From Aquilaria yunnanensis (lineage: Eukaryota > Streptophyta > Magnoliopsida > Malvales > Thymelaeaceae), in contig CM077594.1 in the NCBI GenBank assembly GCA_039654915.1, positions 95,618,893-95,682,892 of the forward strand: a stretch of 64,000 nucleotides of DNA, read 5' to 3'. Positions 1-64,000 of the stretch are shown here, piece by piece. The notes beneath the pieces are model-generated. The model was not told the origin of the DNA. It worked only from the letters and a program-made list of their open reading frames with translations, and did no database searches. The translations under genes and the position numbers were made by a program. Within the stretch, counting starts at the first letter, position 1, and every line of letters begins with the position of its first letter.

Positions 1-1063
1 TCGAAACCATGCCTACAACTTTGAAACTTTATTATCAGAGAAAATTTGGGAAGAAGAATGAGTCTATATTATCTGTATTTTAACTCCCCTAAATTATGTG
101 CTTGGGACAGTTGGAGTTTAAAGTATCATTTATGTATAATATGGTCATCTATGACTATCATAGTTAAAGAGGAAACCATGTGGCATTTTGGACACACCAT
201 AAGGGTAGTAAGTGCCACAGAAGAAAGTTCTGTCCAAAATAATGCTTAAACTGATGGTATGAACAAAAATAAAACATACTAGTTGAATTAAGGGACTTTA
301 AGAGGATGAAAAGATAGGTAGAGGACTACTTAGGATGAATCTAAAGTTAAGGGACTATATTTAGATTTTACCCTTTGTTGTTTGTTGGAGGCAATTCACT
401 CTTTTTAAAGTTCAATCACTCTCGCAAGATGATCACATCTTGAGGGCATGTATTGTAATTTTCCTAGTTCCAACCTGTTTCACATTTTGTTAAGCTTAAA
501 ATACATTTTCAGTCTTTGAATTTCTACCCTTTCATGTGTTAGTCGCTAGGTTCAACCTGTGTTGAGTTTTAGTCCTCAAACTTAATAACTACTTCATTAA
601 GTTTTTTCTATTGCTCTCTTAGTCCCCAAACTTTTTTTTTTATTTTTCTTATGTACTATCTTTGAAAGCAAAACAATGGTCACCATCAATTTTTAAACTT
701 TCAATATCTAAAGCTTTTCTCTTGGCTTAACTATACAAATAAGCACTCAACTTGTCAAACTCGTAAAAGTTAGTCTATGACTCAGGACTTAGTAAATTTA
801 AGTCCCTGAATTGTACAAAATGTCAGGAGTTGATTCATCCACTCAAATGCTTTGATGGAAATATTACAAAAGCCAATATTATCTATTTTCATTTGTCAAA
901 AAAGGTCCTCTTAGTTCAGTAAAATCTAAATACATTATCTCCTATTTTAACTATTTTAACCTCTAGTGATCTCAAGATAGTCACAAATCATCTCCCCTTT
1001 TTACAATGTGCTTCAAGTTGGAGAGCCAATATATGTTTACGCCCTTCCCTTTCAACAAAAAAG
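1..1063. other. AT-rich intergenic DNA, no gene seen
   Basis: No ORF here resembles a protein; the longest is 67 codons and has no recognisable motif. Phrases such as 'agggactatatttagattttaccc' near 350-372 look like the terminal repeat of a Mutator-like MITE whose other end would lie outside the window. That is only suggestive. Confidence 0.5.
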
Positions 1064-1649
1064 GAGTAAATTGCATAAATGGTCTCTAACATTTAGTCAT
1101 TGTTTTCTTTTAGTCCATAACCTATTGAATATTATATTTTGGTCCTAAACCTATTAAAATTGTTTCATTTTGGTCATTTGTTAGATGAAATTTACTAGAT
1201 TAGAATAATTGTTTGACTAAAAATTTTGAAATTATAATTTAAATATTTGATAACTGTCTTCCAGTAAATTTAAATAGTTTAATATTTTTTATAGTAAATA
1301 GACAATTTAAATTAATATTTTTTTCTTTTTGAATGAAATAAATTTAATTTACAGGGAGAAAAAAAGTAATTTAAATTTTTCACTAACTGTAAAAAAAATT
1401 ATTATACAAATTAAATTTATTATAAGATGGTTACTGGATAGTTTAAATTATGATATAAAAATTTGTTATAAGACAAATACTCTGAGTTAATAATTTTCAT
1501 CAAATTGGGACAAAAATGAAACATTTTTAATAGATTTACGACTAAATGAAATGTTTTAATAGGTTTAGGCCTAAAATAGAACATTCAATAGGTTAGGAAC
1601 TAAAAGGAAACAATGACTAAAAATTGGATACCATTTATAAAATTTACTC
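1064..1649. mobile_element. Mutator-type MITE with 10-bp target duplication
   Basis: A 586-bp element with long terminal inverted repeats. It starts gagtaaattgcataaatgg and ends with the imperfect reverse complement, finishing aatttactc. The inverted similarity extends more than 100 bp inward from both ends. It is flanked by a perfect 10-bp direct repeat, aacaaaaaag, at 1054-1063 and 1650-1659. Target duplications of 9-11 bp with long inverted repeats are the hallmark of Mutator-like elements. There is no coding capacity, so it is non-autonomous. The target is A-rich, so some of the flank identity could be chance. Confidence 0.75.
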
Positions 1650-1750
1650 AACAAAAAAGAGATGTTTTTATATAAAAACAAAAAAAAAACAAAGAACAAG
1701 AAATAACAAAAGAAAATAGACGCATATTAGAGACATAGAGATATCTTTTA

Positions 1751-2415
1751 CTCCCCCTGTCCTACAATTTTTTCACCATTTCTATTTGACACGTAATTTA
1801 AGAATGCTTGTGAAATTACTAATTTGCCCTTGTTTTCCCTTGTATATTTACTAATTTGCCCATGCTCCACCTAAGCAACAACGCACAATAGACGACTGGC
1901 TTATCGCTTCTTCTTCATTGATCATCACCTCGTTACGATTCGTTGCCTCAGTCCATTGCTCGTTGCCGGAGTAAGATTCTAGCGTCGAATCGATTGTCAC
2001 AATTTTCAGCCATGATTTGATCTTTGCGATTCCAGTAACAAATCATTGATTTGGCCTCCTCCGATGTCACCTCATATCGATTGTCAATCCAGCCTCCTTC
2101 GAACTTGCCTCATATCATCGATCCGGCCTCCTTCGATCTCGCTTCATATAGTTAATTCGGCCACCTCTATGACCTCGCTTCATCATGTTATCGCCTCTCG
2201 CCTCTGATGTACCCTGTCGCTCATCGTCCTGATCTCTTCACCCCGTCGCCCCAATTGTCCGTTTCGACCACACTGGAAGTAGCCAACAAAGGGACCGGAG
2301 AAACAGAATGAGAACAAAACGAACGATAGTAGATGGGAAAAGGGTATAATTGTAAAGTTGTCTAATAAAAGTTTCTAAAAAAGGAAATGGTGCAAGCAAT
2401 ATAGGGCGAAGGGAG
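1751..2415. mobile_element. Stowaway-like (Tc1/mariner) MITE
   Basis: A 665-bp AT-flanked element beginning ctccccctgtcctacaattt and ending gcgaagggag, flanked by TA on both sides. These ends are degenerate versions of the CTCCCTCCGTCCC Stowaway/mariner terminus. The interior (about 1900-2280) is GC-richer than its surroundings, with repeated 'ggcctcct-tcgat' phrases, so it may carry a captured or tandemly duplicated insert. No protein is recognisable. Confidence 0.6.
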
Positions 2416-5094
2416 TATTTCATTAATTTTGACAAGACTTAAAAGCAAATTCTATCGAATCTAGAAGAGCCATTTTTTACTCTTTTTAGTTCTAATCCAT
2501 TTTGGTTTTTTTTTTTGTGTTTTCTATCATTAGATGATATTTTTTGTGGGCATAAATTCAACTTTCATCACCTAGTATATTTCTGATAACAATCCAAATA
2601 TCTAGGCTACACTTATGCTTAAGCGTTGTTCTCCTCTAGCAAATTTGATTTCGTTCATGATTTGAGGGCTTTTTCTTTAGTAGGTTCTAAATCAAGATTA
2701 TTCTAGGTTTCTGCCTTTAAATAGTTCCAATTTCATCTGGTGGTTGTTGTGTGAGATTTCAACAACCAATGGCTAGATTTGTTATTGAACCTAGCTCTAA
2801 ATCTTGATTAGCGTCAACGTCCACATGTGGCCAAGGTTTTATTAACTTTTTTTTATTAGTGTGCATTAGGTTTCAGAGCAATGGAAAGAAATCCATAACA
2901 TGAAATGCAAAAGGATTAAACCATTTATGTTTTGGCTGAGATTGTCAGAGGTTGATGAAAGAGATAACATATTTGTAAACTTCAGAGCAAAAGGAGGCTA
3001 TTGTGAAAAATAATAAGAGATAATAGAGGCTTTGGTAATATTTACATATGGGCGTTGGAGTTGATGGGCCAACTCATGGCATTTTGCAAAGTTTAGCGAC
3101 TTGAATTTACTGAGTCATGAGTCATGGACTAACTCATGCGAGCTGAGTAGGTTCAAGGACTATATGTATAGTTAAGCCTTTTCTTTTTCCTCTTTTAGTC
3201 TATAACTTTTTGGCCAATTTTTTTCTTTTATTTTCTTTTAATCTCTATTAAGTTAATGATTGTTCCGTTAATTGATTAAAATAAATTAGGCATAATTTTT
3301 ATGTTTTTTTTCATAACTTTTCATTATTAATAATTGAGTTTTATCAAGGATTATGAAATACACCTAGTGCATATGCATCAAGCTTAAAATTGTTATGTTT
3401 CCATTAGATATGGATAAAGAAGGAAAGAGACTATGAGCATAAGTCAACCATTATAATGATACTTATTATAACTTCCTATTTTTCAAATTGGTAAACATGA
3501 TAATTATCTTTATCAACTTAATTATTAAATCTAATAATTATAAAAAATGAATTTTGAAAATGATAAATATGGTAATTATTTAAAAAGATGTTATTCATCC
3601 GATTTTTTGCTACAAATAATTGTGTTCATATAGTTTCATACATTTGGAACTCAGTTTTGTACAATATGTTACAAATTTAATACATTATGAATTCAGTTTT
3701 ATATTGGAAAAGTTTTTGCTAGATTTTATGAGGAAGATTCAATTTCAAATAATAGGAAGCCATTTTTGTTAAATAGATATTTAGTTTCGTACATCAACAT
3801 TTAAATTTCATATTGCACAAAACCAGTTTCGTATATCAAAATCTCAATTCTTACACTTACAAAATATGAATTCAGTTTCATACAATTTGTACCAATTGGT
3901 AATTGTGGTGAAATTACTCTCACCAAGCAATTTTTTCTCACACCAGGGATGGCTTGGAGGCAGTGGTGGACCGAGAGTTGAACCTTGCCAATGATGTAAA
4001 GTCGATGGCAGAGAAAGAGGTCGTAGTTCCAATGAGTTGAGGTAGTAGTGGACGCTGGTGCTGCATTTTAAGGCCTATTAAGGAAGGACTAACTCCAGTT
4101 CTACTAAGAGAAACAGGCTTCTGGATTCTAAAATTACAAATTAAGAGCCAATTCATTTTAATTTGCATTAATTGACTTATTTTTACTTTTATTTTTTTTT
4201 TAAAACCAATTTCATTTGAAAACCAATATTATGTAGATGCAATAATTCATTTGAAAACAAATTTTTTTAATATTATTAATTTTTATTTTAAATATCTAAA
4301 ACTAAAAAAATTTATAAAAATTTAGTTAAACTAAAATCACCGCTCACCCCTCTACTTTGGATGCTCCCTTCCACTTGAAGTTGTCTGCATAAGATTTTGG
4401 CTGCAAGAATTTCAAACAAAGAAAACGAAAACTTTACTACTTAAAAAAACAAAAAGAAAGAAAAACAGGCCCATCAATAGCATCACCCATTCCATCTGGC
4501 AGAGTATTCCAGAAACGATAGTAGGAATAGGAGAAATTAGACTAACGGTAGAGGGGAGGAGTGAATGAGTCACCTTGAGGATTAATTAGAGGTCGGTAAT
4601 AATTTCTCGTTTAAATGACCCGATGGAAATACTCAATTCTCATTCTTATTTTGTGATTTGTTCTTGCGAATTTAAGAGTTCTTCCGTTTCATTTCGTTGG
4701 AGAGAGGGGGAAAGGAGGAAGTGGATGGTGGAATAAGGAAAACTAAGAATTTAGGAGGATTTGTAGTGTTGGATAAAAATTTAGTGATTAAGTTAGGTAT
4801 TTTATCTTTTTTTGTATACAATTTTGCCATATATACATGTCACGTATGTTGTCACATCACCAAATGTTCAAAATCATCATACAACTAGACAAAGCTAATG
4901 GCAGTGGACAATATTTAGTTAAAAGATAACGTTGGTTAACTAATTTAATTGCAAAAAAATTACAACAATTGATATCCGTTACCGCAAAAATGGTAGTAGG
5001 AGATTTACTGCTTTTGCCTAAAATAAAATATTAAAAGGCGTGAAACAAAAAAAAAAATACTACATGGTAGATCTTGTTTTGCTCTGAGGACCAC
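2416..5094. other. AT-rich intergenic DNA with degenerate short repeats
   Basis: No gene is recognised. At about 3600-3880 the phrase 'cagttt(c/t)(a/g)tac' recurs at irregular spacing (cagttttgtac, cagttttatat, agtttcgtac, cagtttcgtat, cagtttcatac), which suggests an eroded minisatellite. Short ORFs at 3844-4168 and 4697-4888 have no motif and sit in low-complexity DNA. Confidence 0.5.
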
Positions 5095-6140
5095 AAGAAA
5101 CCTTTTACTCCTATGAACTATAGTGATTCAGACAGTTTGACCCCCTGAACTATAAAGTAAATCAATTCAAATCTTGTACTTTGACAAATCGGTCACTTTA
5201 GTACTTTGACTCAGTGATCTAATGCTTGTGATTAACATTTGTCTATTGATGAAAAGAAAAAATTATGCAATAGTCACAAACAAACTATATTTGTTCTCTT
5301 TTTCACCTTAAACTTTTATCTCCAACACCCAAGCCACCATCTCCACGCATCTAGCGATCTCTTCTACCGTCGTACCCTTTGCTGTTGATCGAATATTAAT
5401 TCATGGGGTATGATTTGCAGACATTACTTGCTCCTGGGTTCTAATTCCACTAGATCTATGGAGAACTCATCCATTTGTCATTTGGGAATTCTTCAATTTG
5501 CATCGATTATCTCGATCGGACCTGATTATAATGCCCACCTAATGAAACCGGAGTAGAAGCCTTGCTCGATTGGACTAGAGCTTGGAAGAGAGGGCGGGGG
5601 ATGAGGCATGGGGGACGAACTTGGAGCACTTAAAGGTGGCACCGGGTCAAGCGCCTTACTATATTTGATACCTAGAGAGGAGAGGAGGAAGAGTAAGGAA
5701 ACATAGGCCAAAGTATGGTTGGTGGTGTGGAAACGGGAAAATAAAGGGACGCTAGAAAGGGGCTGCTGCTGTAGAGGCAGAGGCCAGAGGGTAGAAATGG
5801 GCGGAGGAAGGTACGCTGGGAGAGGCCTGTTGCTATAGAGGTGGGAGAAGAATGAGGTGAAGGAGAAAGGTAAGAAAGGATGGTGAGGGTGAGGAAGCGA
5901 AGGCCAGAGTGTGGCTAGTGGGCTGCTAGATGAGCGGAAGAGGGGATGTGTGCAAAGAACCCTGCTCCTCCGTTAAATTACTTATGCCATCCATAGGCAC
6001 GTGCACTCATGTGAAGTTGTTTTTCAGTTGAAGGACTAAAGTGACCAATTTCATAAAGTTTCAGATTTGAATTGATGCAGTTCATAGTTCGTTGTCTAAA
6101 TTGTCCAGTTTATTATAGTTCAGGGAAGCACTAGGTATTT
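5095..6140. mobile_element. Degenerate inverted-repeat element, about 1 kb
   Basis: The left side (about 5110-5215) reads '...tcaattcaaatcttgtactttgacaaatcggtcactttagta'. The reverse complement of the right side (about 6030-6130) reads '...tcaattcaaatctgaaactttatgaaattggtcactttagtc'. Both also carry 'gaactata' phrases at the outer ends. This is a terminal-inverted-repeat transposon of the 'gene-like filler' type. The GC-rich interior at 5530-5950 may be captured sequence, and I recognise no protein in it. Ends and target duplication could not be fixed. Confidence 0.5.
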
Positions 6141-8558
6141 AGGCCAAAAATGAAATGAAAATTTAAACATTTTACCACAGTCACTCATTCTCATATAGAT
6201 ACACTTCCTCTAATGGTAGCCAGTTTGCACAAATCAAGAAGGGCACGTGGCAACGTACGAGAGAGAAGGTATGAAGGAGAGGGCGAATCATCGCTTCTGT
6301 GCAAATGATGCTTGCTACAACAACATACTAATATACTGAAATTATTAATCTCATGATTCAACCAAACTAGCCATTTAGCATAAATTTGTTAAGCCTTGAT
6401 GATGAGTCTGAGGCTTAATACGGTCAGCACGTTGCCAGTGTTCATCCATTAAGACATTTCAAAACCATATCCATGAAATCGAAAGGTAGTCATCGTTTTG
6501 TCACGGCAGACTGTTATCGGTGTAACTTTACAACAAAGAATGCAGGACGATCAATGACGTGAAACCAATGCTTACAAGTTCAGGAACCAATGGTTTAGAA
6601 GAAAATGTGTCTAGTTCTGGACATTGCTAGAGATCAAACCTTGCATAATGGTCATTGTTCTCCCTCCAAAAATCTCTTCAGCTTTCCGTAATGTCCCTTG
6701 GATACACGAAAATAAAGCACGCATAAAAAATTAAATACTATCTTTTCCAGCCAACACTAGAACAGCAACTAGAGCATGCAAAGCCATCAGAAGCACAGGG
6801 ACTTGCACAACTTGTTCTGTTCATCTATCTAGGAACTGGTAAATAGAAATACAAGCACAAGTGAACTCAAGATGCTATCTGAATATGTATTAAAAGAGGT
6901 TCAGCAACTCTTTTTTAAGCTGCTTCCTTCCAAAATTGTAACGTTGTACTTACATATAAATAATAAAATAAATCTTTGAAAATAATAAAACTTTGGACCA
7001 GAATCAGAAAACGTAAACAGATTCCATCAAGGGCTAAGGGGAAGTACTCAACAGTAAAACGAAGAGGAAATTGATGCGAAAAAAGGTTGCCTCCCTATCC
7101 TGACATCATGTGACCTTTAAACCAAAGGAAACAGAAAAATTGAGATGTCGAAGATGTAATTTATGCTCCTACCTGATGAAGTTGGGTTTGCAGTAATACG
7201 TTGAACTCCAGCCTATGCAGAACAAAGAATGTTGAAGTCATGCCTAAGAATTGCAATAATCTTTTGGGAAATCTACTGGAAGTAAACTTACAAAGCCATC
7301 TTCATTCTCTTGCAGTGACTGCATAAGCATCCTTGTGAAAACCTCCAACTGCAATCATTCAGAGCAGTGAGACTTCACTATGCATTTCCCTGGTATGTCA
7401 TAGCTCATCTGACCTTATTCCCCCCCAACCCTGTTGCTCTCTTACTTTCTAAAAAGTAAAAAGTCTTCAAAATCATATTTCACATCTTCAAAATTGTACT
7501 CACTTAATACTAGCATAGTTTCATACAGCAATCAGACAAATCAATGTTTAAAATTAACCAATAAAATTAGTACCTACGTCACACAAAGCGCCTCAAGGGG
7601 GAGTAGGGAATCAGAGCAAGTGAGAGCAGGGAAACATCACATTTTACAAATTAAGTAAAAGTGTTTTAAAAATGAGAGCGATAGCAGCAGTTGTCAGTTG
7701 AGCACGAGAGCGGCACCAAGACTCAAAATAAAATAATAGTGTAACTTAAATTTGCTCAATACAACCATGCGAGACATTACACTATAAAAGGATTTAAGTG
7801 AAACAACTGGCAGATCTTCTACACGGCTGTGAACCCATTGAATCTGTATGCAATCGAGTTGGCCTTACACGATTCTGTTGTCTCGTATGAATCGTTGGGT
7901 ACTGTTATAAAATTGGTGTGAGACAACAGCTATTTGTGTGGAAATTGTACGATATAGTATAGACGAATCACATCAAACCTATGTGTGCGGTGGCTTAAGA
8001 TTTCTTAGTTTGGAAATCATAAAAAATCTTGGAAAGAGATTAGTATGAAATCATTAGAGAGATTTCTGTGTAACAATTTCACACTTTCCTAGGAAATGTT
8101 TAATAAAATCTCCTAACTTGGCGTCACAGGAGTATATCCTCCAATCCCAGTGGGGTCGCAGTGTAATTAGAACCAATGTGAAGTTGACCCTTTTTTTGGC
8201 ACTCCTACATTTATATCTAGAATTATATAAACGTATGAAAAAAATTCTTCAATTTCTAGACCTTCACTTCTTGAAAAACCTTATCTACATTAGTTTTTTT
8301 ATTCATCTCCTCTCAACACGATGGTTCTAGCAAATGCAATGCATGAACCCAGAGTTCTGTCGACAACACATAATAGCATTTCAATTACTAAACATACCAA
8401 TAGAAAAAAAAACCTATCACATTTCCACCAACCTCTGTCTATCAGCTCTCTTCTTAACAGGTTTACCAATGACTCACTTGTTCACTGAATTGGAAATAAA
8501 TCTAGTATAACCCGATTTTATGAAAAATGTACAATAAATGATTCAAGAAAATCAAAAA
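6141..8558. other. Intergenic DNA 3' of the BLISTER homolog
   Basis: I see no coding exon or RNA gene I can support. The segment 6400-7400 has intron- or UTR-like composition and could include downstream sequence of the minus-strand gene that follows, but nothing in the sequence proves it. Confidence 0.4.
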
Positions 8559-8790
8559 CTCTCTTCGTCCTATATTCTTTGCACCATTCATATTTTAGCA
8601 ATTAAGTTATAATTTTTTATTTTCAACATTTTAATATATAAATGAAAAACCTTTATTTAAAAATGATAAATCAAGACATATTGTTTCTAAATATATTTTT
8701 TTAAAATTTTTTCTAGCAAATACTAATATAAATAAATTCAAATCAAACTCTATAAAAAAGTGAAATGATATAAAGAATATGGAACGGAGA
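8559..8790. mobile_element. Stowaway-like MITE, degenerate
   Basis: A 232-bp element beginning ctctcttcgtcctatattct and ending gaatatggaacggaga. The two ends are imperfect inverted repeats and match an eroded CTCCCTCCGTCC-type terminus. A TA follows the right end. It lies about 400 bp downstream of the BLISTER stop. Confidence 0.5.
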
Positions 8791-11700
8791 TAATATATCT
8801 TTATTGTCCCTAAAGGCATGTCAAAGACCATACACCTATCATAATGGCTCAAGCCGAAAAGCACTGCAAGCTCTGGCGTTCAATATCTTTCACTTCTTTC
8901 CAACTTAGAAACACTAGCATCCCATCAAATTTCTGTCCCAAGAACTGCTCCTTGCATCAAGGGACCTTCTTTCATCATCCTCTCGAACAATGGACAAAAA
9001 TTTTACAAACAACAGGAGTTGGCTCATGGCAAAGCACTTGTATTGGCCGAGGAACAAGAATATTAATTGGCTGTGTTTTAATGACTACTCAAAACACACA
9101 TATTTGATCGCACGCTTATCAAACTATCAGCACAAATGGAAATGCAGGGGAAGCATCCGCTGACCTCTAACTCGTGACAAGACATTCAAATAGGGCTTGA
9201 CACACGCTTGCTGATTCTTCGTCTTGAAGGGCCTCCAGGAAAAAACTTCATAATCTAGCCCAAGACCATTTCCACTACCTGTTAGAAATCGTAGAAGAAA
9301 CAACAACAATTTAATACACCCCAGGTGATGAAGACGTAGGAAGTCAAGTAGCCAAGGCAGTTGTATCATGTTAACATTTTATTTCTTAAGCACTTAGGTT
9401 AAGCATTATAGAGATGGCACAGAAAGGTCCAAAATGGTGATAAGATGGATGGTCCATAGCCACAACAGTTGATCCACACACTTAGAGAGAGCGAGATAGA
9501 GAAAACCTCATCACCCTCATCGGCAAATGCAGAGGTGTCATGCATGGTGCGCGTGGCAGCTTGTCTTGAAGATACATTCTCGCCAGCAATACTTTGAGCA
9601 GCCAGAAGCTCTAATCTCTGAGTTTGAGCCTCAAGTTTTTTAGTCAATTCTTTGTTCAACTCCTTCGTGAATTCAAATGTAGAATTAAATATTTTTAGAA
9701 TGATAATAAATCCAGGTCATATAAATAAAAAAATAGAAACGTTGCCCTACCCACCCACCCACCCAAACCCACACAAATTCATATAAGAAAATACAAGTTT
9801 CTGCTATTTTTTTATGATGGTGATGATATTAATGAGCCTGATCCAATAGGCAAAATGATTTGGATACGTTAGTTACCATACATGGGTTTTTGTCCAAGTA
9901 TAATAAAAGGTTCAACGCCTGCCCCCACACACACATAATAATACCAGAATGGCAATGGAGGAAAGTGATCAATGAGAAGAAGATACATAATCTCTTATCA
10001 CATCAAAGATTTCTGAGGAAGCCCAACCACTGACATTTTATGAATCCTTAAAGACTATATAGATCTATAAACAGCTTGAAATCGTTTACATAGCGCCACA
10101 AAGGTAGAGGAGAAAAGAAAAGGCAGATTTACTCCTGCAGAATAACAAAATCAGACCCAGTTTTGCTAGCTTCACTAACACTTTCACGTATCAAAGACCA
10201 AAGAAGAGTTTCTGCTATCATTCCATTGGATGAATCTAGTAATAGGGCATGGGGATAGAAAATTAGAGCTTGTTGCAAGAGCAAACACTACTATCAGAAA
10301 GGCCCTTTAGACTGAACCTTCTGACCTCAAGAAAATTCACAATTACAATAAATGCATGCTCTTTTCCCCATTTTCATTCACTTTGTAGAACAAGAACAGC
10401 CTTCCATAACTGCTCATAATCCTTAAGTACTCCCACAAAAGTTACCACTAATTGCTGCCATATATGTGATGTGGTTACCAACATACTGCAAACGGTATAA
10501 CTGACACTCAGATAAATAAACTAAAACTATTAGGAAAATATACACGCTGCAAATTGCTGGTTGTTTGTTGGCCCATAGCAGTTTCCATAACAAATAAATG
10601 GATAAAGGAAATCACCTTCAACTTGGAAGTTTGAGATAACTCAGATGACAGAGCATGCACCAACTCTTCTTTTTCTACTGCTAACTGAAATAAGAGAAGA
10701 CACAGCATGAATTCGACAATTCCCTAAGCATGAGGGAAATCAGCACTAAATCTTTGTTCCAATAAGGAACCCACAGATGAAAAGCTACCTCAGAGACTAA
10801 AGCATTGATGTTTTCAATTGTTCTTCTCTGATCCGGACGAATATTTGTAGATAATGCTTCAAGTTCAGGTGGCAAGATGAAATTAGAGACTTCACTTCCC
10901 AGTACTGATGGAGCATCATACGTTTCCTGGTTAAGAGGTGAAACAGAAACTGCATTTTCTGCATAAACACAAATTCAAAGCCTATCACTTTGCTAAAATA
11001 ATGTGCCATGCATTCCGAATATTTGAGCCTCCAATCTTCTCATAAGCAAGTTGGTTAATACCATCAATATGACCCCATTTTATTGTGATAATCTTTCCAC
11101 TTTATGGTAAAGCACTAAACCACTAACTAAAATCATGTACGAGTTTAAGTCAACATTTATTTGTGCCAGTTTTTGTTTCACTTAAACAAATGGGGCAACT
11201 CTGTAACAAAGAGACATCTTACCCAGATCATCTGTTGATGTCCACGTATCTTTCTTGCAAATGGTGACCTTAGTTTCAGAAGCTTTTCCACCTGCAGAAG
11301 CTTTCCGTAGCTTGGACTGCAAAACTTTCCTCTCTGCATGTATATAAACAAAAATGTATCATAAGCCCACAACCACAAATAGAGGACACAAATACCAGAA
11401 AGCACATAAAATAAACTGTCATATGAACAACAAAACCCGCATCCTCACCTTCTTGAAGAGCGTCAATAGTCAACTTGAAATCCTGACGATCATTCTCCAG
11501 GCTAGACATTTTCTTCCTGTAAATCCAAATGCCATTACACCACACTGATTCAATTACAAGAAGGCCCCAACATGCCAACTTTGACTGTTTATGGAACAAT
11601 GCAACTTTGACAAGAGATAATCCCAAGAGGACTTTGGCAATCATACACTCTACCCTCTGCGTTTTAAAAAACTTGATGGATTACCTTGCAAGGTTGAGAT

Positions 11701-11832
11701 TCTAGTGCTGAACCATCAAGTTTATTGTAATGCAGAGAGCAGAGTGCATAGGATTAGCTTGCAAGGTTGAGGTTCTAATGCTAAACCTTCAAGTTTATGT
11801 AACGTAGAGAGTAGAGTGAATGGAAAAATATA

Positions 11833-12105
11833 CTCATTCCGTCCCAAATAATTGCCCAGTAGACAAAAGCTTATGGTTCAAGGATGTTACAAGAAATGCA
11901 GTTTTTCATTGGTCAAACTGTGTATCATACCAATCTTAACCTTCATCCACCATATCTATGTTTTTGTGGTCTAACTTCTCTAATATAAGCATGTAAGGGT
12001 AAAATAGTCAAGGTATTAAATTGAGTCTTCTAATTATAGAAGTGGACAATTAAAAAGGGACAACTCAAAATAGAAAAATGGAAAATTATTTTGCGATTAA
12101 GGGAG
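11833..12105. mobile_element. Stowaway-like MITE inside a BLISTER intron
   Basis: A 273-bp element starting ctcattccgtcccaaataat and ending attttgcgattaagggag, with TA on both sides (11831-11832 and 12106-12107). The ends are degenerate inverted repeats of the CTCCCTCCGTCCC class. It sits in the intron between exons 12376-12300 and 11516-11449 and does not touch the exons. Confidence 0.65.
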
Positions 12106-13587
12106 TATCTTCCCTTTACTATAATTCAGAAAAAAGTATAACTAATAAGCATATTAAAGGATGCCAAGGGAGCACCAAATGTGAACGAAATTTAACGATT
12201 TTTTATGCACCAAAGGAAAAAAATCATAGAACATATCCCACCCAAAAAAGGGAAAAGAACTAACTGTACAGTAAAGAAGAAAGGAAAATAGAAGCATACT
12301 TGAATGAAGAGATTTCATCCTGTGCATTCTCCAACTGCTTCTCCAATTTTAGTTCATTGGACCTCAGTTTAAGCGCCTAGGATAGCAAAATAAACAATTA
12401 AAAGTTTACCCTCCAATAAAGACATACACAAACACAAGGAATTATATGTGTTTCCATGTATGTCAGCAGACAGATAAATTACGTAGAAATTATACCAAAT
12501 TGTGAAATAGGGCCAGTGAAACCTTTTTTTCTCTTTTTTTTCTCAGAACACAATCCAGTGAAACCCAAAAAAGACAATAATCTTAAGCAAACTATGCAAA
12601 CCCTTTCATGTAAAGAACAGCAAGCAGCAATCTCTGCTGTATTCAAGCTGACATATGCTTTATGGAATTTATGAAAATAGAAGTAAGCAGTACATTTAAA
12701 AACACTGTTTACAGAAAGATGGTTTTGTCGCCCTGAAAAATATACCTTCTCCTCTAAACCAGTAACTTCAGAAGCCATTATGCCGGCACGTTCATCAGCT
12801 GCGCTACATTCCAGTCGTGCATTTGTGTATTCCATTCTGAAGGACTCAAGTTCTGCCTGCCACCATAAACATTAGACAGAATTTGCACATCATGAAATGG
12901 TCCAAACACCAAAACAAGGGGTAATTTATACAACTTGAACTAGTAGCCTAAAAAAGAAAAAGATTCACCAGTTGGGCCCTCATTTCTTCCTGTAAATTTT
13001 CCACGTCAGATTTTAGTTGGTTGACAACTCCTCTCTGAAAAGAGTAAAGACAAAACAAAGTTGGAGGAGAAAACACATAAATAAAGGAAGCAATACAAGA
13101 CAGACACGAACATTAGAATATTTATAAATCATGACAGGATACAATCCAAAGGGTAAAGGAGAGAAGAATCACAACTCCTTGGAGTAGCCAGTGATTATAT
13201 ACTCATAATGATAAAAGCATTGCATTGCCATCCAAACCTGCTGATTATAATTATCTGTTAGAGATGAGTTTTCAGTTGCCAAAGATTCTGCTAATGACCA
13301 TGATGCCTCAAGAGCTCGTTGCAAGGAAAATTTTTCTTCAGTTAGATCTTTCAATGTGCTGCATAATTGATATGGAATCAAATATCTAATAGTTTTCTAA
13401 GAAAAAACAAAAATTTAACACAGAAATGATAGCCTGGATGTGTCTATAATTACTGGAAATAGGATATGATGAAATCATGTCTCACCATAATAAGGATAAA
13501 AATAAAATAACATAAAATAAAGCAATAGGAGGAAGCATTAATCTCAGGGGTTTCTTCCCAAGTCAAGATCAAGGGAATTACATGAGC

Positions 13588-13665
13588 CTCTCTCTCTCTC
13601 TCTCACACACACACACGCGCGCGTGCACGCACATGCATGTGGGTGCTTGTGCATGCACCCGCATG
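13588..13665. repeat. Compound microsatellite (CT)n(CA)n(CG)n
   Basis: A run of CT dinucleotides passes directly into CA and then alternating CG/TG/CA steps. It lies in a BLISTER intron. Alternating purine-pyrimidine tracts of this kind can adopt Z-DNA in vitro; whether this one does is not shown. Confidence 0.85.
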
Positions 13666-14857
13666 CTCAAAGAGAGAAGACACTAAATTACTATTGGCAA
13701 GGTGCAAAAGATAGTTTGCTCCATGGGAGAGGATTTACTGACAGTATTTCTTACCATTAAAATTAAAGAAGCAGGAAAAAATTCATCTAAAGGATTTTTT
13801 TCCAACCCAAAGTCTCTATTTTTCTCACTCACTCTCTCACCAGCACAAACATGCATATGTACATATTTGCAGTAAAGATATAGAACCTTTTCAATAAAAA
13901 TATCTTTTTTCTTTTTTGATAACAAAAGTATTTTCAAGATAGAGCTATTAAAGATATAAAAAGAATTGGTTCCAAGAAACTACATAATTCCAAGGTATGC
14001 CAGAAATTAACTTGATATTTAAGGATGTAGTCTAATCTTGTATAGCTAGCTTGCTAAGGTGCCACCCTTAGCATGTGCCAAAATGAGATTCTACCAAATC
14101 TATGTTTAGGTATTTAACATCAAATACGAGAAAGCGTTGATGACAATGGAAAGGAAAAGTGCTTTGCAGAGGTACATGAGGAAATGCTAGACAAATACTA
14201 ACAATTAAAAGCACATCTTCCAAAAAGGACTGCCTATCCCAAAATCAAGAAAAACATGCAGAAATACCTGCTCCAAAGCAGCAAAATCTTCATTTTGCTT
14301 GATTGAGTATAACTGGTGCATCTCATTAACACTATCCTGATTACCACTCAGCTTTGATAGGTGAACTCCATCATCACTGGACATTGATGAATTATGTCTA
14401 TTTGCACTTGAGATATCAGAAGTCGTCGATTTTGACAAGGACTCCAATGTTTCAGTTTCTGTTGGAGTTTTCTAGAAAATAGAGCCATTGTACAATGTGC
14501 TCTTGGAAATTGAGGTTTTTCCATTTCATTATGTTCAACAATTGATGCTGAAGCAGCTTTCAGCATGTGCAAAGAATCTAACAAAGATGGACGGTCTCTT
14601 CTAGACCTACTTTCATTTATAAATGTGTCAAATGGGACATGACTTGAGGAACTCCTAAAATCAAAACTGAAAGACGAAGATTCAGATGACTGCGTAGGTG
14701 AACTCTGCACATGAGGGAAAACACTGGCTGAGCTATTCTTCGTTCTTTTCCCTATATCAGAAATTATCAGTTTGCTAACACCAGATTCAATATTTTGGTT
14801 CGTTGATGCAGCCTTCTTAGCTCTCTCTGCAGCTTTTTTCTTGCGAAATTCCTCAAG

Positions 14858-15683
14858 CTGAAATCAGAAACACCGAAAAAACATAATACGATTTAAGAGA
14901 AGCATCACAACCAGTTAAGAGATGCTTTCAATGAGCTACCTCACTCGGTAAGAGGGCAGATTAAACGGTAGGAAAAGAAAAATCATGACAACAAATGTGG
15001 CAAGAGCAACTAGTCAAAGAATGCAATGCCCAGTGTGTGTCCCTTTGTGTTTGTGTGTGTGTGTGTGTTGTGTGTGTGTGCATGTGTAGAAGCACAGCAA
15101 GGTTCGAATTTGGGACAACTGAAACAATAAAATCCAAGCAAAAACAAAAGCAACACTAAGGCGCCACTAATCAACAACTACGCACTTTGTGAAGTGAGGC
15201 TTCCAACCAATGTTAATAAACATTCCCCAGGAATTCCTCGAAAACTGATCTTTTGTATCTTTCCACCTCACAACTCCACTTCAGCCATCTCAACTGAAGA
15301 AGATTAGAAGAATAGTATGGAGGTCCAATACTTGGTATCATTGCATCATGCAGAAGTTGAACCCAGTGTAGGATTTCAGAACTAAGGCACGGTGAAAGCA
15401 AAGCTAACCGCAACTTGAACAAATAATGAATGAAAGAAAATATAAATTCCCATAATTAACGATAGGAAGGATACGCCTCAATGGAACTGTACCATCAGTC
15501 TTTAGCAGCTATGCCCTCAAAAAATCTAAACCAATAAAACGACAAATCGAGTAATAGAAGCTTAAAAATTGCCCCAAGTGACAAAATCTCCAGACTACCA
15601 ACATGAGAAAAAGAATGCTTGTTGCTCTCTTACTTTCTAAAAACAAAAGAAACAACAAATGAACGGACCGGGTGAGTTAACCA
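14858..15683. other. Sequence 5' of the BLISTER homolog; expected first exon not found
   Basis: A BLISTER N-terminal exon (Lys/Glu/Arg-rich, joining LEEFRKKK) should lie here or a little further upstream on the minus strand. I found no ORF with that character. A (GT)n microsatellite lies at about 15046-15080. The minus-strand ORF 15422-15213 (69 codons) has no recognised motif. Confidence 0.5.
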
Positions 15684-15688
15684 TTCAT

Positions 15689-16206
15689 TTACCTCTTCTT
15701 TGTCCTCTTCTTTGCTCTCTTCTTTATCATGTAAGTGAATCTCAGATTGTTGCCCTCATTTGCGATATGATTCTGATCCACCAGAGTTGACAGACAGGTA
15801 TAAAACTTGGTTGACCGGTCTATGCCACGATGATCGAGCTCACGCTCGAAAACAATTTCCTCCTTCTCGTTATCATACAAAATTAAGCTTTCGCACTAAT
15901 CACACACAGCTTGGTGGCGTACAGAACAATATGTCTATCGTCTTCAGACATAGTCAGAGGCAACATGTTCTTAAAGCCCCAAAACTTTGTCTTTAAATCC
16001 CAGTAACTGCTGTTGCCATAGTCTTTCAAAATCCACAGCTCATGCAAGTCTGTACCTTCAAGAATGTCGAAAATAATACACAATCAACTTTTGCATTCCC
16101 AGACGTATTGGACATCATGTTCAGGACGAGTTAGTCTGAACTCCCTAAATTGTTTAGTATCTAGATCAACTGAAAGAACAAGATCTAGATCAAATGAAAG
16201 AACAAG
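15689..16206 (-). pseudogene. F-box-associated (FBA-like) domain fragment, left arm
   Basis: Read on the minus strand, the fragment begins with LVLSFDLDTKQFREF-like residues and contains LHELWILKDYG, LKTKFWGFKN, MSEDDRHIVLYATK and YDNEKEEIVFERELD. This order (a 'SFD' strand, then an ELW(I/V)xKxYG strand, then a 'YD..K' strand) is typical of the C-terminal F-box-associated beta-propeller region of plant SCF receptor proteins. No F-box is present. The frame is broken between 15880 and 15883, between the segments 16083-15883 and 15880-15689, whereas the right arm reads through the same point. The family call is by motif pattern only. Confidence 0.55.
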
Positions 16207-16208
16207 AG

Positions 16209-16707
16209 CTTGTTCTTTCATTTGAGCTAGATACTCAAGAATTTAGGGAGTTCAAACTGCCTCATCCTGAATACGATGTCAATATATCTGAGCTGAGAAT
16301 GTAAAGGTCGATTGTATATTATTTTCAATATTTTTGGAGATACAGACTTGCATGAACTGTGGATTTTGAAGGATTATTGGGACAACAGTTCCTGGGATTT
16401 AAAGACAAAGTTTTGGGGCTTTAAGGACGTGTTGTCTCTGATTATGTCTGAAGACGATAGATATATTGCTCTGTACGCCACCAAGCTGTGTGTGATTTAC
16501 TGCAAAAGGTCAATTTTGTATGATAACGAGAAGGAGGAAATTGTTTTCGAGCATGAGCTCAATCATCGTGGCATAGACCGGTCAACCAAGTTTTATACCT
16601 GTCTATCAACTCTGGTGGATCCGGATCATATCACAAATGAGGGCAACAATTTGAGGTTCACTTACATGGATAAAGAAGAGAGTAAAGAAGAGGACAAAGA
16701 ATAGGTA
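16209..16707 (+). pseudogene. F-box-associated (FBA-like) domain fragment, right arm
   Basis: The open segment 16312-16704 (130 codons) carries LHELWILKDYWD, LKTKFWGFKD, MSEDDRYIALYATK, YDNEKEEIVFEHELNHRGID, and ends in a charged tail KEESKEEDKE before a TAG at 16702-16704. It parallels the left arm residue by residue but reads through the point where the left arm is broken. Upstream, 16209-16311 holds the matching SFDLDTQEFREF-like strand in a disrupted frame. The F-box and the N-terminal half are missing, so this is a fragment rather than a working gene. No start codon is defensible. Confidence 0.55.
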
Positions 16708-16713
16708 AATGAC

Positions 16714-17274
16714 TGCGGGAATGGATTTTCGAAATCAGCATCGATGGGCGACCTCTAAACTGCCTCAAAGGAAAATATATTTTTACGCTTTCTTGAATTT
16801 TGACCCCCTGAATGTCCTTTGCTGCTTATGGGATGAGATGTGTTTTGGGAGGTCGGTCGGTTTGGAGACCTTTCCCGGAAGGCCCTATGAAGCCCAACAC
16901 TGCTTCCTCTAATTGAAAATGGCTCAGGATACTTGGTTTGAGAACAACTTCTACACGGTTAGTCCTGCGGTGCCCTAAAACGTAGACCTGCTAGATAACC
17001 TTTGGCAGTACGATGTGGTTGAAATTAGGTTCAAGCCTCTCCTTCCCTTCTATTTTTCTTTTCGCTTCTTCCCTTTTCTCTAGCAGAGATTTGTAGTAAT
17101 TAAAATAATTTGCGCGAAAATATTTGCATTTTCTGTCAGTTTCGAGGGAAACCTAGAACGAAAAACAGATACTTACCGCCCCATTTAAGGTTAATTCGTT
17201 TGAGTTAAAGTCAATTAATTTTTTTAAATTTTTATATTTTTTTATCTGAAATTAATTTTATTTGAAGGTTAATA
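16714..17274. other. No gene recognised
   Basis: A 67-codon ORF at 16709-16912 overlaps the end of the F-box fragment and then continues into DNA with no motif. The remainder is AT-rich intergenic sequence. Confidence 0.4.
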
Positions 17275-17559
17275 TTCCCTCCGTCCCAAATAAGTTGAAA
17301 TATTTGATTGGGTACGGAGATTAAGATGTGTAATTTGTGTTAATTTTTTATGTAGTAAAAGTTTAAATAATAATTAAAAAAGAAAAGATTTTTTTTTGGG
17401 TTTTATGTAGTGAAAGATTGAGTGGATATTAAAAAAAAAATCTTTATTAGGTTTTGTGTAAAGAGATTATTTAATTATTTAAACTTTTACAAAAGAGGAA
17501 ACGTTTCAATTTTTTTGGACATAAAAAAAAATATTTTAAGTAAACTGGGACGGAGAGAG
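17275..17559. mobile_element. Stowaway-like MITE
   Basis: A 285-bp element starting ttccctccgtcccaaataag and ending ctgggacggagagag, with TA at 17273-17274 and 17560-17561. The ends match the mariner/Stowaway terminus closely, better than the other MITEs of this class in the window. It lies about 500 bp upstream of the likely start of the AMBRA1-like gene. Confidence 0.75.
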
Positions 17560-19878
17560 TATTATATAGATACAATAATTAATTTAAAAGTAAATTTTCA
17601 GGATGCTGTTAAATTTTTATGAATTTTTTTTAAGGCTTAAAACTAAAAAAATTCATAAAAAATTAGTAAAATTATAAAAATTGTATTTTTAATTGATTAT
17701 TGTAATTATATAATATTAACTTTTAATTAAAATTAATTTCAAATAAAAAATATAAAAATAAAAATAAATTATTTTATAATCAATTAACTAAAGTTAAAAA
17801 GATTAAAATATTTTTGGCTGTCCATAAAGGTTAAAATATTTTTTAGAAAAAGTTTACGCTCTTTTCTACCTAAAAAACAAAGAAAAAAGAAAATTCGTGT
17901 ATTGTTCTAAATTCTAATTCCCCAGCCAACATGTTGTTCGTCGTCGGCCGGAAGGGAGAACAATTATTGTAAGGCTTCTAGCTTTTCTTTTTTTTTTTTT
18001 TCATTCCTTTGAAGAACTTAATACGATGCTGGAAAATTTCGATGCATGAGATTTCTGTGCGCAATGAGGGATTCATCCTCGTGGGCTGCAGATTCGAATG
18101 GGCCATCGACCTCCAGTTCGCGGCCGCGGGGCTCCGGTGGAGGTCCGTGCAGATGCAGGTGAGGGCTTATAAGTGACGTTTGGTTTATTTTCCTTTATTT
18201 CGCTTCTAGTATTGAGGTTTCTACCGGTGTATTTTGGGCGTTTGACGATCCTGAATTCTTGATCTCCGTTGGGCATCCGGATTCTGGTTAATTTCGGTGT
18301 CTTTTAGGAGGATCTTGTGCGTAATCGTAGTAGGTATAGAATTGAATTTTGAATTTTGGGTTTGTCTGCAAGTGGAACTCTTCTGATATTTAGTTTTGGC
18401 TGTTGTTCGATAAGTTGTTGTTGATCTTAATTTTTGAGTGAAGCTCGATTCTGGCTCTCACTCAGTTGACTTGCTTAAGTCTACGATCTGTGGATTAATT
18501 GAGCTCAAGATATGGATGTTGGTTCTGCTGTAAAAAATGAGTCTCAATACCTTGGGACGAGCTGGAGATGGAAGAGTAAGTGTGGGGATTCGCGTACACA
18601 TGGATCTGTTGTTCACCAGTGGTTTATAGAAATGTTCAATGACTAATGGATTATGGAATAACCTTTCACCACTTTGTAGAAAATAATGAATCAGTGGTGA
18701 GCTTATTCTCATCCAAAAAGGAACTACTAACCAAATGTTGATGGTTATTCTATTTCGTGTTGAATTGTTCCGAGGACAATCGATTCATATTCTTCCGTAA
18801 ACAAATGACTCTATGGAAGTAAGCTAAGAAACCTGTTAACTTGAGAATTCACTGTTGGAGTGCCAAATTCATTTTGGATTCAGATTTTTAGACGTCATTT
18901 AGCACACCCAAGGTTTCTTTTCCTCTTTTTGTTTCTGTATACTGTTTGTTGTTCTTTTATTTATTTATGTACTTCTGGTGTATATAGCAACCATCTTTCA
19001 ACTGCTGGCACAACAGGAGGTCTGTCCACAAATAAAATGTTCTTCCAAAAAGCTATGGAAAGTGGATTCCAAGGGTCATCATGATCTTAATCCGCTATTG
19101 TGTCCAATGGCACAGGATGCCAAACGTGATCTCCTGTCTTGAGAATTCTGTGTTCTTCTAGTTGAGGAACTTGAATGTGATGTAGAAGATTTTCTTCTCC
19201 AGTGTTTGTCTTTCTTTTGTAATTATATTTGAAACACTAAGAAGCATTAGTAGTGATTCACTTCTTGACAAGTTTGCTTTTTAATTTCTGTTAAACTTCT
19301 ACTGCAAGGTAGAGGCAGAGTCACTTTGACATTTATCATCAAAATACTGCCCACTATTGCCTCCACCTAGGTCAACCATTGCATCAGCATTTAACCCTGA
19401 TGGGAAAACACTTGCTTCCACACAGTGAGTCTTGATATTTGCTTCATTCACATGAAGCCTTCCAATAAGTCCATTCTTAGGTTATTGTCTCAACGTCATT
19501 TTTGGTTCTCTTACATGCAGTGGTGATCATACGGTTAAGATTATCGATTGTAAAACTGGAAGGTGCTTAAGGGTATTGCGTGGTCACCAGAGAACACCTT
19601 GGGTGGTGATACTCTTATATTCTACATATTGCCTGTTGATATCTCTTTCCTATCATGGCAACTCTGCTGTTACAAGTGTTAAGTTTGATTTATGGTAGGG
19701 TACAGAGGGATGTGTTTGTAAAGCTAATTAAAACTTCAAATTTGTGTAAATTAGACATGTTGGTAGAGAATTTAATAGGATCAAGAGGATCATATTGCAG
19801 ATGAAATGGTTTCATTGAATTCTAATGGTCAGTCCATAAAAGCAGTTCTGTCGCTCTCCCTTTGTTCATGGGAAACTG

Positions 19879-20119
19879 TAATAGCGAAAAAGGATAAATT
19901 AATCTTTTAATTTTCTTTTTACTTATTTATTTTTAATTATTTATGTTTATTATTATTTATGCTTATTACTGTAGCTTGCTGTATCCTAGACTATCTAGGT
20001 ATCTGTATCCTAGTCTATCTAGGTTTTCATGTATCCTAGACTAACTAGGTTTTCTTGTATTGTGCCTATAAAGGCAGCACCCTTTTGTGAATAAATCAAG
20101 TTCTTCTCAATTCTCTACA
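19879..20119 (+). repeat. 5' LTR of the young Copia element
   Basis: 241 bp. It holds three near-identical direct repeats of about 25 bp starting at about 19980, 20004 and 20030 (core tgtatcctagactatctagg), each an imperfect palindrome. These are followed by a TATA box in gcctataaaggc (tataaa 20067-20072) and aataaa at 20090-20095. The layout is that of a U3 enhancer array, promoter and polyadenylation signal. Confidence 0.9.
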
Positions 20120-20131
20120 TGGTATCAGAGC
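20120..20131 (+). other. Primer binding site (initiator Met tRNA)
   Basis: tggtatcagagc directly abuts the 5' LTR. This is the standard Copia complement to the 3' end of initiator methionine tRNA. Confidence 0.95.
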
Positions 20132-20248
20132 GGGTTTAATCCCTTTCTCTCTTGCTATCCTTTTGCAAGAAACCCTAAATTTTCTCATCCTCTTACCGTA
20201 GCTTTTTGTTTTCCTGTACGGCCTGCTTCTTTTCTTTCTCTATTAGCA

Positions 20249-23200
20249 ATGGCAGAAAAAGTTCCAGTGGTTATCAATTCAGTAGCTCAGGTTCCCATCA
20301 AGCTTACGCAGTCCAACTTCTCTCTATGGAAGGCACAATTCCACAGTCTTCTCCTCGGCTTGGATCTTCTTGGATTTGTCAATGGGAAACATCCTAAACC
20401 TTCGCGGGAAATTGCTGCTGCAGAGGGAAAAGAACCAACTTCAAATCCGGAGTACTCTTACTGGGTGCGCCAAGATATTCTCATCCTCAATGGCATCTTC
20501 GCTTCTGTCTCCGAATCTGTCCTTCCTCTTATTGCTGCTACGAAATCATCCTATGAAGCATGGAGGACACTTGAAAATATCTTCGCCAATAAGTCTCGTA
20601 GCAGAATTATGTCCCTGAAGGAGCGTTTCACAATACCCAGAGGCAGTCGCACCATGTATGATTATCTTCGGTCCATCAGAAGTGTGGCTGATGACCTTGC
20701 AGCGGCAGATGCTCCAGTTTCGGATGATGATCTCACCATTCATATTCTCAATGGGATTGGCAGTGAATATCGGGAGATTGCAGCTGCCATAAAGTCTCGT
20801 CCAACTCCCGTTTCTTTTGCAGAGCTCCATGACATGCTTATGGATTATGAAGTTTTCTTGCAGAAGCAGGATGCAGCCTACACCATAACTACAGCCAATG
20901 CCGCCACCACCAAACACCAGCAGCAGCCACCTCTTTTACCCACTCCCAAGAACCTGCCCATGATCAACCGATCTTGGAATTCTCCCCGAGGCGGTGGCAC
21001 CTTCAATCACGGACGTAGTCGTCGGCCCTACAATCCACGGTGTCAGCTCTGTTTTGAGTTTGGCCATACAGCTTGGGACTGCACTAGTCATCGTCCTGCC
21101 TCCTCTTCTCACCCCTCTGTTAATGCTACCACATCAACCAGAAAACCATGGCTTCTGGACTCTGGCGCTTCACATCATGTTACTTCTGACCTTGGCTCCT
21201 TCCGTCAATATTCTAAGTACACTGGTCCTGATCAACTTGTCATTAGTGATGGGGACTCTCTGCCTATACGTCATTCTGGTTCTATTACCTTACACACCTC
21301 TAATCATTGTTTTACTCTTTCCGATTCCCTTCATGTTCCTCAAATTGCTAATAATCTAGTTTTTGTTTCTCAATTTTGCAAGTCTAATAATGCTTCTATT
21401 GAATTCTTTCCCTTTTCATTTTGTGTGAAGGACCTGGTAACGGGGGCGCCAATTCATCGCGGGCAGAGTAAGGACGGTCTGTATTTCCTTTCAGCTGCAA
21501 CACCAAAATCTCCACCCAGAGTTTCAGCCACAACCAAGTCGTCTCAAAGTTTGTGGCATCATCGTCTTGGTCATCCTGCTACAAAAATACTGAATTTAAT
21601 TTTATCTAAATATTCTTTAGCTAGTTCCTCTCTCGATTCCAATTTTTGTAATTCTTGCAACTGCCATAAAAGTCACAAACTTCCTTTTAGTGTTTCTACC
21701 CTTTCTAGTCAACGTCCACTTGATTTGGTTTATGCTGATGTTTGGGGGCCTGCCCCAGTTTCTTCCATTGATGGTTTCCGTTACTATCTTTGCTTAGTGG
21801 ATCATTTTACTAAATATATTTGGTTTTATCCACTAAAACACAAATCTGATGTCTACGACACTTTCAAAAAATTTAAGCTTCTTGTTGAAAATTTTTTTAA
21901 TACTAAAATTGTCCAACTTTATACTGATGGTGGTGGAGAATTTCAAAAACTACAGCACTTTCTCTCTTCAGAGGGGATTTCGCATCTTCTCACACCACCT
22001 CACACACCTCAACACAATGGGACAGTTGAACGTAGACATCGCCATATTGTTGAAACTGGTTTATCTCTTCTTCATCATGCCAATATGCCTTCTTCGTATT
22101 GGACTTTTGCTTTTGCAGCTGCTGTCTATCTTATTAATCGTCTTCCTACACCTGTTCTTCAAAACAAGTCACCTTTTACTGTTCTTTTTCAACAAGATCC
22201 AAACTATGCTAAGTTAAAGGTTTTTGGTTGTCTTTGTTATCCGTGGCTTAAACCTTATATTAAGCACAAGTTTCAAACTAAGTCTAGACCTTGCATTTTT
22301 CTAGGATATTCTCTCAACCAAAGTGCCTATCTTTGTTTTGATGCACACACTACCAAAATTTTCACCTCTCGTCATGTAGTTTTTTATGAACATATTCTTC
22401 CTTTTCCTTCTCTCTTTCCATCTTCAAAATCCATTTCAGCTGATTCTCATTTTTCTTGGGATTGTGGAGCGGCGGTCAATGGAAATATAGACTCCATCCC
22501 TTCTCAGTTCAACTCTGACAGCGATGTTTTGGCGCTCAACAAATCAGGTGATACCTTCTCTTTTTTACCTCTTTTTTTAATTGGTAGTCTCCATCAAGAG
22601 GTTCCTCCAGTCCCTACTTCACCAGCCCCTCCCCCTTGTTTTGCTGTTCCCCTGGTTACCTACCAGAGACGCCATCGTCCTCCACCAGACACCGCTTCCC
22701 CCCCACCAGCACCTAATTTACCCCTTCTACCAACTGCCCAAACGTCTGAACCTCCCAGACGCAGCCACCCTATGGTCATTCGCTCCCAAGCTGGCAAACA
22801 AAGCCATGCTTCCAATACACAACCTCTTCCTCTTCCATTTGAACCCACTTTTGCTTCTGCAGCTTTGAAAGATCCGAATTGGAAAAATGCAATGCTTCAG
22901 GAACTTGATGCTCTTCAGAAAAACAATACTTGGGTCCTAGTGCCCCCAGCTTCTTCTCAGAATGTTGTTGGTTGCAGGTGGGTCTTTCGGACCAAGTTCA
23001 ACCCCGATGGCAGCATCTCCAAGTACAAAGCACGTCTTGTGGCTAAGGGCTTTCATCAACGGCCTGGCTTGGACTACACTGAAACTTTCAGTCCCGTGGT
23101 CAAGCCCTCTACCGTGCGCTTGGTTCTTACAATTGCTGTTTCTCATAATTGGCCACTCCATCAAGTTGATGTTAACAATGCCTTTTTGCAAGGAGATCTC

Positions 23201-24232
23201 TCTGAAGAGGTTTATATGTGGCAACCACCGGCCTTTGTTGATCCTACTCGGCCAACACATGTTTTCCATCTTCAGAAAGCCATTTATGGCTTGAAGCAAG
23301 CCCCACGAGCCTGGTACAAGTCCTTATCCAACTTTCTTCTGTGTACAGGCTATCGGAATTCCAAGGCCGACTCCTCCCTCTTTATCTACAACTGTGGTGA
23401 GATTGTTTCTTATGTTCTTGTCTACGTTGTTGATATCATTATTACTGGGAACAACCAAGCTTTCTTGCAACAGTTTCTCTCTATTCTTTCATCAGCCTTT
23501 TCCGTGAAGGATTTAGGTGAGCTGAATTTCTTTCTTGGTGTGGAGGTTGTGCGCACATCCTTGGGTCTTGTTCTCTCTCAACGGCAATATATTCTTGACA
23601 TCCTCTCCCGGGCTCATATGGAAAATGCCAACGGTGTTGCTACACCGCTTTCTAAGTCAACCACTCTTCGTCTTGTTGATGGGTCTGCTGCCACAGATGC
23701 TACAGAGTTTCGTCGACTAGTTGGTGCATTGCAGTATCTTTCCTTCACACGGCCTGGCATTGCCTTTGCTGTCAATAAATTGTCTCAGTTTATGCACAAG
23801 CCCACCGTCTTGCATCTTGCTGCCTTGAAACGCGTTCTTCGCTATCTCAAGCGTACTTCTGATCATGGCATTGTTCTTCATCCTCATAAGGCGCCTAGCT
23901 TGGTCGCGTTTGCAGACTCTGACTGGGCTGGAGACCCTGATAACTTTCATTCCACCTCTGCCTATCTTATTTATTATGGCAATTCGCCAATTTCTTGGAG
24001 CTCCCGGAAGCAACGCTCCATTGCTAAGTCTTCCACTAAAGCTGAGTATCGTTCCATATCCACTACATCTTGTGAGCTTGACTGGCTTCAGTCTCTTTTA
24101 CATGACCTTGGAGTCTCTCTTCCAGTGCCCCCTACGCTCTACTGCGATAATCTTAGTGCTACCTATGCTTGTGCCAATCCTGTCTTTCATTCTAAAATGA
24201 AGCACATTGCCTTGGGCTATCACTTTGTATGA
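20249..24232 (+). CDS. Copia gag-pol polyprotein, RT active site mutated, early stop
   Basis: The start is the ATG at 20249 (MAEKVPVV); upstream codons of the same open frame lie in the LTR and leader. In order: Gag (residues 1 to about 230); CCHC knuckle CQLCFEFGHTAWDC near 265-278; protease WLLDSGASHH at about 301; GAG-pre-integrase LWHHRLGHP near 435; integrase catalytic D497, D560, E594; reverse transcriptase; RNase H (FADSDWAGD, SSTKAEYRS, LYCDN). The frame is open for about 1,327 codons without a frameshift. Two point changes matter. The RT box reads YVVD instead of YVDD (residues 1059-1062, nt 23423-23434), losing a catalytic Asp. A TGA at 24230-24232 cuts RNase H where the family continues xDKV. 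The coding end continues in frame to about 24380. It cannot mobilise itself unless complemented. Confidence 0.9.
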   Translation: MAEKVPVVINSVAQVPIKLTQSNFSLWKAQFHSLLLGLDLLGFVNGKHPKPSREIAAAEGKEPTSNPEYSYWVRQDILILNGIFASVSESVLPLIAATKSSYEAWRTLENIFANKSRSRIMSLKERFTIPRGSRTMYDYLRSIRSVADDLAAADAPVSDDDLTIHILNGIGSEYREIAAAIKSRPTPVSFAELHDMLMDYEVFLQKQDAAYTITTANAATTKHQQQPPLLPTPKNLPMINRSWNSPRGGGTFNHGRSRRPYNPRCQLCFEFGHTAWDCTSHRPASSSHPSVNATTSTRKPWLLDSGASHHVTSDLGSFRQYSKYTGPDQLVISDGDSLPIRHSGSITLHTSNHCFTLSDSLHVPQIANNLVFVSQFCKSNNASIEFFPFSFCVKDLVTGAPIHRGQSKDGLYFLSAATPKSPPRVSATTKSSQSLWHHRLGHPATKILNLILSKYSLASSSLDSNFCNSCNCHKSHKLPFSVSTLSSQRPLDLVYADVWGPAPVSSIDGFRYYLCLVDHFTKYIWFYPLKHKSDVYDTFKKFKLLVENFFNTKIVQLYTDGGGEFQKLQHFLSSEGISHLLTPPHTPQHNGTVERRHRHIVETGLSLLHHANMPSSYWTFAFAAAVYLINRLPTPVLQNKSPFTVLFQQDPNYAKLKVFGCLCYPWLKPYIKHKFQTKSRPCIFLGYSLNQSAYLCFDAHTTKIFTSRHVVFYEHILPFPSLFPSSKSISADSHFSWDCGAAVNGNIDSIPSQFNSDSDVLALNKSGDTFSFLPLFLIGSLHQEVPPVPTSPAPPPCFAVPLVTYQRRHRPPPDTASPPPAPNLPLLPTAQTSEPPRRSHPMVIRSQAGKQSHASNTQPLPLPFEPTFASAALKDPNWKNAMLQELDALQKNNTWVLVPPASSQNVVGCRWVFRTKFNPDGSISKYKARLVAKGFHQRPGLDYTETFSPVVKPSTVRLVLTIAVSHNWPLHQVDVNNAFLQGDLSEEVYMWQPPAFVDPTRPTHVFHLQKAIYGLKQAPRAWYKSLSNFLLCTGYRNSKADSSLFIYNCGEIVSYVLVYVVDIIITGNNQAFLQQFLSILSSAFSVKDLGELNFFLGVEVVRTSLGLVLSQRQYILDILSRAHMENANGVATPLSKSTTLRLVDGSAATDATEFRRLVGALQYLSFTRPGIAFAVNKLSQFMHKPTVLHLAALKRVLRYLKRTSDHGIVLHPHKAPSLVAFADSDWAGDPDNFHSTSAYLIYYGNSPISWSSRKQRSIAKSSTKAEYRSISTTSCELDWLQSLLHDLGVSLPVPPTLYCDNLSATYACANPVFHSKMKHIALGYHFV

Positions 24233-24384
24233 GACAAAGTGACTGAAAGAAAATTGCTTGTTCATCACATTCCAACTGAGACTCAGCTTGCCGATGCCCT
24301 CACTAAGCCTCTTCCGTGGCCACGCTTTGATGCCATTAAACTCAAGATTGGTGTCGTCACTAGCTCCACCATCTTGCAGGGGCG

Positions 24385-24625
24385 TAATAGCAAAAAAGGA
24401 TAAATTAATCTTTTAATTTTCTTTTTACTTATTTATTTTTAATTATTTATGTTTATTATTATTTATGCTTATTACTGTAGCTTGCTGTATCCTAGACTAT
24501 CTAGGTATGTGTATCCTAGTCTATCTAGGTTTTCATGTATCCTAGACTAACTAGGTTTTCTTGTATTGTGCCTATAAAGGCAGCACCCTTTTGTGAATAA
24601 ATCAAGTTCTTCTCAATTCTCTACA
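24385..24625 (+). repeat. 3' LTR of the young Copia element
   Basis: 241 bp. It differs from the 5' copy at the eighth base (g to a) and in the second enhancer repeat (c to g). It is preceded by the polypurine tract and followed by the aactg target duplication. Confidence 0.95.
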
Positions 24626-27369
24626 AACTGTGGATTCCATGATTGTTATTGTCCCTCTCAACCCAGTGACTGCATCTTCATTTCAATTATTTTAGTAAAA
24701 GATTTTGGTTTGACTAACTTTGAAGTTCTTTTTGTGTAAAGCTACTGAATAGCATTCTTGTGTAACTTTTGTAGGTTAGATTCCATCCGCTGTATCCAGA
24801 CATACTTGCAAGTGGAAGTTTGGATCATGAAGTGCGTTATGGGATGCCAAAAAGGCCGAGTCTATTAGATCACGTGATTTCTGCAAATACTCATCTTGGA
24901 CGACGTTTTTTATCAATTTGATTTTTACATTAATGAGTGAAAAAAAAAATGTTTGTTGTGATTGTTCAATTCTTCTCTCCATGCAGACCGACCTATTACT
25001 TCTATTGCCTTTGATGCTCAGGGTGAAATTCTTGCTGTAGCCTCTGGCCATAAGGTGAGATTACCCTTTATTGTGTTTGGACTCTTTGTATATTTTGTGA
25101 TGATCTGAGTTTCTGGGGATATTTTCAGCTCTATATATGGCACTACAGCAGGAGAGGCGAGACATCTTCTCCAGTTATCATGCTGAATACACGGCATTCA
25201 CTTCGAGCTGTACATTTTCACCCTCATGCAGCGCCCATTTCTCCTGACAGCTAAGGTAATTTTTATCATCTCTAGGTGGTCATGTCCTTGTATAAAATCC
25301 CTGCTGATTAGTTTCTTTCTGCTGACTGCAGGTCAATGACCTTGACTCATCAGATACATCAATGACACTTGCAACTTCACCTGGTTACTTGCAATATCAT
25401 CCTCCTACTGTGTATGTGGCAGATGCACATTCTAGCAGTCGTTCCAATTTGGAAAATGATCTGCCTCTTGTGTCCTTACCTTTCTTGATGTGGCCTTCAT
25501 TTGCTAGAGATACTGGGAGGACATCTCTGCTGCATGCTGATGATGATGGTTGGGGTAGCGGCCAGCAGAGAGGTGATCAGTCTGCTTCAGTTCGGCTTCT
25601 GACATATGCAACACCATCACGGCAATATGAGCTTCTTTTGTCTCCAATTGAACCAAATAACTCTTCTCTTCCAGAAGAAGCAGGAATTAATCCATTACCA
25701 AGCGATATGAAAACTGAAGTTTCTGATTCTGGAACAGTGCCCATGGAAACTGTTGAGACACAGCCAGTAGAAAGAGCTAATCAATTTTTCCCTTGGTGAT
25801 CCAACCTTGTGGGACATCCCTTTCTTGCAAGGATGGTTGATTGGTCAGACCCAAGCTGGGCAACTTAACATGCGTCTACCTCATGCATCGGGCCATAACA
25901 CTGCACTACTTGCTGTTAAAAGTAGAAGCTCTGCTTCAGTAACTTCTTCAGCACCAACACTCAATATGAACCAGCCTCGATCTAGTGGAAGATCAGGTTC
26001 AAGACACCGCTCTTCACATACATGCGTAACTTCAGCAAGTGGACCTCGTGAAGCAGCTGGTTTTGATCATGTTATGCATGATACAAGTGATCCTCAACCT
26101 GCTGTAAGCAGAATCCAGTCAGAACTTGCTACATCACTTGCAAGAGCAGCAGCAGCAGCTGAGTTGCCTTGCACTGTAAAACTTAGAATATGGTCCCATA
26201 ATTTGAAAAATTCATGTGCTCCCCTTGATCCTGAAAAGTGTCGGTTAACCATCTCACATGCTGTAATTTGTGGGTATGACATTTTTCCCACCAAAGTTCA
26301 ATGATCTTGTTGGTTACCTTAGTTCATTTATAAGTATACCAAGTTAATACGTGGGTGCAATTTTTTCTTCCCAAATTTTAATGTGGAAAAAAAATTAGTT
26401 TGTCAACGAATAAATTTGTTTTTTTTGGACCTATTTACATAGCAAGAGTTTCTATATTCTTTGAAGCATTTCTGTTCTTTTTTCTAATTGTTAACTATAA
26501 AATACACATTGCAGTGAAATGGAATCTCACTTTTCACCTTGTGGGAGATTTTTGGCAGCTTGTGTTGCCTGTGTACTCCCCTGTATTGAAGCAGATCCAG
26601 GCCAACAAAACCATTATGAAGCAAGAGGAGAAGCAACATCCCCAACACGGCACCCCATTTCTGCACACCAAGTTCTGTTCGAGCTCAGAATCTATTCCCT
26701 TGAGGAGGCCACGTAAATCTTGGCGCACCTAGATTTCTCTTTCATGAACTAATTGCTTTAGTGTAAAATTTATATCGTTGATTACTAATGATGTTTATGC
26801 TATCTTTTAGGTTCAGTTCTGTACTTGTGTCCAGGGCAATAAGAGCTGCACATTATTTGACCTCTATTCAGGTAACTTTTTAGGCTTTGGCCCCTTCTTA
26901 GAGATAGTTTTGTTGCTTGGAAATTGCACTTGATAAGAATACACTTGCATGGCGTAAAATGCTAGTTTTATGTTTTTTGCTTAAGTAAATGTAGATGCTC
27001 TCTAAGAAATTATTCTTTCTTAACCTTATTACTCCCAGTTCTTTAGTAAAGGGAAGGGACAGGTCTGGCTATGCTAATTAGAAGCTTTTATTTTTTATTT
27101 TCATAAGCAAGAATTAAGTTAGTATTTCTCTCATTTAAACAATTAAAAGTACGTTACTTGATATTTTTCTCTTTTCTTATCACCATATTTTCATACCATT
27201 CAATACTAACATCATACAAATCTGAAAGTACTTGCACAACATTATAAGCATGTCTGTTTTCATAAATCATTTTTGTTTTCTGTTTGACATTTTTTTCAAA
27301 ATAATAATGCTTCTGAAAAAACATATCATTCTTAAAGCTCAAGCTCTTCAATGACCTAAAATGTTCCCC

Positions 27370-27395
27370 GGGGGGGGGGGGGGGGGGGGGGGGGG
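27370..27395 (+). repeat. Homopolymer of 26 G inside an intron
   Basis: An uninterrupted G run preceded by cccc and followed by cggttgggggtgg, in the AMBRA1-like intron between exons 26811-26871 and 27575-27688. It has strong G-quadruplex potential. The exact length is the least reliable base count in the window. Confidence 0.8.
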
Positions 27396-28718
27396 CGGTT
27401 GGGGGTGGTTTGTGCCTAAAAAGCTTACAAATACATATGCAGAAGGGGACGATACAAACTTCTTTGCTATGATAGGATGCCATATCAATTAAGCCTGGTA
27501 CTTAGTTTTGATGTTTTTTAGACACAAACTGATCTGTTCATTTAATTTGTATCTTCTTGTTGTTAACATTTCAGTTCTCACCGACATCTGAACATATTTT
27601 GCTTGCATATGCACGGAGCCACAGCTCACTCCGGAAAAGTGTTGTAATCGATGGAGAGACAACAGTTCCTATTTTCACCATTTTGGAGGTATCAAACCTC
27701 TATATCGCCTCTTAGGAGAGTTGTTTCAAGAAACGCATGCGGTTTTAAAACTCTAAAACTATGATGCAAATGATCACTTTAACTTTTATGACAATCACAA
27801 AAAATTAGAGTTACTTTTACAAGGTTACCTTATCAAAATTTTAGATGCCAACCTTCATGGCTGTTTTATTGCATATCATATATGAGTGTGAATTGAAAGG
27901 GCATTATTCAGTTCTCGTGAATGGGGTGGCATTCTGTTCTATCATTCCATGCTTAGAATCTGACTAACATTCTAAGTTTATTTGTTTGACTTTCCTTTGG
28001 GTTCTTATCTTATTCTGTTTTGCATGTGTATAAGATCACTCTTATTACTGAGAAATTTATATATGCGTGGAATCCAAAAGACAAATGCATTCATCTATCA
28101 GTTCTCCTGCATTTTGTTCACTTATTGAAGTGAGAGAGGGAGGCAGGGGAAGGGGTATTAAAAGTTCTGCATTGATGGGAGATATATTTACGTGAGGATA
28201 GCTAAGACATAGCTTCAAAATGTCTTGTGTTTGTTGCTGCCCAGAATGTGACATTTGGTTGTCATGCTGTTCTTCTAGTTAACTGAGTACCATATTTGCC
28301 ATTGCATTCTGTTATGAATGAAATTATATGTGCTTCTATTTTTTTTATTTTTTTGGTGTTCCATTCATACTTAATTTTTGAAGGCTTTCTTCTCAATTTT
28401 ATAGGGTATCTGACATGGAGCTTGTCAGAATCCTCCCAAGTGCAGAGGATGAGTTGAATGTGGCGTGCTTTCATCCTGCAGTTGGAGGTGGTCTTGTGTA
28501 TGGATCTAAGGTGAGCTTGACATTTCTTTCCTATTTAGGAAAAGGGAGCATTTAAAATTTATGTTTCTCTCTTTATCATGCAGGAGGGAAAGCTATGGAT
28601 TCTCCAATATGATAGTTCTCTTGCTATAAACCAAACACCTTCCAATGTTCTAAATGAAAATATGCTCCAGTTAGGAGGAACTTGCTGTACTGTTTGTGTG
28701 CCATCACTTCGTCATTGA

Positions 28719-30760
28719 TCCCCTTTTTGGATGATTAAATCTTTCCAAGGCTATGTTGGGATGTTCTTTGCATTTTCATTAGCTAAAATTTCTATCGGAC
28801 TCAAAATTATACATTCTTGCATAAACTATAAACTCTATTTAGAAAATATCATAAGTCAAACTCACGTAAGAGCCCCTATTGCCACATGAATCATTTAGCA
28901 AATTTTTGGGAGCACTAGAAAATTGATGTTGTGCAAAAAAGTTGAAGGGCACTTATCACTTCTGAGGCTTTTACAATACCATTTCCTTTAAAAATGGGTT
29001 TTTAGATTGGTGTATATGCTAGTTGGCTGGGGAAATGAGGAAAAGGGGGGCTTATGTGAATGACATCTGAGACTTGAAACAATTTATTTCCTGAGTGTGA
29101 CAATTCAAGGAAGTTGCGTTGTTGACCTGAGATAAGTTGCCATTAGAAACTTTCTGGCTTGGTAAATCTGGTATTGGCTGCGGCAAAAGCTGAAACCTCA
29201 CCCTTGAATTATTGATTGTTCTAGAATTACTTGATGCTTAAATTTAAAAATAATACATAAGGATGAAGTAAGTTCTGTTTTTGAAGTCTCATTTCTTTGG
29301 GATGCATTTGGCCAAAACAAAACACGAGCACTATTTGACTATCAGAATACATGTTGAAGCTGCAAGTGCGCTTGCATTAATTTTGTGCATCTTTCTGTAA
29401 AAGCAAGTCCAGGAGTTGGAGTGAATTGCTATGCCCTTGTTATAAGAGTTCTTTATGTTGCAGTTCCCAACACTTGCATTAGAATGCTAACAGCCAATGG
29501 ATGCTTCTTGCAACCCAGACAATTTAATTTACAAGGTTGGTGTGCATGTTGTCGCTTTCTTTGTGTTAGTGATAGATTAACCTTTTGGTTTTCTGTATGT
29601 GAATAAACGCAAATGGTATTGTTTACCATTTCAGGATGAGGTGCTGTGTCGTATGATTTTCTGACTGGTCGCTGAAGTGCGAGTGTATTCCCTGACTGCT
29701 GTAAATTGTTACGCCTTGTCTCATGGTTTTAGACGCCTTTTGCAAAACTGATAAGATAGGTGTAAGAGGTGCCTCTCTCTGGCTTAAGTTGAAATGAGCT
29801 GGCAGAGTATGGTTTGAAGAGGTGGTCCTTCTCTGCCTCTTCTCCGTCTTTTTTTTTGTCTTCTAGTGCATGAGTTATTTCTCATTTCTGGGCGCTCGTT
29901 TGATTCAGGAACAGTTTTAACAAGCAGATTGGTCGACAGCCTCTAATCTCTGTAGACAAAACAAAACGACTCTTTTTTTTCATCTTTTTTTAAGTTTTTA
30001 CTTATCTCCTCCCATTGAGGCCCTGTTGTGTATTTTTCAGTGTAATGAAATCAGATTCTTGTAAGGGAATGGATTTCCAGTGTCCTCCATATTTTCATGC
30101 AATGAAGATTGCTGGTATTGGGTTATTAAAATTTGATGCGGCTTGATTATTGATATTGCGAGATCATCGGTGCTAACATAATCTGTAATCCCAATCCTAC
30201 AATAGAATCAGTGAAGCAAGTCAAAACCGTGCAATTCCAAGTACCAATTATTCAACAGAACAGGGACTCAGATACCAAGTACCAAGATTTTAACCGCGCC
30301 GCAAAATGACCGAAAAGAGATCCAATGTCGATACTATTCCTCATGCTTGGCGCCTAATTTGCGTGCTCTCTAAATCAATTCTTCTGGAAGGAGGCTGCCT
30401 GGCTGTGTCAGGATACTAATGAAAGAAAGTGGCTAATCATCTTCCGCAACCCAAGAAAATGACTATGAAATCTGCATAAGAAAATGTTCCAATCCACACT
30501 TCGATATGAAAATGCCACTCCCTTCTGGCACTGGCGGAGGTGCCAGAGCCAGGCATTGCCTCCTTTGTGTCTGCTTTTTGATAAGTTGATGCCCTGGTGT
30601 ATGCAACTTGGTAAAATTCTACTTTGACGTTTACTTCCTAAAACTATTACTAGAATCCTAATAAGTTAAATAAATCAGATGAACAGTTGGAGGTTTCAGA
30701 ACACAAACTTGCAACGTTAGGATCAACCATCTAGCCGTTCCTTCCAGAAGACCTAGAAAC
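28719..30760. other. Downstream region of the AMBRA1-like gene
   Basis: Probably 3' untranslated and intergenic sequence. Its T-rich, G-moderate composition up to about 30100 resembles a plant 3' UTR with possible introns, but no polyadenylation site is clear enough to call. The 73-codon ORF at 29385 has no motif. Confidence 0.4.
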
Positions 30761-30764
30761 TTCA

Positions 30765-31520
30765 TGAATCAGCAGGTGCCGAACAGCTGACTGTTGCACT
30801 GCACAATAATTTGATGCTAGTTGCCACATCTCTAGCACACCATGCATCTCGGAAACCTAGCATTTTATCCTTGAGAGATAAGATTCTGCACCTCTCTTAC
30901 GTACATGGGCAAGAGAGTGGAAGCCCATGGCCAGTCTACCGCTCTAGATATGCGATTCAAGAGTTCAAAATCCCCTACAGCTTATCGGTGTAAAAGCACC
31001 CCTCAGGCTTTTAAGTGTAAACACACCCCCAAGCCAGGGCAAGCTCAGACTGTAAAGTAGAAAATAATCTGGCCCAATGAACAGGATCACATCGCAGGGA
31101 AAACAAAACAAAACAGAGAGAGAGAGAGAGAGAGAGCCCTTCTAAATTGCAGAAGAACCTTTCCAAGCATCCTTGTGCTTTTAGCCATCGAGTTTGGTAA
31201 CCCCAGGCAGATCCTGTTCTCTACTCTTCAGTGAACTTCTATCCAGAAAAGTGGTGAATCAGCAGGGGCATGCAGCTGATACTATTGCAGTGCTCAATGA
31301 CTATTGATGCTAGTTGCTCCGTGTCTCTGGTGTATCCCTTCCCCCAAAAAACAAAAACCACTAAAAAAGTTGTCTATGCCTCTCTTATGTACATCGGCAA
31401 AAAAGCGAAGAGCCCCTCCTGAATTGCAGAACTTTTCTGAGCATCTTTGTGCTTTTAGACACAGTTTGGTAACCCCAAGCAGATCCTCTCTACTCTTCAC
31501 TGAACTCGTATTTTATTGCG
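30765..31520. repeat. Imperfect tandem duplication, unit roughly 300-490 bp
   Basis: Unit 1 (about 30765-31250) and unit 2 (about 31255-31520) share, in the same order: an atcagcagg-gc phrase, gatgctagttgc, ctctcttacgtacat / ctctcttatgtacat, gggcaa / cggcaa, attgcagaa, catc-ttgtgcttttag, tttggtaaccccaggcagatcct / caagcagatcct, and ctactcttca. Unit 1 is longer because it contains an extra stretch that includes a (GA)n tract at about 31116-31136. No protein is recognisable in either unit. Confidence 0.7.
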
Positions 31521-32302
31521 TTGAACTTTTCAGCTCCAGAACCTAGCACGGCGACTGGCTCCACTGTTACTACTCTTAAAACCTTCCTCCAGTTCAGATA
31601 TAAGAAAGAACATCAGCTCTGTCACATAATAAACGAAGCCACTCACCATGGGAATCCCACTCACGCATCAAACTTCTATATATGAGAACTTCTATCAATC
31701 TCCAATCTTCTTATGAAAATAGCAAAAGCAAACGAACAGCAGAGAACAGTATCACTTGTACTAAGCTTTCTCTTATACCAAACAAGTAGTTCCCTAATCT
31801 TTTTCTTACATTTCCCAAAAACACTAGTTCCTCCTACCCGTGAAGGGGTCAAGATTACAATTGAACCACCAAATAACCCTGATGAAGCTTCACTACTACT
31901 TGCTCACAAAAATAAAAGAAGCTTATTTAGATTCTAGACCCCTCCTTCAGAGCCCACACTAGCCCATGAGGACCAACCAAATTAGACAAGATAAAAGTTC
32001 GCTGCATTTAGATTTCTCAGAGCATGATCCACATACCCAAGAGGGAGAAGCACAATGTTCCTATAACAAACTACTAATCTTTTTCCTTGAACCGTAAACC
32101 TATGGATTACCAGCAACCTTAACGCTAGATAACCACTATTACGCGCTAAATTCATGAAAGAAGAACCGATAAAAAGCACGTAAAGTTAAAAGCATGATTG
32201 AAATTAATGACATCATAGTCTGCTGAATAAGAGAAAGCAAGGAAGAATCACATCATAAGATACGCTAAGAGGAAGATAAGCAATCTAATGGAATATAAAG
32301 GA

Positions 32303-32485
32303 TTAGTTGATGTCGGTGTCGTCGAAGTCGTCCTCGAAGTTGTTGAAGAAGTCGGCGTCGGCAAGTTTGTGGTCGACGGAGAGGACGCCCTCGCTGAAGA
32401 ACTCGAGCTGGTCTATATCGTCGACGTCCATGGCGGAGCCCTGATCATCTGGTTCAACCATGAAATCCATCTGCATTGGCTTCAT
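32303..32485 (-). CDS. SMAP1: Small acidic protein 1 (SMAP1) homolog
   Basis: A complete 60-residue ORF in one exon. It starts MKPMQMDFM and ends with the signature ADADFFNNFEDDFDDTDIN, the Phe/Asp-rich tail that defines plant SMAP proteins of about 60 residues. In Arabidopsis SMAP1 acts in the response to auxin analogues and is linked to the AXR1/RUB-modification and COP9 signalosome pathway. The protein is very acidic (Asp/Glu-rich from residue 11 on) with no membrane segment or signal peptide. A TATA motif (tataaatg on minus, 32593-32586) lies about 100 bp upstream of the ATG. No lesion is seen, in contrast to the neighbouring genes. Identification rests on the C-terminal motif and the matching length. 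Confidence 0.85.
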   Translation of the reverse strand: MKPMQMDFMVEPDDQGSAMDVDDIDQLEFFSEGVLSVDHKLADADFFNNFEDDFDDTDIN

Positions 32486-32585
32486 CTCTCGCTGCTCCTC
32501 TTTTTCTCTTCCACAAGGCTCAGCAATTTGGGCTCGAAGAAACTATCCTGCTCTGCGACTGGTCTTTTTCTCGCATCCAAGGGTG

Positions 32586-32593
32586 CATTTATA
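32586..32593 (-). promoter_or_regulatory. TATA box of the SMAP1 homolog
   Basis: tataaatg on the minus strand, about 100 bp upstream of the start codon, followed by a pyrimidine-rich leader containing ctcttttt and ctcttcc-type tracts on plus, as is common in plant promoters. Confidence 0.5.
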
Positions 32594-32699
32594 CTCGAAA
32601 ATTTGGTGCTCCGTCAAGGCATAAACGGCGTGTATTTGATTGAGAGAGCTTCCTATTTTCCTCTAAAGACTCGTACTCTTCGAATCATTAATATTTACC

Positions 32700-33458
32700 C
32701 CCTCTATTAAATTTATGGCTTGGTGCATGTTTACCTTGAAAATAAAGTAAATTTGATTATCTCTTTTTCTTCATATGTATATATTCAATTTGATCCGTTA
32801 AAATTCAAAATAAAAATAGAGTTTGCTGACTGAAATTTTTATTACACAAAATCAGATATTACAAGTAAATAGCGTTAAGCGATAAGGGAAAGATAGAAGA
32901 GGAGGCTTTAACCTAGCTGAGTTAGAGGAGAGAGAGTAGTGTCCCTCTACACTTTTGTCATTTTGTCAAGCAGTGTGGTCCTGAATTTTTGAATAATTAT
33001 TTGCTAGACATGATCCTATGAAACTATTTTTTTTTCTAAAAAATATTGTCTTAAGAGATGGGATTAAATGAAAAAGTTTATATGGGAGACTTGATAAAAT
33101 TACCTGAAGAAAACTTTCATGAATTTATAGGATTTTTTCATTGGGGTAAAACCCCAAGTTCATGACTCTAGTTTTAAATTTTATTAATGGCTGAGATATT
33201 GTCCTAATGTTAATTAAAGACTTTGGCTTGAGTCCATCGCCATGTCAATAATGATACCAAAGTTGTAAATAATTCTGTACCAAAAAAAATTAAATAATTT
33301 ATTAACGTTAAAAAAAAAATTCCAATCTTTTACATTGTGAATAAATAGATTTTAGCAAGGCTAAGGATAAAATGCACCTGACTCACATCACACAAACATA
33401 CTTTCAATTTATTTACCATTTCTACCACCAGAACCATCAAAAGCTCCACAGCACTAGG
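32700..33458. other. AT-rich intergenic DNA
   Basis: No ORF or repeat I can support up to the Mutator-like element beginning at 33459. Confidence 0.4.
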
Positions 33459-34640
33459 GAGTTTTTTTGGTCTAGGTGTGCTTTTGAACCTTTAATCTTT
33501 AAATAGGATTATTGCAATCTTATTTCTTTAAATGGGTAATTTTTGCCAACTAAGCATGTGTGAGAAACATGCCAGCAATTCCTACTACTCGCAACTTCAC
33601 AATTAAACCAGACATCCACCAAAATGGAAAGAAAAAAATGAGAAACAGATAAACATATTTTCTTGTATTGCAAATTCACCAGCTTTATTCATGAGAGATT
33701 TCTTCCTCTTTTAGTTTGAATCTCTTTAATGTTCCTCAAACCCAAGCTCTTTCAATTGAGTCCGATTGTCCTTTCTCAATTCTAGCCTTTGAAGTTGTAG
33801 CTCGGGCCGATTACAATATAATGGCGATAACAAATTTGGTGGTGATCTGTAGTCAGACCGATAACATGTAACTACAGTGAAAACATAGAGTGATCTATAA
33901 TTGGACGTCGGTGACTAGAAAATGGAGCGACGAGCGATTTAAAACGAAGAGCAATAAGTGACGGATAATGATTTGAAAACAAAAACAATGAGCAATGGAC
34001 GGCGATTCGTAACTTCCGAAATAGAACAGACGACAATTCGCCACTTCCAAAACAAACGAGTAACCAACACTAAGAAAAAAGTTAGTCTAGACAGAGACAC
34101 AATGGCTTCAATGTAGTAAACTCAAATTATGTTAACCAGTACTCAACAAGAACTTTGAGAAGAGTTTTACAATTCAAGATTCAAAATAATTACACCACTA
34201 TAGTCTGCTCAAAGAAAATCAGACAATCTAAGGTTAGAAAAATACAAGGCAGGTTAAAGTCTTAAATATATTTAGACATGACCAACCAATAAGAATAATA
34301 GAGCAAGGAATGCTAAAACATAGGAAATAAACCGGAGGAGTGAGAAATCGAATTGTACCTTTTTGGTTATGATTGCATAAAATTGCTTCAGTTTCCATCC
34401 TTACTTGGTAGAAAAGAAATTTTGTACACTGTAAAAATCCTAGTGAAAACGTTCTCTCTATTTTTTTTCTCTGTTTTAATATTTTCGTGGCCACTTTGTG
34501 AAGTTACTAGTAGTAGGAGTTGTTGACATGGCTCTCTCTTGTGCTTACTTGGCAAAAATTACCCATTCAAAGAAATAAAATTGCAATAATCCTATTTAAA
34601 TATTAAAGGTTAAAAAAAATACATGGACCAGAAAAAACTC
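33459..34640. mobile_element. Non-autonomous Mutator-like element, 1.18 kb
   Basis: Ends gagtttttttgg and ccagaaaaaactc are inverted repeats that extend about 100 bp inward (shared block includes aataggattattgcaat and gggtaatttttgcca in inverted orientation). The flanks are cagcactagg at 33449-33458 and tagcactagg at 34641-34650, a 9- to 10-bp target duplication with one mismatch at its outer base. There is no coding capacity; the interior contains several near-copies of 'acgagcgatt / gacggcgattcg' phrases. Confidence 0.75.
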
Positions 34641-35319
34641 TAGCACTAGGCTCAGTGCCCTCGTCCTCATTCTCTTCTTCATTCTCATATACCTGCCCTT
34701 CTCCGATGACTCTTCCACACGATGGCCCTAAACTCTATCTTCCTTATCTAAGGTTCTTCGATCTACTTCACTATGCCATCAGAACTTCTATTGTCAGAGC
34801 TAAGAAATTGCACCAAGAAGCCAGAGTTTATATTGAAATTCATTCAAGTCAAAGCTCAACCAAAATTGATTTCTGTGATCCTGACTGGAAGTCAAAGTTC
34901 CATTGCAAATTTGACAAACGATTCAACATCATTACATCACTGATATCATCCCCGACCCTCAAGCTATTTGCTCCATGTTCTGCCTCAAGATGAGGTATTG
35001 AAGTGAAAATTCTAGCCGTTCTATTTTTGAAAAAATCTAGTTGATGTTGTAGTTAAAAGTGTTCTTATTGTGCATCATTGTTGATGTCTCCATTTTTTTT
35101 TTCTAAGATGTTTGGTGGCAATTTGATTTCCAGTAAACAAAAGAAGCACCTGAACTAGAGCCTTAAAGCAATGAGCAAACAAAGTGGGTGGAAAATAGAA
35201 GAGGTCGAGTATATACAGAGGATTCAATGCCGTCAAGTGGGTGAACTTCACTTTGATGATGAAAGTGATAGAAAAGTAAAATATAGTAATTAATTGGTCT
35301 ATAGTTCTGTATGTTATCC

Positions 35320-35810
35320 ATTTCAGTAATAAATGTTATTCCATTTACACAAATATGTTATTCTATAATATATTATTCATATCCTAAGATATGTTGTTTA
35401 TAAATAATGTTATTTTTTTTAGTAAAAGTGTTATTCTATTCATACAATAGTACTATTCATTTAGTTAAGTTATGCTGTTCACAAATAATATCGTTCTATT
35501 CAGGAAGAAGTGATGTTCTATGCTTACAATTATTCTGTTCTATAATATGTTATGATATGTTGTTTTGTTCAGTTCATGAGATGTATTGTTCAAGCATGGT
35601 AGCGTTTTTATAAATAATGTAATGTTTTGTAATATGTTGTTCATATCGTAAAATAAGCCGTTTGTAAATTTTGTTATTCTTTTAAGGAGAAAGTATAGTT
35701 TTGTTAACACAAATGTGCTGTTCTACACAGTGGTGTTTATTTAAAAAGATGTATTGTTTGATTCACACAAATATTTTGTTTCATTCACATAAATGTATTG
35801 TTCCATAAAA
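35320..35810. repeat. Degenerate minisatellite (tgttattctattcacacaa-like)
   Basis: The words tgttattctattc, cacaaatatgttg, ttctataatatgtt and ataaatgtattgttc recur over about 500 bp at irregular intervals. Units are too diverged to give one period by eye. Nothing coding is visible. Confidence 0.6.
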
Positions 35811-36051
35811 TACGAGAATGAGGTATACACTGATGCACTGAATGCACTGAATGCACTGAGTAGCTACTCTTTTACCAAACCTAGATGTAATAAACAACAA
35901 TGCATCTCTTATATTTTTGTCATATTAAAAATATAAATTATTCATATTAATTTTTTAGACTCATGCTTTGGCTATAATCATTCTAGCATTTTTCAAGCTT
36001 ACTTAAAAGCTTTTCAAGTTTCAATATAGGATAAGAGGCAGTTCCTTTGCC

Positions 36052-36805
36052 ATTAATTCAATTAATTGGCCAAATTTATTTGCCTAATCAATTGAGGTGA
36101 TTGGGCTGGATACATAAATAGGGCTGGTGAGTGGCCAATTTACAAGACTATGCATTGGTGGACTGTTGTCCAAACATTTCTCCCTTCAGTCTCCAGCAAA
36201 CACGTCAGACCATTTCTCACAATGCCATCCACTCCCGTCCTCTACAGTGCAACCCAATGCCTGTTTCCCTTCACCGGCCACCATCTCCGTTGGATCTAGC
36301 TCCCCACAGTCGAAATCACTCAACGGTGATCCGGACCCAACCAGACAGCCTTAATCAAAGCTCTTTGCAGTATTTATGTCAACCTTTGAAGACACTACCG
36401 CCATGCATTGACGGTAACATTGCACCCGACCTCCTCCCTATTTATCTTTATCTTTTTTTTTCAAGGAAAATCTCTATCTCTTTCTCTCTCTCGAATTTGG
36501 TGAGGAAATGTAGGCGTATATACAATACCCAAGTGCACCAAAAAACCACATCAAGCTTATCCTAACAAGATGAGTTCAAAAAACTGCTTTGTTTGTGCCT
36601 GCAACTTAACTGAAAGCTTGAAAGTTGTAAGATAGTCTGGCATGTTTGTATTGTCCGAGGCTGAGGATAGAGAAATGTTGATTGAATAAAATTCTACCCA
36701 ATGACATAGTCTTGTGAATTTTCCCATCACCAGCCCCATTTACATGTCCAATCAACCATTCTTATTTGACCAAACAAATAAGTTTGATTCATTAATTAAA
36801 TTAAT
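36052..36805. mobile_element. Terminal-inverted-repeat element, about 750 bp
   Basis: The left end (attaattcaattaattggcc ... gggctggtgagtggccaattta caagactatgca) and the right end (tgacatagtcttgtgaatttt ... caccagccccattta ... attaattaaattaat) are inverted copies over roughly 130 bp. The interior has an unrecognised ORF (36131-36565, Ser/Pro/His-rich). Superfamily and target duplication are not determined. Confidence 0.6.
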
Positions 36806-36824
36806 AGTAAATGAATTGCTTCTA

Positions 36825-38390
36825 AAATTTATTTGTCATCTCTAACATTTTCACGTTGTCTTAAATGAGTTCTTAACCTTCATTTTGTTCTCTTAAAAGT
36901 CTCTAACCTCTCTATTTTTATCCCAAATTTGATGCTTCCGTCACTTTTACTGTTAAAGTTAACAAAATGTTGAGGAAAATGCCAACTTTAGTCCCTTAAC
37001 TTTCTTTCTCTCACATAAAGCACCCTCAAACTTTTATATTTAACATTTTCTCCTTCCCTTTCTTCCATTCAACTTTCCAGACGAAAAAAAATATTCTATT
37101 CCCCCTCGTTGACACCACCAATGTACCTCCCCCTGATGAAAACCTTAAGCAAAGTCAACTTGCTCTTGCTTTGACCTTGAATCGCCTCCAACTCACCTAA
37201 GAACCCAGAATTTTATTGCCAGACCTTGCTCATCCATTTCCACGCGGAACCCTGGAGGATTGGTTGGATGGCTTTGCCAGATCTCACGTCTTCACTCTCC
37301 CAATCACCTCTCCTTCCTCCTTTGATCTCGCCACCTCATCCCGATCCTCCCAATCTAAATTCCTTCCTGGAATTGCCGGTGCCCAACTATATACCCACAA
37401 TCCAAGTCTACCGGCAAAGTAAACAACAATTTCTTCCTTTTTTTTTTTTCTCTCTGAGCCTTCCCTTCCTTGAATCGCTTCCCTCCATCACCTGCTTTGC
37501 CCCATCTCCCCTCACCTGGATTGACCCATCCCATCCATTAGGATTCCGATTCTTCCAACTCGCCGTCTGTGATTTTGGTGTTTCAAAGCAAAAATCTTAG
37601 CTTTGCTTTACTCTACCTTCGATTCGAGGGAATTGCCCTCGTCGCCACTTTGATCTGAAGCTTTCTTTTATCTGCAAGTGAATGATTGTTTGTGGACACC
37701 CCAATTGCATTTCAAGCTTGAATTTTGGTTGCAAGGATTTGGGATTTATGATACCAAGGAAAGATGGCTAAGGGCACAGATTTTTCACCTATGTTGATAG
37801 TTATAGACAATGTTACAATCTATCCTCTGGCAAAAATAGTAGCACAGACAATCTAGATGTCAAGCAAGTCATTAGCGCTAAACCATGTTGCTCCTAGAGG
37901 CTTGATGGGCAATTTCGGGAGAAAATTGATATTTGTGAATCAAGTAATTGGCCAAGACAACACCAGACTTCAAATGACTAGTTGTAGAGGAATAATATAA
38001 AATGAACGAAATGGAACACAAGATAGGTGATTTCAAATCTTTGTACATCATTTGATCTCTTTCATGGTTTGAATTAGACCCAAACTCGAGAAGAGGAGAA
38101 GAGAGATGAAGAGGAATATGAGCGGTCATAGCGTGGTAGTGGTGCATTGACGTGATCAATTGGGTTGGGGTTGCTTTTAGTGAGACAAAGAAAATGTATG
38201 AACTAGAGTTAGTATTTGTTACAGGAATTTCATCAAAGTTAACCATGAAAGTGTGGCAGAAGGGCCATACTTGGACCAAAAATATGAAGATTAGGGATCT
38301 TAAGAGGATTAAATGAATGTTAGAGACCCATACTTGCTCTAATTTAGAACAATACAAAAAAGGTTAGTGACCACAAATGAATTTTTTTTT
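36825..38390. mobile_element. Degenerate inverted-repeat element with possible captured sequence
   Basis: The left side (about 36826-36930: aaatttatttgtcatctctaac ... cttcattttgttctcttaa) is similar to the reverse complement of the right side (about 38290-38390: aaattcatttgtggtcactaac ... cattcatttaatcctcttaag). Between them, 37080-37620 is a GC-richer, Pro/Ser-rich ORF-like stretch (37226-37600) unlike its surroundings, possibly a captured exon. I cannot name its source. Confidence 0.45.
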
Positions 38391-38447
38391 TAGTACGATT
38401 TATCCAATTGCGCTTCCTGATGTCAACAGAGTACAATTTAATGCCTT

Positions 38448-39301
38448 AGAGCATCTCCAACAGCTTCCCCAAAATTTCTATAAGATGGAGAAGCAAAAAG
38501 TAAAATCCTTATAATTTTTTTGCTCAAACTCCAACAACTTCCCTATTTTGTAGAATTTTGTATTTATTACATAGCAATTAAATATTATGGATTTAAAGCA
38601 AATTCAAATTAATGACTAGATTAATTATTGTATAATTAAATATTATTAAAAATGTAAAAAAATTACTCCTTCCGTTTTACAAAGAATGACTCTTTTACTT
38701 TTTTTTACTAAAATTTGACTTAAATATATTTATATTATAAAAAATTTTAAAAATTATGTTTATAAAATAGAGTCTTTAGGTTCAATTTTCATAAAAAAAA
38801 ATTATAATTCTATAAGAAATTTGGAAAAAAAATATGAAATAATTGTTGATAATTAAATATTGTGCAAAATATAAAAATTTACTACATTTGTTTCACAAAA
38901 AATGACAATTTTAACTTTTTTAATTAAAGTCTGACTTAAAAATATTCATATTAATTTGTACTATAATTTTTTTTAAAAAAATAAATTTATAAAATAGAGT
39001 CTTTAAGATACCATTTTCATATAAAAAATTTATATTTCTATAAAAAATTTTAAAGAAAATAAAATTATGAATTAATTTTTGTGAATAATAAATGAAACAA
39101 CCTTTACGAGAAAGAGAGAATGTTAATTTTCATTCTCCAAAAATTTTTGGAGTTTCTGTAGAAATAGGGAATGAGATCTTTTCTTTCATCTCATTCCCCA
39201 TTTTAGAGAATAGGATGGAGAAATTGTTGGAGTGAAAAATGGCTTTGTATTCCCTAAAATGGAGAAAAACTGCAAAATGGGAAAGCTGTTGGAGATGCTC
39301 T
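38448..39301. mobile_element. TIR element with agagcatctccaacagctt ends
   Basis: 854 bp. The two ends are near-perfect inverted repeats, agagcatctccaacagctt and aagctgttggagatgctct, a terminus widespread in plant MITEs. The interior carries two diverged direct copies (about 38670-38760 and 38890-38970) of a tccgttttacaaagaatgac / tttcacaaaaaatgac block. A target duplication was not clear, so I do not assign a superfamily. Confidence 0.75.
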
Positions 39302-39463
39302 GAATGGTCCGTGCGTTTGACAATCAGTCAATCACGCATTTTTGCTTATTTTCATAGTGGAGGACTGGAATGTAATAAATGGAAGAGTTCGGTGACTATC
39401 ATTGCAGTCTATAAAGTAATACACGCTTCGAATCAGATCGTCTAATCCTCCTGCAAAATTTGA

Positions 39464-40672
39464 ATGGCGAAGATAAGAAGGACGTGGCGAAATGGAAGAA
39501 GAGATGCCGTAGCAGAGCTGAAATGGCGGATCCGGCTCCGGCTCAGCCATGCCCTTGCTCCTCCATTATCTTCTTCTCCCATCTCGGAATTCCCACCAAT
39601 CGAATACAAATCCGCCTTTTTGCTCGCTCTCGCTCTCTCGCTAGCCGCTGTTTAACCGCTCAGGCTACCAGGCAATCCAGTGCGGGAGCCGGCCCTGGGA
39701 CTCCAATGACGAGTCGCTTTGGGCCAAAAGATTCGAGTCCAAGCCCCTGGGCGATGAAGAAGATAAGGAATATCAATTGGGTTTTTCTGGGATTTTAGAA
39801 GAAGCGATCGATAGCATTTGGATTTTCAAGGTAATGTACAATTCCATACACTAAGAAGTGATCAATTTTCATGAACATCTTTATAAATTTCACGTTATTT
39901 TACCAGTGAAGCGACTCTCGTTATGTGGCTATGAAGCAAATTTGGTAGGAATCTTTACAATTGCTCTACATCTATGGGCTTTTGTTTTTCCAAGAGTGAA
40001 GTAGAGTGGTTCTCTTGGCATGAACCTGTAGTTTGAACCTTGTGTAATTGGTTGTTCCTCAAACACTTGTAGAGCCGCTGGTTGGTCACATAAAGAATTG
40101 CCTTTTGTTCTACTTGGTGATATTTGATGTGGTGATATGTTTGTTATTGGTGAAAGCGGGTGTTGAAATCCTTCGGTTGGTTGCTTCCGGTCATTATGCT
40201 GTCCGGCCTGCTTATTACCGGTGCAAAGGCATTCCTCACGGCTCTAGCAGTTTCAGTTGGACTGTCGGCAATACCTTTGGCATTAGGGAAGTTTTTAGGA
40301 TTGGGTGAAAGCGAAGAGCCGAGAAGGCGGAAGAGGAGGAAATCAGCCAGAAGAGCTGCAGCTGCAAGCAGAGAACTCCAAAGAGAGGAAGCAATGAGAG
40401 GGATGCAGGAGAGCAGACAGGAAGTAAAGAGGTATTGTTCGTCAGTGGCAGTTGAAAATGGTTCTTCTAGCTCTGTTGGGGAGGGTGGCAACGATGGCTC
40501 CAGTTTTGGAGGATGGGAAGAGGTCGATTGGATGGAATATGAGAGGAGGTCATCTCGAATGAGTAGCAGCTCGGAAAGGTCGACACTGGGAAGGGAGAAC
40601 CGCAGGGTGAAAGTTGGAAGAAGCAGCGAGCCTCTGCTGTTGAGATTGTTGGTCGCAGTTTCCCAATTTTAG
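39464..40672 (+). pseudogene. Small multi-pass membrane protein of unknown function, exon 1 frameshifted
   Basis: Exon 1 (39464-39830) starts MAKIRRTWRNGRRDAVAELK and has a hydrophobic segment FLLALALSLAA near residues 50-62. It then needs a frame change near 39645-39655 to continue as YQAIQC ... DESLWAKRFESKPLGDEEDKEYQLGFSGILEEAIDSIWIFK. Exon length 367 is not a multiple of three although both borders look phase 0. Exon 2 (40157-40672) gives SFGWLLPVIMLSGLLITGAKAFLTALAVSVGLSAIPLALGKF-type membrane segments, then a basic RRRKRRKSARR stretch and a Ser-rich tail. I do not recognise a named family. The long conserved-looking acidic block in the second frame argues that the frameshift is a lesion. 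An unseen small intron is the alternative. Confidence 0.55.
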
Positions 40673-40939
40673 GTTCTTGGACTAGAAAGTTCTGGTGATT
40701 CGAACGGCTTTCTTAATCTGAGAGCAAATTACAGATGAGGGGAAAAAAACCAAATTTTGCCTATTTACATCGCTTGTTCTGAAGAATGAAGAATACTTGG
40801 GGCATGAGATGACCGCAATTAGTTTTAAATTTTCCAGGAAAATATATCATCGAGATAGGATTTGTTTCAGCCGTTGCTTTATACAAAAGAAACGCGTAAT
40901 TTCCTGTGAAATGATAATTGGCAGTGAAAAGAAAGAATA

Positions 40940-43900
40940 TTATGAACTTGGAAACAACTGGACTCTGTTAAGATAACAAGAGGATGCAGGATCCTCAAGG
41001 CAGCCACAGAAAGTGTCCTCGTCCTTTGGGAATGAGGTTGGCAGTGGATGATCAGGAATTACACCAACCTGGAAAGAAAGTGAAAGCAGAGAGAATAAAA
41101 AAGAGTGATAAGGGAAATGGAACAGCAGAAAAGAAAAGAAGGCAACAATCAACATGAGGAGGTGTCTCATAACGAGCAACTGTAACAGCCAAGCCCGAGC
41201 CATCTGAGAGGGTAAACATGGACTGAATCTTGCTACAATGTGGAATGCAGCAACCAGTTAGTATCTCAATGCATGACAGCAGATACTGAAGTACGTAGAA
41301 AGCAGAATAAAAGCATAAACTTGTAAGTACCCTTTGCCATATGTAGGATCCCCGAACAACACTGCACGCTTATTGTCTTTCAATGCGCCAGCCAGTATTT
41401 CACTTGCACTTGCAGTCCCCCTATTGACCTGACAGAAAACTGACGTGGATAAATTCTTTGAAGATAACCTTCTTCACAAAGTTGTTTTGGCAGCAACATG
41501 TAGAAGCAAATCATGAGAGATGAAAGCTAATTAGACTGCTAAATTTCTGCCAGATGCTAAAAAGTTGTAAAGAGGAGTAAAATAGAGTTGGAAGAAAGCA
41601 TACCAGCACAGCCAGGGGTTCTTTAGCTGCTAAAGCTTCACTTCCATCAGTGTCATATATATCCCGAACACCCTGACCATCACAGATGTATACAATAACC
41701 CCTTCGTCTAACCTGCATGATCAGACCAAGAATTTCACTCAAACAAACATGTTTAAACAGTTAAGCAGGAAGGTTTTGCGATATTCAACTACAACACTGA
41801 CAGACAAATCAGATAGATTCCGTGGAATTTTGTAAAAAGCTCCAAAAGTTTGACAACAATCACAAAAACAAAGTCAGGGCAATTCTGTTTGAAGAACTGA
41901 AAAGGAGCCTTTTTGTTTTGCCTCCCCTAGAGAGGGATTCCTAATACACAAGCAACGTGTTATGCACTAATGAACTAAACTTACCAGATCTTGGCAATCT
42001 CTATTCCTTCTGGGAATAGTCCTCCACTGCATGAAATTTCACCATTCAGAATGCCTGAATTAGGCAATTTTGTAATTGGAAAGGTGAGAATCTGTTCACC
42101 TATTATCTTGAAGGTCCAAAACAAAGGCATTAACGCTGCTTTCCCTTAAACCATTAATTGCTTCCTTGACAGCACCTGTGAGATGCAAGTTTGAGTAATC
42201 AAATAAGATGAAGAACTGTGTATGCAAGATTCTAGAAGGCACAGAAGTACATGAGTATAAATGACAAGATCCCTGTAAGGAGTCATGTTAAAATGGCTTA
42301 AGGGGAACTACTACGCCTAAATTTTGTGGGGTCTGTGTTTTGCCAATGATTAACTTTTTCTTTTGTTTTTTTTCTTCATTCCATTGGTTCATTTAGAAGA
42401 TGCAAGTTGTGCTTGGAAAGTAAGGATCATCAGGTTTTATGCTTTCAACAAGGAAGAGAGAGAGCTGCAGCACTCAAAAACCGAGCATACCTGCTGCACA
42501 CCTTATACCTATTGTTGGTAAACCTATTGCTTAAATGCAAAGGATGGAAGATACAAAACGTTTTGAGAGAACCAAAAGGGAACAAACAAACTGACTAGGA
42601 AGACGATCAAACGTCTGAAGTTCTGCAAGCTGATGCTTCCAGCAAAAAGAAAAAGAAAAAAACAAAATGGAACTTCAAACATCTCTATAGTGCAACTGCT
42701 AGATTGAAATAAAGAAGCAATAATCAGTATTACTACTCACATGAAGCATTTCGGTTAAATGAAATTAGCTTAATATAACCAATCTTTGGATAGTCCTTCC
42801 CAGAGCCAGGAACCTGGCAAAGTCTCGACTTCACAGGGTTCAAAGACACTTTCTCTCGTCTGCAAAATAGCAGTTACCATTTAAGTTAAATCCAAAAATG
42901 CCAGAACTGAAAGATAAAAAACTACCCTAAATCTGAAGGCCAGATCAAATGCTGCATACTTGTTTTCATTGGTGGTGGAATGGGCTAAACCTTACAGTAT
43001 CTTTTGTGCCAGTAATTAAAAGAAAGAATCTAAAATTGAGCATTTCCATTGTATGGATATTTGGAATTAGTGAGAGAGAAGCCCATGGGCCACTAATCAA
43101 CTCAAATTGAAAAGCCAAAACAGCTGAAGTGCACCTTTAAATCTATAACACATAAAGTTAAGATGGTAACTTACACCAATTCCGGGTGTTTTATTTCAGA
43201 TCCACTGCGAACGGTTAACTCCACAGAACTGCCTTAGGACCCCTGCAAGATGCTCAATGAAAGTTGTGCATAAGTAAGCAATAAATGCAGAACACATATC
43301 ATCAAATGAGAAAAAGAAAATCACTGTCTGATTGACTGCTAGAGGAAATAACATGCTTAAAAGGGAAAGAAAATGAGAATGAAGGAAAGAACAGACGGTA
43401 ACAATTGTACCAGTAGAATACAGTTTCAAGCCTTTCTTCTTTTTATGATTGACAAATGTTGATTCAAGAAATATATTCCAACAGAAATTCTCTTTCTTAT
43501 GATTTGGCAAATACATAACCTACCCTGTCCATTTCTGACTTGAATTTACTGGGAGGGAGTCCCTTCTATCTCCCTACCTGACAGGAATGCTTAAGCAACT
43601 TGCTAGCAAGTCTTGCGAACATAACCAGAGTTATGCCAAACATTTGATATCTAACCACAGGTCCAAGCTCAGTGAGCGATGGAAGGGTAACACCCCCTAA
43701 GCACTAAAGATGGGAAATTTTGGCTTTTCCATTTTTTCCCTCATTGTCTGGCTGACAAATATATGCCAAAATTTCCTTTTTCCTTTTTAACCACATAAAT
43801 AACCCCAGCAAACAAGACTGAATGCAGATTCAAATGAAAAATGGCACATAGTTAATTAAAGAAAACAAAGCTTACTGCAGTATGTCTGCTGCATCATTTA

Positions 43901-44258
43901 TACCCATGCTCTCTGCATTTATATTGTCTATTGCTAAAATAATATCCCCAGATGAAATGCCCGCTCTATTTGCAGGACCTCCGGGAGCTGCTGAAATGAC
44001 AACAAGTCCAGCAGGCAATCCATCAGATCTTGCAGGGTAACCTATTGAAAGGCCCACACCTGTAAGAGAACCTTCTGTCCCCGACTGCCTTCAAATAAGA
44101 TATTGGCATGATTAAGGGAATAAGGGGGTACACACCTCAAAGGAAACCAAAAAACTGAAAAAGAAGCATACAAAGTCATTAAGCCACGATGTAAGAAGAA
44201 ATTGCTCACACCTGCAAACTTTTAAACTTCTCTGGCTCAAGAAAACGAGTAAAGGATC
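40940..44258 (-). pseudogene. CTPA: CtpA carboxyl-terminal processing protease, N-terminus missing, one frameshift
   Basis: CtpA is the thylakoid-lumen serine protease that trims the D1 precursor of photosystem II. Exons on minus: 44258-44212, 44084-43876, 43242-43175, 42859-42741, 42175-42100, 42026-41985, 41712-41604, 41428-41331, 41232 to about 41157, and 41068-40940. Visible: DPFTRFLEPEKF; PDZ domain (LTGVGLSIGYP, GGPANRAGISSGDIILAID); PKIGYIKLISF; NSGGLFPEGIEIA; VYICDGQGVRDIYDTDGS; and the catalytic Ser/Lys region [16 protein letters not shown] and PTYGKGK. It ends GCLEDPASSCYLNRVQLFPSS. All exons for the transit peptide and N-terminal third are absent upstream. One G is missing near 43235 (exon 68 nt where 69 is needed). 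The first exon has a 28-bp direct duplication (44241-44288). The donor near 41157 is poor. Family identity is very strong. Confidence 0.85.
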
Positions 44259-44289
44259 ACCCAATGTGGAAAACGAGTGAAAGGATCAT

Positions 44290-46341
44290 ACAATAGTACC
44301 TGTCATAGATAATTCGTCCTGTCTACCCCACCATACCCATATGAAGTGTGTAATTTAAATTTTTTTTATATTAGTTCCATTAAACATATGCTTCTTGACC
44401 TCATATGAGCTTGTGTTCACGTGGAGGATTCTAAATTAGAAGATGATGTCTATCTTGTTGAACGTAAACAACGTGCCATATGTAGGTGGCAGGCGAGAGG
44501 ATTATTGAAGATAGGAATCATTTTCTTTTGTGGAGATTCGGATATAGAAGATTTTTCTAGAATGAATTTTTTAAGTTGAATTTTTTTTTCAAGTATAATA
44601 TGGTGCTTGAAAGTAAAAAAGTGCAGTATGTTGCTTAGGGATTAAAGAGATGACCTTTAGCTTAGTGGGAGAGATTACATGTTAGAAGGTATTGTCAAGG
44701 AAAATATCCATTGAAACGTAACATCAAATGAAGCGGTTAATATATGAATATTTTCTTTGTTTGAATTATGAAAAAAATATATTTCATTGATATAGATAGT
44801 GTCATCGAAGTGAATGATCCAAATATGCTTGTAGAAATTATGGTGGGGATAATTTTGAAGTCTATGGTGACAAGAGAAATTTTGTTCCTAATGCTTTTAC
44901 ATACAGTGGTCCATTAAAAGAGGAGGAGGAAAAAATTATTTGTGAGTTGGATGAAGTTGATGATCAAAGTGTTAAATACCGTTACCGCAATATATACCAA
45001 TCCCTGAATTTTTAAGGTATGCCGCATGATATACCACGCCACATACCGTTACCATTTTCACTAAAATAAATGTTAATATTATTTTAAGATGATATAATTT
45101 TTTTAATAATTTATTTTTACATATTTTTACAATTTGTCAAATATAAATAAAATATATATGATAGAAGATGTTTTTTAATACAAAAAAACATTAAAAAATG
45201 TTATATATGGAGCAAAATAAATAATACTAAAAAAAACTAATTTATTGATAACTATAAATATAAATAATACCATCTACATACTTTGCATATACTATAAATA
45301 TAAATAATACCATCCATTAACTTTTTATATTAATTAAGAAAAGTAATAAAAAAAATTAAAAGTAAATGTTTATTTTATGATATGTGTATTATTTTTATTT
45401 TAATGTTTTATATATTTATGATATTTTGATGTAAAATAAAAAAAAAAAAAAATAGGAGTAAAAAATTAAATACTGCAGTATGTACCATGTGGTATTTATG
45501 GTATACTATAGTTTTTTTTACAAAATACATACAAAAAGTGCGCAGTATGCGGTATATCGTGAAATATCATGGTATACCGCAATATACCATACAGTAAAAT
45601 GAAAAAACGTGAAAACATTTGTACTGCATACCGTAAGTACGCAGTAAGCGGTATATTGCGGAATTTAATTCAGTGGTCATGATAGGTATGATCAAATTGT
45701 TGAATGTGAAGTTGCTGATGAAGCAACAAGAACAAATTGTTGAATGTGAAGTTGCTGATGAAGTACATGAACAAATTAGAGATGTTGAAATCAAAGAAGC
45801 ATTGAGTTATAATGGCCAATTAGCACAAGTTGAGATCAACGAGGTTGGAGCAAAAATTCAAAATTGCCAACAATGAAAAAGAAGCAATTGGAAAGCCAAG
45901 AAATTTGGGAAATGGTTGATGAGGATCTCTCTAGGCCAAAGTTTCTCTTTGTGAATTTATTGGCATTGAAGAATTTTTGTCAAGCTAGAATAATATGAAT
46001 TGTGTTTGGATAATTAATTTGCGAGTAGAAAGACATCAATATGCCCCGACGTTCAAGAAACATGATGAGATTTGTTATGTTTAAATATTTATTTGGGGCA
46101 TGGAAAGCTAAATTTTAAATCAAGGAACTTGAGCATGAATTTTTTCAAGATAATGAGAATGACGTAAATGGAAAATTTGACACATTTTATTTTATTGTAA
46201 TTTTTTTAATTATTTTTAGGATATTTTATTTCCTTAATTTAAGACTTATTTTTTTAGGAATGTTGATTAGTATTAGATTTCCTAGTTAAAATTAATTAGA
46301 ATAGCTTTTCCTATTTTATCCAGTCTTCTAAGTCTAAGAGC
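44290..46341. other. AT-rich DNA where CTPA 5' exons should be; includes a gcggtata repeat cluster
   Basis: No CTPA upstream exon was found. From about 44970 to 45665 the words taccgcaatatacc, gcggtatat, ggtataccgc and cagtatgcggtat recur in both orientations, outermost as taccgttaccgcaatata and (inverted) gcggtatattgcgg. This may be a MITE with clustered terminal repeats. At 45691-45770 a 34-bp phrase (gaacaaattgttgaatgtga...) is directly duplicated within an otherwise unremarkable 67-codon ORF. Confidence 0.45.
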
Positions 46342-46351
46342 TTTAGGGTTT

Positions 46352-47609
46352 GGGTAAAATTCACCGGGGGTCACCTAGCTTATTTTTTTATCCTAAACAG
46401 GTACCTTACCTTCAAATTATCCTACCGAGGTACCTTATCTCTTATCGCGTGTCTTGTTTAACTATTTTCCGTTAATTTCAGAGTTATATCTAACGGAAAT
46501 TGCTTACATGGCATAAAAAAAATTAAAATAAATCATAAAATAACACTTGTGGTCCTTTAATTTTTTTCTATCAACAATTCTAAACCCTAACATTTAAAAT
46601 CTAACTCATCCCCTTCCTAAACCAAATGCACGCATGCACACCGCCGCGAGCCACCTCCATCCTCCCTCCTCCCCTCTCCGCCACCCTCCTCTCCTCTCCT
46701 TCGTCTCTCTCTCTGCCATAATCTTTTGGTTCCTCTCTTCTCCGTCTCACTTCTTCCGCTCCTTTCCTCCGTCTCTCCCTCCGCCTCAATCTCTCTGTTC
46801 ATCTTGCAGGAATCATTCACTAAGCCCATCGTTGCCGCTCGCACTTACGAATTGAGGCATTTTGGTACCGAATTGAGGAGTTCTGGTGAGTTAAGGCTGC
46901 CGGTGAGGTATCGGAGATAGAAGACGGCGGTTTCGTAAGCGCGAGCGGCAACGACGGGCTTCCGCAAAATCGCACGGCGGAGAAAGAGAGTACTGGGACC
47001 GAATTGAGGCGTTTTGGTATCGAATCGAGGAGTTCTGGTGAGTTGAGGCTGCCGGTGAGGTATCAGAGATAGAAGACGGCGGTTTCGTAAGCACAAGCAG
47101 CAACGACAGGCTTAGCGATTGATTCCTGCAAGATGAACAGAGAGATTGAGGCGGAGGGAGAGACGGAGGAGAGGAGAGGAAGAAGTGAGACGGAGAGGAG
47201 AGGAGATGAACCAAGAGATTGTGGTGGAGGGAGAGACGGAGGAGAGGAGAGGAGGGTGGCGGAGAGGAGGGAAACGGAGGCGGAGAGGGGAGGAGGGAGG
47301 ATGGAGGCGGCTCGCGGCGGTGTGCGTGCGTGCATTTTGTTTAGGAAGGGGATGAGTTAGATTTTAAATGTTAGGGTTTAGAATTGTTGATAGAAAAAAA
47401 TTAAAGGACCATAAGTGTTATTTTATGATTTATTTTAATTTTTTTTATGCCACGTAAGCAACTTCCGTTAGATATAACTCTGAAATTAACGGAAAGTAGT
47501 TAAACAGGACACGCGATAAGAGGTAAGGTACCTTGGTAGGACAATTTGAAAGTAAGGTACCCGTTTAAGACAAAAATATAAAGTAGGTGACCACCGGTGG
47601 ATTTTACCC
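46352..47609. mobile_element. Long-TIR Mutator-like element A in the leucyl-tRNA synthetase promoter
   Basis: 1,258 bp, flanked by a perfect 10-bp duplication tttagggttt (46342-46351 and 47610-47619). The terminal repeats start gggtaaaattcaccgg and are nearly complementary for about 480 bp on each side, so the element is mostly fold-back. The loop (about 46856-47118) holds two direct copies, about 150 bp apart, of a block containing ggagttctggtgagttaagg and gacggcggtttcgtaagc. The purine-rich arms create long spurious Arg/Glu or Ser/Pro ORFs. It shares termini with element B at 60295-61750. Confidence 0.9.
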
Positions 47610-47648
47610 TTTAGGGTTTTATGAAGCGCTATATAAACGCTTTAAATA
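47610..47648 (+). promoter_or_regulatory. Remnant promoter of the leucyl-tRNA synthetase copy (telo-box and TATA)
   Basis: Only 20 bp of host DNA (47620-47639) lie between the target duplications of two separate transposons. They contain the TATA box ctatataaac (47629-47638). The left duplication tttagggttt is itself a telo-box (AAACCCTAAA class), common in promoters of plant translation genes. The start codon that should follow about 90 bp downstream is now 7.1 kb away. Confidence 0.7.
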
Positions 47649-49687
47649 GGACCGTTCTAAAATACATGGTGGGTAACGGTGCCGCCCCGTTTTCCACCGT
47701 CCGATCAAAAGATTGGATTTTGGTTTAAAATACTCTTTGCAACTATACTTTTATATTATTGTCATTTTAGTCCCAAATATTTATTTTGTTTTTCCTAGAC
47801 TATTCCGTTCAGATCAAGTATGAATAAGTTTTAAAGTAACCTACTTTTGTAGGTTATAGGTGTTAACTCTAAAATTGCGACCAGTGTAACCTAAAAAAAA
47901 ATCGATAAAAAACTAAGAAAAGTGAAATATTTTTTTTAAAAAGCGATTAAAACTAAAAAAAATCAAAATTTTTCTAAAAAATCAATTAAATATTAAAAAA
48001 GTGATAAATGTTAAAAAATGGTAAATATTTTTAAAAAGTGATAAAAAATTCCAAAATGCAATAAAGATTTTTAAAAAGTGATAAAAAAATGGAAATTTTT
48101 TAAAAAAAAGTTATAAAATTTAAAAAAAAAAAGTGATAAATGTTAAAAAATTGGTAAAAATTTTTACAAAGCTATTAAAAACCGAAAAAGTGATAAATAA
48201 TTATAGAATGTAATAAATAATTTAAAAAAATTATTAAACAAAAAAACAATTAAAAACTAAAAAAATTGAAATATTTATCAAAAAATTGATTAAATAAAAA
48301 AAAGCAATTAAAACTAAAAAAATCAAAATTTTTTTAAAAAAAGAAAATAAATATAAAAAAATTGATTAAATATAAAAAAAAGTGATAAATGTTAAAAAAT
48401 GGTAAATATTTTTTAACAGCGATTAAAAACCAAAAAAGTTATAAAAATATCTAAAATGTAATAAATATTTTAAAAATGCGATAAAAAATAAAAAAGTGAA
48501 TAAAATTTAAAAAAAAGTAATATTTATTTTATATAATTATGTACATTATTGATATCATTAGTTAATAATTATACTTTTGTAGGTCTAAAAAGAAATGATT
48601 TATTCGTTTGAATATATTTAATAATATGTGTGATTATTACATTTAATAATGTAAATATCATTAAATATAAATCTATTAATTAACTATACTTTTTAGTAAA
48701 TACATATTTATACTTATTATTATATTAGTATTTCATATTATGAATACATATTTTAAATGCAATAAATATTTTAAAAAAGCGATAAAAAACAAAAAAAAAA
48801 AGTGACAATTTCTTAAAAAAAGTGATAATATGTTAAAAAAAGCTATTACATGTTCAAAAAGGCTATTACATGTTCAAAAAAGCTATTACATGTTCAAAAA
48901 AGCGATAACATTAAAAAAAAGTGATAAATGTTTAAAAAAATGGTAAATTTTTTAAAATGCTAATAAAAAATGAAAAAGTGATAAATAATTCTAAAGTGAA
49001 ATAAAAAATTTTAAAAAAGGATTAAATTAAAAAAAATAAGAGAAACACATCTACAAAAAGTGATATTTTTTTAAAAAAAGTGATTAAATATACAAAAAAG
49101 ATATTAAAACTAGAAAAAGTGAAAAAATTTTAAGAAAGTTGATTAAATATTAAAAATATGATTAAATATAACAAAAATCAATAAAATATATAAACAAGTG
49201 ATCAATGTTGACAAAATTGTCAATATTTTTAAAAAACAATTAAATACTGAAAAGGTGATAAAAACATCTAAGATGCAATAAAATTTTTAAAAAAGCGATA
49301 AAAATATAAAAAAAAGTGACATAATATAGAAAAAAAGTGATTAAGTATAAAATAAGTGTTTAAATATAAAAAAGTGGTAAAACTGGAAAAAAAGTGAAAA
49401 ATGTTAAAAAAATGGTAAATATTTTTTAGAAGCTATTAAAAAACAAAAAAGTGATAAATAATTCTAAAATGCAATAAATATTTTACAAAAATGTTTAAAT
49501 AAAAAAGAAGTGACACAAAACTAAAAGTAGCAAAAAAATTTTCAAAAAAGTGATTAAATATAAAAAAAATGATGAATAATTAAAAACAATAAAAATTAGT
49601 ACCAAATTGATTATCATATTTGATTAATTTTTTAATAATTTGTTTAAAAATTACACATATCTTCCTCTGATTTTATAAACATATTAC

Positions 49688-50130
49688 AAAATCTTATAAT
49701 GACCTAAACCTTAATCTCTAACCCTAAATATCAACCCTAAGCTCTAACCCTAACCTTAAACCCTAATTGTATATTCAGTGACCTGTTCAATGAAAGAACT
49801 CTAACATAACAAGTAACCCTAGCTTTAATTATAATTCTAATCCTCAACCCTAAATGAATTACTAACCCTAACCTTAATTACCTAAACACAACTCTAACCT
49901 AAACCATAACCCTAAACCCTAAACCTTGACCTAACCTTAATTCCTGATCCCTAACCCTAAACCCTAATCCCTAATCCTAAATCCTAATATTAAATCCCTA
50001 ACCCTAAAAGTAATTTTAATCCTAACCCTTAATCCTAAACCCTTATCATTAACCTTAACCATAATCCTAACATTAAATCCCTAACCCTAAACATAATCCA
50101 AATCCTAACCTATTAATCCTAAAACAAAAT
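49688..50130. repeat. Degenerate telomere-like repeats, left arm (CCCTAAA type)
   Basis: Irregular runs of aaccctaa, ccctaaaccctaa and aatcctaa over about 440 bp. The matching inverted block is at about 52865-53310 in the right arm. The unit is the Arabidopsis-type CCCTAAA plus variants. Confidence 0.85.
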
Positions 50131-50304
50131 GCCTTAATCATCTAAATTAATATTTATTTTATATAATTATATACATTATTGATATCATTAGTCAATAATT
50201 ATACTTTTTTACATCTAAAAATAAATCATTTATTGGTTTGAATATATTGAATAATATATGTGATTATTACACTTAACAAAATAAATATCATTGACAACTT
50301 AATT

Positions 50305-52708
50305 TGATACCACAAAAACCATAACTTAAAACCACTAGAACCTTAAACTGGTACCACTTTACCTTAAATTGGTACCACTACAACCTTAACTTGGTACCAT
50401 TAAACCTTATTTTGGTACCAATATGACCTTAAGTTGGTACTAGTAGAACCTTAAGTTGGTACCAGTATAACTATAATTTGGTACCACTAGAACCTTAAAC
50501 TGGTACCACTTTACCTTAAATTGGTACCACCACAACCTTAACTTGGTACCATTAAACCTTACTTTGGTACCAATATGACCTTAAGTTGGTACCAGAAGAA
50601 CCTTAAGTTGGTACCAGCATAACCATAATTTGGTACCACTAGAACCTTAAACTGGTACCACTTTACCTTAAATTGGTACCACCACAACCTTAACTTGATA
50701 CCAGTAAACCTTACTTTGGTACCAATATGACCTTAAGTTGGTACCAGAAGAACCTTAAGTTGGTACCAGCATAACCATAATTTGGTACCACTAGAACCTT
50801 AAACTGGTACCACTTAAGGTCATATTGGTACCAACTTAAGGTCATATTGGTACCAAAGTAAGGTTTAATGGTACCAAGTTAAGGTTGTGGTGGTACCAGT
50901 TTAAGGTTTTAGTGGTACCAAATTATGGTTATACTGGTACCAACTTAAGGTTCTACTGGTACCAACTTAAGGTCATATTGGTACCAAAGTAAGGTTTAAT
51001 GGTATCTAGTTAAGGTTATGGTGGTACCACTTTAAGGTAAAGTGGTACCAGTTTAAGGTTCTAGTGGTACCAAATTATGGTTATGCTGGTACCAACTTAA
51101 GGTTCTACTGGTACCAACTTAAGGTCATATTGGTACCAAAATAAGGTTTAATGGTACCAAGTTAAGGTTGTAGTGGTACCAATTTAAGGTAAAGTGGTAC
51201 CAGTTTAAGGTTCTAGTGGTACCAAATTATGGTTATACTGGTACCAACTGAAGGTTCTACTGGTACCAACTTAAGGTCATATTGGTACCAAAGTAAGGTT
51301 TAATGGTGCCAAGTTAAGGTTGTCCTGGTACCAATTTAAGGTAAAGTGGTACTAGTTTAAGGTTCTAGTGGTACCAAATTATGGTTATGCTGGTACCAAC
51401 TTAAGGTTCTACTGGTACCAACTTAAGGTCATATTGGTACCAAAGTAAGGTTTAATGGTACCAAGTTAAGGTTATCCTGGTACCAATTTAAGGTAAAGTG
51501 GTACCAACTTAAGGTTCTTCTGGTACCAACTTAAGGTCATATTGGTACTAAAGTAAGGTTTACTGGTATCAAGTTAAGGTTGTTGTGGTACCAATTTAAG
51601 GTAAAGTGGTACCAGTTTAAGGTTATAGTGGTACCAAATTATGGTTATGCTGGTACCAACTTAAGGTTCTTCTGGTACCAACTTAAGGTCATATTGGTAC
51701 CAAAGTAAGGTTTAATGGTACCAAGTTAAGGTTGTGGTGGTACCAATTTAAGGTAAAGTGGTACCAGTTTAAGGTTCTAGTGGTACCAAATTATAGTTAT
51801 ACTGGTACCAACTTAAGGTTCTACTGGTACCAACTTAAGGTCATATTGGTACCAAAGTAAGGTTTAATGGTACCAAGTTAAGGTTGTGGTGGTACCAATT
51901 TAAGGTAAAGTGGTACCAGTTTAAGGTTCTAGTGGTACCAAATTATGGTTATACTGGTACCAACTTAAGGTTCTACTGGTACCAACTTAAGGTCATATTG
52001 ATACCAAAGTAAGGTTTACTGGTATCAAGTTAAGGTTGTGGTGGTACCAATTTAAGGTAAAGTGGTACCAGTTTAAGGTTCTAGTGGTACCAACTTAAGG
52101 TTCTTCTGGTACCAACTTAAGGTCATATTGGTACTAAAGTAAGGTTTACTGGTATCAAGTTAAGGTTGTGGTGGTACCAATTTAAGGTAAAGTGGTACCA
52201 GTTTAAGGTTCTAGTGGTACCAAATTATGGTTATGCTGGTACCAACTTAAGGTTCTACTGGTACCAACTTAAGGTCATATTGGTACCAAAGTAAGGTTTA
52301 ATGGTACCAAGTTAAGGTTGTGGTGGTACCAATTTAAGGTAAAGTGGTACCAGTTTAAGGTTCTAGTGGTACCAAATTATGGTTATGCTGGTACCGACTT
52401 AAGGTTCTACTGGTACCAACTTAAGGTCATATTGGTACCAAAGTAAGGTTTACTGGTATCAAGTTAAGGTTGTGGTGGTACCAGTTTAAGGTTCTAGTGG
52501 TACCAAATTATGGTTTTGCTGGTACCAACTTAAGGTTCTTCTGGTACCAACTTAAGGTCATATTGGTACCAAAGTAAGGTTTAATGGTACCAAGTTAAGG
52601 TTATCCTGGTACCAAGTTAAGGTTGTCCTGGTACCAATTTAAGGTAAAGTGGTACCAGTTTAAGGTTCTAGTGGTTTTAAGTTATGGTTTTTGTGGTATC
52701 AAATTAAG
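50305..52708. repeat. KpnI-site (GGTACC) satellite with seven-monomer higher-order unit
   Basis: Monomers of 21-22 bp of the form ggtaccNNNttaaggtNNNNN. In the right part seven distinguishable monomers follow a fixed order (their tails read ttctact, catatt, ttaat, ttgtggt, aaagt, ttctagt, ttatgct), giving a higher-order unit of about 152 bp. About three units run in one orientation (50320-50810) and about twelve in the other (50811-52675). The switch is near 50811. Some units lack one or two monomers (for example near 52085 and 52480). Estimated total is about 100 monomers. Confidence 0.9.
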
Positions 52709-52864
52709 TTGTCAATGATATTTATTTTGTTAAGTGTAATAATCACATATATTATTCAATATATTCAAACCAATAAATGATTTATTTTTAGATGTAAAAA
52801 AGTATAATTATTGACTAATGATATCAATAATGTATATAATTATATAAAATAAATATTAATTTAG

Positions 52865-53310
52865 ATGATTAAGGCATTTTGTTTTAGGATTAATAGGTTA
52901 GGATTTGGATTATGTTTAGGGTTAGGGATTTAATGTTAGGATTATGGTTAAGGTTAATGATAAGGGTTTAGGATTAAGGGTTAGGATTAAAATTACTTTT
53001 AGGGTTAGGGATTTAATATTAGGATTTAGGATTAGGGATTAGGGTTTAGGGTTAGGGATCAGGAATTAAGGTTAGGTCAAGGTTTAGGGTTTAGGGTTAT
53101 GGTTTAGGTTAGAGTTGTGTTTAGGTATTTAAGGTTAGGGTTAGTAATTCATTTAGGGTTGAGGATTAGGATTATAATTAAAGCTAGGGTTACTTGTTAT
53201 GTTAGAGTTCTTTCATTGAACAGGTCACTGAATATACAATTAGGGTTTAAGGTTAGGGTTAGAGCTTAGGGTTGATATTTAGGGTTAGAGATTAAGGTTT
53301 AGGTCATTAT
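52865..53310. repeat. Degenerate telomere-like repeats, right arm (TTTAGGG type)
   Basis: Reverse complement of the block at 49688-50130, with near-complete identity by eye (gggtttaggattaagggttagg... order is preserved). Confidence 0.85.
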
Positions 53311-56300
53311 AAGATTTTGTAATATGTTTATAAAATCAGAGGAAGATATGTGTAATTTTTAAACAAATTATTAAAAAATTAATCAAATATGATAATCAAT
53401 TTGGTACTAATTTTTATTGTTTTTAATTATTCATCATTTTTTTTATATTTAATCACTTTTTTGAAAATTTTTTGCTACTTTTAGTTTTGTGTCACTTCTT
53501 TTTTATTTAAACATTTTTGTAAAATATTTATTGCATTTTAGAATTATTTATCACTTTTTTGTTTTTTAATAGCTTCTAAAAAATATTTACCATTTTTTTA
53601 ACATTTTTCACTTTTTTTCCAGTTTTACCACTTTTTTATATTTAAACACTTATTTTATACTTAATCACTTTTTTTCTATATTATGTCACTTTTTTTTATA
53701 TTTTTATCGCTTTTTTAAAAATTTTATTGCATCTTAGATGTTTTTATCACCTTTTCAGTATTTAATTGTTTTTTAAAAATATTGAAAATTTTGTCAACAT
53801 TGATCACTTGTTTATATATTTTATTGATTTTTGTTATATTTAATCATATTTTTAATATTTAATCAACTTTCTTAAAATTTTTTCACTTTTTCTAGTTTTA
53901 ATATCTTTTTTGTATATTTAATCACTTTTTTTAAAAAAATATCACTTTTTAATAACTTTTTTTTATATTTAATCAATTTTTTTATATTTATTTTCTTTTT
54001 TTAAAAAAAGTTTGATTTTTTTAGTTTTAATTGCTTTTTTTTATTTAATCAATTTTTTGATAAATATTTCAATTTTTTTAGTTTTTAATTGTTTTTTTGT
54101 TTAATAATTTTTTCAAATTATTTATTACATTCTATAATTATTTATCACTTTTTCGGTTTTTAATAGCTTTGTAAAAATTTTTACCAATTTTTTAACATTT
54201 ATCACTTTTTTTTTTTAAATTTTATAACTTTTTTTTAAAAGATTTCCATTTTTTTATCAGTTTTTAAAAATCTTTATTGCATTTTGGAATTTTTTATCAC
54301 TTTTTAAAAATATTTACCATTTTTTAACATTTATTACTTTTTTAATATTTAATTGATTTTTTAGAAAAATTTTGATTTTTTTTAGTTTTAATCGCTTTTT
54401 AAAAAAAATATTTCACTTTTCTTAGTTTTTTATCGATTTTTTTTTAGGTTACACTGGTCGCAATTTTAGAGTTAACACCTATAACCTACAAAAGTAGGTT
54501 ACTTTAAAACTTATTCATACTTGATCTGAACGGAATAGTCTAGGAAAAACAAAATAAATATTTGGGACTAAAATGGCAATAATATAAGAGTATAGTTGCA
54601 AAGAGTATTTTAAACCAAAATCCAATCTTTTGATCGGACGGTGGAAAACGGGCGGCACCATTACCCACCATGTATTTTAGAACGGTCCCTTTAAATATGT
54701 GCCTTAGGGAGCTTAGGTTTTTTCTCTTAATTCTCGTTTCTTCGGGCTAAACATGCGGTGCACGTCAATGACGACTGAGGGAAGAAGTTTAGCGAGAAGA
54801 GATCGGTTGCTGGAGATAGAGTGCGAGGCTCGAAGATGGTGGGAGGAGAATGAAGTATTCAGGGCGGAAGCCGGGGAGGGATTGCCTGAACCCGGCGAGA
54901 AGTTCTTCGGCAACTTCCCCTTCCCCTACAGGAATGGCTTCCTTCATCTGGGTCACGCCTTCTGGCTTTCGAAGCTCCAATTCGCGGCGGCTTACCATCG
55001 ATTGAGAGGTGCCAATGTGTTGCTTCCCTTTGCTTTCCACTGCACCGGCATGCCCATTAAAGCGGAGGTGGACAAGCCGGAGAGTCCGGCACCGGAACAA
55101 GCTCAGGAAGCCAACGCGCCAGATAAGTTCAAGGTTAAGAAGTCCAAGGCAGCTTCCAAGTCTGGTGGTCAGATGTTTCAATGGGAGATTATGAGGAATT
55201 TTGGCTTTGCCTGACGGCGAGATATCGAAATTCCAGAACCCATGTCAATGGTTGAGCTTCTTCCCTCCTCTAGCAGTGGAAGATCTAAAGGCCTTTGGTC
55301 TGGGCTGCGACTGGAGACGCTCCTTTGTTACAAAGACATGAGCCCTTTCTTCGATTCGTTCGTGAAGTGGCAGATGAGAAAGCTGAAATCCATGGGTAAG
55401 ATTGTTAAGGATGTTAGGTATACTATATACGCTCCTCTGGATGGCCAACCTTCTGCTGACCACGACAGGGCTAGCGGAGAAGGAGTACAGCCTCAAGAGT
55501 ACACCATCATTAAGATGGAAGTGGTACCCCCATTCCCTAGTAAATTAGGACCTCTGGATGGGAGAAAAGTGTTTCTGGTTGCTGCAACTCTGAGGCCTGA
55601 GACAATGTACGGGCAGACAAATGCGTGGGTGTTGCCGGATGGGAAATATGGAGCTTTTGAGATTAATGAAACCGATGTCTTTATCCTGATAGAGAGAGCA
55701 GCTCTTAACCTTGCGTATCAGAAGTTCTCCAGGATTCCTGAGAAACCCACTTGCCTGATTAAGCTGGCTGGTTATGATCTGATTGGTCTTCCAGTAAAAT
55801 CACCACTTTCCTTCAATGAGATTATCTATGCTCTGCCAAAGCTGACCATTCTGACTGACAAAGGAACCGGTATTGTAACCAGTGTGCCCAGTGATGCTCC
55901 TGATGATTATATGGGATTGCATGATTTGAAGGCAAAACCAGCTCTTCGAGCCAAGTATGGTGTGAAAGATGAGTGGGTGTTGCCCTTTGAGACAGTTCCT
56001 ATAATCGACATTCCAGGCTTTGGGGACATGCCAGCAGAGAAAGTGTGTAAAGATCTCAAGATTAAAAGCCAGAATGAAAGGTTAAAGCTTGCAGAAGCAA
56101 AGAGATTGACATACTTGAAGGGCTTTACAGAAGGAACAATGCCGGTTGGAGAATATGCAGGGTGGAAGGTTCAAGAAGCTAAGCAGTTGATTAGAACCAA
56201 ACTGATTGAGACAGGTGAGGCAATTATGTACAGTGAACCTGAGAAGAAGGTTATGTCCAGTTCTGGCGATGAATGTGTTGTGGCGCTGACCGATAAATGG

Positions 56301-56759
56301 CATATCACTTATGAGGAACTGTTAGAAAATCGGGAAAAACATGTGCTATAATTGTACATTAGCTGTAAATTAGTCATTAATTGTAACATACCTATTTAGA
56401 TGCAAATCTGTGTATTTTAGGAAAGTTCTGCCTAAGAATTATTCTTTCTTTAAATCAGTGATTTAGTTTCCTAATTTAATGGTTTGTTATTAGTTGTAAA
56501 TCACTATAAAAGAACAATCTCAATAACAGATGCATTATTCCGTGCAAACCTCTTTTTCAAGTCGGTATCAGAGCAGAAAGAATCCCTTTGCGGGAATTCC
56601 CTTCTCATTCCTTCCTTTTGATCCCTACAACCTAAAACCATGTTTGACGCTTCGTCTGATTCCTATACTATCCCTTAAACTTCCCTGAACAACCCTAGAA
56701 GTACGAGTGTTCCAAAAATTAGTGCTACCTCATCAGAATCTCATTCTGTTCAAATCACC

Positions 56760-59700
56760 ACAATTCATTTGAATGGTGACAATTTTCTGAGATGGTCTCA
56801 GTCGATTAGGATGTATATTATAGGGCATGGGAAATGGGCTATTTGACTGGTGAAAAAAATGCTCTTGCAGTGGATGATCCAGCCTATGCTACATGGGATG
56901 CTGAGAATTCCACGATGATGACGTGACTTGTGAATTCAATGAAAGAAGATATTAGCTCTAATTATATGTGCTATCGAATGGCACAAGAGCTTTGGAAGAA
57001 TGTAAATCAGATGTATTCCGATCTTGGAAATCAATCACAGATTTTTGAGTTGACTATCAAACTCAGATAAATGTGACAAGGGGAAGATAGCATCACAAAA
57101 TATTTTAATTTCTTGAAGCGGATTTGGCAAGACCTTGACCTTTTCAACACCTATGAGTGGAAATCTCCTGAGGATGCTCAACATCACAAGAAGACTATAA
57201 AAGACAGTTGCATCTTCAAGTTCTTGGCTGGACTTACTATCGGGTTTGATGAAGTGAAGGGGAGAATTATTGGAAGACAGCCCCTACCTTCAATTGGTGA
57301 ATTTTTTTCAGAGGTCAGAAGAGAGGAGAGTCGGAAGAATATGATGCTTGGCAAGAAGGGACCAAGAGTTGCTAAAGGTTTTGCCCTGTTCTCCATGACT
57401 GGAAGCAAAGCTCCTGTTTTTCAACGCAAATTTGATGAAAAGCAGCTAGTTTGGTGTGATTTTTGCAATAGGCCTTGCCATACCCATGAGACTTGCTGGA
57501 ATTACATGGGAAACCTGCAAATTTTAAAGGAAAAGCTAGAGATAAATCAAGCCGAGCCAACCCTACTGCCAATGAAGTCGAGACCAGCCTTTTCACCAAG
57601 GAGTAGATGGAGCATCTTCTTACATTGCTAAAATCTAATTTGGTACCCAATGTTCCTAGTGTTTTTGTGGCACACACAGGTAATAAGTTCTATGCCCTAT
57701 CCAGTCAACTTAAATCTGCTACATGGATAATAGACTCAGGAGCATCCGACCATATGACTAATTCCTTACATTTGTTTGAAACCTATTCACCATGCCCCGA
57801 AAATAAGAAGGTTATTTCTCACCAATTGCAGGAAAAGACCTTATAAAAATTTCTAAGGGAATAGATCTTAAATCTGTTCTCTATGTCCCTAAACTTGCTT
57901 GCAATCTCTTATCAGTTAGCAAACTATCCAGAGATACTAACTGTTCTATTATTTTCTATGAATCCTATTTCATTTTTTAGGACTGGTGCTTGGGGAAGAC
58001 GATTGACAGTGCTAAGATGATTAATGGTCTCTATTATTTCAAGGATAAATTTCTTAGTAATGAAATGGCTCAAGGGCTGAGTGTATTAGTTCTTTATCTG
58101 TTCATGATCAAATAATGGTTTGGCATTGTTGTTTAGGCCACCCAAGTTTTTCTTGTTTAAAACATTTATTTCCAGTACTATTTAAAAGGATTGATCCTTA
58201 TTTGTTTCAATGTGAGAGTTGTTTAATGGCAAAATGTCAAAGAAAACTTATATTCCAAAATCCTATCATGCTTCAAGACCATTTTATCTATTCCACAGTG
58301 ATGTTTGGGGTCCTTCAAAAGTGACCACAATTTCTGGAAAAAAAAATTGTTTGTGACTTTTATTGATGATCATACACGTCTTTATTGGGTTTACTTAATG
58401 AGAGAAAAATCTGACGTAGAACAGATTTTCAAAGAATTTTATAGGATGATTGAAACACAGTTTCCAACAAAAATCAGTATTTTGAGGTTTGACAATGGAA
58501 CATAATACTTTAATAAAGTTTTGGAAACCTTTTTAAATGAAAAAGGAATTTTACATCAATCCTCTTGTTCCAACACACCTGAACAAAATGGCATTGCTGA
58601 GCATAAGAATAAGCATTTGTTAGAAGTAGCTAGAGGTATGATGTTTTATATGAATGTTCCAAAGTATCTATGGGGTGATGCTATATTGACAGCTTTGTAT
58701 CTAATCAACAGGATGCCTACCAAAGTTTTACAATATATCACCCAATGGGTTGCTTAAAAAAGGTATTCTCTGAATCTAGAATCAATTCTGATTTACCCTT
58801 GAAAATATTTGCTGTAGAGCATATGTGCACATTCCAAAGAGGCTAGGGTCTAAATTTGATCCAAGAGCTGAAAATTGTGTTTTTGTAGGGTATGCACCCA
58901 ATAAAAAGGGTTACAAATGCTTTAATCCCCTTGTAAAATGTTTTTTTTATCACTATGGATGTTTCTTTCATGGAAAATACACCATACTTTGCCAAAAATT
59001 TGTTTCAAGGGGAGAAGATAATTGAACCAAAATTTTGGGAAATTCCCAAACCCTTACCTAGCACACTTCTTAATACTTTTTTTTGAAAAAGAAACCTTGG
59101 AAACTAGGCCTAAAGAAACCGAATCTGATGAAATTGGTATGACAGAAAAATAAACACTACGAATGGAAAAAAATAAAACCAAACTTGAGCCTGTGGTTTA
59201 TTCTAGGAAAGGTATCTTTAGAGGTGGCAGAGAACAGGCCATTATCCCAGTGCATGGTCAACCGGAAGCCCCAAGCAATGGTCATCCAAATGCCCCAGGT
59301 AATCCTTCCTCTTCCTCTCCTATTACTGACTTAAATTTACCATTATAATTAGATTATAGGAAAGAGAACTCTGCACCTAAACCTGTTTTGGAACCACCCC
59401 CTGTTATCCTTAAACATAATCTTGATCTTGACTTGCCCATTGCCCTTAGAAAGGGAACCCGAACCTGTACCAAACATCCTATTGCCAAATATATCTCCTA
59501 TCAAAAACTTTATAACAATCATAGAATATTCACTACAAACATTTCAAAGCTTGTTGTGCTCAGAAATATTCATGAAGCACTTGGAGACCTAAATTAGAGG
59601 ATGACTATGTTTGAAGAGATGAATGCCTTGAAGAAAAATGGTACTTGGAAGGTTTTAGAATTACCGAAGGGAAAAAAGGTTGTGGGGTGCAAATGGGTGT

Positions 59701-62425
59701 TTACTATCAAGAGTAAAGTAGATGGGAGTGTCGAGAGATATAGAGCCCGCCTTGTTGCAAAAGGTTTTACTCAAACCTATGGGATAGACTTCCAAGAGAC
59801 CTTTGCTTCGGTAGCTAAAATAAACTTGATTAAGGTCCTGTTGTCCCTGGCCATTAACTCCAATTGGCCCTTACACCAATTGGATGTTAAAAATGCTTTC
59901 CCTAATGGAGACCTTGAGGAAGAGGTATACATGAGTCCCCTACCAGGTTTTGAAGAAAGGTGTGGAAATGAGGAAGTATGCTGATTGAAGAAGTCATTGT
60001 ATGAACTTAAACAGTCACCAAGAGCTTGGTGTGAGCACTTTGGCAAGGTGATAAAGCATTATGGGTATGTTCAAAGTCAAGCTGATTATACAATTTTTTA
60101 CAGGCATTCAAATGATGGTAAAATAGCTATCTTGATAGTATACGTGGATGATATTATGTTAAATGGGGATGATTGTGATGGGCTGGAAAAGTTAAAAAAA
60201 AAATTGGCTGAGGAGTTTGAGATTAAAGATCTTGGGACATTAAAATACTTTCTTGGGATGGAGTTTGCTAGGTCTAAAGAAGGCATTTTTGTAAGGGTAA
60301 AATCCATCATGGGTCACCTAGCTTATTTTTTTGTCCTATTCGGGTACCTTACATTTATTTTGTCCTAGCAAGGTACCTTTCCTCTTATTGTGCGTCCTGT
60401 TCCACTACTTTCCGTCAAATTAATTGTTAAATTGGATGAAAAATGATGATGTGACATAAAAAAATACTAAAATAAATTGTAAAATAACACTTGTATTTTT
60501 CTAACTTTTCCTATCAACAATTTTAAACCCTAAACTTTGCCTATGACCTCCCTTGTCCCCTTCCTCCTTTTCTTGCTTTTCACCACCACTCCTTCTATTG
60601 TCCGGCCACCACCATCGTTGCAACTTGCTTGTTGTACACAACAACTTCAACAACAACATCATACCCATCGTTCCCCTAAAAAATCGATGATGGAAGTAAA
60701 AGGAAGGGCTGGGTCATGGCTCGATTTATGCAGACCTGCAATTTCCTCACCATCCTCAACGAACTTAAAAAAAAAAAAAATCAACCAAGCAAAAAATTGA
60801 ACAACCCAGAAAGCTACTCTTAAAAAATCAACAATCAACCACATGTAGCTTCCTAACAATTGAACAATCAGCGACTCAGTGATTGTTTTGGCAAAAATGC
60901 CGATAATTTGGCCCCTAATCATAGATTGATGGCGATGGCGGTGGCGGACTTCGTCATCTAGTGAGGCACTAATGATTCCTCTCCAATGCTGCATAAGATA
61001 AATCGTTGAACTTGGTTGGCGATTAAGTGACCGATTCGACTCCAAAATTGAAACGTTGCAATACAAGGTAAGGCTTGTAAGCCAATGCTAAACGGAGCCC
61101 CGCCGCTGTTGATGATAAGCTGATCTCCAAACCAGCACCAATGTCATTGATGTCGAGGCTCTCTTTATTGGATGCATGATGTCGGGGGTGACTGGAAATC
61201 AAATCAAATTGGGTGCGCGATCGAGATTGAAAATGGCTAGAAATTGGATCGGGTGCGTGAGATCAAGAACTGTTGGAAATTGGATCTTAATTTCTTCTCG
61301 TATGAGGTGTTGCAGGTGCAAGGTCGGAGACATGAGGCCATGGGCGGTGGGTCATGAGCTTGCTGGTGGTGGTGGCAATGATGGGGAGGAAGGAGGATAA
61401 ATTGGCGGCGGTGGAGAGGCTGGGCTAGGTGGTTCTGGGTTTTTCTAGATTTGTTTTGATTTGTTTCATGCAAGTGGTGTGAGGTAGATTCAGAAATTGA
61501 AGATGTTAAAAATTGAATATGTAAAATTATTGGTTTAGAAAGTTAGAGGATCAAAAGTGCTATTTTACAATTTATTTTAATCTTTATTTATGCCACATCA
61601 GCATTTTCTGTCTAGGTTAATGTTGGAATAATGGAATGTAGTTGATTAGGAAGCGCAATAGAAATAAAGGTACCTCGCTAAGACAATTTAAAGGTAAGGT
61701 AGCCATTTAGGACAAAAAAATAAGCTAGGTGACCCCCGGTGAATTTACCCATTTTTGTAAATCAGAAGAAATATGTCATTGACTTGCTTAATTAGACAAG
61801 TATGCTAGGGTGTAAACCTGCTAAAACTCTTATAGAACCTAATGTGAAACTACAACCTACAGAAACTGAGAATGTGAAAGACAGGGAGCATTATCATAGA
61901 CTCGTTGGGAGATTGATTTATCTATCCCATACATGCCCAAATATATCCTTCTCTGTTAATATGGTCAGCCAGTTTATGCATGCCCTAGGACCGGCACACT
62001 TTGAAGCTGTCTGCAGAATTTTAAGGTATCTAAAGGGGACACCAGGCAAATGACTACTGTTTAAGCCACAATGACACTTGCAGATTGAAGCCTACACAGA
62101 TGTAGATTGAGCTGGGAACATAGTAAACCAAAGATCCACTTCTGGATACTGTTCATCTGTAGGTGGTAACTTGGTTACATGGAGAAGCAAAAAACAGAAT
62201 GTGGTTGCTAGGAGCAGCGTTGAGGCTAAATTTAGAGCTGTAGCCCATGGTATTTGCGAGATCATGTGGATTAAAAGGCTGTTGGAAGAATTAAAGGCTA
62301 TAGAGTCATCTCCTATGAAGTTGTACTGTGACAACAAGGCAACAATCTCAATAGCACACAATCCAGTCCTTCATGACCACACAAAACATATGGAGGTTGA
62401 CAAGCATTCATTAAGGAGAAGATAG
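56760..62425 (+). pseudogene. Copia gag-pol remnant of the old element
   Basis: Recognisable in order but broken by many stops and frame changes: Gag (LNGDNFLRWSQSIRMY, about 56770), UBN2-type segment 57113-57631 with a decayed CCHC knuckle (WCDFCNRPCHTHETCWNY), protease WIIDSGASDHMT (about 57725), GAG-pre-integrase WHCCLGHPSFSCLKHL (58118), integrase (FIDDHTRLYWVY; NTPEQNGIAEHKNKH near 58575), reverse transcriptase (GCKWVFTIKSKVDGS; intact YVDD at 60141-60152), then, after the nested insertion, RNase H (61802-62425; MVTWRSKKQNVVARSSVEAKF, LYCDNKATISIAHNP). The gene is interrupted within the RT region at 60285-60294. No function is left. Confidence 0.9.
60295..61750. mobile_element. Mutator-like element B nested in the old Copia
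   Basis: 1,456 bp with a perfect 10-bp duplication atttttgtaa (60285-60294 and 61751-61760). The termini gggtaaaatccatcatgggt and the inverted accccccggtgaatttaccc-type end match element A (46352-47609), as do the following cacctagcttatttttttgtcct and aggtacctt blocks. The interior differs from A: it has GC-richer sequence at 60540-61440, including an unrecognised minus-strand ORF 61066-60659 (135 codons). This may be captured host sequence. Confidence 0.85.
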
Positions 62426-63621
62426 ATAATGGACTGGTTCATATGGAACACATTCCTATAGGAGAACAAGTAGCTAATTTCTTTAGTAAGGGACTACACA
62501 CAAAACAGTTCGATTTTCTAGTTGACAAGCTGGTTATGGAAGATATCTTTAAACCAGCTTGAGGGAGAGTGTTAGAAAATCAGGAAAAACATGTGCTATA
62601 ATTGTATATTAGCCGTAAATTCGTCATTGGCTATAACATATTTATTTAGATGCAAATCTGTGTATTTTAAGAAAATTCTGCGTAGGAATTATTCTTTCCT
62701 TAAATCAATGATTTAGTTTCCTAATTTAATGGTTTGTTATGAGCTGTAAATCACCATAAAAGAACAATCTCAATGACAGAATGCATTATTCCGTGCAAAC
62801 CTGTTTTTCAAATGGAACAAGAGTGGAAGAGACTGGCGGAGGAATGCTTATCCAGCATGAATCTCTACTCTGATGAGACTCGACATGGCTTTAAACACGC
62901 TTTGAGCTGGCTGAACCAGTGGGCTTGCTCACGATCTTTTGGGCTTGGCACCCGCATTCCTTGGGATGAAAAATTCCTTGCTGAGTCATTGTCTGACTCG
63001 ACAATATACATGGCTTTCTACACAGTTGCTCATTTATTGCAAAACGGTGACATGTATGGCAAGAGGACCGGTGAAGTGAAACCGGAGCAGATGACTGATG
63101 ACGTTTGGGACTTCCTTTTTTGTGGTGGACCTCATCCTAGAACATGCGGTATTGACGACTCCATTCTTAATAAGATGAAGCAGGAGTTTGAGTACTGGTA
63201 TCCGTTTGATCTGCGTGTCTCTGGTAAAGACCTCATCCAGAATCATTTGACATTCTGCATCTACAACCACACCGCTCTCATGGCCAAGCGTCACTGGCCT
63301 CGTGGATTCAGATGCAATGGGTACATTATGCTTAATTCTCAGAAAATGTCCAAGTCTACTGGAAATTTCAGAACGCTGCGCCAGGCCATTGAAGAGTTCT
63401 CAGCTGATGCCACACGGTTCTCTTTAGCTAATGCTGGTGATGGTCTAGATGATGCCAATTTTTTGTTTGAAACAGCAAATACTGCGATTCTGAGGCTCAC
63501 AAAAGAGATATCTTGGATGGAAGAACTACTGGCCTCGGAATCATCTCTGCGCATGGGTACCCCATATACTGTTGCCGATCAGGTTTTTGAGAACGAAATA
63601 AACACAGCTGATTTTAGTTAA

Positions 63622-64000
63622 AACATTACTTACTACTTGATTCATATATACAATGCATATGTGCAGTTATTGGAATATACTCCCTCCTATTTATTTTACT
63701 TGAGCTTTTAAACTTTTAAAACAAGTTTAGAAGACTCAATCCAACTTTTAGTGTTTTTACAGAAAAGACAAATATGAATAGTAATTTTTTTTTTCTTTTT
63801 TAAGGTAAAGTATCAAGTATTTTGAATTTTCTAAAAAAGGAATAAAAGCTCCTCTAAAGTTTACTCAAACCTACAATTTCATCCCCTTTATGAGATACAT
63901 GCATGAACTTATACTTATGCCTTTCAATATTGGTTTAAATGCTTTAATGGACCATTAAGGTTTAAGAATTGTACAAATGGAACCCCAGATTTCTAATCCA
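63622..64000. other. AT-rich DNA after the truncated synthetase
   Basis: Sequence homology to leucyl-tRNA synthetase ends near 63610. A phrase actccctcctatttattttact (63679) resembles a Stowaway end but its partner was not found inside the window. Confidence 0.4.

Follow-up and report, generated by a model that had tools for sequence, protein, structure and literature searches.

In the FB elements of Drosophila, long composite inverted repeats combine unique ends with inner tandem repeats; both FB and the FARE elements of Arabidopsis make 9-bp target-site duplications, and in each family the fold-back structure is the normal form. A MULE-domain transposase is mentioned for FARE in PMC3169594, where Tm1 of root-knot nematodes is described as a Mutator/fold-back family that makes 9-bp duplications, has variable tandem end repeats with units of 13–15 bp and is defined by its composite inverted repeats. 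Tetris, a non-autonomous fold-back element of Drosophila virilis that its authors placed in Mutator, makes 8–10-bp duplications and has ~220-bp tandem repeats within its inverted repeats (PMC4079207). Galileo of Drosophila willistoni belongs to the P superfamily and makes 7-bp duplications; as described in PMC4168063, its arms can lengthen by taking up internal sequence, and its longest copy has arms of 4,246 and 4,680 bp with AT-rich segments, ~140-bp tandem repeats in unequal number between the arms, and no transposase segment. Mu killer of maize is a rearranged MuDR that duplicates transposase coding sequence and silences MuDR; according to PMC3440606 its centre is unsequenced, and whether silencing runs through a long hairpin or through short antisense RNAs is debated. 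On our comparison, Mu killer, Galileo and Tetris are the closest precedents for the locus described here.

The window that we analysed, a stretch of 64,000 nucleotides from Aquilaria yunnanensis, holds an element of 7,040 bp (47649–54688) between perfect 9-bp duplications, CTTTAAATA (47640–47648 and 54689–54697). Layered inverted arms surround a satellite core. On the forward strand, the left arm consists of a left-type terminal module (47649–47896), with an outermost 17-bp stretch, GGACCGTTCTAAAATAC, that also forms the tip of right ends in the family; A-rich micro-repeats (approximately 47897–49600), which include a 667-bp block (48387–49053) without counterpart in the right arm; degenerate telomere-like CCCTAAA repeats (49705–50110); and a GGTACC satellite with a 152-bp higher-order unit (50298–50815). 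At a head-to-head junction (50795–50835) the order inverts, and on the reverse strand there follow the satellite (50816–52708), the telomere-like repeats (52896–53301), the micro-repeats, here T-rich (approximately 53302–54440, with a 667-bp deletion near 53950), and a second copy of the left-type module (54441–54688), in the position that the right end occupies in normal copies. Two left halves, placed head-to-head and joined once within the satellite, make up the window copy, which folds back on itself almost throughout. A preliminary description of this DNA had reported a 7-kb layered element with these boundaries and duplications, a body of satellite, telomere-like and A-rich repeats and no coding content, and boundaries, duplications and layering are present as described. 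The three kinds of repeat make up most of the element, and it holds no stop-to-stop frame of at least 100 aa, so that no transposase sequence was recognised in the palindrome.

The satellite is a higher-order repeat of seven monomers of 21–22 bp each. As had been proposed, it is ordered: the monomer classes run mainly ABCGDEF, with some units missing, and four further copies whose monomer classes we compared (L035, L033, L043 and L038) show the same order. A 41-bp satellite probe gave 622 matches in the assembly and its reversed control none, so the satellite is far beyond chance. The junction had a single match in the 842-Mb assembly at up to 3 mismatches (control 0); inspection by eye shows the self-complementary 8-mer TGGTACCA within it. 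Across the 20 other loci that we fetched, satellite markers matched 230 times in the reverse direction and never in the forward direction, so the satellite is one-directional in these relatives; the window gave 13 forward and 3 reverse matches. The fetched loci and the window together account for 254 probe matches. The sites listed (100 of the 622) form 19 clusters, one being the window; checked edges of the other 18 lie 0.86–5.5 kb inside a right-end module. Free satellite arrays outside elements were not found among these 100 listed matches, and the seeding of such arrays was therefore not seen, since all 18 adjoin family right ends.

We compared the two arms with each other and with other copies. 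The two ends agree at each of their outermost 28 bp and at 38 of the first 40 bases, so the 'exact complementary ends' noted previously are exact at the tips only. Outside the satellite, 1,971 aligned columns contain 1958 identities and 13 differences (99.3% identity). The arms are nevertheless unequal in length, 3.17 versus 3.87 kb. The 667-bp A-rich block, retained in the left arm and missing from the right, is represented by 621–694 bases in 12/12 other type-A copies. The satellite measures 518 bp in the left arm and 1,893 bp in the right, taking the tandem-repeat limits and our reading of the junction near 50,815. The satellite parts of the arms differ far more than the remaining arm sequence, and later turnover of the array is therefore needed in the best explanation.

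The arms differ from each other by 0.7% and from 12 other copies by 1.2–7.2%, the nearest copy compared (L031) being 1.2 and 1.7% from the two arms. Differences between the arms are denser towards the outside, with 9 in the outer 738 bp versus 4 in the inner 1,235 bp (Fisher p 0.022). This is not predicted by simple ageing of two copies and could reflect conversion between the inner arms, or chance. Ten derived changes fall on the right arm and three on the left; this excess is suggestive of a copied right arm but is not significant (p 0.09).

Dozens of relatives are present in the assembly. A left-end search gave 136 candidates and 40 scored matches. Pattern scans allowing up to 3 mismatches (reversed controls 0) found 17 right ends and 46 left ends, 14 of the latter in one tandem array and 32 elsewhere, the window's two included. 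Normal copies run from the left end through A-rich repeats, telomere-like repeats and one-directional satellite to a different right end of 750 bp, and a second, inverted left end was absent from all 20 of the 10-kb loci fetched for relatives. Fourteen of them are two-ended copies of 4.6–9.3 kb terminating in the different right module. This count rests on right ends found with a short pattern, which missed six loci (L037, L039, L045, L046, L048 and L050); a search with the 750-bp module placed right modules for L037, L039, L045 and L048 and gave none for L046 and L050. The two different ends of a normal element share the 17-bp tip as a terminal inverted repeat, with 16–17 of 17 positions matching in 11/14 relatives and 13–15 in the other three; over the first 40 bases the ends match at 20–31 positions in these 14, versus 38 in the window.

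In the genome search proposed in the preliminary description, for further copies with duplications of their own, 11 of the 14 two-ended copies proved to have perfect 9–10-bp duplications (the exceptions are L033, L041 and L047), and no second palindrome was found at up to 3 mismatches. Among the 17 right-end pattern matches there was no close outward-facing pair, i.e. no right-right palindrome. Frames of at least 150 aa inside, or probably inside, the elements of the 20 loci number one in L048 and three in L050. The former encodes a hAT dimerisation domain and is thus taken as a nested element; the latter overlap or adjoin one another, and the two that were scanned had no Pfam match.

One longer relative connects the family to a transposase. 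This 23-kb element (C8:32810251-32833248), absent from the 40 scored left-end matches, is flanked by the perfect 9-bp duplication GCATTTGAT, agrees with the window copy at 29 of 35 left-end bases, and has a right module 91% identical over 750 bp and a PF10551 domain in a 628-aa open frame (fragment E 1.1e-27), as read at its two tips (35 left-end bases) and over 324 bp. Its domain is one of three PF10551 domains, among 150 scored MULE matches, that fall no more than 25 kb inward of one of 40 right ends, where 0.18 would be expected if they were evenly spread; all three are antisense, 5.8–8.5 kb from the right terminus. At C2:11795169 the satellite and a MULE domain are in line with the right module, so that the satellite also stands beside a transposase-bearing relative, and the same match is 14.7 kb outside a second right end. 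The match at C8:23038821 has an internal stop, and in the C7 relative the duplication matches at 8/9 positions. Because the 23-kb relative combines 9-bp duplications, the family right end and a MULE transposase domain, we place the family in the Mutator superfamily; by sequence, the 9–10-bp duplications, within the 9–11 bp characteristic of that superfamily, the terminal inverted repeats and the MULE-type transposase in longer relatives all point to Mutator-like (MULE) membership. The relatives' duplications and the MULE domain thus bear out the earlier identification of a Mutator-like mobile element.

Set against the described systems, the window copy shares features with each. As in FB and FARE, its inverted repeats are long and complex and contain tandem repeats towards the inside, but there the fold-back is the normal form and here it is one rearranged copy. 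With Tm1 it shares the Mutator type, 9-bp duplications and tandem repeats in the ends, although the Tm1 repeats are short beside the 21–22-bp monomers found here, and composite inverted repeats define that family as published. Tetris too is non-autonomous, of Mutator and similar in its duplications and in having tandem repeats within inverted repeats; its repeats, however, are described as forming longer satellite arrays, whereas none was found outside elements among the matches listed here, and it is a fold-back element, which the family of the window copy is not. The longest Galileo copy resembles the window copy in its two long arms, AT-rich parts, unequal tandem repeats and lack of transposase, but it belongs to another transposase superfamily, makes shorter duplications and, in the part of its description used here, is given no telomere-like layer. 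Mu killer, from what its account gives, is likewise a MULE derivative that has one parental end at both of its termini and an inverted duplication in between; it duplicates transposase sequence, whereas the duplicated half in the window has no frame of at least 100 aa. The preliminary statement that no such element was described with ordered repeats overlooked FB, Tetris and the longest Galileo copy. In the parts of the literature searched we found no account of a higher-order satellite in a plant MULE, which is no proof of absence; a word search of PMC3310237, for example, returned neither 'satellite', 'foldback' nor 'palindrom'.

Taken together, the sequence comparisons make it very probable that the window copy is a non-autonomous MULE of a satellite-carrying family that, as assembled, was rearranged into a palindrome. 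The junction found once and the 99.3% identity of the arms outside the satellite indicate a recent single derivative. We infer that MULE transposase from a long relative moved a normal element into the window site and that later, or during the move, repair or replication copied the left half again, inverted, so as to replace the right half. Of the possible routes, gap repair following excision is the likeliest: the right flank, which ends in the 17-bp tip shared by the two ends, would have primed on the left end and been extended inward, and the nascent strands would have been joined within the self-complementary satellite. The array would then have gained or lost whole higher-order units (the arms differ by 1,375 bp, about 9 × 152) and the right arm would have lost 667 bp. 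Alternatively, the palindrome arose at another site, or extrachromosomally, and reached this site by transposition as a single unit, with CTTTAAATA duplicated on insertion; a palindrome formed elsewhere and then inserted would give the same duplications. We consider this a real possibility, albeit a somewhat improbable one. The perfect duplication with both ends intact, and termini that are both complete left ends, agree with it and with the earlier statement that the element moved as one unit; yet the palindrome may have been made in place, which gives the same duplication in one step fewer, and no second palindromic copy was found, the junction occurring once in the assembly. The only further inward-facing pair among the 46 left-end matches, C8:31007598/31017274, was rejected as a second palindrome: the flanks too are inverted copies of each other, alignable over 114 bp outside the ends, and flank plus end match at 312/356 positions (88%). 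The sequence between looks gene-like by eye. With its inverted flanks and gene-like interior, we take this pair as an older inverted locus rather than a duplication-bounded palindrome. More diverged palindromes would escape a scan that allows 3 mismatches.

The remaining explanations fare much worse. Since nearly all of the window copy folds back, it could be taken for a typical member of a true fold-back family, in line with the fold-back comparison of the preliminary description, but this is hardly credible and already contradicted: 0/20 relatives have a second left end within 10 kb, 14/20 end in the different right module, their satellite runs in one direction, and their ends match far less well than the window's. 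Long-read chimeras can generate false inverted repeats, and a single copy with a repetitive core is where one might suspect an assembly or read-chimera artefact. However, the arms and flank repeated by a chimera should be identical, whereas these arms differ by 13 substitutions, the 667-bp deletion and the length of their satellites, and the same 9-bp duplication stands at both outer ends next to different flanks; an artefact is very unlikely. Two normal copies inserted nearby in opposite directions, with the middle then deleted, would also leave left ends facing outward on both sides and satellites meeting head-to-head, but a single 9-bp duplication shared by the outer ends is not what independent insertions would produce, and each arm resembles the other more than it resembles L031, which leaves this origin highly improbable.

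With a palindromic derivative as the preferred reading, two things usually studied apart meet at this locus: a higher-order satellite carried and dispersed by a class II transposon, and an inverted-half derivative of the Mu killer kind. A striking single copy can thus be the exceptional member of a larger, ordinary family. More tentatively, and at a level that we regard as doubtful, the satellite, perhaps with the telomere-like layer, may be a working part of the MULE family, e.g. an array bound by transposase or a host protein. Behind this suggestion are the 21–22-bp monomers with their self-complementary words, their single direction and their one main seven-monomer order in copies across the genome, and the occurrence of the array next to a relative with a transposase domain. 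If true, the array would make the family liable to flip one half and so prone to palindromes like Mu killer, and such palindromes could yield hairpin RNA against satellite-bearing copies. Because normal, palindromic and transposase-bearing copies share one assembly, the origin of one-ended palindromic MULEs and the silencing of their relatives could be tested in one species.

The element at 47649–54688 was borne out as the preliminary description had read it: CTTTAAATA lies on both sides as a target-site duplication, and each arm is layered, from outside to inside, into a terminal module, A-rich micro-repeats, telomere-like CCCTAA repeats and a GGTACC satellite. The claim of complementary ends can be made more specific, the outer 28 bp of both ends being identical, and inverted-repeat analysis found 99–100% complementarity over blocks of the arms measuring 867, 704 and 494 nt. 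That the element encodes nothing also held; all of its stop-to-stop frames are shorter than 100 aa. The satellite has 21–22-bp monomers in a main seven-class order, ABCGDEF (unit ~152 bp), and, read by eye, these contain two self-complementary words, TGGTACCA and CTTAAG.

For a class-I tRNA-synthetase gene (54689–56351; PF00133 in the frame 54717–55214; by eye, leucyl-like) a possible start codon lies ~80 bp past the element, which places the palindrome at the 5' side of the gene. A second element (46352–47609), 39 bp left of the palindrome, has ~500-bp inverted repeats (88%) and a 10-bp duplication, TTTAGGGTTT (read by eye); its sister at ~60293–61754 has ~214-bp inverted repeats (77%). At 15682–16715 there is a 1-kb near-palindrome with 88% inverted identity, for which no clear target duplication was seen. 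A Copia-like retrotransposon (by eye; 19878–24625) with a long open frame is recent, since its 242-bp end repeats are 99.2% identical. The 26-G run at 27370–27395 is unusual in an AT-rich window such as this one and may be a peculiarity of the assembly or of the sequencing.

We used the terminal 248 bp of the element as a query and obtained 40 scored matches among 136 candidates; the window is G000:C2:95618893–95682892 within the 842-Mb assembly. With up to 3 mismatches allowed, a pattern scan placed the left end at 46 sites (against 0 for the reversed control), 14 in one C2 tandem array and 32 elsewhere, the window's two ends included. We compared relatives over 10 kb taken at each of 20 places. 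Within those 10 kb none had an inverted second left end (0/20); a different right end was present in 14 of the 20 loci, in copies of 4,587–9,296 bp, and 11 of these 14 two-ended copies had perfect 9–10-bp duplications. The two ends of normal copies agree at 20–31 of the first 40 bases and have a 17-bp tip in common (16–17 of 17 bases in 11/14, 13–15 in 3). The right-end module (~750 bp) scored at no fewer than 40 places, with 774 candidates.

At G000:C2:8575745–8614763 (loci L014, L016, L017, L019, L021–L024 and L027–L029), at least 16 family left ends all point in the same direction, with 14 of 15 spacings at 1.41–1.59 kb and one at 7.2 kb. The unit of this tandem array couples a truncated element end with a fragment of a protein-kinase gene (PF07714, E 2.3e-5; peptide translated by eye); one edge has a left and a right end with 10 kb between them, the interior being read in part. 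At G000:C8:31007268–31017604 (L051–L054) two family left ends face inward, with inverted flanks and gene-like inner sequence (by eye); perhaps these are Pack-MULE-like copies that captured genes, within an inverted locus of which the outer 700 bp on each side was read.

We scanned the assembly with PF10551 and scored 150 of 1,492 candidates. Among these, three MULE domains lie 5.8–8.5 kb inside family right ends, all antisense to the element; one is also 14.7 kb outside another right end, and one has an internal stop. Within 25 kb of 40 right ends there were 3 hits, against 0.18 expected under an even spread. The best domain is in a 628-aa open frame, a piece of which matches PF10551 at E 1.1e-27, inside C8:32810251–32833248. 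This 23-kb relative has both tips, an identical 9-bp duplication, GCATTTGAT, on each side, a left end with 29/35 bases as in the window, and a right module with 91% similarity to the one in family locus L035. In a 15.3-kb relative on C7 the duplication bases agree at 8/9, and at C2:11795169 the right module, satellite (1.3–3.4 kb inside) and MULE domain (6.2 kb inside) are in line. We conclude that the family elements belong to the Mutator superfamily, the window copy being a non-autonomous one. As its interior was read over 324 bp, the C8 relative is a probable, not proven, autonomous partner.

The window copy is an exception within its family. The satellite marker was found 0 times forward and 230 times in reverse in 20 other loci, versus 13 forward and 3 reverse in the window. 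The arms have 13 differences in 1,971 aligned non-satellite positions, and 12 other type-A copies differ from them by 1.2–7.2%, L031 being nearest (1.2 and 1.7%). The arms are thus closer to each other than to L031, and the palindrome postdates the divergence from that copy. Plant substitution rates of 5e-9 to 1.5e-8 per site per year put the separation of the arms, as a rough estimate, at ~0.2–0.7 million years ago. Of the 13 differences, 9 fall in the outer 738 bp of the arms and 4 in the inner 1,235 (Fisher p 0.022); conversion between the inner arms may underlie this higher outer density, or it may be due to chance. The satellite parts diverge much more than the rest of the arms, and their lengths are 1,375 bp apart (~9 higher-order units); we read this as array turnover.

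The copy consists of two left halves with a single junction inside the satellite and one target duplication. In the pathway we propose, MULE excision or a break would be followed by repair from the right flank, starting from the 17-bp tip that the two ends share; the left half would be copied inward from that flank, and the two strands would be joined within the satellite, whose monomers hold self-complementary words. The main rival, equally compatible with the present data, is that the palindrome formed elsewhere and was then inserted here; the head-to-head junction sequence occurs at one place in the assembly, the window (up to 3 mismatches; control 0). Derived changes number 10 in the right arm and 3 in the left, in the direction expected were the right arm the copied one (p 0.09). 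A 667-bp block kept in 12/12 other type-A copies is absent from the right arm only.

The suggested seeding of tandem arrays was not seen at the sites checked. With up to 3 mismatches allowed, a 41-bp satellite probe matched at 622 places (control 0). The 100 listed among them form 19 clusters, and the edges of each cluster were examined (35 places). Among these sites there were no free arrays: for 18 of the 19 listed clusters the edges lie inward of a right-end module by 0.86–5.5 kb, the 19th being the window. Of the probe matches, 254 fall in the fetched loci and the window. Going by the sites checked, the satellite looks transposon-borne.

Ordered tandem repeats are also carried by Drosophila FB arms. 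In D. willistoni, the arms of the longest Galileo copy described measure 4,246 and 4,680 bp and contain AT-rich segments as well as tandem repeats of unequal number (PMC4168063), and the account of Tetris reports 8–10-bp duplications, tandem repeats within the arms and derived satellites (PMC4079207). The nearest architecture is that described for maize Mu killer, where both TIRs derive from the end next to mudrA and an inverted duplication lies at the end of partial mudrA copies; short antisense RNAs are proposed there alongside the older long-hairpin model (PMC3440606). The individual pieces are therefore already known, from Mu killer, Galileo, Tetris and FB; what we call new is their combination: in a plant, a MULE family that carries a conserved higher-order satellite along with a telomere-like layer, plus one palindromic derivative. 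Unlike in Mu killer, the half that is duplicated in the window copy showed no coding sequence that we recognised, so transposase silencing is not predicted; satellite-bearing copies could be targets.
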